A model generated the notes under the pieces. That model saw nothing but the letters and a program-made list of their open reading frames with translations, ran no database searches and was not told where the DNA came from. A DNA stretch of 64,000 nucleotides from assembly GCA_021788095.1 (NCBI GenBank), contig JAJYLB010000006.1, positions 1 to 64,000 of the forward strand, written 5' to 3'. This document shows, in pieces, positions 1-64,000 of this stretch (position 1 is the first letter of the stretch; each line of letters begins with the position of its first letter). A program made the translations under genes and the position numbers. The stretch is from Acidobacteriota bacterium. GTDB lineage: Bacteria > Acidobacteriota > Terriglobia > Acidiferrales > UBA7541.

Positions 1-141
1 TCGGCCCTCCTTCGGCGCTGCTGACCTTGCTTATCCATCATTTCGCAGAATCTAACCATCACGTTTTCAGAGGCTTGTGCGAGGTTATGCAACTGCCTCT
101 AGTGTTCTGTAACCGAAATAGGCGCCTTAATTCCGCCCCCT

Positions 142-168
142 CTGTCATGCTGAGCGCAGCGAAGCATC
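142..168. repeat. GTCATGCTGAGCGCAGCG-type dispersed palindrome
   Basis: An imperfect palindrome of the form TGTCATGCTGAGCGCAGCG followed by AAGCATC. It resembles the element at 6730-6757. Short repeats of this kind are scattered between genes in many Acidobacteria. No coding potential is seen. Confidence 0.6.
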
Positions 169-257
169 CCGTTGCTACGAAGGAGCTTCCCCTTTTCTTC
201 TGACCCAGCCGGCAGCGCGCAAGCTATGCCACGAACCACTGTTACAGGACACCAGAA

Positions 258-368
258 GTTATTTCAAAACCTCCGTCTTCGGGGGTCGGAGCTTCAGCTT
301 CGACAAAAAGCGGCCGAAAAATAGAGGCTTTAGCCTCTGGAGGGACCCGCGGGAGGTCTTGAAATAGC
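258..368. repeat. MITE-like element with terminal inverted repeats
   Basis: A non-coding stretch of about 111 bp is bounded by 17-bp inverted repeats (258-274 and 352-368, 15 of 17 positions matching; core ATTTCAAAACCTCC against GGAGGTCTTGAAAT). Inside are two smaller hairpins: GTCGGAGCTTCAGCTTCGAC, and AGAGGC-TTTA-GCCTCT. It abuts the end of the TPR gene. The rest of 1-370 holds no gene that I can support. Confidence 0.5.
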
Positions 369-370
369 TT

Positions 371-841
371 CTACCGGCCGTTGCGCTCTTGGATCTGGCG
401 TGAGAGCTGCGCGATCCGCTTTCGGATCTCCTTGCCGTCCTTGGCCGAGGGCCGGATCTTCAGGTACTCGCGATACTCCGCAATCGCGTGGCCCGGATCG
501 CCCTTCTTCTCGTAAGCCTCGCCCAGATACAGGTGCGGAGTCGCCCAGCGCGGATCGTGCTCCGCCGCGCCACGAAACCGGCTGATGGCGGCGTCGTATC
601 TGCCCTTGCGCATATAGAATTTTCCAACCGAGACGTCCTCGGTGGCGCGGTACGGACTGAACTCCGGCGCCTGCGGCTTGGCGGCAGGCCCAAAGGATTT
701 CTTTTGCGATGCCGCGGCGGGAACCGCAACGGCCGCCGCAAACGCCAGCGCCATAAGCACGGCGCCAGCGCGCAGCGCATGCCTGGATAGCGGCGAAAAC
801 CGTCTGCTATGATGGCCCGAGGCGCGCGCCATAGCCGTCAT
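371..841 (-). CDS. Small secreted TPR protein
   Basis: About 156 residues from the ATG at 841; longer readings run back into uvrC and are less likely. After a basic N-terminus comes a signal peptide (HALRAGAVLMALAFAAAVAV, then PAAAS). Two TPR units follow (VGKFYMRKGRYDAAISRFRG and TPHLYLGEAYEKKGDPGHAI), with a charged C-terminus. TPR repeats bind protein partners, so a periplasmic adaptor role is likely, but the partner is unknown. It is divergent from uvrC, with only 13 bases between the starts. Confidence 0.75.
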   Translation of the reverse strand: MTAMARASGHHSRRFSPLSRHALRAGAVLMALAFAAAVAVPAAASQKKSFGPAAKPQAPEFSPYRATEDVSVGKFYMRKGRYDAAISRFRGAAEHDPRWATPHLYLGEAYEKKGDPGHAIAEYREYLKIRPSAKDGKEIRKRIAQLSRQIQERNGR

Positions 842-854
842 TGTAGGCCAAACG

Positions 855-2657
855 GTGGACCTCGACGAAAAAGTCTCTTCCCTGCCCTTCGAGCCGGGTG
901 TGTACATTTTCAAGGATGCCTCGGGCACGATCCTCTATATAGGCAAGGCGCAATCGCTGCGCCACAGGGTGCGATCGTACTTCGCGGGCTCGCGCGCCCT
1001 CGACGCCAAGACCGGCTCGCTCGTGCGGGAAGTGGCCGACCTCGAGACGATCGTCGTGGATAACGAAAAAGAGGCGCTCGCGCTCGAAAACCTGCTCATC
1101 AAACGCCATCGGCCGAAATTCAATATCCTGCTTCGCGACGATAAGACCTATCCCTTCCTCCGCTTTTCCGCCGCGGAAAAGTATCCACGCGTCTACGTCA
1201 CTCGCCGGCTCGTGCAGGATGGCTCGCTCTATTTCGGGCCGTACTTCCCCCACAATCTCGCCTATCGCGCCGCGAAGTTCATCAACAAGTATTTCGGGGT
1301 TCCTTCCTGCCGCTGCGATCTCTCGAAACCCCATAACCGGCCCTGCCCCGGCATGCCCATCGGCCGCTGCCTCGGCCCCGCCATGCCGGGCGGAGCAAGC
1401 GACGAGCGGTACGCCGAAGCGGCTCACGACGCGCGCCTGTTTCTCGAAGGGCGGCGGCAAGACCTGGCGCGGAGCGTGAAGGAGCGCATGGCTCGCGCGG
1501 CGGAAGAGGAGCGATTCGAGCTGGCCGCGGGCTATCGCGACCTGCTGCGCACGCTCCAAGAGCTGGAAGAAAAACAGAAGATGGCGGCGGCCCGGGGCGA
1601 CGATACCGATGTGCTCGGGTTCCACGCCGAGCCGCCGCTCGCCGCGGCCAATTTGTTTCACTTGCGCGGCGGCCAGGTGGTGGACCGGCGCGACTTCTAC
1701 TGGGAGGATCTGGAAGAGTTCGCGCCCGCCGAATTCGCTTCCTCTCTGCTCAAGCAACTCTATCTGGACGCCGCGTACCTGCCGCACGTCATCCACCTCC
1801 CCGTCGAAATCGAAGACCGCGAGTTGCTCGAAGAGATGCTCGGCGAACGCGCCGGACGGAAAGTGGAAATTCACGTCCCGCAGCGCGGCTCGAAGCACCG
1901 GTTCCTCGAGTTGGTGGAGAGAAACGCCCGGCACTCGTTCGAGCAGCGGTTCCGCATGCTTCGGCCGGACTCGGAAGCCATCGGCCCCGCCATGAGCGAA
2001 GCCTTGGGGCTCGCCGCCGCCCCTCGGCGAATCGAATGCTTCGATATCTCCCACATCCAGGGGTCGGATACGGTGGCGTCGATGGTGGTCTGGGAAGCCG
2101 GCCGAATGAAAAAAGCCGACTACCGGAAATTCCTGATTCGCGGCGACGCGGGCAACGACGATTTCGCTTCGATGCGCGAAGCGGTAGGCCGCCGCTACCG
2201 GCGCATCCGCGCGGAAGGTCGGGCGATGCCCGATCTCGTCCTGATCGACGGCGGCGTGGGACAACTCCATGCGGCCGCCGAAGCGCTCGCCGCGCTCGGC
2301 GGGCCGCTCCCACCTTTAGCCTGCATCGCCAAGAAAGAGGAGATCGTCACCGTCCTGGGCCGCGAAAGCCAGCCGATTGCCCTCGACCACCATTCCCCCA
2401 TCTTGCATCTCATCCAGCAGATTCGCGATGAAACGCATCGCTTCGCCGTCACCTATCACCGCCGGCGCCGCGCTCGCCGCACCTTGCGCAGCGAGCTCGA
2501 AGAGATCCCCGGCGTGGGCCAGGCGTCGGCGCGCAAGCTCCTGGGCCATTTCGGCAGCGTCGCCAATCTTCGGAGCGCCAGCCTCGCCGAGATCGCGCGC
2601 GTCCTCCCCGCTTCCCGCGCCGAACTCGTCTTCCAGCGTCTTCGCGAGCGCCGCTGA
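855..2657 (+). CDS. uvrC: Excinuclease ABC subunit C
   Basis: UvrC makes the two incisions around a DNA lesion during nucleotide excision repair, after UvrA and UvrB have located the damage. At 600 residues it has the usual length. An N-terminal GIY-YIG nuclease domain is visible (EPGVYIFKDASGTILYIGKA, residues 13-32). A UVR motif that contacts UvrB lies near residue 205 (ERMARAAEEERFELAAGYRD). The RNase H-like endonuclease domain carries CFDISHIQG and LVLIDGG, and a C-terminal helix-hairpin-helix carries EEIPGVGQASARKLLGHFG. The start is the GTG at 855. The gene is complete. Confidence 0.97.
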   Translation: MDLDEKVSSLPFEPGVYIFKDASGTILYIGKAQSLRHRVRSYFAGSRALDAKTGSLVREVADLETIVVDNEKEALALENLLIKRHRPKFNILLRDDKTYPFLRFSAAEKYPRVYVTRRLVQDGSLYFGPYFPHNLAYRAAKFINKYFGVPSCRCDLSKPHNRPCPGMPIGRCLGPAMPGGASDERYAEAAHDARLFLEGRRQDLARSVKERMARAAEEERFELAAGYRDLLRTLQELEEKQKMAAARGDDTDVLGFHAEPPLAAANLFHLRGGQVVDRRDFYWEDLEEFAPAEFASSLLKQLYLDAAYLPHVIHLPVEIEDRELLEEMLGERAGRKVEIHVPQRGSKHRFLELVERNARHSFEQRFRMLRPDSEAIGPAMSEALGLAAAPRRIECFDISHIQGSDTVASMVVWEAGRMKKADYRKFLIRGDAGNDDFASMREAVGRRYRRIRAEGRAMPDLVLIDGGVGQLHAAAEALAALGGPLPPLACIAKKEEIVTVLGRESQPIALDHHSPILHLIQQIRDETHRFAVTYHRRRRARRTLRSELEEIPGVGQASARKLLGHFGSVANLRSASLAEIARVLPASRAELVFQRLRERR

Positions 2658-2759
2658 GGCTCTCCGGGGGTTCACGCCGACCTCGCATCTCATCGCGACC
2701 AAGGGACTCCCGGTCAGCCCGCGTGCAAATCGCGCGCGCCGGAGCCGCCCTAAGCCCGT

Positions 2760-2781
2760 GGTATCATCGGCACCTGATACC
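2760..2781. promoter_or_regulatory. Inverted repeat upstream of the AAA-PIN module
   Basis: Perfect 7-bp arms GGTATCA and TGATACC are separated by 8 bases, about 20 bases before the ATG at 2802. The position fits an operator for a self-regulated two-gene module. No regulator gene lies next to it, so this is inference. Confidence 0.4.
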
Positions 2782-2801
2782 CTGCGGCGCGAGGGAAAAA
2801 C

Positions 2802-4139
2802 ATGAGATGTTACGTGTACCTCGATAATTTTCGCGGTTTCAGAAATACCCGAATACCCATCACGGACGTGAACTTCCTGGTCGGCCAGAACAGCACGGGG
2901 AAGACCTCCACCCTTGGGCTCATGAAGCTCATCTCCACCCCGCGGTTTTTCTACGCGTCCCCCGAGCTCTCGGACGAGGAGGTTACCTTCGGACATTTCT
3001 CTGATATGGTCAGCGCTCACTCGAGCGACAGGACGTATTTCCGAGTTGGGCTCGCCTGGGAGCGGCGCGACAGGGGAGACAGCGAGCCAGCCGGGCTGGG
3101 TTGGTTGGCTACGTTCGTCGAGAGGGACGGGCTCCCCCAACTCGAGAGTTTCACCTTCTACGACGGCAAGCTCGAGAGATCCATCCGGTACGAAGGCGAC
3201 GAGATCCTCTACGAAGCCGCCTCTGGCCCGATTCTCTCTTCCCCGTCGGCCGTCCTGGACAGCCGCCTGCCCGCATGGGTCGAGAAGCACGCCCGGCGTG
3301 ACGGAGACTTTGCCAAACTGTCCCGACCAAAGGGCCTCCCTCCCAGGCTCCCGCTCTTTATCGCCTTGTCGATTATCCCGGTCCCCGCGCCGCAGGACGC
3401 CTCCGGGGATCGGCCGCCGTCTCCGAGCAGCGAACTTCCGTCACTGCTGCCAGACGTTTTCCCCACCCCCGGCGTAACCTGGATTGCCCCCATCCGCACG
3501 AGGCCCAACAGGACCTACGACGAGCTCACACTGGCCTACTCCCCGGAGGGGGGGCACACCCCGTACCTGATCCGCCGGATGCTGAGGTCCCAGGCCGCGG
3601 CGACCCGCTTCCACGACCTGATGAAGCGGTTCGGGAGGGCGAGCGGCCTCTTTCAGGACGTGAGGATCAAGGCCTTCGGCCACTCTGCGACGGCACCCTT
3701 TGAGGTGGACGTCCTGCTTGACGCTAAGCCCCTGAACCTCAGCACGGTCGGATACGGCGTCTCCCAGGCGCTGCCCGTCCTCGTGGAGCTCCTAGCCCGC
3801 GGCAAGGGATCATGGTTCGCCATCCAGCAACCCGAGGTCCATCTGCACCCCTGTGCCCAGGCCGCCCTCGGGGATTTATTCTTCGAGATGGCCTCGACGA
3901 ACAAGATGGTGCTCCTCGTGGAGACCCACAGCGACTACGCCTTGGACCGGTTCCGCATGAACTACTACGACTGCAAGACCCAGCCACCTGAGAGCCAGGT
4001 ACTGTTCTTTGAACGCCGCGACCGGCACAACGTCGTCACGCCGGTCCCGATCGGAAGGGACGGAAAGCTCCCCGCAGACCAGCCGCCGGCCTACCGCGAC
4101 TTTTTCCTAAAAGAGCAACTTAGGCTCCTGGGTGTTTAG
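2802..4139 (+). CDS. AAA/ABC-type ATPase (OLD/AAA_21-like), putative defence
   Basis: A 445-residue SMC/OLD-like ATPase. The Walker A motif is at residues 28-36 (GQNSTGKTS), within the N-terminal half-site typical of AAA_15/AAA_21 proteins (LDNFRGFRNTRIPI). The C-terminal half has the signature-like LSTVGYGVSQALPVL, a Walker B region FAIQQPEVHLHP, and the switch histidine in VETHSDYALDRF. The position before QPE is Q where many relatives have E. The ATG at 2802 follows GAGGGAAAAAC. A PIN nuclease gene follows 6 bases after the stop, so the two are surely co-transcribed. Frequent AGG and AGA arginine codons contrast with uvrC and suggest transfer. ATPase plus nuclease pairs of this form are common in phage defence (PARIS and OLD-type systems), but I do not recognise this exact pair. 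Confidence 0.8.
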   Translation: MRCYVYLDNFRGFRNTRIPITDVNFLVGQNSTGKTSTLGLMKLISTPRFFYASPELSDEEVTFGHFSDMVSAHSSDRTYFRVGLAWERRDRGDSEPAGLGWLATFVERDGLPQLESFTFYDGKLERSIRYEGDEILYEAASGPILSSPSAVLDSRLPAWVEKHARRDGDFAKLSRPKGLPPRLPLFIALSIIPVPAPQDASGDRPPSPSSELPSLLPDVFPTPGVTWIAPIRTRPNRTYDELTLAYSPEGGHTPYLIRRMLRSQAAATRFHDLMKRFGRASGLFQDVRIKAFGHSATAPFEVDVLLDAKPLNLSTVGYGVSQALPVLVELLARGKGSWFAIQQPEVHLHPCAQAALGDLFFEMASTNKMVLLVETHSDYALDRFRMNYYDCKTQPPESQVLFFERRDRHNVVTPVPIGRDGKLPADQPPAYRDFFLKEQLRLLGV

Positions 4140-4145
4140 GCCGCC

Positions 4146-4619
4146 ATGTGCTTGGTCATCGACACCTGCTGCATCGCCAGCCTGCTCAACCCCCACGACA
4201 GAAATCACGACCAATTTACCCCCGTGCTGGCCTGGATAGCCAGCGGGAAGGGCAGGATGATCTACGGGGGAACGAAGTACGCTCGCGAACTTCGCACGCT
4301 CGCCCGGTACACGCCCGCCATCGCCGAATTCACAAGGAGCGGACGTGTGGTTAAGCTTGAGGACGCCCAGGTGGATGCGGTCGCCCGGCGGGTACGGCAA
4401 TTGGTGAACGACAGGAGAATGGACGACGAACACTTAATTGCGATCATGATAGTCTCCGGGTGCCGCGTGATCTGCACGAACGATAACAGGGCGATCCGCT
4501 ACCTGAAGATGCGGAATCTCTACGCGCATCACAAGAGAAAGAGGCCGAGAATCTACCGGTCCCTGCGCAACGCCCACCTGTGTTCAGACGCCAACCTTAT
4601 ACCCGCCTGCCGGCGATGA
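4146..4619 (+). CDS. PIN-domain ribonuclease, partner of the AAA ATPase
   Basis: A 157-residue PIN-like protein. The N-terminal strand CLVIDTCCIASLL holds the first acidic residue (D6). Later acidic residues appear in GTKYARELRTL and in RRMDDEHLIAIMI, followed by the typical ICTNDNRAIRYL strand. PIN domains cut RNA using Mg2+ or Mn2+. There is no antitoxin-like gene beside it; the only partner is the upstream ATPase, 6 bases away, which probably gates its activity. The C-terminus is basic (HHKRKRPRIYRSLRN). As with the ATPase, AGG arginine codons are frequent. Confidence 0.78.
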   Translation: MCLVIDTCCIASLLNPHDRNHDQFTPVLAWIASGKGRMIYGGTKYARELRTLARYTPAIAEFTRSGRVVKLEDAQVDAVARRVRQLVNDRRMDDEHLIAIMIVSGCRVICTNDNRAIRYLKMRNLYAHHKRKRPRIYRSLRNAHLCSDANLIPACRR

Positions 4620-4723
4620 GATCTCGCGCGCCCAGCCCGCCGCGGGGGCCTAGCACCACACGCCAGCCTTCTCTATCATCCCGTTAAACCTGTCGCGCCC
4701 GCAGGAGTCGCTCGCCCAGCCCT

Positions 4724-5281
4724 TTATCGCGACCTGCGCGAGTTGGTCTTTTGCGCCGCCTTCCTCACCGTCTTTTTCATCCGGTTCCCGCCCGCCCAAT
4801 ACAAGCTGATCTCGTGCCCGTCGGGATCGTTGATGTAGGCGTGCCGCCAACCCCAAGGCATCATCGCCGGCAGCTTGGTGATGTAGAAGCGCTTCTGCTG
4901 GAGCCGGCGGCAGAAATCGTCCAAGTCGCGAATCTCGAAATAGAGGCGCACGCCATCGCTCAGAACCGAATCACTCGCACCTGCCAGGTGCAGGGCGATC
5001 GTCCCGTCGCCGCCCGGAGCCCGCAGCCGCGCGTAAAGCAACTGCTGCTCGTAGCGAAAATCTTCGATGAGCTTGAACCCGAGTAAATCGCGGTAGAAAC
5101 CCAGCGCGCGCTCGACGTCCTTCACGTAGATCATGGCGTGGTTGAACGTCAGCTTCTCCCCCTCTGCGGCGGCGGGGGACCGCTCCGCGCGTGGCTGGGC
5201 TCTCTTCGTGGCCGGTCGCCTTGCCGCGCGACGTACTGCGGCCTGCTTCTTTGGCGTCTTACCTCGCGCTGGCCGTTTCAT
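4724..5281 (-). CDS. VOC-family (glyoxalase-like) protein with basic tails
   Basis: The protein is 185 residues from the ATG at 5281, which follows the strong ribosome site GGAGGAGGTGCGC. Longer readings would run through tRNA-Ala and are rejected. A vicinal-oxygen-chelate fold occupies about residues 50-165 (HAMIYVKDVERALGFYRDLL, then NDPDGHEISLYWAG), with metal-ligand candidates at the H and E positions. The first 45 residues are Lys/Arg/Ala-rich (RPARGKTPKKQ) and the C-terminus is basic (KKTVRKAAQKTNSRRSR). Such tails are odd for a metabolic enzyme and hint at nucleic-acid or membrane binding. The substrate is unknown. Confidence 0.8.
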   Translation of the reverse strand: MKRPARGKTPKKQAAVRRAARRPATKRAQPRAERSPAAAEGEKLTFNHAMIYVKDVERALGFYRDLLGFKLIEDFRYEQQLLYARLRAPGGDGTIALHLAGASDSVLSDGVRLYFEIRDLDDFCRRLQQKRFYITKLPAMMPWGWRHAYINDPDGHEISLYWAGGNRMKKTVRKAAQKTNSRRSR

Positions 5282-5362
5282 GCGCACCTCCTCCTTCTGC
5301 TCCGCTCCCTTTGACCCCCGCCGCAAGCCGGTGCTATAAGGAAGGTGATCAATCTCACCGGT

Positions 5363-5438
<76 letters not shown>

Positions 5439-5459
5439 AATCTTCCCAGGGCCACGCTA

Positions 5460-6659
5460 CTACAGTGCGTGGCGCACGCGCCCCTTCAAGCGTGCCAGGC
5501 GCTCTCCCGCGGCGCGAAGCGTGTCGTCGGTCTTGCAGAAGGCGAAGCGCACCTGCTGCCGGCCGTCTTCCGCGCGGCTATAGAAGCTCGAGCCCGGCAC
5601 GGCGGCCACGCCGATTTCCTCCACAAGGTACCGCGCGAACGTCACGTCGTCGGGGAACCCAAAGGCGGAGATATCCGTCATGATGTAGTACGTGCCGCGA
5701 GGCCGGAAGCACCGGAAGCCGGCGCGCTCCAGCATCCCCAGCAGCAAGTCCCGCCGCCCCCGGTAGTTCTCCGCCAGCTTCTCGTAGTAGCTTTCGGGAA
5801 ATCCTAGCGCGACCGCCCCGGCTTCTTGCAGCGGCGCGGGGGCGCCCACCGTGAGGAAGTCGTGCACCTTCCGAATGGCCGCGGTGGTTTCCGGCGGCGC
5901 GATGCACCAGCCGACGCGCCAGCCCGTGACGCTGTAGGTCTTCGAGAGACCGTTGATGGTGATCGTGCGGGCGCGCAGGCCGTCCAGGGTGGCCGGCGAG
6001 ATGTGGCGCGCGCCGTCGTAAAGGATGTGCTCGTAGATCTCGTCCGTGATGACGAAAGCGTCGTAACGATTGGCGAGAGCGCCAATCGTCTCCAGTTCCT
6101 CGCGCGTGAACACCTTTCCCGTGGGGTTGTTGGGCGTGTTCAGCACCACCGCCTTGGTGGCCGGCGAAAACGCCGCCTCCAGCGCCGCCGTGTCGAATGA
6201 CCAATCCGGCGGCCGGAGCCGGACGAACCGAGGCCTCGCGCCCGAGAGGATGGCGTCGGGACCGTAATTTTCGTAAAAGGGCTCGAAGATGACGACTTCA
6301 TCGCCCGGATTGATGATGGCCATCATCGCCGAGATCATCGCTTCCGTCGCGCCGCAGCAAATCGTGATTTCGCGTTCCGGGTCGATGGCGAGCCCTTGCG
6401 CGCGCTCGGCGCGCCGCGCGATGGCCTCGCGCAGCGATTTCGCGCCCCAGGTGATGGCGTATTGGTTCACATCCCCCGCGATGGCGTCGCCCGCCGCCCG
6501 CTTGATTTCGCTGGGAGCCGGGAAATTCGGAAAGCCCTGCGCGAGGTTAATCGCTTCGTGCGCGAGCGCGAGCCGAGTCATCTCCCGAATCACCGATTCG
6601 GTAAACTGCTCGGCTTTGAGCGAGTGACGCGCGCGCAGCGGTGTAGTTTCCCGATTCAC
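5460..6659 (-). CDS. PLP-dependent class I/II aminotransferase
   Basis: A fold-type I aminotransferase of 399 residues, the usual length. Visible landmarks: LAQGFPNFPAP near the N-terminus, the PLP phosphate contact CCGATEAM, NTPNNPTGKVF, the PLP-pyridine Asp in VITDEIYEHI, the Schiff-base lysine in INGLSKTYSVTGWRVGW, and the C-terminal carboxylate-binding Arg in QVRFAFCK. The sequence is closest in style to the aspartate/kynurenine/methionine aminotransferase group. The ATG at 6659 follows GTGAGGAAA. It stands alone rather than in an operon, so the physiological substrate cannot be told. Confidence 0.9.
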   Translation of the reverse strand: MNRETTPLRARHSLKAEQFTESVIREMTRLALAHEAINLAQGFPNFPAPSEIKRAAGDAIAGDVNQYAITWGAKSLREAIARRAERAQGLAIDPEREITICCGATEAMISAMMAIINPGDEVVIFEPFYENYGPDAILSGARPRFVRLRPPDWSFDTAALEAAFSPATKAVVLNTPNNPTGKVFTREELETIGALANRYDAFVITDEIYEHILYDGARHISPATLDGLRARTITINGLSKTYSVTGWRVGWCIAPPETTAAIRKVHDFLTVGAPAPLQEAGAVALGFPESYYEKLAENYRGRRDLLLGMLERAGFRCFRPRGTYYIMTDISAFGFPDDVTFARYLVEEIGVAAVPGSSFYSRAEDGRQQVRFAFCKTDDTLRAAGERLARLKGRVRHAL

Positions 6660-6729
6660 ATTTTCCTCACACCGATTTCACAGCTCGCTCCAGGAAGGCG
6701 GACCCTCACCGCATCCCGACGCCCCAGTT

Positions 6730-6757
6730 TGTCATTCCGAGCGAAGCGAGGAATCTG
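6730..6757. repeat. GTCATTCCGAGCGAAGCGAGG-type dispersed palindrome
   Basis: A palindromic repeat beginning TGTCATTCCGAGCGAAGC and ending GAGGAATCTG lies between the aminotransferase and transglycosylase genes. It is related to the element at 142-168. Confidence 0.6.
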
Positions 6758-6810
6758 CTTTTCGGCACCGCCCAATCGGACTTTTCCCTTACAGTGGTCG
6801 GAGCGGGCTG

Positions 6811-9228
6811 TCATCGCGTCCCGTACAGCCGGCCGTAGATCACCGCGCCGTCCAGCACCACCTCGACGTAGTTCCGGGTTTGGGTGAAAGGAATCGATTC
6901 GACAAATTCCGCCGGATCGTCGTAGTGGCGCTCGACGAGCCACGCCGAAACTCGGTTCTCGCCCGCGTTGTAAGCGGCGACGGCTTCTTCCACGCTCCCG
7001 AACTGCTCGATCAGGGCCCGGAGGTAGGCGCCGCCGACTCGCAAATTGTACTCCGGCTCGACGAGCCGCCGGCGCGAATATCCCAGCCGCAGCTTTCGGC
7101 TCCATTTCCGCGCGGTGAAGGGCATGAGCTGCGTCATCCCGATGGCGCCCTTCGCGCTCACGGCGTCGGCCTGGAAGCCCGATTCCTGGCGGACGAGCGA
7201 AGCGAGCAACATGGGATCGACGTTGTCGCGAAGCGCGTAGGAGCGGATCTCGGCGGCGTACGGCAGGGGATAGACGATGCGCCAAAGATCGGCGGGAACG
7301 GCGTCCATCGGGTGCCACTCCATATCGGGGACGAGCTGGCGAATCAGGGCGGCGCCGGTGAGGTAATGCCGCGCGCCTTGCGCCGCGCGTGCCGCCTCCA
7401 CCAGCAGCGCCGGAGCCTTCGAAGCGTCGTACGCCGCGCGGAATTCGAGCAGGGCCGTCTCGTCAAAGCCGATCGAGCGGAGCGCCAGCCCTCTCTCGTA
7501 GCGCGGCCGCGCCGCGGCCGGAATGTCGTCAGCCAAGGGCATGGCCGGCGGCAGCGGCGGAATCCTGTCGAGCACCGGTACCAGGCTCGCTTTCGCTTCG
7601 CTCGCCTGCAATCGGCGCAGCCGCTCGCGGGCCTGGCGTCCAAAGTAGGTTTCCGCAAACCGCGTGGAAGCCTTCTCGTAATAGGCGCTGGCGCTCCCCG
7701 TATCCCCCGAACGCTCGGCCAGACGGCCCAGCCAATAGAGGGCGTCGGGAACGTCGGGCGAATCGGGATAGTTTTGGATGTGGCCGAGGAGTAGCTTGGC
7801 GGCATCGGATTGGTTCTCGAGATAGGCCGTCCACGCGATGCGCCAGTTGGCGATCGTCGCTTCCGCGCCCGTCGCCTGCCGCGCGAGCAGTCGCTTGTAA
7901 TAATCGGAGGCTTGGTCGCGCTTCAAATTCGCCCAATAGTAGTTGCCCATCAGAAACAGCGCGCGGTTCACCTGGTCCGCCGAAGCCCCGGCAGCGGCCA
8001 GGCCAACCACCTTCTCCACGGCCGATTTCATTCCGTCTTCGTCGCTCCGCGCGCGATAGACGCGGGCAATGGCCAGCCACCGTTCGGCATCCAAGGAGGG
8101 ATCGGAAAGCGCCAGCGACGCGAGCGCATCGGGGCTGTGGTGAAGCTCGGCGTCGCATTCCGCAGCGCCCAGGTTCGCGCGCTCCTGCTGGGTGCCGGTG
8201 ACTCGGTCGCGCAGGCGCTCGAAAGCCGCGCGCGCGTCTTTCCACTCGCCGCTCCGCAAAAGCGTTTCGGCGCGCGCCCATTGGTCTTCGATCGGCGCTT
8301 CCGGAAATTGCGCGCCGAGTGCGGCACGCAACCGTTCGATCCCCTTTCCTGCGGCCTTGGCTTCGATCGCGAGCGGGTGAAGATCGTACACGCGCTCGTA
8401 ATCGCGTGCGGCGTCGGCAAGATCGGCGGCGCGCTCTTCCCCCATAGCCAGGTGAAGCAGCAGCGAGGCGGAATTCCCGGTGCCGCTGTACTCCTTGAGC
8501 GCGCCAATCGCCAGATCCGGCTGCTTGGCGTCTATCGCCGCATCCGCCAAAGCGATGAGTGCCGGCGTCGTTAGCACCGAATCGGGATACCGGCGGAGGA
8601 ACTCGTCGATCAGAGAGATCGCATCGGCGTCCTGCCCGGCCTGTCCGGCGGCAAGGCCCTCCCAATACAGGGCGTACCGGCTGAGCAAGGGATCGGCCCG
8701 CCCGCCGCGAAACCAGGCCGCTGCGTCCGCGTAATGGCCGCGCGAGTAGTCGTAGTAGCCAATCGCCAGCGCCGCGCGCGCATGCTGAACTCCCGTCCAG
8801 CGGCGTTCGAGCGCGACGAGGCGCTCGTAAGCCCGCAACGCCACGCGCTTATTGGGATCGCGGCTTTGGACGGCCAGCGTCTCGAGTTCGCTTGCCTGCG
8901 CATGAGAGTTCTGCTCCTGCGCCGCCGGTGCCGTGCGCGGTGTGCCCGGCTTCGGGCGGCCCGTCCCCAAGCTTCGGGAGGGTATCGCCCGCGCTGCGGC
9001 GGCCTTAGCGCGCGTATGCGGCTGGGTCGCGCTTGAGCTTCGCCGGCGCACTCGCCTGGAAGGGGAAACCGTGGATTTCCGTTTCCGACTGGATACCTTT
9101 TGCTTGGTAGGTGCGCGGCGAATGCGGCGCCGCACCTGGGGCGTCGCGCGTGCCGGCTTCGTTGCCGAGTCTCGCTTCGGCGATTCCTTCGCTGGTTTTG
9201 CTTGCCACAAGGCGGTCGGAGCCGCCAC
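6811..9228 (-). CDS. slt: Soluble lytic transglycosylase with TPR/superhelical N-domain
   Basis: A Slt70-like enzyme that cleaves the MurNAc-GlcNAc bond of peptidoglycan with formation of 1,6-anhydro-MurNAc, acting in the periplasm. At 805 residues from the first standard start it is somewhat longer than E. coli Slt. About 500 residues of helical TPR-like units lead to a C-terminal GEWL/SLT domain: the catalytic Glu lies in SLVRQESGFQADAVSAKGAI, followed by GMTQLMPFTA and VAAYNAGENRV. The N-terminal 100 residues are Lys/Arg/Pro-rich. The start is uncertain. The GTG at 9228 would remove a good signal peptide encoded just upstream, whose only well-placed start is an ATC at 9306 behind GGGAGGAC. 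Confidence 0.88.
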   Translation of the reverse strand: MAAPTALWQAKPAKESPKRDSATKPARATPQVRRRIRRAPTKQKVSSRKRKSTVSPSRRVRRRSSSATQPHTRAKAAAARAIPSRSLGTGRPKPGTPRTAPAAQEQNSHAQASELETLAVQSRDPNKRVALRAYERLVALERRWTGVQHARAALAIGYYDYSRGHYADAAAWFRGGRADPLLSRYALYWEGLAAGQAGQDADAISLIDEFLRRYPDSVLTTPALIALADAAIDAKQPDLAIGALKEYSGTGNSASLLLHLAMGEERAADLADAARDYERVYDLHPLAIEAKAAGKGIERLRAALGAQFPEAPIEDQWARAETLLRSGEWKDARAAFERLRDRVTGTQQERANLGAAECDAELHHSPDALASLALSDPSLDAERWLAIARVYRARSDEDGMKSAVEKVVGLAAAGASADQVNRALFLMGNYYWANLKRDQASDYYKRLLARQATGAEATIANWRIAWTAYLENQSDAAKLLLGHIQNYPDSPDVPDALYWLGRLAERSGDTGSASAYYEKASTRFAETYFGRQARERLRRLQASEAKASLVPVLDRIPPLPPAMPLADDIPAAARPRYERGLALRSIGFDETALLEFRAAYDASKAPALLVEAARAAQGARHYLTGAALIRQLVPDMEWHPMDAVPADLWRIVYPLPYAAEIRSYALRDNVDPMLLASLVRQESGFQADAVSAKGAIGMTQLMPFTARKWSRKLRLGYSRRRLVEPEYNLRVGGAYLRALIEQFGSVEEAVAAYNAGENRVSAWLVERHYDDPAEFVESIPFTQTRNYVEVVLDGAVIYGRLYGTR

Positions 9229-9622
9229 GGCAAAGCAGACCGATAAAAGGCTAGCCGTCCCCAGCCGCCGCCAAATGGTCTGGAATCCGCGGAAACGCCC
9301 TTTGATGGCCCCGTCCTCCCGAAGGAATCCCGCCTCCTAGTGTCAGGCGATGCGCGCCACAGGGCAAGCGCTGTTCTCGGCTCTTGCGGCGTATGATGTA
9401 TGAATCACGCCGCACCCACTGGCCCCGAGGCGCTGCGGCCGCGCCAGCGGCGGACGGCCGTGAGTGGTTGTTGTAGCGCCGGGCGGCACTCGCCCCGGCG
9501 CAGTCGGGAGCCCGGCAGCCCGTCTCGATCCACTGGGAACGGGCAAGGTGAAAATGGATGAGTCAGACCGCGGCATGCCCGGATCTAGGGCGCAGGCTCC
9601 TTGCGCTTGGGATGGAATCGCG

Positions 9623-10792
9623 ATGAAATTCCGGTGTTGTTTGTGGGGACTTGCATTGGCTTTCGCGCTTGGAACACCGGGCGCCTGCGCGGCGCAGACG
9701 CTGCGGCAAGCGGCGGGGAAAATCGGGCTGCTCGTGGGGGCGGCGGCAAATCCTGATTTGTTTTCCGAAGCCGCCTATTCCCAAACGTTGGCGCGCCAGT
9801 TCAACATGATCGAACCGGAAAATGCAATGAAGTGGCGGGCAACCGAGCCCAAGGAAGGCGTTTTCGAGTTCAGGGCCGGCGACGCGATCGTGGCGTTTGC
9901 TGCAGCGCATGGGATGAAGGTGCGCGGGCACAATCTGCTTTGGGGGCGCTACAACCCGGCTTGGCTGACGCAAGGCCGCTTCACGCCGGAGCAACTGCGC
10001 GCGATCATGAAACGCCACATCCAGACGGTCGTGCGGCATTACCGCGGCAGGGTTTTCGCGTGGGACGTCGTGAATGAAGCCTTCGACCGGAAGGGACGAT
10101 TGCGCCATACCATCTGGTACGACCGGCCGGGGATCGGGCTCGCGGGAAAAGGGACGGCATACATCGCGCAGGCGTTCCGCTGGGCGCACGAAGCCGATCC
10201 CCATGCCCTGCTCTTCTATAACGACTACGCGGCCGAGGGTATCAACGCGAAATCGGACGCCATCTTTGCGATGGTGAAGGAATTCATGCGCGAGGGCCTC
10301 CCGATCGCCGGCGTGGGACTGCAAATGCACGTCGATTCGCAAGCCGAGGCGGAAGCGAACGTCGCCGCGAATATGGCGCGCCTGGAGAAACTCGGCGTCG
10401 AAGTGCAAATCACGGAAATGGATGTGGCGCTGCCGCGGAACGGCGAGGGAAAAGCGCGACAATCGGCGCTCGCATGGCAAGCGAAAGTGTACCGAAGGGT
10501 CGCCTTGGCTTGCGCGGCGGATCCCGGATGCACCGCGTTCGAGACCTGGGGTTTCACGGACCGGTACTCGTGGATTCCGCGACACACGCACGGAGAGAAG
10601 GGAGCGGCGCTACTCTTCGCCGCCGATTACAAACCGAAACCGGCGTTGGGGGCGGTGCTCGACGCTTTCGCCCAGGCGCTTGGCAAGAATCCCGAGATCC
10701 GGCAGGAACGGCTGCGGTTCGAGCGGAAGGTGGAAGGAGCGGTTCGAGAGGGCGTTATCCCATCGGCCGTTTCCGCCCCGCCCGGGAATTGA
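9623..10792 (+). CDS. GH10 endo-1,4-beta-xylanase
   Basis: A secreted glycoside hydrolase family 10 enzyme that hydrolyses internal beta-1,4 bonds of xylan. It has 389 residues from the ATG at 9623, with a signal peptide (CLWGLALAFALGTPGACAAQ). The catalytic acid/base Glu is in WDVVNEAFD and the nucleophile Glu in VQITEMDVALP. Substrate-binding motifs NAMKWRATEP, GHNLLWG and ETWGFTDRYSW are present. There is no carbohydrate-binding module or neighbouring polysaccharide gene. Its stop codon overlaps the ssrA promoter. Confidence 0.94.
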   Translation: MKFRCCLWGLALAFALGTPGACAAQTLRQAAGKIGLLVGAAANPDLFSEAAYSQTLARQFNMIEPENAMKWRATEPKEGVFEFRAGDAIVAFAAAHGMKVRGHNLLWGRYNPAWLTQGRFTPEQLRAIMKRHIQTVVRHYRGRVFAWDVVNEAFDRKGRLRHTIWYDRPGIGLAGKGTAYIAQAFRWAHEADPHALLFYNDYAAEGINAKSDAIFAMVKEFMREGLPIAGVGLQMHVDSQAEAEANVAANMARLEKLGVEVQITEMDVALPRNGEGKARQSALAWQAKVYRRVALACAADPGCTAFETWGFTDRYSWIPRHTHGEKGAALLFAADYKPKPALGAVLDAFAQALGKNPEIRQERLRFERKVEGAVREGVIPSAVSAPPGN

Positions 10793-10817
10793 CCCGCACC
10801 GGCCGGCCGGGTACGAT
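10789..10817 (+). promoter_or_regulatory. Sigma-70 promoter of ssrA
   Basis: TTGACC (10789-10794), a 17-base spacer and TACGAT (10812-10817) would start transcription about 18 bases before the mature tmRNA 5' end. The -35 box overlaps the xylanase stop codon. Confidence 0.65.
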
Positions 10818-10841
10818 CGCTTTAGAGGTAATCTCATCGAA

Positions 10842-11193
10842 GGGGGCGAAACGGTTTCGACGGAAGTTCGAGCTGTCGGAAGGCATGCCGGCCTCCACTT
10901 GTCCGTCATCGAGTGGAAAACGAAAACTGCCAATCCACAATTGGCTCTGGCTGCCTAATTAAAGGCTAGCCCGTCTCCTCAGGCTTCGCCCATGGGCCTG
11001 AGATGAGGCGTCGCACAGTGGGCTGGCTGTTCGGTCTCGGCCCGTGACCGGGCGGCGAGAATTATCGGGCTAGTCGCCGGCGTTTCTTGCCGGTTCTGAT
11101 CGTCGGCGGCGAACCCAATGGAATCGGATACGCATGTAGTCTTCCGATGGCAAGGCTTTTCGGACGGGGGTTCGACTCCCCCCGCCTCCACCA
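10842..11193 (+). ncRNA. ssrA: tmRNA (transfer-messenger RNA)
   Basis: tmRNA rescues stalled ribosomes and tags the unfinished protein for proteolysis. The 5' acceptor strand GGGGGCG pairs with CGCCTCC before the encoded ACCA end, and the conserved GAAACGGTTTCGAC follows the 5' end. The T arm GGGGG-TTCGACT-CCCCC is visible at 11166-11182. The tag frame at 10929-10958 reads GCC AAT CCA CAA TTG GCT CTG GCT GCC TAA, giving ANPQLALAA after the charged Ala. The length is 352 nt. The 3' end is also the integration site of the island that begins here. Confidence 0.97.
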
Positions 11194-12341
11194 CTCTTTC
11201 TTCTTGATGCGAACGAACTTACGCGCGCTGCGTTCTCCGTGTACCCGCCGTGTACCCTTCGTATCGGTTCATGGGTCCCCCAAGTCCGGCGAACATCGGC
11301 CTCCAACTGTTCCTGGCGCGCTCTTACCCAAGGGGCATAGTGCTTCTCAGTGATCCGCACGCTTTGGTGACCCAAGAGAACCGACACCCGCTCAATCGGC
11401 ACACCGGCGAGCAGGAGCTCAACCGAAAACGTATCCCTGAACCGGTGAGCGTGACCATCTGGCACTCCGGCCAGGACGAGCAATTTTTTCAGGCTCCGTT
11501 GCCAATCTCCTACGGCACTCTTTGGCTTTGATAATCCGGTCCAAAAGAAGTACGTGCTCGCCGGAATCGCACTCAGAGCCTCGATCACGTATGGAGGAAG
11601 GGGACAATAAACGGGAGTGCCTGTCTTGGCGGTGTATAGGAAGAGCTTGTCGCCCTGAATGCGTTTGCGGCTAAGCGTGACCGCGTCACGGATGCGCAGC
11701 CCACTGTAGCGAAGGAGCAAAACGAGGGCACGCAATCGCACGGCGTTTTCTTTGTTGCGATAATCATCACAGGCGGCAAGGATGGCCGCGAACTCTTCTC
11801 GCGTGAACGGTGAAGTCGGCGGCTCCGTGATCTTCGGAGGTTTGAGATGGCTCGCCGGATTCGCCGCAATCCACCCAGATTCATGCACGAACCGAAAGAA
11901 TGCTCGGAAAGCTTCAAGCTTCTTGCGCGCCGCAATGTTCTTGTTTGGCCACGACGCACGGAATCGGCGCACCCAATCTATATCTAATTCCGTGATCCAT
12001 GTGAGCCCTTCGGCCGTGGCGAAGGCTTGAAGTTGACGAAACAGAAGACGGTATTTGTAGAGCGTGGGCTCGCGCAGGTTGCGAGCCTCAGCGTCAACTA
12101 GAAACCTTTCGCACGCCTCCTTTAGGGTCAGGGGCTTCGGCTTTTCGACGTGCTGGCCCTCAGCCTCCCATTGCCGAACAAGCTCTTGTGCTCGCTGCCA
12201 ATCGCGCAGTCGAAGCGACTTGCGCATCTCAATTCCGTTGAGCGAACCATCAACCCATATAGGGCACAAGCAACGCCGGTACCCGCGCCCCTCGGTTCGC
12301 TGCTTGCAGTTCTTTCGATGACGCCTATAGATGGTCAGCAT
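11070..12341 (-). CDS. int: Tyrosine recombinase/integrase of the ssrA island
   Basis: A phage-type tyrosine recombinase (423 residues) that catalyses integration and excision at ssrA. An N-terminal Cys-rich segment (HRKNCKQRTEGRGYRRCLCP) is followed by a SAM-like DNA-binding domain and the catalytic domain. Active-site residues: Arg in RYSGLRIRDAVTLS, Lys near LFLYTAKTGTP, HxxR in GHAHRFRDTFSVELL, H/W and Tyr in LLGHQSVRITEKHYAPWVRAR. The gene reads across the attachment core, so its last ~34 residues (after GGGGG) are antisense ssrA codons supplied by the host. The excisionase-like gene lies 12 bases upstream. Confidence 0.95.
   Translation of the reverse strand: MLTIYRRHRKNCKQRTEGRGYRRCLCPIWVDGSLNGIEMRKSLRLRDWQRAQELVRQWEAEGQHVEKPKPLTLKEACERFLVDAEARNLREPTLYKYRLLFRQLQAFATAEGLTWITELDIDWVRRFRASWPNKNIAARKKLEAFRAFFRFVHESGWIAANPASHLKPPKITEPPTSPFTREEFAAILAACDDYRNKENAVRLRALVLLLRYSGLRIRDAVTLSRKRIQGDKLFLYTAKTGTPVYCPLPPYVIEALSAIPASTYFFWTGLSKPKSAVGDWQRSLKKLLVLAGVPDGHAHRFRDTFSVELLLAGVPIERVSVLLGHQSVRITEKHYAPWVRARQEQLEADVRRTWGTHEPIRRVHGGYTENAARVSSFASRRKSGGGGGSRTPVRKALPSEDYMRIRFHWVRRRRSEPARNAGD
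11173..11193. repeat. attL core (3' end of ssrA)
   Basis: A 21-bp direct repeat starting CGACTCCCCCC and ending CCTCCACCA, identical to 27885-27905. It lies exactly at the ssrA 3' end, so integration leaves a functional tmRNA. Confidence 0.92.
11238..11257. repeat. Left copy of the inner 20-bp repeat (integrase arm site?)
   Basis: GTGTACCC-GCC-GTGTACCC, 44 bases inside the left core. It is identical to 27781-27800, including the two preceding bases. The doubled GTGTACCC motif fits an arm-type binding site of the integrase, but this copy also encodes RVHGGYT near the integrase C-terminus, so a coding remnant is the alternative for the right copy. Confidence 0.5.
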
Positions 12342-12353
12342 TCGACAGCGCTC

Positions 12354-12599
12354 CTACGGGACTCCGGCCTTGGAACACAGACGCCGATGAACGCGTTCGA
12401 GCACGGATTGAGGAATCCGTAGCGTAACATACCGCCGCTTGCGGCGAGGATTTCGGTCGCCGATCACGAGCACGCCGGGCTCGTTCTCGAAAATTTCGCG
12501 GACCTTGTCGGCGCTCAGATTCCACATCTCAGCGATCTCGGCGACGGCGTAATGCCGCTCGACGGGCACTGAGGTTTCGAGTTGTGACAAAACAGCCAT
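12354..12599 (-). CDS. Excisionase-like winged-helix/HTH protein
   Basis: An 81-residue basic protein with a MerR/excisionase-type helix-turn-helix (HYAVAEIAEMWNLSADKVRE) followed by a wing-like segment (GVLVIGDRNPRRKRRYVTLR). Its size and its place directly before int suggest a directionality factor (Xis) that binds the att arms, or a regulator of int. It is divergent from the 12733 gene across a 130-base control region. Confidence 0.7.
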   Translation of the reverse strand: MAVLSQLETSVPVERHYAVAEIAEMWNLSADKVREIFENEPGVLVIGDRNPRRKRRYVTLRIPQSVLERVHRRLCSKAGVP

Positions 12600-12640
12600 G
12601 ACTTCGGACCGACCCCCGGATCTGGAGACCGCAACATCAC

Positions 12641-12676
12641 CTTGACAAGCTAGCCGAGTGGGTGTATTTTGTCAAG
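12641..12676. promoter_or_regulatory. Promoter inside an inverted repeat, xis/12733 divergent region
   Basis: TTGACA (12642-12647), a 17-base spacer and TATTTT (12665-12670) form a near-consensus rightward promoter. The same stretch is an inverted repeat, CTTGACAA...TTGTCAAG, with 20 bases between the arms, placing a TTGACA on the other strand too (partner TAGCTT after 17 bases). A dimeric repressor there would control both directions. Confidence 0.55.
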
Positions 12677-12732
12677 TGCGTTTCGAAACGACTAGCGCGG
12701 ATTGTATTTTGCGCCGAAACGGAGGCCAAGAA

Positions 12733-13863
12733 TTGACCGACAAGCCGCGACAGCAACAGACGCTCTCGCTGCGCATCAACGAAGGGCTCCGCGAGAGGCT
12801 GTACCGGGCGAAACAACTGGTGGCTTCGCGAACGGGAGAGGCAGTTTCGACCTCCGACATCGCGAAGCGGCTCCTCGAGTCCGCCCGCGAGGATCGCCTG
12901 GAAGTCGTCGATCTCATGGCGGACCCGACGAGGACCCTTCTGCAGATTCGTCGGAAGGGTGAAGCCGACCTTGTTCTTTCCAAGGCGGAATGGACGGTCC
13001 TTGTCTATTTCGTTCAGCAGGGGCTCGAAGCCTTCTCGGGCGATACGCCGAGTCGAGTTTCCTCCGAGTCTCTCATTGCGGTCCTAGACGCGTTTCTGGC
13101 TGCCTACGGGGTGCGGAGAGGGCCCTCCCGGTGGGACGAGTATTATTTGGGCAATCTCCCGCTCGATTGCCGGCCGCCCAAGGCGAAAGGTTTGGAAGGT
13201 ACCGAAAAGGCCACGATGGAAATCGTGCGACGAACGGTGACCGAGACGCGGCGGTGCCTCGGTGAGCCGCAAACCAAGCATGCGCCTATGCTGGCAGGCC
13301 GGAATCTCAATGTGCTGTTAGAGGACGAGCATCTCGCCGACACCGATGCCTTGGACCGGGTTCTGCGCCCTTTCTGGCCGGCGCTTTGGCGACTCGCCGC
13401 CCGCGGGCACTACTACCTCAAACAGAAGCCGTTGCGCGAGCCGATCAAGATCACGGAGGAGATGTTTAAACCCGCGATTCCCCCTCAGACGGAGGCCGGG
13501 TTCACCTTGTCCTTTGCGCGGGGTGAGGGCAACGATTTTTCGGTGCTGCTCAGCTTTCCCGGACCCAGGGCGCTGCAATACCCCATAGGTGACTACCCGA
13601 GGCTGGCCGAATTTCGGGCCATGCTCGCCGCCCTCGATCCCGAGAAGGCCCGGGCGCAGTGGAAGGGCGAGCACTTCTTCGGCTATCAGCTGGACGGAGA
13701 GGAGGGGGTCGAGTTTTCCTTCCGCGCGCGCGAAAACGGGATTACGGTCACCTTCTCCGAGAAGGAGTGGAAAGCGGTCCGGGAGCTATTCCGCCGCGCC
13801 TGGGAGGTGCCCGATGTGCGCCTTGCCTGGGATGGGCTCATCCTCGAATACGGTGAGCTATGA
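12733..13863 (+). CDS. Island protein of unknown function
   Basis: About 376 residues from the TTG at 12733, chosen because GGAGG lies 7 bases upstream; an in-frame GTG at 12658 would precede it but overlaps the promoter. The N-terminal 60 residues look like a DNA-binding regulator (QTLSLRINEGLRERLYRAKQ, TGEAVSTSDIAKRLLESA). Two later segments resemble each other: GEADLVLSKAEWTVLVYFVQ near the start and GITVTFSEKEWKAVRELFRR near the end, each a short beta stretch followed by a helix, suggesting an internal duplication. I do not recognise the family. The position first in the mobilization cluster suggests a replication or regulatory role. Confidence 0.65.
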   Translation: MTDKPRQQQTLSLRINEGLRERLYRAKQLVASRTGEAVSTSDIAKRLLESAREDRLEVVDLMADPTRTLLQIRRKGEADLVLSKAEWTVLVYFVQQGLEAFSGDTPSRVSSESLIAVLDAFLAAYGVRRGPSRWDEYYLGNLPLDCRPPKAKGLEGTEKATMEIVRRTVTETRRCLGEPQTKHAPMLAGRNLNVLLEDEHLADTDALDRVLRPFWPALWRLAARGHYYLKQKPLREPIKITEEMFKPAIPPQTEAGFTLSFARGEGNDFSVLLSFPGPRALQYPIGDYPRLAEFRAMLAALDPEKARAQWKGEHFFGYQLDGEEGVEFSFRARENGITVTFSEKEWKAVRELFRRAWEVPDVRLAWDGLILEYGEL

Positions 13864-14041
13864 GGAGCGCTGCTTCGCAGCGGGAGCGCATTGACACGTC
13901 ACCCCGGAACGGGTGCTGTATAGCAACCAAGGTTGCTATATGGGAACCTCAACAAAGTGCAGGGGTTACGCTCCCTTCGTCTCCCGGTGGGCGTCTGGCG
14001 GTCTCCATATGGGAACTTGTTGATTCCACTCGGTGAATCCG
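13864..14041. promoter_or_regulatory. Hairpin-rich intergenic region; candidate oriT/control region
   Basis: Three inverted repeats crowd this gap: CGCTGC-TTC-GCAGCG, CACCC-CGGAAC-GGGTG, and the perfect TAGCAACC-AA-GGTTGCTA (13921-13938). ATATGGGAAC occurs twice as a direct repeat (13938-13947 and 14007-14016). A TTGACA is at 13891. It directly precedes mobC-like, coupling-protein and relaxase genes, where oriT is usually found. No nick site can be assigned by eye. Confidence 0.4.
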
Positions 14042-14386
14042 ATGCCCGCGGCTCGAACCAAATCCGTCAGCACCAAGGTCACCGAGGAGGAATACGCGCG
14101 CCTCGAAGCCCTGGCCGGCGAGCGGACGATCAGCGAATGGGCTCGCGATGTTTTGCTCGGGGCCGCCAACCCTAATCCGGCCGAGCACGCGATCATGGCC
14201 GAGCTGCTCGCGTTGCGGACGATTTTGCTGACCCTCCACTTCGCCGTTTCCCATGGGCAGACCTTTTCTGCTCAGGAGATGCGGAACCTCATCGAGCATG
14301 CGGACGAGGGGAAGTTGGAGAAGGCTCGGCAACGCCTGGAAGACGCAGCAAGGAGCGTGGGACATGAAACAGCAGTGGGGACGTGA
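14042..14386 (+). CDS. MobC-like relaxosome accessory protein
   Basis: A protein of about 114 residues (ATG at 14042; a GTG at 14033 is also possible). The N-terminal half matches the plasmid mobilization protein pattern: TKSVSTKVTEEEYARLEALA and GERTISEWARDVLLGAANPN, a ribbon-helix-helix followed by the SEWxRDxLL motif. A leucine-rich helix (MAELLALRTILLTLHFAV) and a charged tail follow. MobC-type proteins open DNA at oriT for the relaxase. It overlaps the coupling-protein gene by 23 bases. Confidence 0.72.
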   Translation: MPAARTKSVSTKVTEEEYARLEALAGERTISEWARDVLLGAANPNPAEHAIMAELLALRTILLTLHFAVSHGQTFSAQEMRNLIEHADEGKLEKARQRLEDAARSVGHETAVGT

Positions 14387-16355
14387 ACCGGACGCGGGGA
14401 CCTGGCCGAGTGAAAAGCCGGTGTGGGTCATCGGGGTGATCTGCATCGCCTTGGCGAGCGTGCTCGCCATCACCTATTACCGTTACGAGCGAGTGTGGAC
14501 GCCGCTCGAACGCTTATACCTGAAAACCTACGTTGCAACGCAAGCGGCCGCACCCTTGCGCGCGGACGGCTGGTACACGCTTCTTACGGTGCTCACACCC
14601 AAGGGTCGGGCGCTTGCGCTGGACCGCGACGTGGAGCCGTTCACAACCCAGCAAGGCGAGAGCACCTTTGCTCTGTCGGCACGAGCCTTGAAGCTGGGTT
14701 ATCGCCGGCTCGAATGGCAGCGGGCGCAATATCACAATGCCAAGCTGCATGGCTTTCTTGGCTATTGGATCTATCAGAATCGGACGCTTCTTGATTTGGC
14801 GAAACCGGGACTCTTGGGCGGCCTGATCGTGCTCGTCGTAGGCCTCGTTGCCGTGACCCCGAAAGAGAGGGCGCGCGTCAAGCAACGCAGGGAGGGGCGA
14901 AGGCTCAAAGGGCCGGAACTGGTGACGCCCGCCGTTTTCAACCGGCGCACGCGCTCGGATGGAATCGCCTTTGAACTGAGGCGGACCAGCCTGGACAGGC
15001 TGCTCGGAAGAACACCGTTCGTGCGCATCCCCCGCGATCTCGAAGCCAGCCAGTTCCTCGTCATGGGCGATTCCGGCAGTGCCAAGAGCTCCTTGGTCCG
15101 CCAAATCTTGCAGCACATCGAGCGGTGCGGAGACATCGCCATCGTCTACGACCCAGCGAAACCCGCCGATTACACGCCTTACTTCTTTAACGTAGCGCGC
15201 GGCGACCTGATCCTTAACCCCTTCGACAAGCGCATGCCCTACTGGACCCCAGGAGACGAATTGCGGCAGGGGGCGGACGCGCTCACGCTGGCCATGTCGC
15301 TCTTTCCCGATCGGTACAATGAACAGCCCTTCTTTGTGAAAGCCCCGCGAAAAATCTTTGCGTACTTGCTCGGATTCCATCCGACGCCGGAAGAACTGGT
15401 GTGGTGGATGTCGCACCCGGAAGAGATCCAGCGGCGAGTCGCGGGTACCGAATATGCGGCCATGATTAGCCCAGACTCGCCCGGGCAACGCGACGGCGTT
15501 GTTGGCTCGCTGAATCTGGTGGCCGACGCCTTCCGCGCGCTGCCCACCGAAGCCGAAACAACACGTCGCTGGAGCACGCTGGCGTGGGCGATGGACCCGT
15601 GCGGGTGGCTGTTCTTCAAATCGGCTCCCGACACACGCGAGCGCCTCGCCCCGCTCTTTAGCCTCTGGCTTGACATGCTTGTCCTTCGGGCCATGAATCG
15701 GGGCCCGAGCAAGCGTCGCATATGGTTCATCTTCGACGAGCTGGCCACCTTGCAGCGATTGCCGCAGCTGCACACGGCGATCACCGAGAACCGCAAGTCG
15801 AACAACCCGATTGTGCTTTGCTTCCAGGGGCGCAGCCAGATTGAAGCGCGCTACGGACGCGACGCGGAAGCCATGATGTCCCAGCCCGCGACCAAAATCT
15901 TCCTGTGCACCAGCGAGCCGCACGCGGCGAAATGGATCAGCGAGGCCATCGGGGAGCAAGAGATCGAGCGGATACGGGAGAGCCGGTCGAGCGGCCAATA
16001 CCCGCAATCGCGCAAATCGACGAGTTGGAGTCTCGAGCGCGAGATCGTTCCGCTCGTAATGCCGAGCGAGATCACAGGGCTGGAGAGGGGGCACGGGTAT
16101 CTGAAGTGCCGCAACCTTGTCGTCAGGTTGAGCCTGCCGAAGGTCGAGCTTCCCGTCCGAGGGCCTGCATACGTCGAGCGTCCGGCGCTCCCCGCGCCCA
16201 GGGCGAAGCCGAAGGCGGCGGCCGCGACAGGCGCAAACGCACCGACAAGCCAGGCACCGGGTGAACAAAAGCTGGCACAGAGCGAGTTGAAACAGGGCGC
16301 AGAGCAGAATATCCAGCGCCGGCCACTCGGCAAGGACCGGCAGGTTTTCGAATAG
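14364..16355 (+). CDS. Type IV secretion coupling protein (VirD4/TraD family)
   Basis: A 663-residue inner-membrane ATPase that presents the relaxosome to a conjugation pore. The ATG at 14364 gives MKQQWGREPD; earlier starts lie inside the mobC-like gene. Two N-terminal membrane segments are seen (VWVIGVICIALASVLAITYY and LLGGLIVLVVGLVAV). Walker A is at about residues 235-243 (GDSGSAKSS) and Walker B near 458 (RRIWFIFDELATL), followed by the Q-rich FQGRSQIEARYG typical of TraD. The C-terminal 90 residues are Pro/Ala/Lys-rich. A TraD/VirD4 identity is well supported. Confidence 0.92.
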   Translation: MKQQWGREPDAGTWPSEKPVWVIGVICIALASVLAITYYRYERVWTPLERLYLKTYVATQAAAPLRADGWYTLLTVLTPKGRALALDRDVEPFTTQQGESTFALSARALKLGYRRLEWQRAQYHNAKLHGFLGYWIYQNRTLLDLAKPGLLGGLIVLVVGLVAVTPKERARVKQRREGRRLKGPELVTPAVFNRRTRSDGIAFELRRTSLDRLLGRTPFVRIPRDLEASQFLVMGDSGSAKSSLVRQILQHIERCGDIAIVYDPAKPADYTPYFFNVARGDLILNPFDKRMPYWTPGDELRQGADALTLAMSLFPDRYNEQPFFVKAPRKIFAYLLGFHPTPEELVWWMSHPEEIQRRVAGTEYAAMISPDSPGQRDGVVGSLNLVADAFRALPTEAETTRRWSTLAWAMDPCGWLFFKSAPDTRERLAPLFSLWLDMLVLRAMNRGPSKRRIWFIFDELATLQRLPQLHTAITENRKSNNPIVLCFQGRSQIEARYGRDAEAMMSQPATKIFLCTSEPHAAKWISEAIGEQEIERIRESRSSGQYPQSRKSTSWSLEREIVPLVMPSEITGLERGHGYLKCRNLVVRLSLPKVELPVRGPAYVERPALPAPRAKPKAAAATGANAPTSQAPGEQKLAQSELKQGAEQNIQRRPLGKDRQVFE

Positions 16356-16361
16356 CGAGAC

Positions 16362-19133
16362 ATGCTGACGATCTCCAAACCGCTCAGTGCCGGCCAGGCC
16401 CAGACCTATCACCGCGAGGAATTTCAGGATGCGCGAAGCAACTACTACACCGAGGGTGACCGGATCACGGGGGAGTGGCACGGCAGGCTCGCGGAGCAGT
16501 GGAGATTGCAAGGCGGAGTTGAAGAGGAGCAGTTCCGCCGACTGAGCGAGGGGCAACACCCACTCACCGCCAAGCAATTGGTGCGTCATCAACCGGCGCG
16601 GGAATACGTAGACGAACACGGCGAGAAGGTGAAAACGATGGAGCACCGCGCCGGATGGGATGCAACTTTCTCGGCTCCCAAGAGCGTCTCGCTCACGGCG
16701 CTTGTCGGCGGCGACGACCGCGTGCGGCAAGCGCATCAGGAGAGCGTGAGCGTGGCGCTCGACGAGCTGGAACGCTACGTCCAGGCCCGGCTTGGCGGGA
16801 ATCTCCCGGCAGAGACAACGGCAAAGTGGATAGCGGCGAGATTCGAGCACGACAGCGCCAGGCCGGTGGAGGGGTACGCGGCCCCGCAATTGCACACGCA
16901 CGTGGTCTTTTTCAACCTCACGGAAACGGCGGACGACCAGGTTCGCCCCGTTCAACCACACGAGCTCTACAAAACGCAGCAGTATGCGACGGCCGTCTAT
17001 CGGTCGGAGTTGGCCCATCGGCTCAAAGAACTTGGCTACGAGATTGAGCGTGGGAGGAGCGGCCAGCCGGAGATCAAGGGCTACAGCAAGGAATATCTCG
17101 AAGCCTCCAGCCCCCGTCGCCGCCAGATCGAAGACCGTTTGGCGCAGGAGAACCAGCGAGGTGCGGCTGCCGCGCAGATCGCCGCCCACCAGACGCGGGA
17201 GGGGAAGCTCGAACTCTCGCACCGGGAGATGCAGGCACGCCATCGAGGGATGGCAGAGACCTTCGGGAATCAGCCCCACCGCGCGATCCGGGCAGCAAGG
17301 GAAAGAACGCGACAAATCGAGCCCGGCGTGAAGCAGGAAAGGGCGCGGTCAGCCGTGACCTTTTCGAGGGACAGAAATCTGGAGCGCGAAGCCGTGGTCG
17401 ATGAGCGAGACCTATTGCGCGATGCACTCAAGCGCTCCATGGGTGAGGCGACCCTTGGAGAAGTGAAGGCTGAGTTCGAACGGCGAGCACAGTCCAGAGA
17501 GTTCATCGAGCGAGCCAGCCACGGGGCTGCCCGCGCATTCACCACGAGAGAAATGATCGACTACGAGCGGGACACGATCCGCGTCATGCGGGAGGGCCAG
17601 AATAGACACAACGCCCTGGTGCGCGTCGAGACTTGGCGGGAAATTGATAAAGCGCACCCACGCCTGAGCGAGAACCAGCGGCGGGTCGTTCAACAAATCC
17701 TTTCGAGCGGCGATCAGGTGACGGCACTGGAAGGCGTAGCGGGCGCAGGAAAGACGACTTCGCTCGCCGCGATTCGCGAGGCCGCCGAGCGTGAGAGGTA
17801 CAAGGTCCAAGGCTTCGCGCCCACTTCGCGAGCAGCGCATAAGCTCGCCGAGGCTGGAATCGAGTCGAGCACGCTGCAACGGCACCTAACGCGAACCGAA
17901 GACCCTGTGGAAAGCCGCAAGCGGTTGTACGTCCTCGACGAATCGAGCCTTGCAAGCACGAACCAGATGAACCAGTTCCTCCACCGCTTGCGGGAGCAAG
18001 ACCGCGTATTGTTGGTAGGCGATACGCGCCAGCACCAGGCCGTCGAGGCCGGAACGCCCTACCAGCAGCTACAGGAAGCCGGAATCCAGACCGCCCGACT
18101 CGACGAGATCCTCCGGCAGAAGGACCCGGCCCTCAAGGAAGTCGTAGAGCATCTCTCGCGGGGCCAGGTGCGGGAGGCGATGGAGAAACTCGACGCGCAA
18201 GGCCGCGTGCATGAAATCGTGGGGCCGAGTGAGCGGCTGGCGGCAATCGCCCGAGACTATGCCGCGAGACCGGAAGGAACGCTTGTGGTCTCACCCGACA
18301 ACGAATCGCGCGCCAGGATCAACGAGGCGATCCGCCGGGAGATGCAAACTCGGGGCTTGGTTGACACGAGTGAATACAGGCAGCGAGTCCTTGTGGCGCG
18401 GCAGGAGATCACCGGAGCCGACCGGCAGTGGGCCGCGCAATACGAGCCTGGCGATGTGGTCCGGTACACGCGGGGAAGCAAGACGCATGGCATCGAGCCC
18501 GGAGAATACGCCCGCGTCGAACGAGCGGGTGAGCAGGAGAATCTGATCGCCGTCAAACGCGGGAACGGCGAGTTGGTCACCTACGATCCGCGCCGACTGC
18601 ACGGCGTAACCCTCTACCGCGAGACGGAGCGGACATTCAGCCAAGGTGACCGCGTGCAGTTCACGGCCCCGAATCGGGAGCACCGCGTTGCCAACCGCGA
18701 TCTGGGAACCTTAGAGATAATCGACGCGAGGGGCAATCTCGAAATACGCCTCGACTCGGGCCGCGCACTCGCCTTCAACATGAATGACAATCCGCATCTT
18801 GACCACGGATATGCGGTCACGAGCCACAGCAGCCAGGGTCAGACTGCCGACCGCGTGTTGATCCACGTGGACACCGCGCAGGCGGGAGAAAAGCTCATCA
18901 ACCAGCGGCTCGCCTACGTGGCCGTCTCCCGTGGCCGATACGATGCGCAGGTCTGTACCAACGACAAATCGCTCTTGACCGAGCAACTCTCGCGCGATGT
19001 GCCGCACCAATCCGCCATTGAGTCACGGCAGCGTCACACAATGGGCGCGCAGGAGGAGCCGAAGATCGAACGCGCCTCTTCCCGCCAACTGGCGGAACAA
19101 TCAGCGGAACACGGATTGAGTATGCGGCGCTGA
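16362..19133 (+). CDS. MobF-family relaxase-helicase (TrwC/TraI-like)
   Basis: This 923-residue conjugative relaxase nicks oriT, stays bound to the 5' end and unwinds the strand. The relaxase domain has MLTISKPLSAGQAQTYH, the YY pair in DARSNYYTEGD (candidate catalytic tyrosines), GWDATFSAPKSVSL, and the metal-binding histidines in PQLHTHVVFFN (about residue 178). The helicase domain has Walker A GVAGAGKTTS (about 458-467), VLDESSLAST, and the C-terminal GYAVTSHSSQGQTADRV and YVAVSRGRY motifs of RecD-like helicases. It lies 6 bases after the coupling-protein gene. Confidence 0.95.
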   Translation: MLTISKPLSAGQAQTYHREEFQDARSNYYTEGDRITGEWHGRLAEQWRLQGGVEEEQFRRLSEGQHPLTAKQLVRHQPAREYVDEHGEKVKTMEHRAGWDATFSAPKSVSLTALVGGDDRVRQAHQESVSVALDELERYVQARLGGNLPAETTAKWIAARFEHDSARPVEGYAAPQLHTHVVFFNLTETADDQVRPVQPHELYKTQQYATAVYRSELAHRLKELGYEIERGRSGQPEIKGYSKEYLEASSPRRRQIEDRLAQENQRGAAAAQIAAHQTREGKLELSHREMQARHRGMAETFGNQPHRAIRAARERTRQIEPGVKQERARSAVTFSRDRNLEREAVVDERDLLRDALKRSMGEATLGEVKAEFERRAQSREFIERASHGAARAFTTREMIDYERDTIRVMREGQNRHNALVRVETWREIDKAHPRLSENQRRVVQQILSSGDQVTALEGVAGAGKTTSLAAIREAAERERYKVQGFAPTSRAAHKLAEAGIESSTLQRHLTRTEDPVESRKRLYVLDESSLASTNQMNQFLHRLREQDRVLLVGDTRQHQAVEAGTPYQQLQEAGIQTARLDEILRQKDPALKEVVEHLSRGQVREAMEKLDAQGRVHEIVGPSERLAAIARDYAARPEGTLVVSPDNESRARINEAIRREMQTRGLVDTSEYRQRVLVARQEITGADRQWAAQYEPGDVVRYTRGSKTHGIEPGEYARVERAGEQENLIAVKRGNGELVTYDPRRLHGVTLYRETERTFSQGDRVQFTAPNREHRVANRDLGTLEIIDARGNLEIRLDSGRALAFNMNDNPHLDHGYAVTSHSSQGQTADRVLIHVDTAQAGEKLINQRLAYVAVSRGRYDAQVCTNDKSLLTEQLSRDVPHQSAIESRQRHTMGAQEEPKIERASSRQLAEQSAEHGLSMRR

Positions 19134-19222
19134 GCGTTCAATCACTTTGAATCGGCAGGTACAGACGGCCGGGAGAGAATTCAGCAGCGTGTATTTGTTG
19201 TTTTTCAAGGGGTTAAAACACT

Positions 19223-19246
19223 GAAGCCGACCGCGAGGTCGGCTTC
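19223..19246 (+). terminator. Strong hairpin after the relaxase gene
   Basis: GAAGCCGACC-GCGA-GGTCGGCTTC, a perfect 10-bp stem with a 4-base loop, about 90 bases past the relaxase stop. The U tract is weak (GCTTCCTG), so it may act with Rho or as a processing or stability element. Confidence 0.55.
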
Positions 19247-19346
19247 GCTTCCTGCCCACCGAGGGGCAGGGGGGATACACAAGGTATTATACTCCCTTGC
19301 CGATGGGTGTCAACGGCTTCATTCGGCTTTTGGTTAAGGAGATTTC

Positions 19347-19967
19347 GTGGCCAGGGTCAGCGTTTACATCGATGGATTCAATCTCTACTACGGTGCTTTG
19401 AAGGGAACACCGTACAAATGGCTAAATTTGGCTCGCCTTTGCCAGGCTCTCCTGCCGTCTGACGCCATTCAGGAGATCAAGTATTTCACCGCGAGGGTGA
19501 GCGCCAGACCGAGCAAGCCGACTTCGGCTCACGATCAAGGGTTGTACATTCGGGCGCTTCGGACAATCCCGAACCTGACGATCCAATACGGCCATTTCCT
19601 AACGCACACGGTCCCGATGTATCTGTCAGCGGTCACTCCCCCGCAAAGAGTCTGGGTTGAAAGAACGGAAGAGAAGGGCTCGGATGTCAATCTCGCCTCA
19701 CATCTCGTCAGGGACGCCTTCCGCAAGCAATTCGAAGTCGCGGTGCTCATATCGAACGATTCCGATCTCGCGGAGCCGGTGCGGATCGTTTCGCAGGAAC
19801 TCCGCATGCCGGTTGGGATTCTTAATCCCCACCAGCATCACAGCAAGGAGCTGCAACGGTACGCCACGTTCGTGAAGCGAATCCGGCAGGGCCACCTGCT
19901 TGCCAGCCAATTCCCGGCATCCCTCCAAGACGCCAAAGGGTCCTTTTCAAAACCGATTGCTTGGTAG
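19347..19967 (+). CDS. NYN-domain (PIN-like) ribonuclease
   Basis: A 206-residue NYN/LabA-type protein, a metal-dependent nuclease fold related to PIN domains. Acidic residues lie where the family has them: D in VSVYIDGFNLYYG, EKGSDVNLASHLVRDA and VLISNDSDLAEPV. The GTG at 19347 follows AAGGAGATTTC. It is the first cargo gene after the mobilization module and lies 200 bases before the TIR-like gene. The target RNA is unknown; a defence or toxin role is inferred from context. Confidence 0.85.
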   Translation: MARVSVYIDGFNLYYGALKGTPYKWLNLARLCQALLPSDAIQEIKYFTARVSARPSKPTSAHDQGLYIRALRTIPNLTIQYGHFLTHTVPMYLSAVTPPQRVWVERTEEKGSDVNLASHLVRDAFRKQFEVAVLISNDSDLAEPVRIVSQELRMPVGILNPHQHHSKELQRYATFVKRIRQGHLLASQFPASLQDAKGSFSKPIAW

Positions 19968-20167
19968 CCATGGGCCTGGGGCGAAGACGCCTGAAACTCC
20001 TCGCCCCGCCGAGCCCGTTCTCAAGGTTCAAGGTCCCGCCTCTGGGTTCGCCTGCTCGAGAAGGCGCACCCGTCTGAAGGTATCGACGGGCCCAACCGCT
20101 TGTCGCTGGGCCGCTGGGCCGCTCGCTCCTGGACGACCTGTGAGAAAATCGGACAGAGGAAGGCGCC

Positions 20168-21238
20168 ATGGACACGCTCGTGACACTGGGCGGTGAGTGC
20201 TTTGAAGCAGAGTTCAAACGCAAGATGCCCATGCAGGACCGGATTGGATTTTGCCGCGTTTTCTCACTACGCGACCTGAAGGAGAACCGGCCCGGGTTTC
20301 AGGTCTCCGTCTTCTGGCCTGACCGTGACGGGGCGACGGACCCTGAATTTGATTCCAAAGTAGAAGAGACCACTCTCAACGTGATCAGGCGCGCTTTTGA
20401 CGATGGGACCCTCAGCTTCGACATGCCCCACGACCCACAGCACTACCAAGACCTCGTCCCCAACGCGGAGACAGAACGGCCAGCGGCCAGCAGAGACAAC
20501 GTTCGCCGTTTCATAAGAGAAAAGGCCTTCTGGGTCGGGTTTCGGGTGAATCCCAAGGTGGGCAAGTACCTCGTGCAGTTCGACAGCCAGATTGATCTGG
20601 ATTACTTGCAGGTCGGCAGGGAGAGAATCCTCCAGGAGGTATGGCTATTGAGGGAACAGGGTTACCTTGCGAAGGATGAGAACTGGCCGGCCGGTGCCGG
20701 CCGCCCGACCGCAAAGCTCATCGACGAGTACGAGGTCGAGAGACGCGGCCAACAACGAGAATCGTTCCCGCGCGACCTCGGGCCAGAGGGGACAGGGAGT
20801 TCAGTGTTCGTTGTACACGGCCACGACGAAGGGATGAGGCAATCGGTGGCGAGGTTTTTGGAAAAGCTCCATCTGCAGCCGATCATCCTGCATGAGCAGC
20901 CTAGCTTGGGGAGAACGCTGATCGAGAAATTCGAGCGCCACTCAAACGTTCGATACGCCGTCGTCCTTCTCTCCCCCGATGATCTGGGAGCCTGCGCTTC
21001 GACTCCGAACGAGCTTAAGCCGAGGGCGCGCCAGAATGTCGTCTTGGAGCTGGGCTACTTCATTGGCAAACTGGGCCGCTCAAACGTTTGTGCTCTCCTC
21101 AAGGACGATGTGGAGCGACCCTCCGACCTAGTTGGCTTGGTTTATGTCCCCTATGAGGGAGACCAGGGGAACTGGAGGATCGGCCTCGCGAGGGAGATCA
21201 AGGCCGCCGGTATCCGTGTGGACATGAACCTTGTCTGA
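20168..21238 (+). CDS. TIR-like (CAP12/Pycsar-type) nucleotide-binding effector
   Basis: This 356-residue protein has a C-terminal TIR_like domain (about residues 215-350): SVFVVHGHDEGMRQSVARFL, QPIILHEQPSLGRTLIEKFE, VVLLSPDDLG, RARQNVVLELGYFIGKLGR. Relatives of this fold act as NADase effectors in anti-phage signalling (CBASS/Pycsar, TIR-STING). The N-terminal 200 residues are not recognised and may sense the trigger. There is no cyclase gene beside it, so it is not an obvious CBASS operon. The ATG at 20168 follows AGAGGAAGG. It is convergent with the first FRG gene. Confidence 0.82.
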   Translation: MDTLVTLGGECFEAEFKRKMPMQDRIGFCRVFSLRDLKENRPGFQVSVFWPDRDGATDPEFDSKVEETTLNVIRRAFDDGTLSFDMPHDPQHYQDLVPNAETERPAASRDNVRRFIREKAFWVGFRVNPKVGKYLVQFDSQIDLDYLQVGRERILQEVWLLREQGYLAKDENWPAGAGRPTAKLIDEYEVERRGQQRESFPRDLGPEGTGSSVFVVHGHDEGMRQSVARFLEKLHLQPIILHEQPSLGRTLIEKFERHSNVRYAVVLLSPDDLGACASTPNELKPRARQNVVLELGYFIGKLGRSNVCALLKDDVERPSDLVGLVYVPYEGDQGNWRIGLAREIKAAGIRVDMNLV

Positions 21239-21286
21239 ACCCGGATTCCCATTTCGGGCTGGCCTTCGGAATCTTCCGATCGTCGC

Positions 21287-22036
21287 CTATCGCTCATCAT
21301 CAAACTTGGTGTAGCGTCCTGATAGATAGGCGCAGAGACCGTCGAGATCAGGAAAGAGCGTGGCCGCGTTGGTGCCATGCATGTTAAGCTCGGCGCGTAG
21401 TGCGGGAAATGCTCCGACTGGAACGATGAGTTTCACAAGCCTATCCTTGTAGCGGGAATTCCGCTCCAGCGGAATGAAGTACTTGTTGTGCATCAGCTTG
21501 TGAACCGTAAAGACGCCTGACTGGGCAGCGATGCGCCGCGAAACTATTTTCGGACGAAAGATCAAAGTGCGCGACTTATTGTCGAGCGGACCCGCGCTCC
21601 CCGTGTCCAACCGGAAGTCATTCGTCTCGGCGCAGAGCGCCCATACGACTCCATCTTGCTCGCTCGTCTGGTCTCCTCTGCTTGCCGCGGAGTTCCATGT
21701 TGCAAACCACAAGGCTGCAAGGGAGCTGAAGGTCCAGTCCAGCAAGCGCGTCGGCAGCCCGTGATGTTGTGCCAGGGCCAAGAAGTCCCATTCGTCGCTT
21801 GGCTCGAATTCCCGAAAGGGCAAGCTCGTCCGCTTGAATTCTTCGAGCATCAGCCGCTCGATCTTCGCGATTTTCCCTCTGGGTTTTCTCCGGCCGAGCT
21901 TCGGGAGTAGCGGTTTGTCACAAGGCTGTCCGCGGAAGACGAGATCAGCCTTGTTGCCCCGCCTCACTTCCTCCTTCTTAATCTCATGAACGCGCTGGAC
22001 AAATTCAGTCACTCTACGGACCGTATTGTCTTGCAT
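21287..22036 (-). CDS. FRG-domain protein (copy 1)
   Basis: A protein of about 249 residues with the start at 22036 behind GGAGGGAACGG. The FRG domain is marked by DLVFRGQPCDKPLLPKLGR and the diagnostic FLALAQHHGLPTRLLDWT, followed by AALWFATWN. FRG proteins often sit in defence islands; their biochemical activity is not established. The C-terminus (TLFPDLDGLCAYLSGRY) matches the end of the second FRG protein (VLFPDLDGLARHIEWCQ), so the two are paralogues. It lies tail to tail with the TIR-like gene, 48 bases apart. Confidence 0.85.
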   Translation of the reverse strand: MQDNTVRRVTEFVQRVHEIKKEEVRRGNKADLVFRGQPCDKPLLPKLGRRKPRGKIAKIERLMLEEFKRTSLPFREFEPSDEWDFLALAQHHGLPTRLLDWTFSSLAALWFATWNSAASRGDQTSEQDGVVWALCAETNDFRLDTGSAGPLDNKSRTLIFRPKIVSRRIAAQSGVFTVHKLMHNKYFIPLERNSRYKDRLVKLIVPVGAFPALRAELNMHGTNAATLFPDLDGLCAYLSGRYTKFDDER

Positions 22037-22549
22037 GAATCCGTTCCCTCCGGACGAAGATGCGAAGGGCCAGGACCGCTTTGACAGCAAGCGGCAGGGA
22101 GTGCTCATCCGGCCAGAGCGAAGCTTCAGAATTCTTCCCGGCGGCCCTTGGCCCTGGCTCGCGCCATTCTACCAACCGGAGCAAATTCTCCCGCAATCAC
22201 GAGCTAGGCTGCGCCGATCCACATTCCGCGGGTAAACCCAATCAAGTTCTCTCCCCTCCTGTGCAGCATTATTGTCATTAGCAGCATCAGCACCACGGCC
22301 AGCACCGCCTGCGTCGCCCTGCCGCCGCTGGCCGTCCCCTTTCCTCCGTTTCTTCCTTCGTTTTTCTCCCCTCCTCCATCCCTCGGACTTCTTTGCGGCC
22401 TTGTCCCAGAACCGTGCTCCCCGTCAAGGGTCTCGCGATGAACTCCGGCTTCGCCTCCGCCCTGTGACTGGTCCGCTCGGTTCTTAAAGCGGGCCTCCAT
22501 TCCGAGGGATTTCGGAAAGAAAAAACTTTTTTGAATGGAGGAAACTGCA
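22037..22549. other. Long untranslated leader region before ardC
   Basis: A 513-base gap separates the FRG gene and ardC, which are divergent. The stretch 22240-22400 is strongly pyrimidine-rich on the + strand (CTCCCCTCC and CCTCCGTTTCTTCC). I see no gene and no clear -35/-10 pair. Early-expressed anti-restriction genes on plasmids can use single-strand hairpin promoters in such leaders; that is only a possibility here. Confidence 0.35.
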
Positions 22550-23485
22550 ATGAAAAACACCGACCGTCGTGACCTTTACACGTGCATCACCGCCCAGATC
22601 GTGGCATCCCTCGAAAAGGGCGTGCGTCCCTGGGTGAAACCTTGGAATGCCGAAGACGCCGCCGGCCGCATCACCCGCCCTCTTCGCCACAATGGCCAGC
22701 CATATAGCGGAATCAACGTGCTTTCGCTCTGGGCTTCGGCCCTTGCGCAGAATTTCGCGGCTCCCATCTGGATGACGTTCCGGCAGGCGCAGGAACTTGG
22801 CGCACATGTCCGCGCGGGCGAAAAGGGCTCTTTGGTCGTCTATGCCGACCGTTTCACGCGGACCGAGCGCAACGAGGAATCCGGCGAGGACATCGAGCGT
22901 GAAATTCCGTTCCTCAAGGCTTACACCGTGTTCAACGTCGAGCAGATCAACGGCCTGCCCGCAATCTACTACGCGAAGGCAGCGCCGGGACTCGTGCCCG
23001 AGGCCCGCATCGAACGTGCCGAGACGTTTTTCGCAGCCACTGGCGTGGACATCCGGCATGGCGGGCTGTCAGCGTTCTACAGCTTTACGAAGGATTATAT
23101 CCAGATGCCGCCGTTCGAAGCCTTCCGCGATGCCGAGGCCTATTACGGCACGCTGGCGCACGAAACGACCCACTGGACCGGGGCGAAGTCACGCCTCGCT
23201 CGCGATTTTGGCGGCCATCGCTTCGGCTCGAACGCTTACGCTATGGAAGAACTGGTAGCCGAACTCGGCGCGGCGTTTCTCTGTGCCGATCTCGAACTCT
23301 CCGCCGACCCACGCGAGGAAAACGCCTCCTACATCGCCAACTGGCTGGCGGTCCTCAAGAACGACAACAAGGCGATATTCACTGCCGCCGCCCACGCGCA
23401 GCGCGCCGCAGATTTCGTTCACAAATCCTGTGCTGCCAGGGCGTGTGCCTCGCCTGAGAAAGACGCCGTGCCAGCGCCGGGTTAA
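22550..23485 (+). CDS. ardC: ArdC-like anti-restriction protein (ssDNA-binding plus zincin)
   Basis: 311 residues from the ATG at 22550; the ATG 15 bases earlier lies within the ribosome site GGAGG. The N-terminal ArdC domain carries ITAQIVASLEKGVRPWVKPW, GQPYSGINVLSLW and WMTFRQAQELGAHVRAGEKG. The C-terminal metallopeptidase domain has the zinc motif TLAHETTHWTGAKSRL and the downstream Glu in YAMEELVAELGAAFLC. ArdC proteins protect incoming single-stranded conjugative DNA from host restriction, fitting a mobilizable island. The last 25 residues after FVHKSC look unlike the family and may be a shifted tail. Confidence 0.92.
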   Translation: MKNTDRRDLYTCITAQIVASLEKGVRPWVKPWNAEDAAGRITRPLRHNGQPYSGINVLSLWASALAQNFAAPIWMTFRQAQELGAHVRAGEKGSLVVYADRFTRTERNEESGEDIEREIPFLKAYTVFNVEQINGLPAIYYAKAAPGLVPEARIERAETFFAATGVDIRHGGLSAFYSFTKDYIQMPPFEAFRDAEAYYGTLAHETTHWTGAKSRLARDFGGHRFGSNAYAMEELVAELGAAFLCADLELSADPREENASYIANWLAVLKNDNKAIFTAAAHAQRAADFVHKSCAARACASPEKDAVPAPG

Positions 23486-23581
23486 ACGCCGGCACTGCTT
23501 CCTCGGAGGTAAACCCACGCTGGGGCGTCGCGTTCGTCGTATGCGGTGCAGTGATTCTCGTGAGCTCGCAGGAGACGGCAT

Positions 23582-23938
23582 TCACCATGCCCCGAAGAAC
23601 TTGAGAACGAGTGCCAGAAGGAAAGATGACCAGGCTATGGGGATAAGTGTTGCTAGCAAGCCCCTCCTCGTGGCTTCAGAAACGGCGATCACGCCACTCG
23701 CAATGAAGGAAACCAGCAGGAAGGCCAAACCAACTCTTAAGGTCTCGTGAAGAAAACCGTGTGGGTGTCCCAGGATTGCCCTGCGCCCAACAAACCAATC
23801 CAGTCCGACAACGACAGCTAGAATCGCCGCTGCCAGGATGCCTGCCCCTCTTGGCAACGGCGGCCAACCTGGACGCACTTCTTGGGAGATGAGGTACACT
23901 ACGGCGAGCCCGAGAAAGATCGTTACAAAAATATCCAT
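23582..23938 (-). CDS. Small hydrophobic membrane protein
   Basis: 118 residues from the ATG at 23938. Four hydrophobic stretches are visible: IFVTIFLGLAVVYLI, GILAAAILAVVVGLDWFV, VGLAFLLVSFIASGVIAV and ATLIPIAWSSFLLALVL. The family is not recognised. It is convergent with ardC and divergent from the kinase-TPR gene. Membrane proteins of this size in defence islands can be pore-forming effectors, but nothing in the sequence proves it. Confidence 0.6.
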   Translation of the reverse strand: MDIFVTIFLGLAVVYLISQEVRPGWPPLPRGAGILAAAILAVVVGLDWFVGRRAILGHPHGFLHETLRVGLAFLLVSFIASGVIAVSEATRRGLLATLIPIAWSSFLLALVLKFFGAW

Positions 23939-24407
23939 GGAGTGCGGCTCCGCCTGCCGCGCACATGTTACCACTGCGCTCGCCCCAGAATCACCCATCT
24001 GTCGAGGACCATGCCAGAAGGGGTGTGGCCCGGCCTCGCGTACTGGCCGGGGGCCTCGCTGGCGGCCGCCACGCCCGGCGAACAAAGACACCCGCGGACC
24101 GGCGCGGCAGCGGGCGGACACCCGAATTCCCACACGACCGCAGTGAAGTTCGGCAGAGCCCGCTTGAATGTGTAGGGAGTCCGGGATTGTCTGTAGGGGT
24201 ACCGATGCGTGTAATCATGCCCCGGGGGCTTTCGTCAACGCATTATTATCGTGCCAGCCTGCGTTCGGTATTTGGCCAAAGGGACGCTCCTGGCAAAGAA
24301 ATGCAGAACGAGTGTCGCACTCTCCCGTTGCTGCCCTCGGGCAGGGCCCGACGTGAAACATTTCCACGTATAATGGCGTGCGCAAGTGTGGCCTAGGGGC
24401 GAACTGC
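23939..24407. promoter_or_regulatory. Divergent intergenic region with a TATAAT box
   Basis: This 469-base gap between the membrane-protein and kinase-TPR genes contains a perfect TATAAT at 24369-24374, about 34 bases before the chosen kinase start. The -35 position is not recognisable (GCCCGA), so an alternative sigma factor or activator is possible. No gene is supported here. Confidence 0.4.
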
Positions 24408-26738
24408 ATGAAGAAATTCCTTGCACACCTCTTCGGCGGATCGTCAAACGCTCCCATCGGTGAAGCGAGAAAGGGATCGCTTGACGAGGAGCGGCGACCA
24501 GGGGCCGTCCCTCATGAGCGAACGGCGGACCCGACATTCAAGAAGGGTGACGTCGTTGGCGATGAATATCTTATTCATCGACTGCTTGGCAAAGGCGGGT
24601 TCGGCGAGGTTTATCTGGCCTACCATCTCCAAGCGCGTTGCGCTTGCGCCCTGAAGACCATTCGGGCCGACCTCCTTGCCAACGCCGCGTCCCGAGAGGC
24701 CTTCAGAAGAGAGGCTGTCGTCTGGCTGAATCTCGAGGAACATCCATTCATCCTAGCAGCCCGCGAGGTGAGAGAGTTTTCCCGAAGGCTCTTCGTGGGC
24801 ATGGACTATATAGTTCCCGACGCGAATGGACGTGTGAGCTTGGCGCACCACTTGGCTGGCGCGCGGGCGCCCCTGGACATCAACGACTCGCTGAAATGGG
24901 CAATCCAGTTCTGCTACGGAATGGAGCATGCGCTTCGGCACGGAATCGAGTGCCACAGAGATATCAAACCAGCGAATATCCTGATCGCCCGAAATGGGAC
25001 CCTGAAGATCAGTGATTTCGGCCTGGCTCTGGCAGCGCAGGCCGCGCTGAGCAGAGAACGCGGTTCGGTTGCCCCAGAGAGGGGTGACGGTAGTTTTGGG
25101 TTGAGTCTGACCGAGGTTGACGGCAACAGGATTTGCGGAACGCCCGGCTACATTGCACCCGAGATTCTTCTTGGCAGAGAAGCGGACGTGCGGAGCGACG
25201 TCTACAGCTTTGGACTCGTGCTTTGGCAGATGGCTACGGGCAGTCCGGTACCCCCGTTCCACGTGCCTTGCGAAAAGGCCGGGGGAATCGAAGGATATTT
25301 GCGGCGTGTATTCGAGAAGCAAACAAAGGGGGTCCTCCCACGGACGGGAGGACCAGTGCAGCCAGCCATTGAGCGTTGCCTTTCGCCGGAGCCGTCACAG
25401 CGTTACGCAACCTTCGAGGAGCTGCGGCGCGACCTTGACGTGGTATTTCGAGGACGGGCCGGGCGTCGCGTTGAGCTGCCAAAGACCAGAGCACTTTCCC
25501 CACACTCTTGGAGTGAGAAAGGAGTTTCCCTTGACGAGCTTGGACGACACGACGAGGCGATCACTTGCTACGACAAGGCCCTGGAAATGGATCGCCGGAA
25601 TGCGGACACGTGGAGCAACAAAGGTACGGCGCTCGGCGCGTTACGCCGATATAAAGAGGCAATTGATTGCTTCGACGAGGCCCTTTCGATAGACAGAAAA
25701 TCCGCCACGGCCCTGGGGAACAAAGGCAGAACACTGAATTTGCTCGGGCGGCACGAAGAGGCCCTCGCCTGCTTCGCCCACGCCCTCGAAATCGAGCCGC
25801 ACAACGCGGTTATATGGTGCAACAACGCCTGGGCACTGGTTTCGCTCGCACGACCTGAGGAGGCGCTGGTCTGCTTCGAGAAGGCCGTTAGGATCGACCC
25901 TGGCTACGCCAACGCGTGGGCCGGCCGGGGGCACGTCCTATGCGACCTGGGCCGGCTTAAGGAGGGCAACGCGTGCCTCGAGAAAGCAGAGGAAATCGAT
26001 CCACAGTGCGCAGACGACCTGAAGCGAATGACGGCGGCGCGGGGGTATCACAAAATGGCACTCGGGTCTTTCAAGCCCGACGCCGCTGCTTGGAGCGGAC
26101 GGGCCGACGCGTTCGCAAAAGCGGACCGCCATGAGGAGGCCTTGATCTGCTTGGCCAAAGCTTTGGACATCGACCCGCAGTTTGCGGGTGCTTGGTACAA
26201 CCGCGGCAGCGTCCTCAGCTCGCTGGGTCGCTTTCAGGAGGCTCTCACCTGCTACGCTAGGGTCTTGGAGGTCGATCCCTGGCTATTTGACGCTTGGGAA
26301 GGAAAGGGTCTGGCGCTTGGGCAGCTCGGACGATTCCAAGAGGCTGCTACGTGCCTGACAGAGGCCCTGCGGCTGGCTCCTGGAAGCGCCGCGTGCTGGA
26401 GCAACAAGGGGACGGCCCTCTCCGCCCTAGGCCAACACGGGGAGGCGGTTCTCTGCTATACAAGGGCCCTTGAAATTGATCCGCACCGCGCTGTGGTCTG
26501 GGACAATAAGGGAAAGTCCTTGTTTCGCATGGGCCGGTGCGAAGAGGCGGTGGCCTGCTTCACCAACGCTCTGGAAATCGACCCGCACAACGCCACCGTC
26601 TGGAACAACCGCGGCATGGCCCTGGCAGCGGTGAACCTCGTCAGCGAGGCGATTTCTTGTTTTGACAAAGCATTACAAATCGCTCCAGGCTTCGCGGCTG
26701 CTCGCGAAAACAAGCAGAAGGCGTTAGGAATTTCATGA
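24408..26738 (+). CDS. Ser/Thr protein kinase with C-terminal TPR array
   Basis: 776 residues. The PknB-type kinase domain (about residues 45-350) has the glycine loop LLGKGGFGEVYLAY, the Lys in [24 protein letters not shown], the metal site ISDFGLALA and a normal APE-like GYIAPEILLG, so it should be active. About 11 TPR units follow, nearly all ending in ALEIDP-type turns (YDKALEMDRRNADTWSNKGT and repeats). Many carry a Cys (ALxCF/ACF). TPRs would recruit a target or sense a ligand. There is no transmembrane segment, so it is cytoplasmic. The start is the ATG at 24408; a GTG at 24378 is possible. As island cargo between defence-type genes it may be part of a kinase-based immune response. Confidence 0.9.
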   Translation: MKKFLAHLFGGSSNAPIGEARKGSLDEERRPGAVPHERTADPTFKKGDVVGDEYLIHRLLGKGGFGEVYLAYHLQARCACALKTIRADLLANAASREAFRREAVVWLNLEEHPFILAAREVREFSRRLFVGMDYIVPDANGRVSLAHHLAGARAPLDINDSLKWAIQFCYGMEHALRHGIECHRDIKPANILIARNGTLKISDFGLALAAQAALSRERGSVAPERGDGSFGLSLTEVDGNRICGTPGYIAPEILLGREADVRSDVYSFGLVLWQMATGSPVPPFHVPCEKAGGIEGYLRRVFEKQTKGVLPRTGGPVQPAIERCLSPEPSQRYATFEELRRDLDVVFRGRAGRRVELPKTRALSPHSWSEKGVSLDELGRHDEAITCYDKALEMDRRNADTWSNKGTALGALRRYKEAIDCFDEALSIDRKSATALGNKGRTLNLLGRHEEALACFAHALEIEPHNAVIWCNNAWALVSLARPEEALVCFEKAVRIDPGYANAWAGRGHVLCDLGRLKEGNACLEKAEEIDPQCADDLKRMTAARGYHKMALGSFKPDAAAWSGRADAFAKADRHEEALICLAKALDIDPQFAGAWYNRGSVLSSLGRFQEALTCYARVLEVDPWLFDAWEGKGLALGQLGRFQEAATCLTEALRLAPGSAACWSNKGTALSALGQHGEAVLCYTRALEIDPHRAVVWDNKGKSLFRMGRCEEAVACFTNALEIDPHNATVWNNRGMALAAVNLVSEAISCFDKALQIAPGFAAARENKQKALGIS

Positions 26739-26863
26739 TCAGGCTCGGAGAGGCGATCAAGCCGTGATTGACACTCAGAGTGTCACAATTTTGCCTTACC
26801 AAAGGGACGCACGCCTTAGTGCTGAGGCGCGCTGCCCGGTCTGCCAAAGAAAGGCCGTACCTG

Positions 26864-27577
26864 CTAATGGCTCCTAGTCTGGCACCACTCGATGTGTCGC
26901 GCCAACCCATCCAAGTCTGGAAATAGTACGGCTTCATGCACGCCGTGCTGAAAGAGCGAGCGCTTCAGGTCCTTGCGTTCTTTAAACGGTATGCGTATCC
27001 GCACGAGCGATCCATCAGGGACGAAGTCCTCTGCCGGCTTTGAATGAACTGTAAACACCCCACTCTGTGCACGTAGTCGAGAAGTCACCATTCTCGGAAT
27101 ATATCTGATCGTCTTCGCGATCCTGAGGGGGCCGCTCGCCGGAAGCGGATTACTGAGGTCTTCCTTGCAACATCGCCAGGCTAGAATTTCCGCATCTTCG
27201 CGTCGCGGGCGTCCGTCCTTATGGCGGGATTCACATTCTTTGCAGACGCCGAAATACAGCGCAACGAGCGGACTGCGAGTCCAGTCGAGCAGGCGAGTTG
27301 GAAGGCCGTGATGCTGAGCAATGGCGAGGAGCTCCCAGTCGTTTATGTTGGCGACCTCTACACGATCAACTGACTGTCTCCGAAAAAGTTCCAGCATCAG
27401 TGACTCATTGACCACCTTGCTGTTCGTGTTTTCCGGTGGAAGAGCGCGGCCAACCTTCGGGCGCAGCCTAAAGGACGCGGCTCCATGACCCCTGTAAATT
27501 ACGGTAGTGGACCTGTCGTCCCTAAAGCGTGATTCGACCAAAGTGGAAAGCTCGGCGATGGACCTGATAGTGCACAT
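26864..27577 (-). CDS. FRG-domain protein (copy 2)
   Basis: 237 residues with the start at 27577 behind GAGGAGCGAGAAC. FRG landmarks: TVIYRGHGAASFRLRPKVGR, WELLAIAQHHGLPTRLLDWT and SPLVALYFGVCKE. A CxxC-like pair (VCKEC) sits after the core motif. Similar in plan to copy 1, including the AQSGVFTVH segment shared by both (copy 1 has AAQSGVFTVHKL). It is the last island gene, convergent with the kinase-TPR gene and about 200 bases from the right inner repeat. Confidence 0.86.
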   Translation of the reverse strand: MCTIRSIAELSTLVESRFRDDRSTTVIYRGHGAASFRLRPKVGRALPPENTNSKVVNESLMLELFRRQSVDRVEVANINDWELLAIAQHHGLPTRLLDWTRSPLVALYFGVCKECESRHKDGRPRREDAEILAWRCCKEDLSNPLPASGPLRIAKTIRYIPRMVTSRLRAQSGVFTVHSKPAEDFVPDGSLVRIRIPFKERKDLKRSLFQHGVHEAVLFPDLDGLARHIEWCQTRSH

Positions 27578-27780
27578 GTTCTCGCTCCTCTTCAAATGGG
27601 GGTTTAGCTCGCCGCCCATTGTAGATGCACTGGGACGGCGTCGGCGATCCGCGCTGCCGTGTCCGCGCTGCCGTGAGGAGTGGCTGTTACGGTCACCTGG
27701 CGGCGCGCCGTCGCGACATTCTCAATCAGGAGGAGGTCCGAGATATATCAAGCCAAACCAGATTTACTCGTTCGAAATCG

Positions 27781-27800
27781 CGTGTACCCGCCGTGTACCC
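27781..27800. repeat. Right copy of the inner 20-bp repeat
   Basis: An exact copy of 11238-11257 (GTGTACCC twice), in the same orientation, 84 bases inside the right core. Here it is non-coding. The gap 27578-27884 otherwise shows nothing recognisable. Confidence 0.5.
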
Positions 27801-27884
27801 GACTTGGGTGGATTAGGTGTTTTTGCGGTTTTCCCCGTTTAATGGAATCAATATCTTATGCGCCTTCAATGAGGCTCAGAATTC

Positions 27885-27905
27885 CGACTCCCCCCGCCTC
27901 CACCA
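27885..27905. repeat. attR core
   Basis: The second copy of the 21-bp ssrA 3' end, marking the right boundary of the island. The bases before it (GAATTC rather than the tmRNA T-arm) show that only the short terminus was duplicated. Confidence 0.92.
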
Positions 27906-27995
27906 TTTTCCCTCCGCGAAAATGCTCCCCGCCGTCGGGGGCGCCGAACTTCCCCTTGCATCCGCGCCGGGAAGGCGCGACACTCCCCCAAGTTT

Positions 27996-30500
27996 ATGAT
28001 GGGGCTAAACCGGGAACGCGCGAGCGATTGGCTGCAAGGCACGCGGACCCTCGCTTTCCTGGAAGCCCTTCGGCAAGACGTCCGCTACGGCCTGCGCCAG
28101 TTGCGGCGTAATCCCGGTTTCACCACGGTCGCCATCCTCGCGCTGGCGCTCGGCATAGCGGCGAACGCGGCCATTTTCACGGTCGTCGACGCACTGCTTC
28201 TCCAGCCGCTCCCTTACCGGCATCCTTCCCGCCTCGTCTTGGTCTACAACGCAACCAGATCGCAGCCCCAGGACGTTGGACCGTTTTCCTATCCCCGGTT
28301 CGCGCAGCTCGAAGCGCAACAGCACGCCTTTTCCGGCATCTCCGCATATGCCGGAGACGATTTCACGATGACCGGGCGCGGGGAGCCGCGGCAGATTTCG
28401 GCGATGCGAGTGACCTGGAATTTTTTCAACACGCTCGGCGTCACCCCGGCCCGCGGCCGCGCTTTTCTTCCGAGCGAAGGCCGGCCCGGCGGCAGCCGCG
28501 TGGCGCTGTTGAGCCACTCGTTCTGGGTAAGCGAGTTCGGCGCGGCGACGAGCGTCCTCAACCGGCGCCTGATGCTCGATTCGGTTTCTTACACGATCGT
28601 CGGCGTGTTGCCGCCGAATTTCACCTTCGCGCCCGCCGGCGCCGACGTTGCCGTATGGATACCGCGCGAATTCGAGCTGAACATCGCGACGCCCGCGCAC
28701 ATCGCCGCCGGCATGGGCTACCTCGACGCGGTAGCACGCCTGGCTGCCGGCACGAGCCTGGCGCAAGCCCAAGCGCAACTGAACGTCCTCGATCGCGAAT
28801 ATCGGGCAGGCAATCCCGAGCGACCTGACGCCGACACGCAATTCCAGATGACCGCCGCGCCTCTGCAGGCCATGTTCGTCGAAAATATTCGCGCCGCTCT
28901 GCTCGCGCTCATGGCGGCCGTGGGACTGGTGCTGCTGATCGCGTGCGCCAACGTCGCCAGTCTGCTCCTCTCGCGCGCGGTGAGCCGGCGCAAGGAAATT
29001 GCCGTGCGCGTCGCACTGGGCGCCGGCCGCGGGGATATCGTGCGCCAGTTGCTGAGCGAGAGCGTGCTGCTGGCCGTCGCCGGCGGCATGGCGGGAATCC
29101 TGGCCGGCTATGCCGGCTTGCGCGCGCTGCTCGCGTCGAACCATCAAGCCGTGCCCGAGCTTGCCGGCCACCTTTCCATGGACTGGCGGGTCCTGCTCTT
29201 CACGCTGACGATCGCGGTCGCGAGCGGCATTCTGTTCGGACTTGCGCCCGCGCGTAAACTCTCGCGAGACGATTGGAACGCCGTGCTCGTCGAGGAATCC
29301 CGGGGATCGACCGGCGGGCGGCTGGTGGCCAGCTCGCAAAATCTCCTGGTCATCGCCCAAGTGGCGCTGTCGATGGTTCTGGCGATCGGCTGCGGCCTCC
29401 TGATCCGCAGTTTCGCGCGGCTAGTCGCGGAGAACCCCGGCTTTGACCCGAACCAGGTGGTCGGGATGCGGATCGATTTGCCGCCGTCGGCATACGCCGC
29501 GCCGGCCCAAATGGTCGCGTTCTATAACGAGCTGTTGCGACAAGCCGAGACGATTCCGGGTGTGAGGGCAGCGGCCATCTCTTCGGCGTTGCCTCCGGAG
29601 GCGACGCGGGGAGGCCCGATCCTCGCCGAAGGCCAGGCTGTTGTTCCCATGTCGCAACGCCCCCTCGTGGATATCCAGACGATCAGCCCCGGTTATGCCA
29701 AGGTGCTGCGCGTGCCGCTCGAAGAAGGCCGGGAATTCACCGCAGCCGATAATCAAACCGTTCCGACCTACGGCATCGTCAATCAAGCTTTCGTCCGCCG
29801 TTTCTGGCCGAACCAGGACCCGGTCGGCAAGCACATCTGGCTGGGCACGCTTCCAAAGCCCGTGGAAGTGGTCGGCGTATTCGGCGATGTGAAAAACAAC
29901 GGCCTCGCCGCCGAATCGACACCGGAATTGATGCTTCCCTTCCCCAGCCTTCCCTGGTCGCATCTACGGCTAAGCCTGCGCAGTGCGGGAGGCGATCCGC
30001 TGTCGCTCGTTCCCGCCGTTCGGTCCCGGCTCGCGGGGATCGACAGCAATCTGCCCATACAGCGCGCGGGCACCCTCGGTGGAATCCTCGCCGACGCGCG
30101 CGCCCAGTCGCGATTCACCGTGGCGCTGTTCGGGATTTTCTCGGCTGTCGCGCTCCTGCTCGCCATCGTCGGAATTTACGGCGTGATTTCCTATGCCACG
30201 GCGCAGCGTACGCAGGAATTGGGCATTCGGATGGCGCTCGGGGCGACGCGCGGCGATATTGTGAAACTGGTTGTGGGGCGGGGGCTGGCGCTCGCCTCCG
30301 CCGGCGTGGCCATCGGGCTGATCGCGCCGTTCACTCTCACTCCGCTGATGTCGAGCCTGCTCTACAAGATCGCTCCGGCCGATCCCCTCACGCTCGTTTC
30401 CAGCGCGGCCCTGTTCTTGCTGGCGGCGCTTGCCGCCAGTTATGTTCCGGCTCGGCGCGCCACGCGTATCGACGCCGTCACCGCGCTGCGTCACCAGTAA
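27996..30500 (+). CDS. ADOP-type MacB/FtsX-like ABC permease
   Basis: This 834-residue protein belongs to the acidobacterial duplicated orphan permease group. The N-terminus has the typical LRQDVRYGLRQLRRNPGFTT, then VAILALALGIAANAAIFTVV, a MacB periplasmic core domain (DFTMTGRGEPRQISAMRVTW), and an FtsX block near residue 290 (ALMAAVGLVLLIACANVASL). A second periplasmic core and a second FtsX block end the protein (LLLAIVGIYGVISYATAQRT, ELGIRMALGATRGDIVKLVV). No ATPase gene is adjacent, as is usual for this group. Function in the group is unknown; efflux or envelope stress handling is inferred from MacB. Confidence 0.92.
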   Translation: MMGLNRERASDWLQGTRTLAFLEALRQDVRYGLRQLRRNPGFTTVAILALALGIAANAAIFTVVDALLLQPLPYRHPSRLVLVYNATRSQPQDVGPFSYPRFAQLEAQQHAFSGISAYAGDDFTMTGRGEPRQISAMRVTWNFFNTLGVTPARGRAFLPSEGRPGGSRVALLSHSFWVSEFGAATSVLNRRLMLDSVSYTIVGVLPPNFTFAPAGADVAVWIPREFELNIATPAHIAAGMGYLDAVARLAAGTSLAQAQAQLNVLDREYRAGNPERPDADTQFQMTAAPLQAMFVENIRAALLALMAAVGLVLLIACANVASLLLSRAVSRRKEIAVRVALGAGRGDIVRQLLSESVLLAVAGGMAGILAGYAGLRALLASNHQAVPELAGHLSMDWRVLLFTLTIAVASGILFGLAPARKLSRDDWNAVLVEESRGSTGGRLVASSQNLLVIAQVALSMVLAIGCGLLIRSFARLVAENPGFDPNQVVGMRIDLPPSAYAAPAQMVAFYNELLRQAETIPGVRAAAISSALPPEATRGGPILAEGQAVVPMSQRPLVDIQTISPGYAKVLRVPLEEGREFTAADNQTVPTYGIVNQAFVRRFWPNQDPVGKHIWLGTLPKPVEVVGVFGDVKNNGLAAESTPELMLPFPSLPWSHLRLSLRSAGGDPLSLVPAVRSRLAGIDSNLPIQRAGTLGGILADARAQSRFTVALFGIFSAVALLLAIVGIYGVISYATAQRTQELGIRMALGATRGDIVKLVVGRGLALASAGVAIGLIAPFTLTPLMSSLLYKIAPADPLTLVSSAALFLLAALAASYVPARRATRIDAVTALRHQ

Positions 30501-30586
30501 GGCGTTCATCGACAAAGGTAACCCGAAGCTTCCAGACGCGGCTTACGCCGCGGATCGTCAACTCGTCAGCGGCGGAGCGAAGGGTA

Positions 30587-32578
30587 TCAATCCGCCGCTG
30601 CTTCGAGCGGCTTCAACTCGCCTAGGATGGTCGGAATTAGCTCCGAAACCGTGGGATGGATATGCATCGCGCGCTGAAGGACGGTATAGGGCGACTTCGC
30701 ATACATGACGTCCAGAATCGAGTGAATCGCTTCGTCGCCACCCGGCCCCAGGATCGCGGCGCCTAGGATTTCCTTGCTGTCGGCATCGACGACGATCTTC
30801 ATGAGGCCCTGACTCTCACCCTTTTCTACCGCGCGGCTGACGCGTGTCATGGGCCGCATGCCCACCATCGCTTTACGCCCGGAGCGGAGTGCCTCGGCTG
30901 CGGTCATGCCCGCCCGGCCGAGCGGCGGATCGATGTAGAGTCCGAAAGCGAGAATGCGATCGCTCACCCGCCGCGAGTCTCGATCGAGAATGTTGGCAGC
31001 CACGATTTCGAAATCGTTATAGGAGGTGTGGGTGAAGGCGCCCCGGCCGTTGCAATCGCCGAGCGCCCAGATGCCGGGCACGTTGGTTCGCAGTTGATCG
31101 TCCACGATCACGTATCCGCGCTCGTCGGTCCTTACGCCCGCCTTCTCCAGTCCGAGATCGTCGGTATTCGGGCGCCGCCCCATGGCCAGGAGCACGTGCG
31201 ATCCGCGGGCTTCCTGCATTCCGTCCTCGCAACTCAGACCTGCAACCGCTTCCTCGCCGTGCCTGCTGAAGTGAATGCATTCCGCATTGAGGCGGAGTTC
31301 GATCCCTTCGCCTTCGAGGATCCCTGCGATGGCGGCCGAAACGTCTTCGTCCTCATGCGGGACGAGCCGCGGTCCCTTTTCCACGATCGTCACATGACTG
31401 CCAAACCGGCGGAACATCTGCCCGAATTCCAATCCCACGTAACCTCCGCCGATGATGAGGAGATGCGGCGGAAGGAAATCAATTTCCATCATCGAGCTGT
31501 TGGTGAGATAGCTCACCTGGTCGAGTCCTGGCAGGGGCGGCACCCAAGCGCGCCCGCCCACGTTGATGAAGATCCGCTCCGCATGGAGCCTCGCTGCGCC
31601 GACGCTGACCTCCCCGGCGGATTCCAGTCGCGCGTGTCCCTCGTAAACCGTGCAGTTCGCCATGCCCTTGAGCCAGCTCTCGACTCCCGCCCTGGACTTG
31701 CCGGAGATGGCGTCCTTGCGGGCCTTCACCTGCTTCATATCGACCCCAACGCCGCCCCCGATCGCCACGCCGTACTCCGCCGCGCGCTGCGCCAACCGCG
31801 CCACGTAGGCGCTCGCCACCATGGTCTTGGTGGGGATGCATCCGGTGTTGACGCACGTGCCGCCGAAAAGCTTGCGCTCGATGATGGCCACCTTCATTCC
31901 GCTCGCGGTCAGGCGGCCGGCGAGTGGCGGCCCGGCCTGTCCGGTTCCGATGATGATAGCGTCGTATCGAATCGTCACGGTTTTGCCAGCCGGTTCGCCA
32001 ATTCTTTCGACCAATTCACCACGACGTGCAGTTCCCCCGCCGTCTGCTTCTTCAATGGCGATGCGGGCGTCGCCCATGGCTTGCAGCCGTTGCTTCGCAT
32101 CCTTGGCGAGACACCTTTCGAGCAAATCGCGAATGCGCGGAGCAACGGTCGGCGGAAGGCTGTTCCAATCCGGCGCGTCTCGAATGACGGCCGCAAGCGT
32201 TTCCGAAGTATCGCCCCCGCCGAAAGCGCGCTCGCCCGTCAGCATTTCGTAGAGCACGCACCCAAACGCCCGAATATCCGCGCGGCGATCGACCGCTTTC
32301 CCTTTCGCCTGCTCCGGCGCCATGTACGCCGCGGTCCCCAGGATGACGCCAGCCTGCGTCGCCAAATGGCTGAGCGTGGGCGAGGTGGAAGGATCGGAAG
32401 CGGCTGTTTCTCCTTCGAGCGCCTTCGCCAATCCGAAATCGAAAATTTTCACCACGCCACCTAGATTGATTTTGATGTTGGCAGGCTTCAAATCCCGATG
32501 CACGATCCCGCGTTCGTGCGCGTATTCCAGCCCCTCGGCGATCTGCTTCGCGATCGGCAGCGCTTCCTCGAGCGGCAT
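30587..32578 (-). CDS. FAD/NAD(P) disulfide-family oxidoreductase, frame joined to a kinase remnant
   Basis: The reading frame of 663 codons has two parts. From about codon 202 it encodes a full pyridine-nucleotide disulfide oxidoreductase (463 residues from the GTG at 31978): FAD motif DAIIIGTGQAGPPLAGRL, redox cysteines GGTCVNTGCIPTK, NAD motif HLLIIGGGYVGLEFGQ, second FAD motif GIWALGDCNGRGAF, and the dimer-face HIHPTVSELIP. It resembles mercuric reductase and dihydrolipoamide dehydrogenase; without Hg-binding cysteines at the C-terminus it is not a mercuric reductase. Codons 1-180 are the C-lobe of a PknB kinase lacking its ATP-binding lobe. Translation may begin at 31978 or read through as a fusion. 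Confidence 0.85.
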   Translation of the reverse strand: MPLEEALPIAKQIAEGLEYAHERGIVHRDLKPANIKINLGGVVKIFDFGLAKALEGETAASDPSTSPTLSHLATQAGVILGTAAYMAPEQAKGKAVDRRADIRAFGCVLYEMLTGERAFGGGDTSETLAAVIRDAPDWNSLPPTVAPRIRDLLERCLAKDAKQRLQAMGDARIAIEEADGGGTARRGELVERIGEPAGKTVTIRYDAIIIGTGQAGPPLAGRLTASGMKVAIIERKLFGGTCVNTGCIPTKTMVASAYVARLAQRAAEYGVAIGGGVGVDMKQVKARKDAISGKSRAGVESWLKGMANCTVYEGHARLESAGEVSVGAARLHAERIFINVGGRAWVPPLPGLDQVSYLTNSSMMEIDFLPPHLLIIGGGYVGLEFGQMFRRFGSHVTIVEKGPRLVPHEDEDVSAAIAGILEGEGIELRLNAECIHFSRHGEEAVAGLSCEDGMQEARGSHVLLAMGRRPNTDDLGLEKAGVRTDERGYVIVDDQLRTNVPGIWALGDCNGRGAFTHTSYNDFEIVAANILDRDSRRVSDRILAFGLYIDPPLGRAGMTAAEALRSGRKAMVGMRPMTRVSRAVEKGESQGLMKIVVDADSKEILGAAILGPGGDEAIHSILDVMYAKSPYTVLQRAMHIHPTVSELIPTILGELKPLEAAAD

Positions 32579-32705
32579 CGGTTTGGCGACTGTAGGGGCA
32601 GGCCTTGTGCCTGCCCTTGTAACTTGCCCCGGAGCGACCGCAAGGGTCGCCCTCAGCCGGCGAGGTAATTTCGTAGGAATCGAGCCTGGTACCGGGATTT
32701 AGCAA
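31982..32705 (-). pseudogene. Decayed Ser/Thr kinase with replaced N-lobe
   Basis: The kinase start is still visible at 32705 (LNPGTRLDSYEIT), but about 70 residues holding the glycine loop and catalytic Lys are missing. In their place is ~100 bases of repeat-like DNA (GGGCGACCCTTGCGGTCGC and GGGCAGGCACAAGGCCTGCC). The C-lobe then resumes in another frame (PLEEALPIAKQIAEGLEYAH, HRDLKPANIKI, IFDFGLAKALEG, YMAPEQAKGKAV). It cannot bind ATP normally. Confidence 0.8.
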
Positions 32706-32813
32706 GGCATCACTCCCAGGGCCCGTGGACCACCGGTCGGCGCGGCTTCCGAACTCGCTCCTTCACGATATCCATGAACCGGCTCCAGTAGACGACGGCT
32801 CCCGTCGCGCATG

Positions 32814-33647
32814 TCACAGGTCCCGTTCGTGAAAGTGGTAGAGCGCAACCGCCAGGGCAACGAGGAGATAGAAGGCCGCGTACCCGATCATGGTGCCGCT
32901 GGGGATCGAAACGTTCGCAAACGGCGAGAAGGGGAGAGCCCCCGCCAGTGGCGTTTGCATATCGAACGCTGCCCGGCGCCAGATGGATTCACTCGGCATG
33001 ATCAGGCTCGTGACGATGCCAAGGTCGATCAGGCGCGCGCTGGACGTGAACCCGCTCATCTGCTCGAGCCAGCCGCCCATGAACGCCAGTCCGTGCAGCC
33101 CGATCGCGATGACGCCGCTCGCCAGGGTCGAAAACCACGTTCCGAACATCATCGTGACCGTCAACGCCAGCAGGCATTCCAGAAACACGAGCAAGCCGCC
33201 CCTCAACGCATGCGCGGGCGTCACGCCGCACATCCCGTAGGCTACCACGACCGTTCCCCCGAAGGTCAACGCCACGAACCCGGCGATCATTACCGCAAAG
33301 CCGAGCCATTTCCCGATCAAAATTTGCCAGCGCGGCATCGGCTTCGTCGCGATGGCGTGGATCGTGCCCGAAGCGATTTCCCCGGGGATGGTGTCCACCG
33401 AGGTCAGAATCGTCATGACCACCGCCAGCAAATCCACCACGTAGAGGGCGATCAGCAACATCGCGCTCAAGACCTGGTAACGAAGGAAGGGAGCGATCGC
33501 GCGCCGGTCCAGATCCTGCATCTGAAAATGGAGCGCGATGCCAAATAGCGCCAGGAAACCGATCCCCGCCAGGAGCGCCGTCCACAGCAGCTTCTTTCTC
33601 GACGCCTCGCGGAACGTGACGCCCGCCATGACCCAGCAGCCCATCAC
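32814..33647 (-). CDS. ABC-2 type transporter permease
   Basis: A 277-residue integral membrane protein with about six membrane segments (for example LLWTALLAGIGFLALFGIAL, LSAMLLIALYVVDLLAVVMT, FLECLLALTVTMMFGTWFST, FYLLVALAVALYHF). The motif DTIPGEIASGTIHAIATKPM is typical of ABC-2 export permeases. The GTG start overlaps the stop of the ATPase gene by 4 bases, indicating translational coupling, and the two form one exporter. The substrate is unknown. Confidence 0.88.
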   Translation of the reverse strand: MMGCWVMAGVTFREASRKKLLWTALLAGIGFLALFGIALHFQMQDLDRRAIAPFLRYQVLSAMLLIALYVVDLLAVVMTILTSVDTIPGEIASGTIHAIATKPMPRWQILIGKWLGFAVMIAGFVALTFGGTVVVAYGMCGVTPAHALRGGLLVFLECLLALTVTMMFGTWFSTLASGVIAIGLHGLAFMGGWLEQMSGFTSSARLIDLGIVTSLIMPSESIWRRAAFDMQTPLAGALPFSPFANVSIPSGTMIGYAAFYLLVALAVALYHFHERDL

Positions 33648-34480
33648 AGGCCCCGATCCTCGCCCATGATGCGGACGAAAAGGTCTTCGAGCGAGGCCCG
33701 CGCCGGCACGAAGGAATACACATCGGCTCCGGCGGCCATCAATTGGCGCAGCAGGTCCGGCAGTTCTTCGCTCGAATGCGCCGTCAAGGATAACTGCTCG
33801 CCTTCCAGGCTTGCGGAAATACCCTGGCGCGCCAGAGTCGCCAGAATTTCCGGCGCGAGGTTCCTGACGCGGGCGGCAACGCGGATTTCCGCTGGCGCGA
33901 AGGATTCCAAATTCTCGCTGCCTACCACTTCGCCATCTTTGAGGAAAGCCACATGGTCGCAGGTGATCTCGACTTCGCTCAGCAGGTGGGAATTGAGGAA
34001 AACGGTGGCGCCACGCTCCCGCTGCGCGCGAATCACGTCGCGAACCAGCCGCCTTCCCAGCGGGTCCAGGCCCGATGTCGGCTCATCCAGGAAAACCACT
34101 TCCGGATCGTGAACGAGCGCCTGCGCCAAGCCGATTCTCTGCATCATGCCTTTGGAGAAATCGTGCACGCGCTTGTCACGGTGCGGGGTGAGACCCACCA
34201 GATCGAGGAGGGCGGGCACGCGGTCCTTCAACCGCGCGGGAGACATCCCCGCCAGCCGCCCATGCAACCGCAGCAGCTCCGCCGGCGTGAGCCAGTCGTA
34301 GAACCGGAAATGCTCCGGGAGAAACCCCACGCGCCGCCGGACGCCCACCTCGCCCGCCGGAGAGCCGAGAAGCGTCGCCTGGCCGCCTGTCGGCTTCACC
34401 AGTCCGAGCAGCATCTTGATGGAAGTGCTCTTCCCCGCCCCATTCGGCCCCAGGAAGCCGAACACCGATCCCCGTGGCAC
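33644..34480 (-). CDS. ABC transporter ATP-binding protein
   Basis: The ATPase of the ABC-2 exporter: Walker A GPNGAGKSTS, Q-loop VGFLPEHFRFYD, signature FSKGMMQRIGLAQAL, Walker B EVVFLDEPTSGLD, H-loop NSHLLSEVE. The C-terminal 80 residues form the usual DUF4162-like tail. The first standard start is the GTG at 34480, but the A-loop region (THNLRKVYGRKVAVRNLSLS), needed to stack the adenine, lies upstream in the same frame. The best upstream start is a CTG at 34570, with AAGGAG 6 bases before it. The true protein is therefore probably 308 residues. Confidence 0.9.
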   Translation of the reverse strand: MPRGSVFGFLGPNGAGKSTSIKMLLGLVKPTGGQATLLGSPAGEVGVRRRVGFLPEHFRFYDWLTPAELLRLHGRLAGMSPARLKDRVPALLDLVGLTPHRDKRVHDFSKGMMQRIGLAQALVHDPEVVFLDEPTSGLDPLGRRLVRDVIRAQRERGATVFLNSHLLSEVEITCDHVAFLKDGEVVGSENLESFAPAEIRVAARVRNLAPEILATLARQGISASLEGEQLSLTAHSSEELPDLLRQLMAAGADVYSFVPARASLEDLFVRIMGEDRGL

Positions 34481-34585
34481 GGAAAGCGATAGATTGCGGA
34501 CCGCGACTTTCCGCCCGTAAACCTTCCGCAGGTTATGCGTCTCGATCGCGAACCCGGTCCCGTCAGCCAGGGGCTTCTCCTTGTC

Positions 34586-35515
34586 TCAATCGAGAGAGTT
34601 TGCGAGCCCAACGGCGCCGCTGGAGTCACCGAAACCCACGAGGGAGTAGACCATCCCGCCCTTGGCCCAAATCAAGGTGTACGTCGGCCCGCGCCAGCCG
34701 GCCATATTTAGCAGCGTGCCTTCCACGCCGTCCACCTTCACCGTTTCGTAGGACCGCAGAAAGCGTGGAATCGGCACGCCGAGCGTGGCCCGCCAATTCA
34801 CGTTCTGCAGAAATTGCTTCGCCTGCGATGTCGTCATTCCCGCGACTTCCAGGCCGATTTCCGCCAGGTTGCCGAGGTCCAGCCCGCTCGGAACATTCAC
34901 CTCGGGGCTTGGACCCTCGGTCAGCATCACGCAGTCGCTGTACTCGGTGGAATGGGGCGGCGGCGTAGCCACGTTCGCAGTGGCGCTGGGCCGGCCGGGA
35001 CAATCGCCATACCGGGCGTGAATCATCCGAGGGATGTCCACCGCAACGGTGGCGCCATCCGTGGAGGCGGGCAGCTTCAGATCCGGCCGGCCGGCTTCTT
35101 GAAAGATCGCTTCGAGCCGCGCGCGGTCCACCGTCAGCGTGAACGCGTGCTCGCCGCTGACGGTCAGTATCGGTTCGTCCTTTCGAGCGCCCAGCAACTG
35201 CACGCGAAATCCCACGAGCTGCGCGGCTTGTTCCCGATTGGCGGCCGATGCGCCCGGTTTGCTCTTCGTCACCGTCACCTTGTCGGAAATCATTTGGGAG
35301 ACCATCTGCTGCAGCGTGCGATTGGCATCGGGACCGACAAAGTTGGAAAGATTGACGTTCACGGTCTGGACCTTCTGCACGCGTAAGGACCGGAAGAAGC
35401 GGCTTGCCAGTCGCCGCCCGCCCGGCAGAAACCATGCGAGGCCCAGCGCCAGGACAATGAGGATAGCGACGGCCCCAAGCGGACCCCAACGCCGATGCGA
35501 ACTTTCCTGGGTCAC
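34586..35515 (-). CDS. Membrane-anchored protein of the exporter operon
   Basis: 309 residues. One N-terminal membrane anchor is visible (LGAVAILIVLALGLAWFLP), followed by an extracytoplasmic part with VNVNLSNFVGPDANRTLQQM and RPDLKLPASTDGATVAVDIP. The end, TYTLIWAKGGMVYSLVGFGD, resembles DUF4367-type anti-sigma or outer-surface domains. Its stop codon lies 16 bases before the probable CTG start of the ATPase gene, so it heads the operon. The function is unknown; it may be a sensor or accessory subunit of the exporter. Confidence 0.7.
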   Translation of the reverse strand: MTQESSHRRWGPLGAVAILIVLALGLAWFLPGGRRLASRFFRSLRVQKVQTVNVNLSNFVGPDANRTLQQMVSQMISDKVTVTKSKPGASAANREQAAQLVGFRVQLLGARKDEPILTVSGEHAFTLTVDRARLEAIFQEAGRPDLKLPASTDGATVAVDIPRMIHARYGDCPGRPSATANVATPPPHSTEYSDCVMLTEGPSPEVNVPSGLDLGNLAEIGLEVAGMTTSQAKQFLQNVNWRATLGVPIPRFLRSYETVKVDGVEGTLLNMAGWRGPTYTLIWAKGGMVYSLVGFGDSSGAVGLANSLD

Positions 35516-35736
35516 GTAACCTCCCTGTTCTCGGAAGAACGACCTCCGAGCCCGCGGCCACGCTTTCTCTGTGTCTCGCCCAAGGACCCTGGCCGCACAT
35601 CCCGTGGGACACCAGGACTCCCGTTAGCGTTTCGCGCCGCGGAAAACCCGGAGCCAGACGCGGGCGGATATTCGCGCGACCACGCCGGCCGCCTCCCTCG
35701 TACCTTTTCGCGCGTGCGACTTCCCCTTCGGGAAGC

Positions 35737-35765
35737 TTGCTCGGCGCGAAACCGCCGCGTATACT
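35737..35765 (+). promoter_or_regulatory. Promoter of the aroF attenuator transcript
   Basis: TTGCTC (35737-35742), a 17-base spacer and TATACT (35760-35765). Transcription would start near 35772, leaving almost no untranslated leader before the leader peptide at 35774. The gap 35516-35736 shows nothing else. Confidence 0.55.
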
Positions 35766-35773
35766 CGACCCTT

Positions 35774-35839
35774 GTGATTCAGACCTACGCCAACGCGCCT
35801 TGGTATTACCGATTTTGGGGCTTCCGCCTCGGTCGGTAG
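35774..35839 (+). CDS. Aromatic-rich leader peptide of the DAHP synthase gene
   Basis: A 21-residue peptide from a GTG, with seven aromatic residues (Y, W, Y, Y, F, W, F), including the cluster PWYYRFWGF. It lies between a promoter and a terminator upstream of aroF. The arrangement matches Phe- or Trp-type transcription attenuation: stalling at Trp, Tyr or Phe codons when charged tRNA is scarce should allow an antiterminator to form. All three products of the pathway are represented. There is no ribosome site; the message looks nearly leaderless. Confidence 0.75.
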   Translation: MIQTYANAPWYYRFWGFRLGR

Positions 35840-35885
35840 AGTGGCGCTGGTCTGAGCGAAAAGAAGAAGCCAGAAAGAGCGACCG

Positions 35886-35911
35886 GCCCACTCGAAGCGA
35901 GTGGGCTTTTT
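35886..35911 (+). terminator. Attenuator terminator before aroF
   Basis: GCCCACTCG-AAG-CGAGTGGGC (9-bp stem, 3-base loop) followed by TTTTT. The 5' arm can instead pair with upstream bases: GAGTGG (35839-35844) with CCACTC (35888-35893), and GGTC (35849-35852) with GACC (35881-35884). This gives a competing antiterminator starting at the leader stop codon. Confidence 0.85.
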
Positions 35912-35933
35912 CATTGTAAGGGGTGAAACGGCC

Positions 35934-36974
35934 ATGATCATCTCCATGAAACCAAACGCAACGAAAGAGCAGATCGAGCACGTCTGCGAGCGGATCCGCG
36001 AATACGGGTATAAGGTGCACTCGATTCAGGGCGAGCAGAGGGTCGTGATCGGAGCGATCGGAGTCGGCGACGTCACGGCTTGCCTCGAATCGCTCGAGGC
36101 CGCGCCCGGGGTCGAGAGCGCGGTGCGGATCTCTTCGCCTTACAAATTCGTAAGCCGCGAATTCAAGAAGGAGCGCACGCAGATTCCCGCGCGCGGAGCC
36201 CTCATCGGCGGCAACGAATTCGTCGTCATGGCGGGCCCGTGCTCGGTCGAAAACGAGAAGCAAATCATGACGGCGGCCGAGCGTGTTGCGGCCGCGGGCG
36301 CCAAGGTGTTGCGGGGCGGCGCCTTCAAACCGCGGACCTCGCCGTACGATTTCCAGGGCCTGGAACTCGAAGGCCTGAAGCTGCTGGCGAAGGCTCGCCA
36401 GGCCAGCGGCCTGGCGATCGTGACCGAGGTGATGAGCGACAGCCACGTGGATCTCGTCGCCGAATACGCCGACATCCTGCAGGTTGGCGCGCGGAACATG
36501 CAGAACTTCGCGCTTCTCAAGGCGCTCGGTAAATGCCCAAGGCCCGTGCTGCTCAAGCGCGGCATGAGTTCCACCATCAAGGAACTGCTGATGTCCGCCG
36601 AATACATCACCGCCCACGGAAATCCCCAGATCATCCTTTGCGAGCGCGGCATCCGCACCTTCGAGACGGCCACCCGAAATACCTGCGATATCTCGGCCAT
36701 TCCCGTCTTGAACGAAGTGACGCACCTGCCCGTGGTGCTCGACCCCAGCCACGCCGCGGGAAGGAGCGCGCTGGTTCCTCCGCTCGCCCGAGCCGCCGTC
36801 GCCGCCGGGGCCGACGGCCTCTTGGTCGAAGTTCACCCCTGGCCCGAGCGGGCGATGAGCGACGGCGCGCAGTCGCTCGACCCCGACGACTTCCGTCAGA
36901 TGATGGAAGCGCTCCAGCCCTACATCTCTTTGTGGAAGGGGATGCGCAGCGAGCCTCTGCTGGCCTACTCGTGA
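35934..36974 (+). CDS. aroF: DAHP synthase, type I-beta with regulatory domain
   Basis: This enzyme condenses phosphoenolpyruvate and erythrose 4-phosphate to DAHP, the first step of aromatic amino-acid synthesis. It has 346 residues from the ATG at 35934. A ferredoxin-like N-terminal domain (about 1-65, [20 protein letters not shown]) is the usual allosteric Phe/Tyr site. The catalytic barrel has the metal-binding Cys in [41 protein letters not shown] (His), and [17 protein letters not shown]. Control appears double: allosteric through the N-domain and by the attenuator upstream. Confidence 0.95.
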
Positions 36975-37076
36975 GCGTGACGCTCGTTTGGGGAATCTGC
37001 TTCCGCCTTTCGTTTCCCGGTCCGCACCGCCGCGAAGCGCTGGGGACCCCTTCCCCGGCCTTCCGGGAGGTGAGGG

Positions 37077-37679
37077 TTAACGGATGATGGCGGGGTCGGA
37101 GACGGAGGCAGGGGCACCACTATGCATGCGGACGATCCCGGTCTGGTCCATGAAATAGAATCGGCCGCTGGAGCTTGCGGTGCCCAACGGGCCGGCCGCG
37201 AGGGTGAAGGTTGTGTAGGCGCCGCTCCCGTCAGGGTTCGCTGGCCTATAACTCAAGCGGTAGCCCGGTACGGTTGCTGGGTCTGAGGCGGTGGTGTTGC
37301 CCTTCGCGCAGCCCTCCTCAGGTGAGGAGTTCAGGCCATCCAAGCCCTCCGGGTAACCGCCGCAGTCCATTCTGTAGACGCTCAGTTCATTGCTCAGCAC
37401 CCGAAGCTGGGCCAGGATCGCTGTGCCGTGTGCCGAGTCCTGCATACGCATAATGTTGGGAACAGTGGTGGCCACCAGAATCAGTATGACTGCAATGGCG
37501 ATCAGTAGTTCGAGGAGGGTGAACCCCTCCGCAACCGAACCACGGCCGGAGCTGTCAACCCCCGGCCGCCTCTGGGCGAAGCGGCACCGCGTCACCCCGT
37601 GGCACCTGCAGAGCGGCCTCATGTGCGTGACTTCATAGCGCTCTTGACGCCGTCGCGCAGCGGGAACAGTCAAGGCCAC
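37077..37679 (-). CDS. Type II secretion/type IV pilin-like protein (GspG-like)
   Basis: A 200-residue prepilin with the class III cleavage site G/FTLLELLIAIAVILILVAT at residue 52 and a GspG-like C-terminal domain (YRMDCGGYPEGLDGL, FYFMDQTGIVRM). The 51-residue leader before the cleavage site is unusually long. The GTG at 37679 is supported by AAGGAG in the end of the upstream gene, so translation is coupled to it. No other pilus genes are nearby, so this is an orphan pseudopilin. Confidence 0.82.
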   Translation of the reverse strand: MALTVPAARRRQERYEVTHMRPLCRCHGVTRCRFAQRRPGVDSSGRGSVAEGFTLLELLIAIAVILILVATTVPNIMRMQDSAHGTAILAQLRVLSNELSVYRMDCGGYPEGLDGLNSSPEEGCAKGNTTASDPATVPGYRLSYRPANPDGSGAYTTFTLAAGPLGTASSSGRFYFMDQTGIVRMHSGAPASVSDPAIIR

Positions 37680-37682
37680 GTA

Positions 37683-38258
37683 TTACTCCTTTAGTTTCTC
37701 CCACAAGGTCAGGGGCCTTACGAAGATGACGATCTCCGCCGGGTTGGGCGAGGCCCTGGCTTTTCCGCAAGTGTTGGGCGTGACGAAGCCGGACTCAAGT
37801 ACTTCTTTGGTGGAGAAGGTCTGGGTTGCTAGCCATGTGTGATCTGGTTGGCGAACCTGGCATAACACGTACCCTGTGTTGACCCGGATGGAGCTGGCAT
37901 ATTTGACGACAGGATTAGTTACGCCAAAGTCGCCGCACCCCTTCCATTGGTTCTGGGTATTTATTCCGGCATCCTGATCGGTAAGGCGAAGCGATGCAAC
38001 ACCGTCCTTTCCAGTTGGAATCGCCATTGCCGATTTGCGTTCGTTCCCCACCCAGACATTCAAACACGTGTCCGCTGTGGCGCGTCCGGTCCGCCCGTTC
38101 ACGGGCTTGATCCTAATCGTATGCGCCTGAAGAGCCGTCGCGGATGAACCAAGAGCGAATAGCAGGAAAAGGCCCGCTGTGCCCCTGGCAAATGACTTAG
38201 GCGGCCGGCAGTACACTTGCACGCTATCACGGGCATTGGCCGTGGCCCCCCAAGCCAA
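37683..38258 (-). CDS. Secreted protein of unknown function
   Basis: About 191 residues from 38258; GTG codons at 38222 or 38216 would also keep the signal peptide (FARGTAGLFLLFALGSSATA, then LQA). The mature part has four to five cysteines (ADTCLNVWVG, QWKGCGDFG, YVLCQVRQ, VTPNTCGK), suggesting disulfides, and the segment IRIKPVNGRTGR. No family is recognised. It is 3 bases from the pilin-like gene and probably co-translated. Confidence 0.6.
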   Translation of the reverse strand: MAWGATANARDSVQVYCRPPKSFARGTAGLFLLFALGSSATALQAHTIRIKPVNGRTGRATADTCLNVWVGNERKSAMAIPTGKDGVASLRLTDQDAGINTQNQWKGCGDFGVTNPVVKYASSIRVNTGYVLCQVRQPDHTWLATQTFSTKEVLESGFVTPNTCGKARASPNPAEIVIFVRPLTLWEKLKE

Positions 38259-38424
38259 ATACGTCCTTGAATAGATGAATCAGGAATCCAGTTGGATTGT
38301 AAGGAAAGGCCGAGTCAAGGTGTTCCGTAAACTGGCTGTTTGAGAAGATGTAATCGCTCTGCATGACCCCGCTCGTGTTCGTTTCCTCGATCACTTGGCC
38401 CGCGTAGCTGCGCCGACACAGCAC
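38227..38424 (-). pseudogene. Displaced Rhs core fragment
   Basis: A 65-codon frame whose first part (YAGQVIEETNTSGVMQSDYI) copies the large Rhs protein; 67 bases (38348-38414) match 40837-40903 with few changes. The remainder is unrelated. It looks like a scar of recombination between Rhs tips. Confidence 0.7.
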
Positions 38425-38430
38425 GGGGGG

Positions 38431-39015
38431 CTAGGGGGAGAGGGGCGTGCCCGTTTGAGAGGCTTTCCGAGATATCACGACCTCGCCCGGTAACTTCCTC
38501 TCCCGCAGGCGCCTCGATGGCCGCATGGTCGCTTTGTCGCGGCCGCGGTATGCCTTCCCGTTGAAAAACAGGTCCGTCTCGTACCCGGGTTGGATGCCGC
38601 CTCCTTGCACCCACACGCCAATGTCATCCCAACCGTGCGACTTCCTCGCCAGCACGCGGATAGGGGCCCAGGAGGTTGTCAGGTAGGCGACCTCCCTATA
38701 CGAGGTTCCCCGGGGGTGCGAGCACCAGCGCGGTGCAGCCACCGCTCCCGCACCACTGTTGCCCCGTCAGGTAGATGACAGCCTCTCCCTTGCTACGACC
38801 GCTCAGGCCCACGAAGGCGGCAGAATAGCGCGTGGGGCCCTCTTCCTCCCACGTCGCGTTCGGCGGCCCGCCCAACGTCGAAGGAACTTCCTTAGAGATT
38901 TTTCCCGCTGGGGGCTCGAGGGGCGCGCCCCGTGGCCGGCTTGCGGGCGCATCGGGGTCGCCAGTGAAGCGAGCAGGAGCATCGCCATGCATAAGTGTCG
39001 CGGGCCCGTTCGCAT
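38431..39015 (-). pseudogene. Frameshifted secreted protein of the Rhs tail region
   Basis: A signal peptide (MAMLLLASLATPMRPQA) starts at 39015, 9 bases after the previous gene. The sequence then continues in a second frame (PLEPPAGKISKEVPSTLGG, AVIYLTGQQWCGSGGCTALV) and returns to the first frame at a CCCCCGGGG run near 38708 (GTSYREVAYLTTSWAPIRVL, IGVWVQGGGIQPGYETDLFF). Two shifts, near 38930 and 38708, break what was one protein of about 190 residues. The parts read coherently as one domain, but the family name is unknown to me. Confidence 0.65.
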
Positions 39016-39023
39016 ATGCGCCT

Positions 39024-39448
39024 CTAGAATCGGGTGAAGCAGTCCATCAGCAATAGGATGTCGCTGCCGTAGTTGCCTAGCTGCGGATGCTCCCTTTCGC
39101 CGGGAGCAGTGCCCCAGTCCATCGTCGCCGGGCTCCCAGTGTAGTTCCTGTCGTCCTTCCCCACCACATGTTGTGCGAGTTAGCCGCACCCTGCAGGACT
39201 TGGGCGGGCGTGAACCACGGAAATTTCGCCGCCACGGCGGCCGCGTTCGAGGCCAGCTCGCTCGCGGTCCAGCCGGCGGACCAGGTCCAGTCCGGCGCTT
39301 CGTACGGATCGACCTGCGGGTTCCTGCTGAGGTCGATCTGGAACGGGCCCACCGCTCCGCCGCCGCCCTGCGGGATGTCCATGACTCCGCTCTCGGGGAT
39401 CGCGACCGCCGCGAGGGTCGCGGCAGTCCAGGCCGGGCTCATCGGCAT
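39024..39448 (-). pseudogene. Frameshifted lysozyme-like protein
   Basis: The ATG at 39448 follows GGAAGGGAAGC. The first part resembles a lysozyme/transglycosylase-like domain with a candidate catalytic Glu (AAVAIPESGVMDIPQ, AVGPFQIDLSRNPQV, FTPAQVLQGAANSHNM). Near 39160 the frame changes and continues coherently to 39024 (NYTGSPATMDWGTAPGERE, ILLLMDCFTRF). Without repair the unshifted frame stops at 39077. It is placed directly after the Rhs gene and the small membrane gene, as an Rhs-linked wall hydrolase might be. Confidence 0.65.
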
Positions 39449-39463
39449 GCTTCCCTTCCTGGC

Positions 39464-39763
39464 CTACCGGTTTATTACCGTGCCGCACCGGGGGCAGCTC
39501 CGACGGTAGAGGTTCCAGCCGCGATAAGAGCGGCCGCAAACTGGGCAAGGGTACAGCAGGTACTGGAAGAGGGTGTAGGCCCAGACCAGAGCGTAGCCGA
39601 TGGCTAGCACATAGCTGGGTGTGTACGACCCGAGCACCGCGGGCAGCACGGTGCCCAGGATAAGACCGAAGGGTAACCATCCGAAGAGCAAAACGAGCAA
39701 CCTCAGCTTAACGCGCCGGTACTCGCCCCATGAGGAAATCTCTCGCTCGGGCGCTAGTGGCAT
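39464..39763 (-). CDS. Small membrane protein with zinc ribbon (Rhs-linked)
   Basis: An intact 99-residue protein. Two membrane helices (LRLLVLLFGWLPFGLILGTV and YVLAIGYALVWAYTLFQYLL) are followed by a four-cysteine zinc ribbon (YPCPVCGRSYRG, RRSCPRCGTVI). The start overlaps the end of the frameshift-corrected Rhs frame by 10 bases. A place directly behind an Rhs toxin-type gene is typical of immunity proteins, but this is inference. Confidence 0.6.
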   Translation of the reverse strand: MPLAPEREISSWGEYRRVKLRLLVLLFGWLPFGLILGTVLPAVLGSYTPSYVLAIGYALVWAYTLFQYLLYPCPVCGRSYRGWNLYRRSCPRCGTVINR

Positions 39764-40150
39764 GGCGCACCGGCCGCCGCAGCCTTCGTGCTGGTGGTAA
39801 GCCCGTATCCGGCAACCTCAAGGCCCGGCGCGTAGCTGATGCTCAGCTGCCAGATAGAGTTTCCCGCAGCGTCCGTCCCGGAGGAAAATTGCACGCCTAT
39901 CCCCACCACGCCGAACGAGGCGTCAACCCCCAGGGTCAGGAAGGGACCGGCTAGCTGTGACGCGGACGTCGCGTTTGTGAAGAAGATACCGGCACCCCCT
40001 CCCACCCCTCCGCCGACGACCACCGGCGAGCCGTTAGTCTGGGACGGCACCCCCTTGGATCCTGAGCCCGCGTACGCCGTCGCGCCCCCGCTCGCGTACG
40101 CCCCTGCGCTCACGCCGTGGCTGCCGCCCGCGAAAACGCCCGCGCCGCGC
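39754..40150 (-). pseudogene. Out-of-frame continuation of the Rhs C-terminus
   Basis: After the stop of the Rhs frame at 40110, another frame gives a sensible continuation (GVFAGGSHGVSAGAYASGG, GGGVGGGAGIFFTNATSASQ, GPFLTLGVDASFGVVGIGV, NSIWQLSISYAPGLEVAGYG). The GC-run gcggcgcggcgcggg near 40150 is the likely indel site. The corrected Rhs protein would be about 110 residues longer. Confidence 0.7.
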
Positions 40151-43100
40151 CGCTCCCCATCGCGACCGCACCGGCATACCCGACGCCCAGGGTGGCGTCC
40201 GCCCCGCCCTGGACACCGAATCCGAAACCGGTCCTGCACGGCGCTTGCGGCGTGGCCTGCTGGCCGCCACCGCCGCCAGGGGTGGCGCTCGGGGGAGCGC
40301 CTCCTCCTGAGCACACCCATTCGTAGCCCCATGTGGGCGAATAGCTTTGGGGACCGCCCTTAGGGCCGGCCCCGACGAACCCGATGACTCCCTCCTCCGC
40401 CACACACATACCCCCGCCCGCGGGCGGAGGGGGAGGCGGACACGGATCATCGAAACTCTCTCCGCACGCGCCGGTCGGATCGCTCAGGCTCTCCGGGTTG
40501 TTGATCACGTAGCTGTAGCGGTTTAGCGATTGCGGGTTGCCCAGCCACCCGCCCAGCGGGTGGGCGCTCAGGAACCGGCCGATGCGCGGGTCGTACTCGC
40601 GGGCATAAGCGTAATAGTTTCCCGTCTCCGAATCGAACTCATACCCCGTAAACTTGTACCTCGGCGAGCACGCCGTCGTGTAATCGCTCTCCTGGCCGTA
40701 AGGATAGTAGTCGGCGTTGAAGCAGGTCGCGCCCGAGGAGGTCGTCACCACGCGGGTCGAGCCCAAAGCGTCGGCGAAGTAGTAGTAGACGTTGCCCGAG
40801 CCGTCTTTCCAGGCGATGCGCCGGCCGGCGAAGAAAATGTAATCGCTCTGCATGACCCCGCTCGTGTTCGTTTCCTCGATCACCTGACCCGAGTAGCTGC
40901 GCCAGTAGAGCGTCCCGCTCGACTTCTCGACCCGCAGGCCGTCGCCGTCGTAGGTGTAGTTTACCCCGCCCGCGCTCGTGACCTCGCTCTCGGCGTTGTA
41001 GCTGTAAGTATACGCCCCATCGGCCGTGGCGTTGCCCGCCGCATCGTACCCGTAGCCGACGATGTGATTGCTCGCGTCCACCCCGACGCTCAGGTTCGGC
41101 CCGCTGCACTTGGTCGGACTCATCTGGAGCAGATTGGCCAGGGTGTCGACGCCGAAACTCAGGCCCCAGCAATCCTGGCCGGACATGGCCTGCGTCTGCG
41201 CGGTGAGGATGCGGTCGAGCGGATCGTAGGTCATCGTCTCGTTCCGGCCCGAATCGTTCCCGTTGTTCATCGCGGCCACCGAGCCGTTATTCCCGCTCGG
41301 CAGCGCGAAGCTGTAGGTCAGGCTGAGCGCCGTGCCAGCCGAGCTGGTCGCCTGGACGGACGTCGGCTCGAAGTCGTTGTTGTAACCCCACGTCTCCGTG
41401 ACTCCGGCGAACGTGCCGCCTTGCCCGTGCAGGTCGCTTGCCAGCGACCCGTCCGGCGCGTAGACGGCATTCTGCGCGTAGTTCGTGCCGTCGGAGCCGA
41501 TCGCCGAGAGCGGCCGCTGCGCGTTGCTATAGGTGTAATTGACGACGCGGCCGTCGGGATAGGTGAGCGAGGAGAGCGAGCCGTCGTAATTGTACGCGTA
41601 ACTGTTGGTTTCCGCGACGCTCGAGATCATCTTCCGCTCCGCGACGATGCGACCCATCGCGTCGTAGCTCCACGCCGTCTCGCCCGAGCCATCGCTCATG
41701 CCCGTGCGCCGGCCCTTGCCATTCGCGATCGTAAGCCCATTGTAGCTTGTCTGATCGTAGAAGTAGCTGACCGCCGCCGTCCCGTCCGAATAGCTGACGG
41801 CGGTGAGACGGTGCAGGGCGTCATAGCCGTACGTTGTGGTCACGTTGCGGGCGTCGGTGCGGCTGGCGAGATCGCCATTCGAGTTGTAGCTGAAGGTCGT
41901 CGTCCCCGATTCCGGCGTCGTCACCGAGAGGGCGCGGCCCAGGGTGTCGTACGCGTACGTGCGCGTCTGCGACGCCCCGCCGGCGTCCGTACCGCCGCTC
42001 AGGTTTCCGCTCGAAGGCGATACCGAGAACGACGCAGATGCGAAATCGTTCGAGTCGTAGCTCACCGACGTCGTGAACGGGTAGTTCGTCGAGGAACCGG
42101 TGCTTTTGCTCGTCACGGTCAGCGTGCTGCCGCTCGCCGAGGCGGTAACGGAAGCGCCGCCGTCGTTGTCGATCGCGCTCGCCAAGCCCGAGACGATGGT
42201 GCCCGTCGTGGATCCCTGCTGATAGTTGGTCGAGTCGCCGTGGCCGTTGACCGTCACGGTTACCGTCCCGCTATCGTAGATCGTCCCGCCGCCATCCGAT
42301 CCGCCGCTGAAGTTGCCGCTCGAAGGCGAGGCGGAGAACGAAGGCGAGCTGAAGTCGTTCGTATCGTAGGTGATGGAGACGGAGAACGGATAATTCGTGC
42401 CCGAGCCCGCGGTGCAGGCGGTCAGGGTCAGCGCGCTCCCGCTTACGGCGGCCTTCACGAGCAGTCCGCTGCACCCCGTCCCGATGGCGCTAGATAGCTG
42501 CTGCGCGATCGTTGACGCCGTGTCGCTCTGGCCGTAGCTGTAGCTGGCCTGCTGCTGGCTGTTGACGGTCACCGTTACCGTCCCGTGATCGTAGATCGTC
42601 CCGCCGCCATCCGACCCGCCGCTCAGATTCCCGCCCGAAGGCGAGGCCGAAAACGACGGCGAGGTGAAGTCCGTACTATCGTAAGTGATCGAGACGGAAA
42701 AGGGATAGTTCGTCCCCGAGCCGGTCTGCTTTGCCGTCACAGTCAGCGTGCTGCCGCTCGCCGAGGCGGTCACGTAGGCGCTGCCGTCGTTGTTGATCGC
42801 CGTCGCCACTCCCGAGGCGATGGTGCTTGTCGTGGAACCCTGCTGGTATGGGGCTGAATCGGGGTGCCCGTTCACCGTCACTGTCACCGTCCCGCTGTCG
42901 TAGATCGTTTGCGGCGCCTGGCCTCCCGTCAGGTTCCCGCTCGAAGGAGAGGCCGAGAAAGAGGGCGAGCTGAAATCCGCCGAGTCGTAGGTGATCGCGA
43001 CCGAAAACGGGTAGTCCGCCGTGGAACTCTGGCTGCAGCTTTGCAGGGCCAGCGTGCTGCCGCTCGCCGACGCCTGGACCGTGCCGTTCGGGCAGGGGTT

Positions 43101-46100
43101 GCCGATAGAACTTGCCAGCCGGCTCACGATCGACGAGGCCGTGTCGCCCTGGCCGTAGCTTGTGGAGCCCACCGGGCTGTTGTTGACCGTCACCGTCACC
43201 GTGCCGTGATCGTAGATCGTCGTTGCGTCGGCTCCGCCGCTCAGGTTCCCGCCCGAAGGCGAGGCCGAGAAGGACGGCGAGCTGAAATCGGTCGAGTCGT
43301 AGGTGATCGTCACCGAAAAAGGGTAATTCGCGCCCGAGCCGGTCTGCTTGCTGGTCACGGCGAGCGTGCTGCCGCTGCATGTGGCCGCCACGTAGGCCGA
43401 GCCGTCCCCGCTGATAGCGCTCGCGAGGCCCGAGCAAATGCTGCTCGCCGTCGAGCCCTGGCCGTAGGTCGTTGAGTCCCCGTGGCCGTTGACCGTCACC
43501 GTCACCGTCCCGCTATCGTAGATCGTCGTTCCGTCGGTTCCCCCGGTCATGCTGGACGGCCATTGAACACCGAAGTCGCCCGAGGCGTACGAGGAGCTCA
43601 TGTCGTAGTTCGCGCCCGAGCCAGTCGCCCTGCTGGTCAACGCCACCTTCCATACCCCACTTGTCACGGTGGACGCGTATGCGGTGACCAAGCCGGTGTT
43701 CTGGGCGGCGGTGGCGATGGCCTGCGCCACGCCCAGCCCGTCCGTGTTATCCGCGGAGAAAGGCTGCGAGATCATTCCGATGTAGACCGCGCCGGACTCG
43801 GAACAACCCGTCAAGCAATTCCCGCTGACGTAGATCGTCCCGGTCGATACCGTTCCCCCCGTCGTCTTGCTCTGTTCCGACCCGCTGAAGACAATCGAGA
43901 CCGCCCCCGGCGTCGCCCCCGTCGTCTTGCTCTGTTCCGACCCGCTGAAGGCGATCGACGCTGTAGCGTAAGCGCCGTTGACCTGCTTGCTCTGCTCGGT
44001 CCCGCTGAAGCCGATCGAGACGCTCCCCGCCGTCGCGCCGCTTGCCGGCTTCGATTGCTCGGCGCCCCCGAAGGCGACCGACGCGGCTCCCGGCGTCGCC
44101 CCGCCGCCCCCGCTCTTGCTCTGCTCGCTGCCGCTGAGCGCGAGCGATGCCGTCCCTGGCGAAGCCGCGGAGCCGCCGCCGGCGACTACCCGGACGAGAT
44201 TTCCGTTCGCGTCGTAGGTCGAACACGTGGCCTGCGTCAGGCCGCCGCTGCCGTTCGGCTCGTCAACTTCGATGGTGCGCCCGAGGGCGTCGGTCCACGT
44301 TTCGCGCTTGTCCCCCGCCGCATCGACCGTGAGGGCCGGGTAGCCCAGCTCCGGCGGATTCGGGCAGAGCGGGGCGCTGATTCCGCCATCGCCGGTGAGA
44401 TCGAAGCCGGAGTGCGGATAGTAGGTGCGCGCTACGTCGCCGTCGGGCTGCGCGACGTCCGTGGGCCGCCCCAATGCGTCGTAGGTCGTTGTCGTGGTTC
44501 CGTTCGTGCCCGCGCCCGAGCGGTCGGGATTGGTTACGGCCACCTGAGCATTTGCCGGGTCGTAAGTCGTCGTCACGGTCGTCGCGCCATCAGGATCGCT
44601 GGCGAGAATGCTTTGGTACGGCCGGCCGAGGCCGTCGAGCACGGACTCGTCCTCCCGGCAGCCGCTCGCGCAGCCTGGCGAGGGCGCCGAGTTGGTGATG
44701 CCCGTGTAGGTATCGGTCTCCGTGAGCGAGGGATAGGCGAACGCCTGCCCGCCGCCGCCGGGATAGCCGACTTGGCCCAGCCGCCAGTAGTTCGGATCGC
44801 TGTACGAGTAGCTCGTCGTGCCGCCGTTCGCGTCCCTTATCGACGTCACTACAGCGCCATTGCAGTTCCAGGTCAGGTTCTCCGTCAGTCCCATGGGCCC
44901 GGTGATCAGGGTGGGAAGCAAATTGTTCGACGGGCCGCAGGCACCGTAGCCGTAGGTCGTGCGCTGGCCGTTCACGTCGGTCGCCGTGGCCACCGAACCG
45001 TTCGCGTTGTAGGTCCAGCTCCGGCTGAGGCCGCCGGAAGCCTCCTGCAGGAGATTCCCGTTCGCGTCGTACGTGTTGTCGATCTCGGTGGCGACGACCC
45101 CGCCGCCGTCTTCCACTTTTACGGTGCACGGCCGGTCGAGGACATTCGGGTTCGTAACTCCGCACGAACCTCCCCAGTCATAGGTCGTGAGCGTCTTCCG
45201 AAGGGGCGTCGTGGGCGGCGGGCCGCTGCCGTAGCCGTAGTCGTCTTCCTGCGCGACCAAGCCGATGGTGTTGTAATCGATGACGGTTTCGGACACCAGG
45301 GAGCCGGAACCCAGCCAGCGCGTGGTGTACGTCGACTGCCCGTAGATGGGCGCCGTGACGGTCGCGCCGGCGCATGGGTACGTGGCGCCGTTGTAACAGG
45401 TGTCCACGCGGAAGTCGGCCCCGTCGGTCCCGCTGACGTTCCGCTCGTACTCGTATCCGTCCTCAAAATCCACCGTCGTATCGTTCCCCTTCGGGTCAGT
45501 GACGGTCGTTGACCAGTGCGCCGGGTTGTTTATGTCTTCCTCGTGGTCGTAGCTCCACGCTCCGCCGTCCGGGCTCACCGTGCGGGTGAGGATCGCCGCG
45601 CTGCCGTCGGCGCAGGTGATCTCATCGCCGCCGCCGCTGTACGTGTAGGTGATCGAGCCCCCGGTTGGCAGCGTGATCTCGGAGATCCGCCCCGTCACGT
45701 CGCCCGAGTAGCCGGGCGTCCCCTCGTAGCTGAAGGTGTACTTCGACCCGTCCGGCAAATCGATTTCGGAGACCAGGTACTCCGTCGTGGGCCCAAACTC
45801 ACCGACGCCGCTGCAGCCGAAGTTCGTGCGGACCGTATTCTGGGTGTACTTCACCGTATACGACGCGTTGCTCCCGGAGGGTCCCGGGTAGCTGAGCGTC
45901 GTGTCGCCGGGCTCCGCGCCCGAGACAGTGAGTTCGGCGACACCCAGCGTGTCCGTGAACGTCCCATTATTGTCGGACATCACGTTGCCGTTGCGGTCCG
46001 TCTCCGACCAATACGTGCCGCCCGACGTCCCGATCGGCGCATCGACCCTCGTCCCGTCCCGCGTCGTCACGTAGGCAGAGACCTCCCCGTTGTCCTCGGG

Positions 46101-46709
46101 CGTGACGTTGAGCGTGAGCCCCGATCCGTCGGTCGCTATTGCGGACGCCGACGGTGGGTTTGCCCCGGCCGGCGGGCACCGCCCGCCACCGATCCCATAC
46201 TGGAAGTCGATGTACTCCAGCGCGCTGAAGTTAAACGAATGCTGCGTGCCGTTCGGGTCGACGTACTGGAAATTCGGTCGCAAGTAGGCGTAGTCCCATT
46301 CGGTGTACGGCTCGTAGAAGCCGATTCTGTCAAAGCATCTGCCTCCCGTCAGCTCGCTGGGCTGGTACCGGATGAACGGCGCGCCCTGCGGTTCGAGGCC
46401 CTGCCAGCCCCAGTAGTCGTAGCTCGAACCGGCCGTCACGGGCGTCCACACCACGCTGCTGCCCGAGGCTCCCGGATACCAAATCGAGCTTCCGTAGGTC
46501 AGCGCGTAGCCGAACGGCAAACCACGCCCGGCCTTGTTCACGATGGGGATCGTGAGCTGCACGTTGTTGTCGGCCAAGTTCACGACGTCCGGGCCGCCGC
46601 CGAAGCTGGTGAATGGCGGCGTGCCCGTCGCCACCTGTGCCGAGGATTTCGTCGCTCCACACCCGAGCGCAAAGAGAACCAGGATCATCCCCGCCCGGCA
46701 TCGCGTCAT
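40110..46709 (-). CDS. Rhs/YD-repeat giant protein
   Basis: 2,199 residues in the present frame. A signal peptide (AGMILVLFALGCGATKSSAQ) indicates export. Then come beta-rich YD repeats (YTYSGGGDEITCADG, SWTYNANGSVATATDVNGQR), an unusual inserted repeat block, more YD repeats (YGYDALHRLTAVSYSDG, YDGDGLRVEK) and the Rhs core end FTGYEFDSETGNYYAYAREY, DPRIGRFLSAHPLGG. The tip after this is Gly/Pro-rich and ends early through a probable frameshift. Rhs shells encapsulate toxins; the toxin here is not identified. It lies 28 bases after a secreted-protein gene. Confidence 0.9.
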   Translation of the reverse strand: MTRCRAGMILVLFALGCGATKSSAQVATGTPPFTSFGGGPDVVNLADNNVQLTIPIVNKAGRGLPFGYALTYGSSIWYPGASGSSVVWTPVTAGSSYDYWGWQGLEPQGAPFIRYQPSELTGGRCFDRIGFYEPYTEWDYAYLRPNFQYVDPNGTQHSFNFSALEYIDFQYGIGGGRCPPAGANPPSASAIATDGSGLTLNVTPEDNGEVSAYVTTRDGTRVDAPIGTSGGTYWSETDRNGNVMSDNNGTFTDTLGVAELTVSGAEPGDTTLSYPGPSGSNASYTVKYTQNTVRTNFGCSGVGEFGPTTEYLVSEIDLPDGSKYTFSYEGTPGYSGDVTGRISEITLPTGGSITYTYSGGGDEITCADGSAAILTRTVSPDGGAWSYDHEEDINNPAHWSTTVTDPKGNDTTVDFEDGYEYERNVSGTDGADFRVDTCYNGATYPCAGATVTAPIYGQSTYTTRWLGSGSLVSETVIDYNTIGLVAQEDDYGYGSGPPPTTPLRKTLTTYDWGGSCGVTNPNVLDRPCTVKVEDGGGVVATEIDNTYDANGNLLQEASGGLSRSWTYNANGSVATATDVNGQRTTYGYGACGPSNNLLPTLITGPMGLTENLTWNCNGAVVTSIRDANGGTTSYSYSDPNYWRLGQVGYPGGGGQAFAYPSLTETDTYTGITNSAPSPGCASGCREDESVLDGLGRPYQSILASDPDGATTVTTTYDPANAQVAVTNPDRSGAGTNGTTTTTYDALGRPTDVAQPDGDVARTYYPHSGFDLTGDGGISAPLCPNPPELGYPALTVDAAGDKRETWTDALGRTIEVDEPNGSGGLTQATCSTYDANGNLVRVVAGGGSAASPGTASLALSGSEQSKSGGGGATPGAASVAFGGAEQSKPASGATAGSVSIGFSGTEQSKQVNGAYATASIAFSGSEQSKTTGATPGAVSIVFSGSEQSKTTGGTVSTGTIYVSGNCLTGCSESGAVYIGMISQPFSADNTDGLGVAQAIATAAQNTGLVTAYASTVTSGVWKVALTSRATGSGANYDMSSSYASGDFGVQWPSSMTGGTDGTTIYDSGTVTVTVNGHGDSTTYGQGSTASSICSGLASAISGDGSAYVAATCSGSTLAVTSKQTGSGANYPFSVTITYDSTDFSSPSFSASPSGGNLSGGADATTIYDHGTVTVTVNNSPVGSTSYGQGDTASSIVSRLASSIGNPCPNGTVQASASGSTLALQSCSQSSTADYPFSVAITYDSADFSSPSFSASPSSGNLTGGQAPQTIYDSGTVTVTVNGHPDSAPYQQGSTTSTIASGVATAINNDGSAYVTASASGSTLTVTAKQTGSGTNYPFSVSITYDSTDFTSPSFSASPSGGNLSGGSDGGGTIYDHGTVTVTVNSQQQASYSYGQSDTASTIAQQLSSAIGTGCSGLLVKAAVSGSALTLTACTAGSGTNYPFSVSITYDTNDFSSPSFSASPSSGNFSGGSDGGGTIYDSGTVTVTVNGHGDSTNYQQGSTTGTIVSGLASAIDNDGGASVTASASGSTLTVTSKSTGSSTNYPFTTSVSYDSNDFASASFSVSPSSGNLSGGTDAGGASQTRTYAYDTLGRALSVTTPESGTTTFSYNSNGDLASRTDARNVTTTYGYDALHRLTAVSYSDGTAAVSYFYDQTSYNGLTIANGKGRRTGMSDGSGETAWSYDAMGRIVAERKMISSVAETNSYAYNYDGSLSSLTYPDGRVVNYTYSNAQRPLSAIGSDGTNYAQNAVYAPDGSLASDLHGQGGTFAGVTETWGYNNDFEPTSVQATSSAGTALSLTYSFALPSGNNGSVAAMNNGNDSGRNETMTYDPLDRILTAQTQAMSGQDCWGLSFGVDTLANLLQMSPTKCSGPNLSVGVDASNHIVGYGYDAAGNATADGAYTYSYNAESEVTSAGGVNYTYDGDGLRVEKSSGTLYWRSYSGQVIEETNTSGVMQSDYIFFAGRRIAWKDGSGNVYYYFADALGSTRVVTTSSGATCFNADYYPYGQESDYTTACSPRYKFTGYEFDSETGNYYAYAREYDPRIGRFLSAHPLGGWLGNPQSLNRYSYVINNPESLSDPTGACGESFDDPCPPPPPPAGGGMCVAEEGVIGFVGAGPKGGPQSYSPTWGYEWVCSGGGAPPSATPGGGGGQQATPQAPCRTGFGFGVQGGADATLGVGYAGAVAMGSGAARAFSRAAATA
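41975..43840 (-). repeat. Six tandem ~100-residue repeats inside the Rhs gene
   Basis: The protein repeats a unit of about 100 residues six times, each with SGTVTVTVNGH, a YGQGSTASSI-like helix, SGSTLTVTSKQTGSGTNYPF and SPSFSASPSGGNLSGG, and most ending in TIYD. Adjacent units alternate between SGTVTV and HGTVTV starts. The first unit is the most diverged. The unit resembles a secreted beta-sandwich with a short helix. Confidence 0.85.
43860..44160 (-). repeat. Five short ...SGSEQSK repeats in the Rhs gene
   Basis: Five units of about 18-20 residues end in SGSEQSK, GGAEQSK or SGTEQSK, separated by Gly/Ala-rich linkers (ATPGAVSIVFSGSEQSK and similar). They precede the 100-residue repeats and follow the first YD-repeat block. 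Confidence 0.85.
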
Positions 46710-46737
46710 GTGTGTACCCCTGAACGTTTGCGCCGCC

Positions 46738-47568
46738 TCATTGCAACGACAGGCTGGCGGATGTCAATCCCGTGTCGAGCTGAGCCGAGCTCACCTGGAT
46801 ATCGAGAGAGAGCGAGTCGTCAATATATTTTCGGATTTCAGAGGGAACCATCGCCACACCCTGCTTCGCGTAACTGAGGTATCGGACCTCCACCGGCAGA
46901 TTCACCAGCGCGTTCTTGTCCAGGTGCGTGTCGAAATCGAGGGCCAGGGGCAGGCTCGTCGTGGCGTCGAGGTAAAGATCCATCTGCCCGAGCGTCTGGT
47001 TCAGGCCGGCCACGCTAGTCGGAGAAATGAGCAGGTAGGAATAGATTCGGATATCGTTCGCGGCCACTCCGTTTCTCGTCGCCGCGCCCGCGTAGAGGAT
47101 CCCGTAGGACGCGGTCGACAACGCTCTCTCGATGAGCAGCGCAGGATAGAACCACGTGGGATCCGTGGCGAGGTTGTGAAAGGCGACGGGGTGCGGTGCG
47201 CCGCTCGACTCCTCCCAGGTGCCAGCGGGCGTAGCGGCTGTAAGGTCGCGCGACTCCTCGAGGGTACCCGAGGGTAGATCGAACTCCGTCAGGCTCGCGC
47301 CGGCTGCGGTGCCTTTGAGCGTCGCCGTGCCCGACTCATCGAGCGAGCCCGCTACCCGTCGCACGGTTCCATTCAGCGTTACGTCGGTAACGGCTGTGGA
47401 TTGCCCGCCGGTTACCGAGGCCGCCGCCGTCATCGCCGCCAGGGCGCCCCGCAGCAGGGAGACGGCTTGCGCGTCCCGCTCGGGCGGAGGTAGGGTCGGG
47501 GTCTGGGCAGCGGAAGGAATGCTGAGAAAAAAGAGAACCGAGAAGAGAAAGAACAGGCGCAGCCGCAT
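46738..47568 (-). CDS. Secreted protein upstream of the Rhs gene
   Basis: 276 residues with a signal peptide (RLRLFFLFSVLFFLSIPSAA). The mature region contains VTDVTLNGTVRRVAGSLDES, a run of beta strands, and RYLSYAKQGVAMVPSEIRKY, resembling lipoprotein-localisation-like folds that measure a surface (LolA/LppX style). No family is certain. It sits 28 bases before the Rhs start in the same direction, so it may assist Rhs export or anchoring. A TTGACA on this strand at 47718-47723 may be its -35 box. Confidence 0.7.
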   Translation of the reverse strand: MRLRLFFLFSVLFFLSIPSAAQTPTLPPPERDAQAVSLLRGALAAMTAAASVTGGQSTAVTDVTLNGTVRRVAGSLDESGTATLKGTAAGASLTEFDLPSGTLEESRDLTAATPAGTWEESSGAPHPVAFHNLATDPTWFYPALLIERALSTASYGILYAGAATRNGVAANDIRIYSYLLISPTSVAGLNQTLGQMDLYLDATTSLPLALDFDTHLDKNALVNLPVEVRYLSYAKQGVAMVPSEIRKYIDDSLSLDIQVSSAQLDTGLTSASLSLQ

Positions 47569-47823
47569 GGCGAAACGCCTCCATCGGGAAGCGCATCTTG
47601 CCGCGGCGCGGGCGGGAGTTTCAAGCGAACCCGCGCGTCTGTCGAACTACAGCGCAGGGCCGAAAGCTAAAGCAACTACTACCTGCGGGATTTCTACGCT
47701 TCCCCCCCTGCCGGCTGTCAAGCATTATTATTTTTCGTATTATTTTTCGCGATTCGCCACCACGGCCCGCTTCCGCGATAATCTATGACCGCCCTCGAAG
47801 AGCCAAATCGGAAGGAGCAAGGC

Positions 47824-48840
47824 ATGAGAAAACTGTGCGGAATCATCTGGATGATGCTCGTGGGGGCCGGTGTGGCGCTGGCAACTTCCCAGCCCCCGTT
47901 GAAGCTCGTCGCCAAGTACAAGATGCCCGCCGGGGTCAAGGGACGCTTCGACCATCTGGGAGTGGACCTACGTGGCAACCGGCTGTTCGCGGCGGCCGAG
48001 AGCGCTCACCAGGTTCTCGTCTTCAACCTGCGAACGGGTAAGTATCTGCGGTCGATTCCCAAGATACAGATTCCCCACGCCATTTTCGTGCGCGGGGATT
48101 TGGATCGCATCTACGTTACCGACGGCGGCGCCGGCGAAGTCAAGATCTTCGACGGCAAGACGTATCGCTTGATCCAATCCGTGAAACTCAAAGTGGATTC
48201 CGACTCGATTGGGTACGACCCCGCGTCTCACGATCTCTATGTCGACAACGGCGGCGGAGACGCTCACGAGCCGTATTCCATGTTGAGCGCGGTCGACACC
48301 ACACGCGGGACAAAAGCCGCCGATATCCGCATCGACGGCGACACGCTGGAAGCGATGGCGCTCGCCAAATCTTCCCCACTCCTATATGTGAACAATCCCG
48401 CGAAGAATCTCATGGACGTCGTGAACCGTGACACGGGGAAGGTGACGGCCACCTGGCCCGTGACCCTCTGCAAACGCAACGTCGCCCTGGCTCTCGACGA
48501 GCCGGCGAATCGGTTGTTTACCGCCTGCCGCAGCGGCGCGAACGTCGCTTTCAACACCGAAAACGGCAAGGAATTGAAGTCCATGCCTATCCCCCAGGGC
48601 GTGGACGACCTCGTATTCGATTCAGGGGCCAAGCGCCTTTACGCCGCTTGCGCGGGCAATGGAGGCGGGGTGGCCGTCTTCCAGGCGGACAGCCCCGACC
48701 AGTACACCTCCCTGGGCGTTGTGCCCACGGCACAGGGAGCCAAAAACGAAGTGCTCGTGCCGCAGATGCACCGGCTCTTCGTCATCGTCCCGCCCACAGC
48801 GTCCGCGCCGGGCGAGATCTACGTTTATGAAGTGCAATAA
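47824..48840 (+). CDS. Secreted YncE-like beta-propeller protein
   Basis: 338 residues from the ATG at 47824, behind AAGGAGCAAGGC. A signal peptide (GIIWMMLVGAGVALATS) is followed by seven-bladed propeller repeats of the YVTN/YncE type (FDHLGVDLRGNRLFAAAESA, DLDRIYVTDGGAGEVKIFDG, VALALDEPANRLFTACRS, DDLVFDSGAKRLYAACAGN). Such proteins bind ligands or partners in the periplasm; the substrate is unknown. A possible promoter is TCGCCA-17-GATAAT (47754-47782). Confidence 0.88.
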   Translation: MRKLCGIIWMMLVGAGVALATSQPPLKLVAKYKMPAGVKGRFDHLGVDLRGNRLFAAAESAHQVLVFNLRTGKYLRSIPKIQIPHAIFVRGDLDRIYVTDGGAGEVKIFDGKTYRLIQSVKLKVDSDSIGYDPASHDLYVDNGGGDAHEPYSMLSAVDTTRGTKAADIRIDGDTLEAMALAKSSPLLYVNNPAKNLMDVVNRDTGKVTATWPVTLCKRNVALALDEPANRLFTACRSGANVAFNTENGKELKSMPIPQGVDDLVFDSGAKRLYAACAGNGGGVAVFQADSPDQYTSLGVVPTAQGAKNEVLVPQMHRLFVIVPPTASAPGEIYVYEVQ

Positions 48841-49449
48841 ATTTCATCCTGGGCGGATACGCACGTAAGGGATGTCAAGCCGTGGCGGACTTCCCAGCAC
48901 CGGGGTATTCCTATCGGCATCGAGAAGTGCTAAGATCATCCCAGCGTTCGAGACGCTCTAGTCTCCATGAGGATCCACGATGGCCGCGAGTGACGCATTT
49001 CCGGCGTTTTACTTTTCCCTCAGCGCTCTCGCGCCGGCTCGCTCTGCGCGGCTGTCCCTCTCGAGGAATGGCTCGTATCCTAACCGTCTACCAAACGGAG
49101 ACGGGCACGATCAGGGCAACGATTCCACCCACCCGGACTTGCGCCGTGACCGCCCAGAAATAGGTCACGGCCGCGATCAACGATTAGCTGCCCAACCCAC
49201 TTCTCCCCGCCCTCAACTGCCGCGCTTGAACTGCCGCGAAGCGGCGTGGCGTTGTGGCGCCCTCCGAAAGAAGACAAGTCCGCCGAAGAAGTCCTGAACC
49301 CGCCCGACGGTCGCTTCACAGGGCCCCGGGTCGTTTCGGCGATTACTCTTTTTCGCGCACTTTCCGAAGCCGTCGCAATTTCCAGGGCCGTATTCCAGGC
49401 CATCACGTCCCCCAAGGCAGAGCAGGCTAGTGGGAGAAGGGAGGCAAGG
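48841..49449. other. 609-base gap, no supported gene
   Basis: Open frames here lack start signals, domains and coding-like composition. A few short G/C-rich inverted stretches occur (for example GCCGCGAAGCGGC near 49226). I see nothing else. Confidence 0.5.
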
Positions 49450-49929
49450 ATGAATGGCGAGGAACTGAGGGTTCTGTTGATCGCGGAAAGCCCTGGGAGC
49501 CTATCCGTGACGATCCGCAGGCTGGAAGGGAGCGGCTGCCGGTGCAGCGTCGCCCGGTCTTACGGCGAAGCCCGCTTCCTGGCGCAAACCGAAACTTTCG
49601 AACTGGTTCTGGGCGCGATTCCACCGCGAGGAAACGCCTTGTCCTCCTTGATCGAAGCGTTGGCCGGTACCCAGGCAAACCTGTTCTACGCCTACCAGGT
49701 CGAGGATGGCTGCTGGTGGCTTCCCGCATTCCGCAACGGAGCGCGTTGCCTTGGCGCTCCCGCTTTCCGGCCGGCGGAGTTCGCTGCCATGCTGGAACGC
49801 CTCCTCGAAGAAATCCGGGAAGGCCAAGCAGCCAAATCGCCAGCGCCGGTTTCCACGCGCGCCTCCGCCGACGAGGGATCGAGGCGGCACAGGAAAGCGC
49901 CAAGGGAGGCGCTTTCCGCGGCGTCTTGA
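49450..49929 (+). CDS. Degenerate response-regulator receiver protein
   Basis: 159 residues from the ATG at 49450, which follows GGGAGGCAAGG. The fold pattern is REC-like (LRVLLIAESPGSLSVTIRRL, SVARSYGEARFLAQTE, FELVLGAIPPRGNALSSLIE, NLFYAYQVEDG, RPAEFAAMLERLLEEI). The phosphoacceptor Asp expected after FELVL is replaced by Gly, and the acidic pocket is missing, so phosphorylation by the usual route is unlikely. There is no output domain. It is convergent with the kinase gene. Confidence 0.65.
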   Translation: MNGEELRVLLIAESPGSLSVTIRRLEGSGCRCSVARSYGEARFLAQTETFELVLGAIPPRGNALSSLIEALAGTQANLFYAYQVEDGCWWLPAFRNGARCLGAPAFRPAEFAAMLERLLEEIREGQAAKSPAPVSTRASADEGSRRHRKAPREALSAAS

Positions 49930-50077
49930 TCGAGGAGACCCTGGCCGACAACAAGACCGCCAAGCCATCGGGCTTCGCAAGCTGATTTACCGCGTTCGAA
50001 CTTACGCAGGTCGCCGCTTGCGGGACGGCCCGGTCCGGCGGACTTGGCCCACCCGCATCGGCGCGGCCAGCGAGCTT

Positions 50078-51937
50078 TTACTTCGGCATCTGAACGTTCA
50101 GGTGATTCTTGCAGGTGGTTGAGGAGTCGTCGGCGACCGTCTTCGACTTGCCCCCCGATCGCACGGTGAATTTCAACGACGGATCGGCTGGGAGGCCGGT
50201 GAACAGGGCCCGGCCAAACGAGTCGGTCGCGACCTGGAAGTCCGTTTTCTGCAACCCCAGGAAGCCGTGCCGCTTGCCGTAGCTCACTTGGGCGTTCTCC
50301 AGAGGCTTGCCCGTCGCGTCCGTAACGAGAAAGTCGGCAGAGCACTTGCCCGTTCCGGCCACGGTCACGGGGATGGGCGTTACGACCGGCCCCGCCTTAG
50401 GCGTCGGTTGTGTAGCAGGAGCAGTCGCGGCAGCAGTCGATGCCGCGTTGGCGCCTGCCGTCGTTTCTCCCGCCGCCTGCGCTCCCTTTGCCGCTGAAGT
50501 CGTTCCCTTATTCGCCGCAGCCTTGTTTGCCGGCCGCGTGGGCCGCTTCACCGCTCGAACCGGTTTCCTGGCCGCCACCTCGCGCGCTTCCTTCGTCGCT
50601 GGGGCGGGTGCCGGAGCCGGTTTGGTCTCGGCGGTCGTCGCACCCGTACTGGCTGGAGACGTGGCAGCGGGAGGCGTGGGAACCGGTGGGGTAGTTTTTG
50701 CGGCATTCGTCGCGGGTGCGCTTGCCGGCGGCTTCGCTGACGGATTGGGCGCCGGGGCCGGCTTCCGTCCTCGCAGGAGCCGGGGCACGAGCAGAGCGCC
50801 CAGTAGGATCACCACGGCCCCAATTTCGATGGCGATCGTTCTCATTCGCCGCTTCGATGGCTGCGGCTTCTCCGCCTCTGCCGGCGCCGCCGCTTCCACC
50901 GCCCCGGAAGCCCGTGTCACTCCCGAAGCCCGCGCCGGTCCCGTCGCAGCGGATCTGCCGACCGTCACGGAAGCGGTCTTCCCCACGGTATCGATGCCTC
51001 CGCCCGCCGAAGGCTCGTTTTCGAAGTCTGCGGGCGCGCTGACCGTCGCCGAGCGCTCCAAATCCACGTCGCGCTTCAGCCGCTGCAGCTCCGCGCGAAT
51101 CTCCCGCGCGCTTTGGTAGCGCAGTTTCCGGTCTTTTTCGAGCGCTCGCGTGATGATTCGTTCCAGCTCCCCGGGCAGATCCGGATTCAGCCGCAGTGGC
51201 GTCACCGGCGCGCGATGCAAGATGGAATCGAAAACCGCCGTGGCCGACTCCCCGCGGAAGGGCACGACTCCCGTCGCCATCTCGTACAACACGACGCCTA
51301 GAGAGAACAGATCCGAGCGCGCGTCCAGATCCTTGCCCAGCGCCTGCTCGGGAGACATATACGCCACCGTTCCCACCGCGCTCCCCGGCCGCGTCAGGCT
51401 GGTCGCGTCGAATCCGGAAGTCATCTTCGTCTCGGCTGCCGTGCCTTCCTGCCCCGCGCCGGCGGCCGGCGTCAGCTTGGCCAAGCCGAAATCGAGAATC
51501 TTGGCGTGGCCGCGCTGGGTCACGAAGATATTGGCAGGCTTGATATCGCGGTGGATGATGCCCTGGGTGTGGGCCGCGTCCAGCGCGTCGCTCACCTCCG
51601 ACCCGATTTCAAGCAGCGCGTCGAGATCCATCGGCTTGTTCGCGATCGCCTGCTTCAGCGTCTCGCCTTCCAGGAACTCCATGGCGATGAACGCGCGGCC
51701 GCCTTCCTCGCCGATGTCGTAGATCGTGCAGATTCCCGGATGGTTCAGCGCCGAGGCCGCTTGCGCTTCGCGCCGGAACCGCTCGAGCGCCACGGTATCT
51801 TTCGTCGTATCTTCGGGAAGGAATTTCAGCGCCACAAACCGCTTCAGCCGCACATCCTCGGCCTTGTACACCACGCCCATGCCGCCGCTGCCCAGCTTCT
51901 CCAACATCCGGTAGTGTGAGATCGTCTCGCCGTTCAT
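50078..51937 (-). CDS. Transmembrane PknB-type Ser/Thr protein kinase
   Basis: 619 residues. The kinase domain (about 8-275) is complete: [15 protein letters not shown], the Lys in [49 protein letters not shown] single membrane segment near residue 370 ([20 protein letters not shown]) divides it from a long Pro/Ala/Thr-rich linker and a C-terminal extracytoplasmic domain ([20 protein letters not shown]) with a Cys pair, like a carboxypeptidase-regulatory or Ig-like fold. It probably senses an envelope cue and phosphorylates cytoplasmic proteins. Confidence 0.92.
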
Positions 51938-52048
51938 TGCCCGTTCGCGCTCCCCAACCGCCGTGGCTTCCGCGAACTCCCCTAATTCCTCGGCGGAATC
52001 GGCTCATGATACACCGGGCACTCGCCGCATTCCACTGGAGCCCCGCCT

Positions 52049-52348
52049 CTAACGCAGGGTAACGATCGTGGCGCCCCAGCCCCCGGCCTCCGCCGGAGCA
52101 TCGCCAAAAGCGGCGACGAACGGCGTCCGCGCCAGCACCGCGCGCACGATCCGTCGCTGCACCCCGGTCCCGCGCCCGTGAATGATGCGCAGCGCTTTCA
52201 GCCCGAGCCGATTCGCTTCCTCGAGGTACGCCTCGACCACCCCTTCCACCTCCTCTGGCCGCACCGAGTGCAGGTCGAAGACGCCGGTGATGGGAATGCG
52301 GATGGGTTCGTTGTCACCCAACATGGAGTTTCCAGCCGATCGTAGCAC
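52049..52348 (-). CDS. Small Smr-domain protein
   Basis: 99 residues (a second ATG at 52324 is possible). The Smr domain is complete: FDLHSVRPEEVEGVVEAYLE, then ALRIIHGRGTGVQRRIVRAV and GGWGATIVTL. The LHG-type motif is LDLH-like (FDLHSV) and the HGRGTG loop is conserved. Free-standing Smr proteins nick nucleic acids or rescue collided ribosomes. It has no MutS2 partner here. Confidence 0.88.
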   Translation of the reverse strand: MLRSAGNSMLGDNEPIRIPITGVFDLHSVRPEEVEGVVEAYLEEANRLGLKALRIIHGRGTGVQRRIVRAVLARTPFVAAFGDAPAEAGGWGATIVTLR

Positions 52349-52491
52349 AGGTCCCGAAAGTGGCGGGCTCGACGTTCCGAGTGCTCGTGGCCGGGCGATC
52401 GTTCGGGGAAGGATCGGGAAGCCGATGGAGGCGTCGTCGCTCGGCGGATAGGGAGAATCGCAGGTACTCGCAATTGGGGCCCCATAGGGGG

Positions 52492-52520
52492 TTGCAGGCG
52501 GGGACAGGTCAACCTATAAT
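52492..52520 (+). promoter_or_regulatory. Promoter of the fused cytochrome-porin gene
   Basis: TTGCAG (52492-52497), a 17-base spacer and TATAAT (52515-52520). Transcription would start about 40 bases before the GTG at 52568. Confidence 0.7.
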
Positions 52521-52567
52521 GCTCTCGCAAGTTGGCGGACGCGAAATGGCCGGCTCCGGAGGTTCAC

Positions 52568-55500
52568 GTGAGCCGTATCGCCCGCTGGGTTGTTTCTGCT
52601 GCTTCTCTTCTCGTGGTCCTGCTTATTCCTCCGCCCTGCGCCTTCGGACAAACGAAAACTCATACCTGGACTGCGCGTTTCGCCGCCTCCACGGCCATTC
52701 CCGGCGCCAAGCGCGTCGGAGCGCAGGTCTGCTCCACCTGTCACGCTCAGGAGGCGAAGGATTTCCAACATGCTTTCCACGCCCAGCAGGGCGTCGAGTG
52801 CGAGGACTGCCACGGCGCCGGGAGCCTGCACGTCCAAGGCGGCGGCGACGTCTCCAAAATCATCAGCTTTAGCCAACGCAGCGCCAAAGAGGCCAATGCC
52901 GCTTGCCTCAGCTGCCACGTTCAGGATGAGTCGGTGCGCCACTGGATGGCCGGGCCGCACGCCTCGAGTGGCGTGCGTTGCGCCGATTGCCACCAGGTGC
53001 ACGCGAACGCCGTGAAATCCGCCGAGCGGGGCGAGGCGCGATTCGATACATCCACGGAAGGAGCTCTCCAGGCTGCCGAGGTATCGCCGGAAACCAATGC
53101 GATCGTCGAGCCCATGGCGGAAACCAACGACGCCTGCCTGCGGTGTCATCAAAACGTGCGCGCGCAACTAAGCATGCCTTACCACCATCCCGTCCGCGAA
53201 GGGAAGATGAGCTGCGCCGATTGCCACGATCCGCATGGGGGTCCCGCGGGAAACAATCTCCGGACGTCGACCGTGAACCAGCTCTGCCTGCAATGCCACG
53301 CGCAATATCGCGGGCCTTTCGCTTACCAGCATCCTCCTGTCTCGGAAAACTGCACCCTCTGCCACACCCCCCACGGCTCGCCAAACACGAACATCTTGCA
53401 GGTCAGCGAACCGGCGCTCTGCCTCCAGTGCCATGCCGGCCACCACAACGGAGCGGGCTTACCCCTCACCGATCGCTGCACCGACTGCCATTCCTCGATC
53501 CACGGTACCGACGTTCCCACACCCAGCGGGGGCGCCCGATTCATAGACAAGGGACCTTCGGAACAGGCTCTGGTCTCCTCCAGCGGTTCGGGTTCACTCG
53601 CCAGCACGGCCGGCCGCGCGGCTGGCGCCATGTCTTCAAGGCTCCCGGGGGGCGCGTCCTTCGCGGCGACCGCCGTGAACGGTGCCGGCGGGCTGCTGGC
53701 GATGATGTCCACCCAATCGGGAGCGCCGCTTTCGGGCGGAAGCATGGAAATGGGAATGGGCGCTCCCACGGCCGCGGAAGGGGGAGGCTCGGCTTTCGCG
53801 GCTTTGTCGTTTACCCCTGGCGCGTATCGGTTTATCGATGCCACCGGCTTTGAAGGCCGCGTCGGCGAATACGATAGCTTGCAGCAATCGGCGGGCGCTG
53901 ATCTCTCGGCCGTCTACGTCTCCACGCTTCACCACCTCACCATCGTGTCCCACGCCCTCGTCTTGAGCGGCGCCGATTACGCCGCCGCTTCCCAGTTCAC
54001 CCTCGGGGATTGGCTCCAGGCGCAATTTTCCCAGCGCAGTTTCGTCCAAGAGCAGGATCACTATCCCTTCTACGCCTTCCCTGTCTTGGACATCCCCCCG
54101 GGCACCACGCAGCCCGCCGATACCTTCGACGATTCCATTGCGCCTGTCGGGCAAGCGGGCGGCGCCATTTTCGGAGTCCAGAGAAGGATGGGCAATGCCT
54201 ACGTCCGCGCCAAGCTGCCTTCCCTGCCAGTTCATGTGTTCGTGAAGGGCAATTGGCAAGACCGCGTGGGCACGACGCAACTCGGCTATCTCGACGAGAA
54301 CGATAATAACCTCGGCTGCGGCAACCAGTGCCACTACAGCTCCCAGTTCCAGCCGGTGAATTACACGACCCGCAATATCGCCGCCGGTGGTGAAATCAAT
54401 TGGCATGGTATCGATATCGCGGTCGAGCACGCCTTCAGCAGCTTCAACGATCGGCTGCCGTTCCCCGTGGGCGTCTTCCATGGCCCGTTCACGCCGTCTG
54501 TCGACCCGGGAGGCTTCTCCACAGCCCTGCCTCCGCCCTCCGGCCCCGCTCCTCCGGATATCCCGGCAGGCAATTACCCCATCGATCTCCCGTCGCCAAG
54601 CCGCGCGTCCACCGACAGCGTTGCCTTGAATTGGGTTCCTTCCGCCAGCTTGAACCTCAACGGCAACATCAGCTACATGCGCCTGCGCAACCTGTTTACG
54701 CGCTATCCGCAGAACATCCTCGATACCGACGAAACGGTGAACTGGAAGGCGGTCCGGAGGCTTCTGGTCACGCTCGATTATCATCAGATGAACCAGCTGA
54801 ACGACTTCACTCCCTACTACAGCCTTTTTGGAGATGTTTCCTATCGCAACCACTGGGAAGGTCTGCGCCTGGACTACCAACTGCTGAAAGACTTCGACCT
54901 GGAAACCTATTACCGCCGCAGCGGTATCACCCGCTCCAATGCCTTCCTCTGGCCCCAAGCCTATTCGTTCGACAATACCGATTTGTCCTACCTCGTGCCT
55001 TCTTCCTCCAGCAACACCACCGGCCTCGCGGTCCGCTACCATGACCGCGGGCTCTGGAGCGCCCGCGCCGGCGACGAATGCACGGGAACCCACGATCCGG
55101 GCTATTTGGTCGTCCCCCAGAGCAATAACCGGTCGTTCGCGGAGGTCACGCTCACACCCGTCGCCTGGCTCACGTTCGACAACGACACCAGCATTACCGT
55201 TCAGAATGCGTTCGCACACCCCTTTCTCCCGAACCAGCCGGGCGAGACGCCAACAGCCTTCCCCGGCCCGCAGCCGACGCCCCCTACCGGCCCAGGTCAG
55301 TTCCAGCGCCGCAACCGGTTCTACAATGAAACCGCTAGCTTCGGTTTCCCCATTCGCGCGTATTGGAACTCGTCTCTCGGCTACTCTTATCAACAAAACA
55401 ATCTCACCACTTTCATGGCGTTCCAAAACGATAGCGGCACCGGCTACCTAATCGATGAGCCGGCCGTCCCCTACAAGCAAATCACCCAGGCCTACTGGGC

Positions 55501-55873
55501 GGAATCGAATTACTCCTTCGCCAGCCGCTTCGGAATCGATCTCCAACTCACCTATAACTCCTCACGCAGCGGTTTCCGGCCCGATCTGAATCCGGCCGAC
55601 GCCGCGCTGCTCGGCAACTCGGAGTTGATGGCTTCGGGCGCTTTCAATCCGGCGCAGTTCGGCGCCGCCTTGGGCAACTTGCAGTACGCCTCGACCGTCA
55701 TCTCCCAGGTGATCGTTCCCCAATGGATCGGTCAATCGAAGGCGTACTATCAGTTCCCGTACAAGCTCGAGGGAGGTCTCCTCTTCGGCTACGGCAGCTA
55801 CAGGGACTATTTCAATCCCAGCCTGAATGGTGTGTTGCGGACTTTCAGCCTCTACCTCGGCCGCTCCTGGTAG
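52568..55873 (+). CDS. Fused decaheme cytochrome c-outer membrane porin (MtrA-MtrB-like)
   Basis: 1,101 residues from the GTG at 52568, behind GGAGGTTCAC; the earlier TTG at 52532 lacks a ribosome site. The signal peptide is ARWVVSAASLLVVLLIPPPC then AFGQ. Residues 55-308 hold exactly ten CXXCH heme sites (CSTCH, CEDCH, CLSCH, CADCH, CLRCH, CADCH, CLQCH, CTLCH, CLQCH, CTDCH), the count of MtrA/DmsE cytochromes. After a Gly/Ser-rich linker (about 310-395) the remaining 700 residues are amphipathic strands of an MtrB/PioB-like barrel, ending LRTFSLYLGRSW with a terminal aromatic residue. In known systems the two are separate proteins. No MtrC-type partner is adjacent. It would move electrons across the outer membrane. 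Confidence 0.88.
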   Translation: MSRIARWVVSAASLLVVLLIPPPCAFGQTKTHTWTARFAASTAIPGAKRVGAQVCSTCHAQEAKDFQHAFHAQQGVECEDCHGAGSLHVQGGGDVSKIISFSQRSAKEANAACLSCHVQDESVRHWMAGPHASSGVRCADCHQVHANAVKSAERGEARFDTSTEGALQAAEVSPETNAIVEPMAETNDACLRCHQNVRAQLSMPYHHPVREGKMSCADCHDPHGGPAGNNLRTSTVNQLCLQCHAQYRGPFAYQHPPVSENCTLCHTPHGSPNTNILQVSEPALCLQCHAGHHNGAGLPLTDRCTDCHSSIHGTDVPTPSGGARFIDKGPSEQALVSSSGSGSLASTAGRAAGAMSSRLPGGASFAATAVNGAGGLLAMMSTQSGAPLSGGSMEMGMGAPTAAEGGGSAFAALSFTPGAYRFIDATGFEGRVGEYDSLQQSAGADLSAVYVSTLHHLTIVSHALVLSGADYAAASQFTLGDWLQAQFSQRSFVQEQDHYPFYAFPVLDIPPGTTQPADTFDDSIAPVGQAGGAIFGVQRRMGNAYVRAKLPSLPVHVFVKGNWQDRVGTTQLGYLDENDNNLGCGNQCHYSSQFQPVNYTTRNIAAGGEINWHGIDIAVEHAFSSFNDRLPFPVGVFHGPFTPSVDPGGFSTALPPPSGPAPPDIPAGNYPIDLPSPSRASTDSVALNWVPSASLNLNGNISYMRLRNLFTRYPQNILDTDETVNWKAVRRLLVTLDYHQMNQLNDFTPYYSLFGDVSYRNHWEGLRLDYQLLKDFDLETYYRRSGITRSNAFLWPQAYSFDNTDLSYLVPSSSSNTTGLAVRYHDRGLWSARAGDECTGTHDPGYLVVPQSNNRSFAEVTLTPVAWLTFDNDTSITVQNAFAHPFLPNQPGETPTAFPGPQPTPPTGPGQFQRRNRFYNETASFGFPIRAYWNSSLGYSYQQNNLTTFMAFQNDSGTGYLIDEPAVPYKQITQAYWAESNYSFASRFGIDLQLTYNSSRSGFRPDLNPADAALLGNSELMASGAFNPAQFGAALGNLQYASTVISQVIVPQWIGQSKAYYQFPYKLEGGLLFGYGSYRDYFNPSLNGVLRTFSLYLGRSW

Positions 55874-56213
55874 CTCGGCTCGATCCTTCGGCCGGCATAC
55901 AGCAATTCCACAAATCATGTGGTGAGAAAACGAGAACCAACAGCAGATCGCTCGCCGCCATTCCCGGCAAAAGGCGCGGGGACTGGGCTCGGGATGACCG
56001 CTAGACGGGGGCGCGGGAAGCGAGAGAATAGGAGAGGGCGAGCCACGAAAATTCCGGAAATGCTTTAGGAGCCTGTCCGAGTATTCCAGATTTGGCACCC
56101 AAAATTCACCCCCCAAATTCGTATTGACAGCGCAGCGCCGCGAGCGTAGCTTAGCGAAATCATTTCATACGGTTACCCTGGACTTCTAAATCTAGCGTGG
56201 AGGAGGAATGGCC
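55874..56213. promoter_or_regulatory. Intergenic region with the mddA-like promoter
   Basis: No gene is seen. TTGACA (56124-56129), 17 bases and TAGCTT (56147-56152) form a fair promoter for the following gene. A weak inverted stretch lies near 55980. GGAGGAGG at 56200-56206 is the ribosome site. Confidence 0.5.
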
Positions 56214-56957
56214 ATGGCCCGACTCCTGGCTCTGGTCTATGGGGTGATCTGTTACCTCGTGTTTCTCGGCACCTTCCTGTATGCGATCTGGTTTGTTTGG
56301 ACAATGGACGCGCCGCATGCACCGCCGGCGTCGCTCGGAGCTGCGCTGCTCATCGATGCGGGACTGCTCGCGCTCTTTGCCCTGCAACATAGCGTCATGG
56401 CGCGACTAGGTTTCAAGCGGATCTGGACGAAGATCGTTCCGCGTCCCATTGAGCGCAGCACGTACGTCCTGGCGGCAAGCCTGGCTCTGCTCGCGGTGAT
56501 CGTCTTCTGGCAACCCATACCCGGGGCGCTTTGGAGCATCCAAGCCCCGGCCGCGCAGATGCTCCTCCATGTCCTGTTCTTCGCCGGCTTTGGGATGGTC
56601 CTCGTGGGCACGTTCCTGATCAACCACTCTGACCTCTTCGGTCTGCAGCAGGTATGGACGTATTGGCTCCAAAAATCCTACGAGCCCCCGATTTTCGCAA
56701 CTCCCGGCCCGTATCGCACGGTCCGCCATCCCATCTATCTCGGGTTTATCGTGGCTTTTTGGAGCACGCCGCGGATGAGCTACGCGCACCTGTTCTTTGC
56801 GGTGATGACTACGGCGTACATCCTGGTCGCGATTCAACTGGAGGAACGCGATCTCGTCACTTTCCACGGCGAGGCCTATCGGATTTACCGTAGCGGCGTG
56901 TCGATGCTCGTGCCGTGGCCGCGGAAGAAGAGCATGGCGGTCGGCAAACCCTCCTGA
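56214..56957 (+). CDS. mddA: MddA-like methanethiol S-methyltransferase (NnrU/ICMT family)
   Basis: 247 residues from the ATG at 56214 (the ATG at 56208 is too close to GGAGGAGG). It is an integral membrane methyltransferase: LLALVYGVICYLVFLGTFLY, LLALFALQHSVMARLGFKRI, HVLFFAGFGMVLVGTFLINH then SDLFGLQQVW, YRTVRHPIYLGFIVAFWSTP, and VAIQLEERDLVTFHGEAY. The NHxDLFGLxQVW and RHPIYLGF motifs match MddA, which methylates methanethiol to dimethyl sulfide using S-adenosylmethionine. A related isoprenylcysteine-type methyltransferase is the alternative. It stands alone. Confidence 0.82.
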   Translation: MARLLALVYGVICYLVFLGTFLYAIWFVWTMDAPHAPPASLGAALLIDAGLLALFALQHSVMARLGFKRIWTKIVPRPIERSTYVLAASLALLAVIVFWQPIPGALWSIQAPAAQMLLHVLFFAGFGMVLVGTFLINHSDLFGLQQVWTYWLQKSYEPPIFATPGPYRTVRHPIYLGFIVAFWSTPRMSYAHLFFAVMTTAYILVAIQLEERDLVTFHGEAYRIYRSGVSMLVPWPRKKSMAVGKPS

Positions 56958-57308
56958 GTGCGTGGCATTCGCCGGCCGGCTCCCGCAGAGAGGACGAGCG
57001 GCAGGACCAGCCCACCCCGTGTGCGGCCAGGACCTCGGCCGAAGGAATCGGGCCAGCCGCCCACATGTCCGGTCATTCCCGCGAAAGCTTGCCCTCCGCG
57101 AAGGCGGGGGGGGAATCCAGTCGTGTCAACGCACCGCGAGAGAGCGGCGAGCCAGAGGCGGCCGCGCTCCCGGGTTAACGACGCCCAGGCGGAGGCATTC
57201 ACTCTGGCAGGTAGTGTCCCAAATTCGATCTGCAAGGCGATGAACGCCTTCTTGACTGGCGATAGGCCGAAATGGTACAACTCCGGGCGATTTCAGTAGT
57301 TTAGTCTG
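56958..57308. other. 351-base gap with an imperfect CATTCCCGCGAAAGC repeat
   Basis: The region around 57072-57118 contains GGTCATTCCCGCGAAAGC, then GCGAAGGCGGGGGGGAATCC, a decayed form of the dispersed CGTCATTCCCGCGAAAGCGGG palindrome. I see no gene. Confidence 0.5.
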
Positions 57309-57698
57309 ATGATAACCAGCATCCACACCCTGATTTATTCCGACGATGCCCACGCAACGCGTGCATTCCTTCGCGACGTCCTCGGTTGGCCCTATGTCGA
57401 GGATGCGCTGGGTGGAGGCTCGGGTTGGCTTATCTTCAAGACCGGGCCGAGCGAGATGGGTGTGCACCCGACCCACAGCGTCTACGATGGCAAGACGTAC
57501 GAATCGCCTCGGCAACATCTGATCTCCCTGATGTGCGACGACATCTCCCACACGGTGGCTGAACTGAAGGGCAAAGGAGCGGAGTTCCGCGGCGAAATTC
57601 AGGATCATGGGTACGGACTCGTGGTCATGATGGCCGTACCTGGCGCGGACGACATCATGCTTTACGAGCCCAAACATCCGCTGGCGTATAGCCTTTGA
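57309..57698 (+). CDS. VOC-family (glyoxalase/bleomycin resistance-like) protein
   Basis: 129 residues, a single VOC domain: SIHTLIYSDDAHATRAFLRD, DVLGWPYVEDALGGGSGWLI, GVHPTHSVYD, VMMAVPGADDIMLYEPKHP. Metal-ligand positions (H, and E in LYEPKHP) are present. It could act on an electrophile or bind an antibiotic; the substrate is unknown. It lies 160 bases before the DinB gene. Confidence 0.85.
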   Translation: MITSIHTLIYSDDAHATRAFLRDVLGWPYVEDALGGGSGWLIFKTGPSEMGVHPTHSVYDGKTYESPRQHLISLMCDDISHTVAELKGKGAEFRGEIQDHGYGLVVMMAVPGADDIMLYEPKHPLAYSL

Positions 57699-57858
57699 CC
57701 GATTGAAAAGGCAACGAACTCACTCCCGCCTTTCACCCTTCGCGAGGCGGTATCGCTCCAATGAGGACACTACCAGCTGGCAGAGCGCGCTTGACTTTCG
57801 CTTTACCTTCGCCTATAGTCGCCCCCGCTCTTCAACGCTCGCTCGGGAGGAAGTACGT

Positions 57859-58341
57859 ATGGACCACAAGACCTTCTTTTTGAAGTACTGGGAAAAAGAG
57901 GCCCCTGCCACGCGCAAGGTGCTCTCACGCATTCCCCAGGATCGCTCCGAATTTCGCGCCGATCCCAAGGCGCGGACGGCGCGCGAATTGGCTTGGCTCA
58001 TCGTGCACGAAGAATCCGCCCTGCCCGACGGGCTCGAAAAGGGCGCGTTCGAGTGGGCGGAGAAGCCGGCGCCGGCGACGATGGAGGAAATCCTCGCCGA
58101 ATACGACCGCCAGCACGACGCCATCACTCGCCGGCTCCGCGCCGTTGATCCCGCCCAGTGGGAAGCGCAAGTCCCCTTCCTCTATAACGGCCAGGAGGTG
58201 ATGCGGGAGATTGGCTATGACATGGCCTGGAGCTTCCTGCTCGACCAGATTCACCATCGCGGGCAATTGTCCACCTACCTGCGCCCCATGGGCGCCAAGG
58301 TGCCGCAAATTTACGGCCCCAGCGCCGACGAACCGATGTAG
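57859..58341 (+). CDS. DinB-family protein
   Basis: 160 residues from the ATG at 57859, behind GGAGGAAGTACGT. A four-helix DinB/YfiT fold: TARELAWLIVHEESALPDGL, ATMEEILAEYDRQHDAITRR, MAWSFLLDQIHHRGQLSTYL. Metal-binding histidines are candidate H in IVHEES and the HHRGQ pair. Many DinB proteins are thiol transferases (bacillithiol or mycothiol) or metal-binding proteins; the thiol here is unknown. Confidence 0.87.
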   Translation: MDHKTFFLKYWEKEAPATRKVLSRIPQDRSEFRADPKARTARELAWLIVHEESALPDGLEKGAFEWAEKPAPATMEEILAEYDRQHDAITRRLRAVDPAQWEAQVPFLYNGQEVMREIGYDMAWSFLLDQIHHRGQLSTYLRPMGAKVPQIYGPSADEPM

Positions 58342-58349
58342 TGGAGGTG

Positions 58350-58496
58350 ATGATCGGCGTGTTCAGCTTTTCGCCGGAGCCGCTCGAGGCTTTTGCTGAA
58401 GTTCACTGGGTGCTGGCGCCCGGCGGGCACTTTGTATTCGTCACCGGCTCGAGGCAGTTGCGCGGAACGCCGGCCGCGCCCGAGCCCATGCCCTGA
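58350..58496 (+). pseudogene. C-terminal remnant of a SAM-dependent methyltransferase
   Basis: 48 codons read GVFSFSPEPLEAFAEVHWVL, APGGHFVFVTGSRQLRG and stop at 58494-58496. This is the end of a class I methyltransferase fold (the LAPGGHFVFVT motif) without the SAM-binding half. It begins directly after the DinB stop and meets the end of the following gene on the other strand. Confidence 0.6.
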
Positions 58497-58499
58497 CAA

Positions 58500-59717
58500 T
58501 CAGCGCAGGGGAACCAGGCGCGCGCCGGCTTGGTTGTTGCCTTGATCGTCGAAGGAGATCGCGCCTGAAGCTCCCTCGAGTGCGCGCACGCTCGCGATTT
58601 GGTCGCGGACGCGGGCGCGATTCGGTCCCGCGGCGCGCACGGCGCGCGCGATCAGGCGAACCGCATCGTAAGCCTCGGCCGCTACGGCGCTCGGGAACGT
58701 TCCCGTCGCTGCCTGGTAGCGCCGAACGAAGCTGGCGCGCCACGCCGCTGCTGTCCCGCCGGGCTCAACGGTAGAGGCAGCCGTATTCGCCTTCGGTCCA
58801 TTTTCCTGCGCGAGGGACCCCGGAAACTCGATTCCCGAACTGGCTTGTGCGCTCTCCTGGGAGAGATAGACGGGGATGCTGTCTCCCGCCTGGCGAATCG
58901 CGCGCACAAGCTGGCCGGTAATTTGTGGCCGCGCCCAGAAGACCACGGCCTGTGCGGACGTTTTCCGAATCAGCGCCAGCAACGCTCCCGCCGCTGGCGG
59001 CTCGGGCCCGGCGACGAAGGGAATGGGCGCGGGAGCGCCTGCCTGACGAGCGGCTTTCTCGAATTCCGCCGCGCCCAGCCGTCCGTCATGATCGCTCTCG
59101 GCGACCAGGATGACTCGGCTGAATTTGCGCCGGAGATAGATATCCCGCGCGATCGCGTGCGCCGCGACCGTGTCGCTCGGTCCCAGGCGAAAGATCCAAG
59201 GCAGATTGATTTCCGTTGTGGTTGGATCGGTGGAAAGAGTCAGAACCGGCACGCCAATCTTGTTGCCGATTTGCTCGCTCAGGTGCGCCGACACCGCATC
59301 GGCGCTGGTCACCACCGCGATAGCATTCTCCTCCACAACCAAGTGGATGATTTCATCGCCGAAGGTTCCCCAAGGAGGAACGCTTTCGTCGGCCGTAGCG
59401 AGAGCCAAGCGGAGACCGCCGGGGAGCGGTTTGGCGGATTCATCCTTTAGTGCCATCCCCGCCGCGGTAAGGATCGCTTCGCCGTCCGCTCGCTGCGGCC
59501 CATGGAGCGGAGCCAAAACGCCGATACGCAGCACCGGACCCGGCAAATCGAAAGCCGCTTCCCTGCCCGGCCCCGCATACCTTGCGCCCTTCTCGGCAAG
59601 CGAGGCGTAGGGCGCGGGGGAGTGTTGCGCCTGCCCGCGCGCGAGGCCGGCCATCCCGGCGATGGCCAGCACGCTCGTTAAGGGAAGAAGCCGTCGGGAA
59701 AATGTGCCGCGTAGCAA
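58500..59717 (-). CDS. Periplasmic branched-chain-type ligand-binding protein 1
   Basis: About 405 residues from the TTG at 59717 (AAAGGA lies just before it; a longer reading from 59762 adds a basic stretch). The signal peptide is LLPLTSVLAIAGMAGLARGQ. A Peripla_BP_6 (LivJ-like) fold is seen: VLRIGVLAPLHGPQRADGEA, GVPVLTLSTDPTTTEINLPW, SRVILVAESDHDGRLGAAEF, VVFWARPQITGQLV, EAYDAVRLIARAVR. No permease or ATPase genes are near, so it is an orphan solute-binding protein. Repeats near 59745 and at 59811-59832 separate it from the second binding protein. Confidence 0.88.
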   Translation of the reverse strand: MLRGTFSRRLLPLTSVLAIAGMAGLARGQAQHSPAPYASLAEKGARYAGPGREAAFDLPGPVLRIGVLAPLHGPQRADGEAILTAAGMALKDESAKPLPGGLRLALATADESVPPWGTFGDEIIHLVVEENAIAVVTSADAVSAHLSEQIGNKIGVPVLTLSTDPTTTEINLPWIFRLGPSDTVAAHAIARDIYLRRKFSRVILVAESDHDGRLGAAEFEKAARQAGAPAPIPFVAGPEPPAAGALLALIRKTSAQAVVFWARPQITGQLVRAIRQAGDSIPVYLSQESAQASSGIEFPGSLAQENGPKANTAASTVEPGGTAAAWRASFVRRYQAATGTFPSAVAAEAYDAVRLIARAVRAAGPNRARVRDQIASVRALEGASGAISFDDQGNNQAGARLVPLR

Positions 59718-59810
59718 AATTATCCTTTCGCGTTTCGCCGCCCCGGTAGCACAGGCTCCCAAACCATCGGGACCTGCCTGGGCCAGGTTCGGTGAGGTCT
59801 CGGCGAAAGC

Positions 59811-59832
59811 GCACAGCCAGGAATGGCTGTGC
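59811..59832. repeat. Palindrome GCACAGCCA-GGAA-TGGCTGTGC
   Basis: Perfect 9-bp arms with a 4-base loop in the gap between the two binding-protein genes. A related GTAGCACAGGC lies at 59745. This hairpin type is a dispersed intergenic repeat. Confidence 0.65.
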
Positions 59833-59942
59833 TACCAAAAGCCCTCGGTGCGCCTCCCAGCCGTCGGCTACGACCACCCTCGGGTACCATCCGGTCCTTG
59901 CAAATCTTCGCGACCTCGGAACCTGAGCGGCGGGTTCGTTCC

Positions 59943-61286
59943 TCACTTCATGAAAGCCGGCTCCTTGCCTTTCCAGTCCGTTCGCCGCTCAGGCCAGTAG
60001 ACGAAATGGCCGTCTTTCACCGTGGCGAAGGTGACGGGCGCGATGTTGTTGAGCGTGTAGTCGAAGAAGGCGGTCCCACTCACCCCTTCGTACCGCTTCA
60101 TCTCGTATCCGCGCAAGGCGTCCATGATTCGCGCGCGATTGAGGCCTGCCTGGCGTATCGCCGCGATCAGGATGTTCATACCGTCATAGGCGTAGCTCGC
60201 GTAGGCGTCGGGCTCGGTGTGGAAACGCGCCACGTAATGCCGGCGAAACGCCTGCCAGCGGGGATCGCTGCGGTCGGGATCCATGGCCGCGATCGCTACG
60301 AACCCGTTGGCGGCCGGCCCGGCGATTTTCAGCATCTCGGGGTAGACCACGCGGCTGCCGCCAAAAACCGGTTGTCGCATCCCCATGGCGCGCATCTGCT
60401 TCAAAATCCTGCCAGCTTCCCCGGCATCACCCCAAATGACCAGGCCGTCGAGACCCAGCGTTTTAAGCGTATCGAGTTGCAGGGAAAAGTCCGTCGCTCC
60501 CGGTGCGTACTTTTCCATCACTACCGGTGGAAACCCCATGCGCCTCGCGGCGTTGAAAAATTCCTCGGTGCCCCGGCGGCCGTAGCGGTTGGTGGTGCGC
60601 AGGATGCCGACGTGCCGGAGCTTCCTCTGATTGAAGATGTAGTCGGCCAGGGCATAGCCTTGCTGGCGATCGTCGGGGAAGTTGTGCAGCAGCCACTGTA
60701 TCCGCGTCTCCGTCACCGTGGGATCGTTGGTGGCCGTATCGACGATCGGCAGCTCGATTTTCAATGCGGCGCGCAACTCGATGTGGGTGGAAGCCGAGTC
60801 CACCGAGCCCAGCATGCCCCAGGCGTGCTGGTCGTACCGCATGCGCACAATCTCCATCGACGAGGCGCCCCAGAGCGGCAGATCGTCGTGAATCTCGAGC
60901 GCGAAGGGCTTCCCGCGGTATCCGCCGCCGGCGTTGGCCTCGGCAATCGCCAGTTGCGCGCCGTGAAGCATCGGAATGCCGTACTGCGAATCGGGATTGT
61001 CCGCATCGAGCGGGCCCAGGAACCCGATATTGATGGCGCGCAAGCTGCTCAATAGGGGGTCGGGCTCGAGGCGCGCGGAGCCATCGTACGCCATCGTATT
61101 CGGCTGGACGTACCACTCGTAATACGGCTTCCGGAATCGGCCGTAGGGCACCGCCGCTTTCGGCATGTTCGCGTAAGGCATCGCCACAGGCGGCGCGCTG
61201 GCGCCCTTTTGCGGCGGGGCGGTTTGCGACCATGCCGGCGAGGCCAGCAGAAAAAGCGCGATTGTCGCGGCACTTGCTCCTCTCAT
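59943..61286 (-). CDS. Periplasmic branched-chain-type ligand-binding protein 2
   Basis: 447 residues from the ATG at 61286, the first start that directly precedes the signal peptide (RGASAATIALFLLASPAWSQ). A Peripla_BP_6 fold: INIGFLGPLDADNPDSQYGI, GAQLAIAEANAGGGYRGKPF, IVDTATNDPTVTETRIQWLL, HVGILRTTNRYGRRGTEEFF, GLDGLVIWGDAGEAGRILKQ, YASYAYDGMNILIAAIRQAG. An N-terminal extension (PYYEWYVQPNTMAYDGSARL) resembles the ends of quinone- or redox-linked proteins, so it might serve a sensor. It is co-directional with and 26 bases downstream of DAHP synthase 2. Confidence 0.88.
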   Translation of the reverse strand: MRGASAATIALFLLASPAWSQTAPPQKGASAPPVAMPYANMPKAAVPYGRFRKPYYEWYVQPNTMAYDGSARLEPDPLLSSLRAINIGFLGPLDADNPDSQYGIPMLHGAQLAIAEANAGGGYRGKPFALEIHDDLPLWGASSMEIVRMRYDQHAWGMLGSVDSASTHIELRAALKIELPIVDTATNDPTVTETRIQWLLHNFPDDRQQGYALADYIFNQRKLRHVGILRTTNRYGRRGTEEFFNAARRMGFPPVVMEKYAPGATDFSLQLDTLKTLGLDGLVIWGDAGEAGRILKQMRAMGMRQPVFGGSRVVYPEMLKIAGPAANGFVAIAAMDPDRSDPRWQAFRRHYVARFHTEPDAYASYAYDGMNILIAAIRQAGLNRARIMDALRGYEMKRYEGVSGTAFFDYTLNNIAPVTFATVKDGHFVYWPERRTDWKGKEPAFMK

Positions 61287-61312
61287 CGCCTGTTCTCTCC
61301 CTTCACCGCCCC

Positions 61313-62218
61313 TTACCGAGCCGAAAGCGCCAGGGTCACTTTCCCTGCCACGGTTTCCTCCCGGTGCCTCACAAACCGGATGATTCGCCGGAGCGTCTGC
61401 GGATCGATCGCCTGTTCCGCATCGCACCGCGGGCACGTCCCGCTCGCGCAGGTTTCCGCCACCTCGAGAATCAAGCCGTCGCTGCCGAATTCCATGGCGC
61501 CGCGGCTCGCCAGCTCCACCATCGAGCGGACTCCCGTGCCGTGGCTGGGATCGACGATCACCGGGAGAAAGGTGAGTTCATGGACCGCCGGGATCACATT
61601 CAGGTCCAAGGAAAACCGCGCGTACTCGCCCGAAGGAAACGCCCTGATTCCCCGTTCGCAGAGAACGATATCGAGGTTCCCTTCCTTGGCGATGTACTCC
61701 GCCGCGCCCAGCCACTCGCACAGGCTCGCCGCCATGCCCCGCTTCAGCAGCACCGGTTTGCCCGATCGCCCGGCTTCGACCAGCAGCGGATAATTCTGCA
61801 TGCTCCGCGAGCCGATCTGCAGCATGTCGGCGTAGAGGGCCACCTGCTCCACCAGCCGGACGTCGATCACCTCCGTCACCACCGGCAATCCCGTTTCGTC
61901 CCCCACCGCGCGCAGAATCTTCAGACCTTCGATTCCCAATCCCTGGAAATCATGCGGCGAGGTCCGCGGCTTGAACGCGCCGCCGCGCAGCATGTCCGCG
62001 CCGGCCTCCTTGGCGATGCGCGCCAGATCGAGCGTCTGCTCTTCGTTTTCAACGGCGCAAGGCCCGGCAATCACCACGGCCAATCCGGCGCCGAATCGCG
62101 CGCCTTGCACTTCGACCACTTTGCGCCCCATGGTTCCGTACGCGGGGTTCGTCTGCCGGCAAAGCAGCGGGCAAATCCGCGGCAGATCATCCAGGGTCAC
62201 TTTTCCGGCGATCTTCAT
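61313..62218 (-). CDS. DAHP synthase-like enzyme 2, no regulatory domain, extra cysteines
   Basis: 301 residues, a type I-beta DAHP synthase barrel: [93 protein letters not shown]. Metal ligands Cys, His, Glu and Asp appear kept. There is no ferredoxin-like domain, but two unusual cysteine clusters occur: CPLLC near residue 16, and CASGTCPRC where relatives have HPxPExAxSDG. These might bind zinc or an Fe-S cluster. It lies 36 bases after ridA-like and may feed a special pathway. Confidence 0.9.
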   Translation of the reverse strand: MKIAGKVTLDDLPRICPLLCRQTNPAYGTMGRKVVEVQGARFGAGLAVVIAGPCAVENEEQTLDLARIAKEAGADMLRGGAFKPRTSPHDFQGLGIEGLKILRAVGDETGLPVVTEVIDVRLVEQVALYADMLQIGSRSMQNYPLLVEAGRSGKPVLLKRGMAASLCEWLGAAEYIAKEGNLDIVLCERGIRAFPSGEYARFSLDLNVIPAVHELTFLPVIVDPSHGTGVRSMVELASRGAMEFGSDGLILEVAETCASGTCPRCDAEQAIDPQTLRRIIRFVRHREETVAGKVTLALSAR

Positions 62219-62254
62219 GGCTCGCCTCGCTTGGCGACGGCCTTGCCCGGCCGT

Positions 62255-62755
62255 TTACGGCCGCTCCTCGGTCTCGAATATGGCCATCGCTTCCATCTCG
62301 ATCAGCAATTCCGGCCGGCAAAGTATGGCTTGAATGCCCGTCGACGCCGGCAGGGGATCGAGTCCCATTTGCTGGAAAAAGGCGGTGCGGATCTCGTTGA
62401 AGGCGGCGTAATCGCGCTCGATGTCGCGCAGGTAGCACGTAGTGCGCACCACATCCTTCCACGACGCGCCTTCCGATTCGAGCAGAGCCGTGATATTCCG
62501 GTAGGCGCGCCAGGTTTGCGCGCGGAAGTCGCCCTCGTGCACGCTGCGCCCGTGCTCGTCCACGCTCGCCGTGCCCGAGATCAGCAGGATCGTTACGCCC
62601 TTGATATCGAGCCGCAGCCCGCGGGAAAACGACGACGGGCGCTGGTAGCAGTACGCTTCGTTCAAAGCCTGCGGCGCCTGAATGGCTTTCCGGGCCACCG
62701 GCCGGTGAGTTTCCTTGATCGTGAGGAGATCAGCGTCGTTTGGCGGCTGACTCAT
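62255..62755 (-). CDS. RidA/YjgF-family protein
   Basis: 166 residues; the family core is about 130. The RidA fold: ILLISGTASVDEHGRSVHEG, AYRNITALLESEGASWKDVV, RTTCYLRDIERDYAAFNEIR, PASTGIQAILCRPELLIEME. The ligand Arg of the family (in RxxE near the end) appears as ILCRPELLIE. RidA hydrolyses reactive enamine/imine intermediates from PLP enzymes. The ATG at 62755 follows GGGAGGAAGGAAATC and overlaps the propeller gene by 26 bases. The N-terminal extension is unrecognised. Confidence 0.88.
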   Translation of the reverse strand: MSQPPNDADLLTIKETHRPVARKAIQAPQALNEAYCYQRPSSFSRGLRLDIKGVTILLISGTASVDEHGRSVHEGDFRAQTWRAYRNITALLESEGASWKDVVRTTCYLRDIERDYAAFNEIRTAFFQQMGLDPLPASTGIQAILCRPELLIEMEAMAIFETEERP

Positions 62756-63914
62756 GATTTCCTTCCTCCCTTTCGGATTGGAGTATTCCGTGGCTCAGAC
62801 CATCGGCCGTGGCCACCCAGATGTCCCGGCCTTCGAAAGCCACGTTCAAAATATAGTTGTGGGCCAGAGAGGTTGCCGTCTCGAGCCGCGTCTTCCTGCC
62901 GTGGGGACCCGTGATCAGAATCTCTCCGCGCTCCGCCTCTTTCGCCTTCGCCGCGTCGAGCGCGGCCCAATTCGCGGGGCGGTACGTCACCCAGGTATTC
63001 GTCTTGGTATCGAGTTCGCTTAGACCCTGCTGCGTCGCGGCCCACACCATCTCGCCCCGCGACTGCACGCCGTTGATGAAGTTCGAAACCAAGCCGCTGT
63101 CTTTCGTGAGGTAGTTGTGCCAGTCCCGGCCGTCGTAGCCGCTGAGCCCGAAATACGTCCCCGCCCAGAACATTTTCGTCCCGGGGTTGTAGGCCACGCT
63201 GCTGACGATGTTGTGGATGAGACCCTGATTCCGGTACAAAACGATCTCCATCGACTCGTCGGGATCGGTGTACGGCCGCCAGTAGTGGCCGGCGAGGTCG
63301 TAAACCAGCACGCCCCCACCCCACAACCCGAAATACATTTTTCCTTCCCCGACGGCGATGGCGTAAGCCCAGGGCTCTTCGAAAGGCGAGTTCAGCTCGT
63401 TGTAAATCGTCCAGTCGCCCGTGTAGGTGTTCAGCCGGCTCACACCCGCTGCCGTCGCCGCCCAGACGTATCGCCCCTGGACTGCAACCGCATAGACCAA
63501 GTCATTGGCAAGGCCGCTGGAAAGATTCGTGTAGTTGGTGAACTGGCCACCCGAATACCGGCTTAGCCCGCCAAAAGTCGCTGCCCAAACGCTGCCGGTC
63601 TTGTGGTCCACGGCAACCGACATCACCACGCGGCCAGCCAACCCGTCGGCAGGGGTAAACACCTTGCGGATGCGGCCGTTCTCGATAAGCACGAGTCCGT
63701 GCGAGGTGCCCGCCCAAACGCGATTCCCGTCCACAGTTACACAATAGACTTCTCCCGCGGGGAAGCCGTTCGCGGCCGTGTAATTGATCCAGTGTGTGTA
63801 GAGTGGCGGCGTATGCGCTGGTTTGGGCGCCGGAGCCTGTGCTTGGGCAACGGCAGCAGCCAGAACGGCCATCGCCGCCATGCGCCAGAACTGCGCCATC
63901 CACCGAGTCCTCAT
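62730..63914 (-). CDS. Secreted two-component-regulator propeller protein
   Basis: 394 residues from the ATG at 63914, behind GGGGAGGAAGCC. A signal peptide (FWRMAAMAVLAAAVAQAQAP) is followed by a seven-bladed ligand-binding propeller of the Reg_prop type (VYCVTVDGNRVWAGTSHGLV, MSVAVDHKTGSVWAATFGGL, VYAVAVQGRYVWAATAAGVS, VAYNPGTKMFWAGTYFGLSG, VNGVQSRGEMVWAATQQGLS). Such propellers usually precede a histidine kinase; here there is none, so it acts as a free periplasmic sensor or scaffold. It heads the RidA-DAHPS-binding protein run. Confidence 0.87.
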   Translation of the reverse strand: MRTRWMAQFWRMAAMAVLAAAVAQAQAPAPKPAHTPPLYTHWINYTAANGFPAGEVYCVTVDGNRVWAGTSHGLVLIENGRIRKVFTPADGLAGRVVMSVAVDHKTGSVWAATFGGLSRYSGGQFTNYTNLSSGLANDLVYAVAVQGRYVWAATAAGVSRLNTYTGDWTIYNELNSPFEEPWAYAIAVGEGKMYFGLWGGGVLVYDLAGHYWRPYTDPDESMEIVLYRNQGLIHNIVSSVAYNPGTKMFWAGTYFGLSGYDGRDWHNYLTKDSGLVSNFINGVQSRGEMVWAATQQGLSELDTKTNTWVTYRPANWAALDAAKAKEAERGEILITGPHGRKTRLETATSLAHNYILNVAFEGRDIWVATADGLSHGILQSEREEGNHESAAKRR

Positions 63915-64000
63915 GGCTTCCTCCCCAGGTCCCGCGCATTCGAGTTGGCACGGCACAGGCCCACGATTCCCTTGCTCCTTCACATCGTCTTCAGAAACTC

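What the first reader, a model, noticed from the sequence alone, without database searches (positions are those of the whole stretch)
2802..4619. AAA ATPase-PIN nuclease two-gene module with signs of transfer
The genes are 6 bases apart, and their frequent AGG and AGA codons and different style from uvrC suggest acquisition. ATPase-gated nucleases are common in phage defence; a PIN nuclease partner would be a less described variant. The Walker B context QQPEVHLHP has Q where E is usual.
Basis: partly seen in the sequence, partly recalled or inferred. Interest (0 to 1): 0.6.

Follow-up and report, generated by a model that had tools for sequence, protein, structure and literature searches.

The report
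Conserved ATPase plus PIN-nuclease gene pair
A small two-gene cassette pairs an SMC/OLD-like ATPase, whose ATP-cleaving residues are naturally replaced, with a toxin-like RNA-cutting enzyme; it occurs across many bacterial phyla and some archaea and is probably a triggered self-poisoning defence, a new variant of a kind already known.

Summary
Window 2802-4139 encodes a 445-aa ABC/OLD-type ATPase (not AAA+); 6 nt later, 4146-4619 encodes a 157-aa PIN domain of VapC fold. The pair is a real, old unit. Of the 80 best ATPase relatives kept from 84,980 species genomes, 78 have the same PIN family directly downstream (gap -4 to +18 nt), across 17 named phyla including two archaeal ones. Every PIN match found by profile in 345 Bacteroidota and 299 Pseudomonadota genomes lies next to the ATPase. 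ATPase and PIN distances correlate (r 0.84). The PIN acidic tetrad is kept. The Walker B acids are replaced by QQ almost without exception, including in loci not found through that motif, so ordinary ATP hydrolysis is doubtful. The cassette is absent from four same-genus genomes, is AGA/AGG-rich, and one copy sits behind the lysis genes of a phage contig. Best reading: the ATPase senses a trigger and restrains the PIN RNase, as in PARIS or Septu. Closest known: the published class of OLD-ABC ATPases paired with PIN endoRNases, and PADLOC candidate HEC-03, whose partner differs. Immediate neighbours are not clearly defence-enriched, and no function was tested. New variant of a known kind.

The parts
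2802..4139 (+). ABC/OLD-type ATPase gene (445 aa)
2883..2909 (+). Walker A / P-loop GQNSTGKTS (residues 28-36; K34)
   Evidence: K34 in 82 of 82 aligned relatives with a residue there; counterpart of Ts OLD K34 (PMC7049728 passages)
3825..3851 (+). Degenerate Walker B and D-loop QQPEVHLHP (residues 342-350)
   Evidence: Q342 82 of 83, Q343 83 of 83; aligns with Ts OLD E276-E277-P-E-M-Y-L-H283-P
3921..3935 (+). H-loop ETHSD (residues 374-378; H376)
   Evidence: H376 83 of 83; aligns with Ts OLD H310
4146..4619 (+). PIN-domain nuclease gene (157 aa)
4161..4163 (+). PIN acidic residue D6
   Evidence: 80 of 80 aligned
4287..4289 (+). PIN acidic residue E48
   Evidence: 78 of 80
4425..4427 (+). PIN acidic residue D94
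   Evidence: 80 of 80
4482..4484 (+). PIN acidic residue D113
   Evidence: 70 D and 9 E of 80
2658..5362 (.). Interval between uvrC and tRNA-Ala that holds the pair and a VOC-like gene; only 146 and 150 nt long in two same-genus genomes

Best explanation
A toxin-controller dyad that works like PARIS, Septu/retron PtuAB or an AAA-neutralised toxin-antitoxin pair. The ABC/OLD-type ATPase forms a nucleotide-bound multimer that binds the PIN ribonuclease and keeps it inactive. A trigger, most likely a phage product, changes the ATPase; the PIN enzyme is released or activated, cuts host RNA (tRNA or rRNA, as VapC enzymes do) and stops growth, which limits phage spread. Because both Walker B acids are glutamine, the nucleotide would be a lasting structural or sensing ligand rather than fuel. 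Shown here: pairing, order, co-inheritance, folds, conserved PIN acidic tetrad, conserved P-loop/D-loop/H-loop with QQ at Walker B, sporadic spread. Inferred: complex formation, inhibition, trigger, RNA target, phage defence.
For: PIN adjacent in 78 of 80 loci, gap -4 to +18 nt. PIN profile searches: 9 of 9 matches in 345 Bacteroidota genomes and 2 of 2 in 299 Pseudomonadota genomes adjoin the ATPase; exactly one PIN match in each of 20 of 20 carrier genomes. ATPase/PIN distance r 0.84, largest of 2000 permutations 0.33; 29 of 70 splits shared. PIN acidic tetrad conserved and VapC fold. ATPase model matches a retron PtuA (Z 19.1), Septu PtuA (17.4), GajA (16.7) and the AriA-AriB complex (16.6) as well as SMC/Rad50 heads up to 19.8. 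Sporadic: 2 of 297 Acidobacteriota for the PIN; absent in 4 of 4 same-genus genomes. PIN absent or broken beside an intact ATPase in L004, L048, L064, L077, L106/L112 and L113. One copy lies behind tail-tip, endolysin and Rha genes of a 42-kb IMG/VR contig. Precedents: AAA D29 antitoxins neutralise nuclease toxins (PMC10440598, section 6 and passages); AriA sequesters AriB (PMC12409363, passages).
Against: Immediate neighbours are not clearly defence-rich: at most 15 of 141 neighbour genes hit a PADLOC model at E<=1e-15, against at most 9 of 140 control genes. No match of the PIN (window, L037 or L042) in 72,556 plasmids, nor of the window or L037 PIN in 50,697 phage records. One MAG locus, L022, has a stop codon inside the ATPase with an intact PIN. 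No complex was modelled and no activity tested. The pair AarT:AAA, a close analogue, gave no phage protection in an E. coli screen (PMC10440598 passage).
Confidence: 0.55

Rival explanations
1. Plain toxin-antitoxin/addiction cassette: the ATPase is only an antitoxin and there is no phage sensing; the cassette persists by being harmful to lose.
For: Stands alone among unrelated neighbour genes, no conserved third gene; one copy per genome in 20 of 20; overlapping or near-overlapping genes; PIN decays beside an intact ATPase, not usually the reverse.
Against: A 445-aa ATPase is a costly antitoxin; its nearest PADLOC models all belong to defence systems or candidates (NsnB, HEC-03B, AriA, PDC-M55A). 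The gene order, controller first, fits either reading.
Confidence: 0.22
2. Restriction-like effector: the ATPase recognises invading nucleic acid and directs the PIN nuclease to cut it, without harm to the host.
For: ATPase fold of SMC/Rad50 type; some OLD-ABC partners are DNases (PMC12839542 passages).
Against: PIN fold nearest to RNA-cutting VapC toxins; no methylase or helicase partner is conserved; QQ Walker B argues against ATP-driven translocation.
Confidence: 0.13
3. Housekeeping RNA or DNA maintenance, for example with the neighbouring uvrC.
For: Pair lies next to uvrC here and next to a 35%-identical uvrC in L059.
Against: uvrC adjacency in only 1 of the 80 kept relatives; present in few genomes of a phylum; absent from same-genus genomes.
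Confidence: 0.05

Closest known systems
OLD-ABC ATPases paired with PIN endoRNases in BREX neighbourhoods (PMC12839542, 2026; passages read)
   Same: Same two kinds of protein in one operon; read there as phage-sensing ATPase plus suicidal endoRNase
   Different: There reported as part of 594 taxa with alternative nucleases in BREX and related loci; this family is a stand-alone cassette with QQ at Walker B. Whether any of those 594 belong to this family could not be checked (its supplementary files were not read)
PADLOC candidate HEC-03 (HEC-03A + HEC-03B)
   Same: ATPase matches HEC-03B (2e-27); HEC-03A matches the small partner of sister ATPases with the motif VDTN...E...D
   Different: 0 of 77 PINs of this family match HEC-03A at E<=0.01; profile comparison of the two partners is not significant (probability 1.7); sister Walker B is EQPE or EEPE
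Menshen NsnB/NsnC
   Same: NsnB is the best PADLOC model for the ATPase (4.5e-34; 75 of 75 members at E<=1e-10)
   Different: No NsnC match for the PIN; Menshen also has a DUF262 gene needed for resistance (PMC10952713 passages), not seen as a conserved neighbour
PARIS (AriA/AriB) and Septu/retron PtuAB
   Same: ABC-head fold and a two-gene ATPase-nuclease plan
   Different: Nuclease is TOPRIM or HNH, not PIN; a PtuA sequence keeps Asp-Glu at Walker B (22bu)
VapBC toxin-antitoxin
   Same: PIN fold and acidic tetrad
   Different: Partner is a 445-aa ATPase, not a small DNA-binding antitoxin

Membership tests
OLD-ABC + PIN endoRNase dyads (PMC12839542) | OLD/ABC-type ATPase adjacent to a PIN nuclease | tested here: met
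   78 of 80 loci; folds
OLD-ABC + PIN endoRNase dyads (PMC12839542) | Located within or beside BREX | tested here: inconclusive
   No BREX model among the PADLOC hits of 141 immediate neighbours; wider surroundings not tested
HEC-03 (PADLOC) | HEC-03B-type ATPase | tested here: met
   2e-27 for the window, 75 of 75 members at E<=1e-10
HEC-03 (PADLOC) | HEC-03A-type partner | tested here: not met
   0 of 77 at E<=0.01
Menshen | NsnB ATPase | tested here: met
   4.5e-34
Menshen | NsnC partner | tested here: not met
   No NsnC match among 77 PIN members at E<=0.01
PARIS | TOPRIM effector AriB | tested here: not met
   Partner has PIN fold
VapBC | VapC-like PIN fold with acidic tetrad | tested here: met
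VapBC | Small VapB-type antitoxin beside the PIN gene | tested here: not met
   The adjacent co-oriented gene is the ATPase
AAA-neutralised toxin-antitoxin (NetFlax D29) | ATPase neutralises toxicity of the partner | not testable with these tools
   needs an expression assay
Canonical ABC/OLD ATPase | Acidic Walker B (D or E, then E) | tested here: not met
   QQ

The most novel reading that the evidence does not exclude
A widespread ATPase-PIN immune module whose ABC-type ATPase has given up hydrolysis altogether: nucleotide is held as a permanent structural cofactor, so that the switch is release of the PIN RNase by nucleotide loss, by a change in the cell's nucleotide pool, or by a phage protein, rather than by an ATP cycle.
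Probability: 0.3. Interest if true: 0.7.

Novelty: new variant of a known kind. Interest (0 to 1): 0.5.

Why it matters
It gives a clean, conserved family in which to ask what the ATPase of OLD/PARIS/Septu-like systems is for. Nature has replaced both the Walker B acid at the magnesium site (whose alanine change abolishes hydrolysis in Ts OLD; [quoted passage not shown] If the pair still works, hydrolysis is not needed for sensing. No PADLOC 2.0.0 model recognises this PIN family as such, so that tool would miss the system.

Tried and rejected
AAA+ reading of the ATPase: rejected, ABC-head fold. PIN toxin with an ordinary antitoxin: the PIN was never found away from the ATPase in the profile searches. 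QQPE as a search artefact (one search used [IFL]QQPEVHL as one seed): checked on the 17 loci that lack that seed; Q342 in 16 of 17 (L024 has E), Q343 in 17 of 17 (its printed stretch for L042 is a wrong match, one search shows QQ there). Profile-found members also read QQ (L101, L102, L105, L106; L103, L113; L187). Defence-island enrichment: tested on nearest neighbours only, no clear difference (neighbours over 900 aa were dropped, the greedy ORF caller may include shadow ORFs, and the PADLOC counts are of models, not proteins). att-like copy of the tRNA-Ala 3' end around the pair: none within 3 mismatches. Plasmid and phage records: no match. Viral structure library: no match at E<=0.001. 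HEC-03A-type partners as homologues of this PIN: not shown; the L114/L184 partners are (probability 95.6). A sigma-70 promoter-like site at 2600-4800: none found. Rows left out of some alignments as near-copies or incomplete: L033, L047, L067, L077, L079, L022; L048 and L064 have no PIN. Literature: the Menshen paper PMC12065111 and the ABC-ATPase classification (10.1093/nar/gkaa726) are not held; HEC-03 was not found by term search in the two PADLOC papers nor in a library search; PMC10568477 held none of the terms asked.

Full report
What is there. The window holds an ATPase gene at 2802-4139(+) and a PIN gene at 4146-4619(+), 6 nt apart. The ATPase matches Pfam AAA_15 and AAA_21 and, among PADLOC models, NsnB 4.5e-34, HEC-03B 2e-27, AriA 1.4e-21 and PDC-M55A 2e-20. 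The PIN matches Pfam PIN at 2.8e-4, below the curated cut-off, and no PADLOC model.

The pair is real. With a three-row ATPase alignment, 427 stretches in genomes of 84,980 species encode a relative, of which the best 80 were kept and examined. 78 of these 80 have a PIN ORF of one family directly downstream on the same strand, at -4 to +18 nt; L048 and L064 have none, and in L077 it is split over two ORFs. Some rows are near-copies (L032/L033, L046/L047; L079 is the same stretch as viral L087). The remaining 347 matches were not looked at and may include other ATPases.

Unseeded checks. A profile of 77 PINs found 9 matches in 6 of 345 Bacteroidota genomes; all 9 adjoin the ATPase, though two of the genomes (G297, G298) were already known, L104 is cut by a contig end, and L106 is a broken PIN beside an intact ATPase. 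In 299 Pseudomonadota genomes there were 2 matches (one, G302, already known), both beside the ATPase. In 297 Acidobacteriota genomes the single window PIN found itself and G050, also paired. Searching the same 345 Bacteroidota genomes with the ATPase profile, 8 places score 250 bits or more; 7 have the PIN (one disrupted) and one, L113, has none.

Folds. PIN model: mean pLDDT 96.6; best matches are VapC toxins, 5x3t_B Z 12.0 (rmsd 2.7 over 128) and VapC20 5wzf_B Z 10.8 (rmsd 2.8 over 122). D6, E48, D94 and D113 are conserved (80, 78, 80 and 70+9 E of 80). ATPase model: pLDDT 91.6; matches are SMC and Rad50 heads, retron and Septu PtuA, GajA and the AriA-AriB complex, Z 16.6 to 19.8, so it is an ABC/OLD-type head.

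Walker B. Position 342 is Q in 82 of 83 aligned ATPases, 343 is Q in 83 of 83, 345 is E in 83 of 83. The profile alignment to Thermus scotoductus OLD (6p74) pairs Q342-Q343 with E276-E277, H349 with H283 and H376 with H310 (residue numbers counted by me from that alignment). In that enzyme K34A, E276A and H310A abolish hydrolysis (PMC7049728, passages). The motif was one of two search seeds, but the 17 loci without the seed keep it (16 of 17 and 17 of 17). Sister ATPases read EQPE, EEPE, AQPE or SQPE. That hydrolysis is lost is an inference.

Evolution. The ATPase tree of 73 rows needs 30 phylum changes for 17 named groups, the least possible being 16; paralogy and mis-binned contigs may add to that. 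ATPase and PIN distances correlate at r 0.84 (largest of 2000 permutations 0.33), and 29 of 70 splits are shared, so the two genes travel together. In the window's own genus, 4 of 4 genomes lack the ATPase. In two of them uvrC and tRNA-Ala are 146 and 150 nt apart, against 2705 nt here, where the pair and a VOC-like gene lie between; in G663 the VOC-like gene lies beyond the tRNA, so this interval has been rearranged. AGA+AGG use supports foreign origin.

Context. Nearest neighbours of 77 loci (141 genes) hit 15 PADLOC models at E<=1e-15, each once, against 9 for 140 control genes taken from elsewhere on contigs of carrier genomes. No Pfam family recurs more than twice among them. So it is a stand-alone cassette and clear defence-island company was not seen. 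One copy, L086, lies near the end of a 42-kb IMG/VR contig behind genes whose phage relatives are annotated tail tip/tail protein, endolysin and Rha regulator, a place where prophages often carry accessory genes (recalled).

Wider kind. ATPases of sister groups are followed by other small proteins with a PIN-like N-terminus: L127 hits Pfam PIN_3 (6.6e-5); L114/L184 align with this PIN family (hhalign probability 95.6); L115, L116, L123 and L133 hit HEC-03A; L124 hits NsnC. For the HEC-03A group a PIN fold is suggested only by the DTN...E...D pattern; profile comparison did not show it. In print, OLD-ABC ATPases paired with HNH, REase or PIN nucleases were reported in 594 taxa of BREX and related loci (PMC12839542, passages). 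AAA 'D29' antitoxins that neutralise nuclease toxins were shown by experiment (PMC10440598, section 6 and passages); PIN-like partners are named there for other antitoxin hubs, not for D29, in the parts I read. PARIS AriA sequesters AriB (PMC12409363, passages).

Verdict. A genuine, old, mobile two-gene module; most likely a restrained PIN RNase under an ABC/OLD-type sensor. As a kind it is known; the fixed QQ Walker B and the distinct PIN family make it a new variant. Function is untested.

Noticed in passing
window 11070-27905: Likely integrated element at tmRNA: a tyrosine-recombinase-like ORF (11070-12341, -; named by eye) overlaps the end of tmRNA (10842-11193), and the last 21 nt of tmRNA (11173-11193) recur exactly at 27885-27905, bounding a region of mostly lower G+C with several AGA/AGG-rich ORFs.
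   Followed up: partly
L059:4088-5773: In a Spirochaetaceae genome the pair also lies directly downstream of a uvrC homologue (35% identity), as in the window.
   Followed up: no
L159:6850-6882 (G663): A 33-nt exact copy of the tRNA-Ala 3' end lies about 270 nt beyond the tRNA in a same-genus genome, as an attachment-site remnant would.
   Followed up: no
L114, L115, L116, L117, L123, L127, L133, L184, L185: Several distinct small PIN-like partner families sit behind sister OLD-type ATPases with EQPE, EEPE, AQPE or SQPE Walker B; a larger ATPase-PIN assemblage deserves its own survey.
   Followed up: partly
L004:1-1494 (-); L106; L077:6669-7132: PIN gene reduced to a 63-aa remnant, broken by stops, or frameshifted beside an intact ATPase.
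   Followed up: partly

Follow-up and report, generated by a model that had tools for sequence, protein, structure and literature searches.

The window analysed here, a stretch of 64,000 nucleotides, carries on its forward strand a single gene (52568..55873, +) in which a decaheme cytochrome and a porin are fused in one frame of 1,101 amino acids plus stop. The frame opens with GTG, with GGAGG lying 5 nt upstream, and an alternative TTG start is present further upstream at 52532. Residues 1–28 (52568..52651, +; VSRIARWVVSAASLLVVLLIPPPCAFGQ) read from the sequence as a signal peptide, and homologues are hydrophobic at the same N-terminal place. The genes on either side are unrelated to the fusion: a Ser/Thr kinase and an Smr-domain protein upstream on the reverse strand, and an ICMT/PEMT-like methyltransferase (a weak match), a glyoxalase-like and a DinB-like protein downstream on the forward strand. 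Beyond the downstream flank, two adjoining genes for Peripla_BP_6 periplasmic binding proteins occupy 58500–61436 (−). Across the 30 loci compared, several of them shortened by contig ends, no conserved gene neighbourhood was found. In one genome only (G045), a seven-heme protein of 391 amino acids is encoded directly upstream of a fusion (L038:7372-8547, equivalent to L091:6960-8135).

The N-terminal half (residues 29–320; 52652..53527, +) is a cytochrome domain of the MtrA/DmsE/GSU2203 type by its profile scores and its match to a solved structure. It carries ten CXXCH heme-attachment motifs (52730..53491, +), beginning at residues 55, 78, 113, 138, 190, 216, 240, 262, 285 and 304 and ending at His 308, in agreement with the count and the span of residues 55–308 given in a preliminary description of this DNA. 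As no CXXCH occurs in any other stop-to-stop frame longer than 60 codons on either strand of the window, ten within 254 residues cannot be put down to chance. The profile TIGR03508 (DmsE/MtrA decaheme cytochromes) scores 208.9 bits, above its curated cut-off of 192.2, and NF041028 (the GSU2203 family) scores 243 bits, below its cut-off of 325 yet the best of any family. The domain also matches the solved MtrA (6r2q_A) with an E value of 7.9e-39; the molecule name printed for that match can evidently be read as a label from deposition, 6R2Q being the entry of the Mtr complex. All ten motif histidines and at least ten further histidines are fully conserved in the 26 aligned fusions (26/26), and the additional residues are candidate distal ligands, a pattern compatible with bis-histidine hemes. 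AlphaFold2 left this half unfolded in a model of the whole protein (pLDDT below 50), so the plugged geometry considered below is drawn from homology.

Linker and barrel

Between heme 10 and the barrel lies a linker (residues 309–413; 53492..53806, +) whose first ~20 residues (SSIHGTDVPTPSGGARFIDKG) are conserved, forming the block SIHGxDVxTPSGGSRFVDKG that closes the cytochrome part, and whose remainder is variable and rich in Ala, Gly, Ser, Pro and Thr. In the 26 fusions the linker covers 101–152 amino acids between heme 10 and the onset of the conserved barrel block, with those five residues making up about 60%.

The C-terminal half (residues 414–1101; 53807..55870, +) is predicted to form an outer-membrane β-barrel of the MtrB fold. 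In the whole-protein AlphaFold2 model (mean pLDDT 53), well-predicted strands run from residue 443 onward, and the barrel modelled alone (pLDDT 66, pTM 0.56) has 25 long strands and one uncertain first strand; the two models contain 25–26 antiparallel strands, mostly at pLDDT of about 70–94. MtrB (6r2q_B) is the top Foldseek match for both (E 4.3e-15 and 1.6e-14), with runners-up at 8.3e-9 and 5.5e-7, a lead of at least six orders of magnitude, and with TM-scores of 0.51/0.54 it is the sole listed Foldseek match to exceed 0.5 on both lengths. VIA alignments to MtrB reach Z scores of 16.3 over 509 residues and 16.2 over 437, values tied with those of other large barrels although the MtrB alignment is the longest or near-longest, so that this comparison of models does not exclude other barrel families beside MtrB. 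The barrel-like remainder and aromatic end noted in the preliminary description are thus borne out by a predicted strand number within the 22–28 envisaged there, by MtrB as the leading structural match, and by a C-terminal Trp 1101.

Profile comparisons place the barrel more precisely. NF041027, the GSU2204 family, was matched by all 11 member barrels tested, the best at 1.9e-22 and still under the cut-off; the window protein scores 29–31 bits against a curated cut-off of 350, and by these scores the fusion barrel is a relative of the GSU2204 family that lies outside the family as curated. No PDB sequence was matched when the barrel was searched by profile. Pfam MtrB_PioB (PF11854) did not match the window barrel and matched two of 11 relatives weakly (best E 0.004). 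The kinship to MtrB/PioB barrels proposed at the outset stands through the MtrB-like GSU2204 family, which took in 11 of 11 barrels, and is weak, at 2 of 11, where the Pfam family is concerned.

A heme-type motif in the barrel

The count of ten CXXCH sites is complete for the cytochrome half; what it missed is a CX3CH motif, CGNQCH, in the barrel (residues 584–589; 54317..54334, +), which brings the protein to eleven heme-type motifs. None of the 26 fusions departs from Cys 588 and His 589, and all carry either CXXCH or CX3CH here; that the motif can vary by one residue in length and remain of a heme-attachment type speaks for selection to bind heme. No distal ligand was identified for the predicted eleventh heme. 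The strands of the AlphaFold2 models are joined by long loops and tight turns in alternation, and the motif sits at the end of a long loop; the long loops, and with them this motif, should in these models face the extracellular side.

The same motif aligns with a CXXCH in GSU2204-type barrels (hhalign: 597 columns, probability 99.7, E 1.1e-25), an alignment that makes a fused porin–cytochrome of the GSU2203–GSU2204 type the best description of the protein. The motif is missing from the two-gene barrels that ordinary MtrAB-like operons encode in related genomes. We considered the motif as exclusive to the fusion clade and rejected this, because GSU2204-type barrels of other Acidobacteriota classes carry CXXCH. 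The fusion thereby directs attention to a heme motif within the barrel protein that is common to GSU2204-type barrels, and that might provide a surface exit heme.

The GSU2204-type genes of those other classes (L122–L150) have a peculiarity of their own: in 25 of the 29 loci the frame stops at a TGA, past which it continues in frame for 137–150 codons to an aromatic, barrel-like end. This in-frame TGA, which the fused proteins lack, is probably read as selenocysteine, in keeping with NF041027 being annotated for selenoproteins.

Distribution and origin of the fusion

Queried with the barrel only, 14 of 399 sampled genomes of the class contain relatives, and in 11 the fusion is intact; of the other three, one has two separate genes (G143), one has the gene split over contig ends (G026), and in the third it is internally deleted (G167). 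The last is a decayed copy (G167:C51, L059) in which the cytochrome N-terminus is followed, after the large deletion, by ~95 residues from the C-terminal end of the barrel. When 84,980 species were scanned with short patterns, which distant relatives would escape, 29 loci were returned, every one from Acidobacteriota by record title, with 24 intact fusions; of the remaining five, one (L088) is a fusion truncated where its contig stops, three (L069, L086 and L087, the last with runs of N) have broken frames, and one (L085) is a barrel truncated in the same way. L091 and L092 duplicate contigs of the class survey, those of G045 and G004; separately, two genomes carry two copies each. Among 396 genomes of the phylum, full-length matches in a single frame are restricted to the class.

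Both halves are conserved among the 26 aligned fusions. The survey meets the expectation that relatives would share the join and excludes an error of assembly as its source. Same-frame gene pairs separated by one stop codon do exist in some relatives, as in G003, and an error could join such a pair; set against this, the fusion recurs in dozens of independent assemblies, joined through the same conserved motif and lacking a second signal peptide, and we give an artificial joining of two adjacent genes during assembly or sequencing a vanishingly small probability.

Two genomes show what an unfused relative looks like. In both G143, from the same class, and G498, from another family outside it, the cytochrome is encoded separately and closes with GGS[KV]FIDK..., and the barrel gene specifies a signal peptide of its own. 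A tree of the cytochromes puts the fused sequences in one group (support 93/86) next to G143 and G498, within a clade supported at 100/99; an earlier tree gave the same grouping. The branch of G498 is long. A single fusion event in Acidobacteriota, starting from a two-gene operon and kept thereafter, is the most likely history on these relationships, and the simplest route would be for a stop codon and the second signal peptide to have been lost. The ease with which a fusion of this kind can come about is illustrated by an MtrA–barrel pair in G003 (G003:C32, L039:8108-11896), whose two genes share one frame and are separated by just one stop codon. Frames listed at 1275 and 1006 in G003 and G046 looked at first like further fusions and were rejected as separate frames, that of G003 being this pair.

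A putative one-polypeptide conduit

Taken together, these features suggest, with a probability of roughly 0.8, that the gene encodes a porin–cytochrome conduit in one polypeptide, consisting of a secreted decaheme cytochrome, a linker and a barrel with an extra heme motif. Once the protein has been secreted and its hemes attached, the barrel would insert into the outer membrane round its own cytochrome, which would cross the membrane as in MtrAB, with heme 1 periplasmic and heme 10 near the surface; electrons could then move between periplasmic carriers and extracellular partners such as Fe(III)/Fe(II) or humics. Heme 11, placed in an extracellular loop near heme 10, would be the likely surface exit site, in which case the conduit would work without MtrC.

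The preliminary description had remarked on the lack of MtrC nearby, and this holds beyond the window, where the cytochrome is the only frame with CXXCH: the window genome (4.24 Mb, 93.5% complete) contains no match to the OmcA/MtrC family (TIGR03507). With no conserved neighbours either, the conduit appears self-contained at its outer end. Two more decaheme cytochrome genes are present on other contigs of the same genome (G000:C74:140478-141488 and G000:C87:20107-20886; L035 and L036), each preceding a separate barrel gene of ~900 amino acids, and several further multiheme genes lie close to the cytochrome gene on C74.

The direction of electron flow is less firmly indicated, with export in anaerobic respiration slightly favoured. 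Import, for example in Fe(II) oxidation, is a possible reading of somewhat lower standing: PioAB and MtoAB, both homologous to MtrAB, carry electrons inward (PMC6831781, PMC10734462), the known fused cytochrome–porin Cyc2 is an iron oxidase, and a peat or permafrost origin is on record for some relatives. Quinol-driven export, by contrast, would suit the two ordinary MtrA–barrel pairs of the genome and the NapC/NrfH-type protein encoded near one of them, although neither line of argument fixes the direction for this protein.

How the two halves are tied together is the main mechanistic question that the fusion raises. The N-terminus of an outer-membrane barrel is expected in the periplasm. The C-terminus of MtrA points outward in the solved complex (PMC7198977), so that the linker would have either to thread back through the lumen to the periplasm or to be cleaved after assembly. 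Full covalent closure, an eleven-heme wire with the cytochrome enclosed by its own barrel, the linker returning through the lumen and heme 11 taking the place of MtrC, is a tentative proposal that we would put a little short of even odds. A precursor cut in the linker after secretion would instead yield a separate cytochrome and barrel resembling MtrAB, with fusion serving equal dosage and co-delivery only. This would fit the variable composition of the linker, the awkwardness of permanently tying an outward-pointing C-terminus to a periplasmic barrel N-terminus, and the two-gene sister forms of G143 and G498. We think it unlikely, however, as ~100 residues are long enough for a return through the barrel, and inspection of the linkers by eye reveals no consistent signal-peptidase-like site, their hydrophobic stretch being weak (17-residue mean Kyte–Doolittle 0.9–1.8). 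We also considered that this weakly hydrophobic stretch may be a leftover of the barrel's old signal peptide.

Against known systems, the reading of the gene as an MtrA/MtrB-type cytochrome–barrel fusion holds, with one amendment: its closest two-gene kin are GSU2203/GSU2204-type pairs, MtrAB and PioAB being more distant. Those pairs (NF041028, and NF041027 for a CXXCH-containing (seleno)protein) likewise combine a decaheme cytochrome with an MtrB-like barrel bearing one aligned CXXCH, but comprise two genes and barrels mostly with the in-frame TGA, and the fusions fall under both NCBIfam cut-offs. Shewanella MtrAB (6R2Q) shares the MtrA-homologous cytochrome and a barrel of ~26 strands, whereas it consists of two proteins plus MtrC and its barrel is 10–13% identical in sequence to that of the fusion. 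As the 20 hemes of the solved Mtr complex are divided equally, ten each, between MtrA and MtrC (PMC7198977), MtrB is without heme, unlike the motif-bearing barrel of the fusion. PioAB and MtoAB are also conduits of a porin and a decaheme cytochrome with a core that lacks MtrC, but are encoded by separate genes, and fusion barrels are weak against Pfam MtrB_PioB. Cyc2 and Cyc572 do join cytochrome and porin on one polypeptide (PMC10734462, PMC9040806), though with one heme and a barrel of ~17 strands (PMC10654088), where the fusion has ten plus one heme motifs and a barrel of MtrB size.

A survey of MtrCAB found separate genes in the clusters of Acidobacteriia (PMC8805035), and a peat metagenome study notes acidobacterial decaheme cytochromes, the parts of it consulted making no mention of a barrel fusion (PMC3669403). 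We found no fused MtrAB in the literature searched, a scope that leaves out all preprints and most subscription journals, so that a prior description is possible; within it, decaheme conduits (MtrAB, PioAB, MtoAB) consist of at least two proteins, and the fused Cyc2 and Cyc572 have one heme. A conduit encoded by a single gene would be a simpler target for structural work and for the transfer of extracellular electron transfer to other hosts, and the fusion points toward extracellular electron transfer in abundant, little-studied Acidobacteriota of soil and peat.
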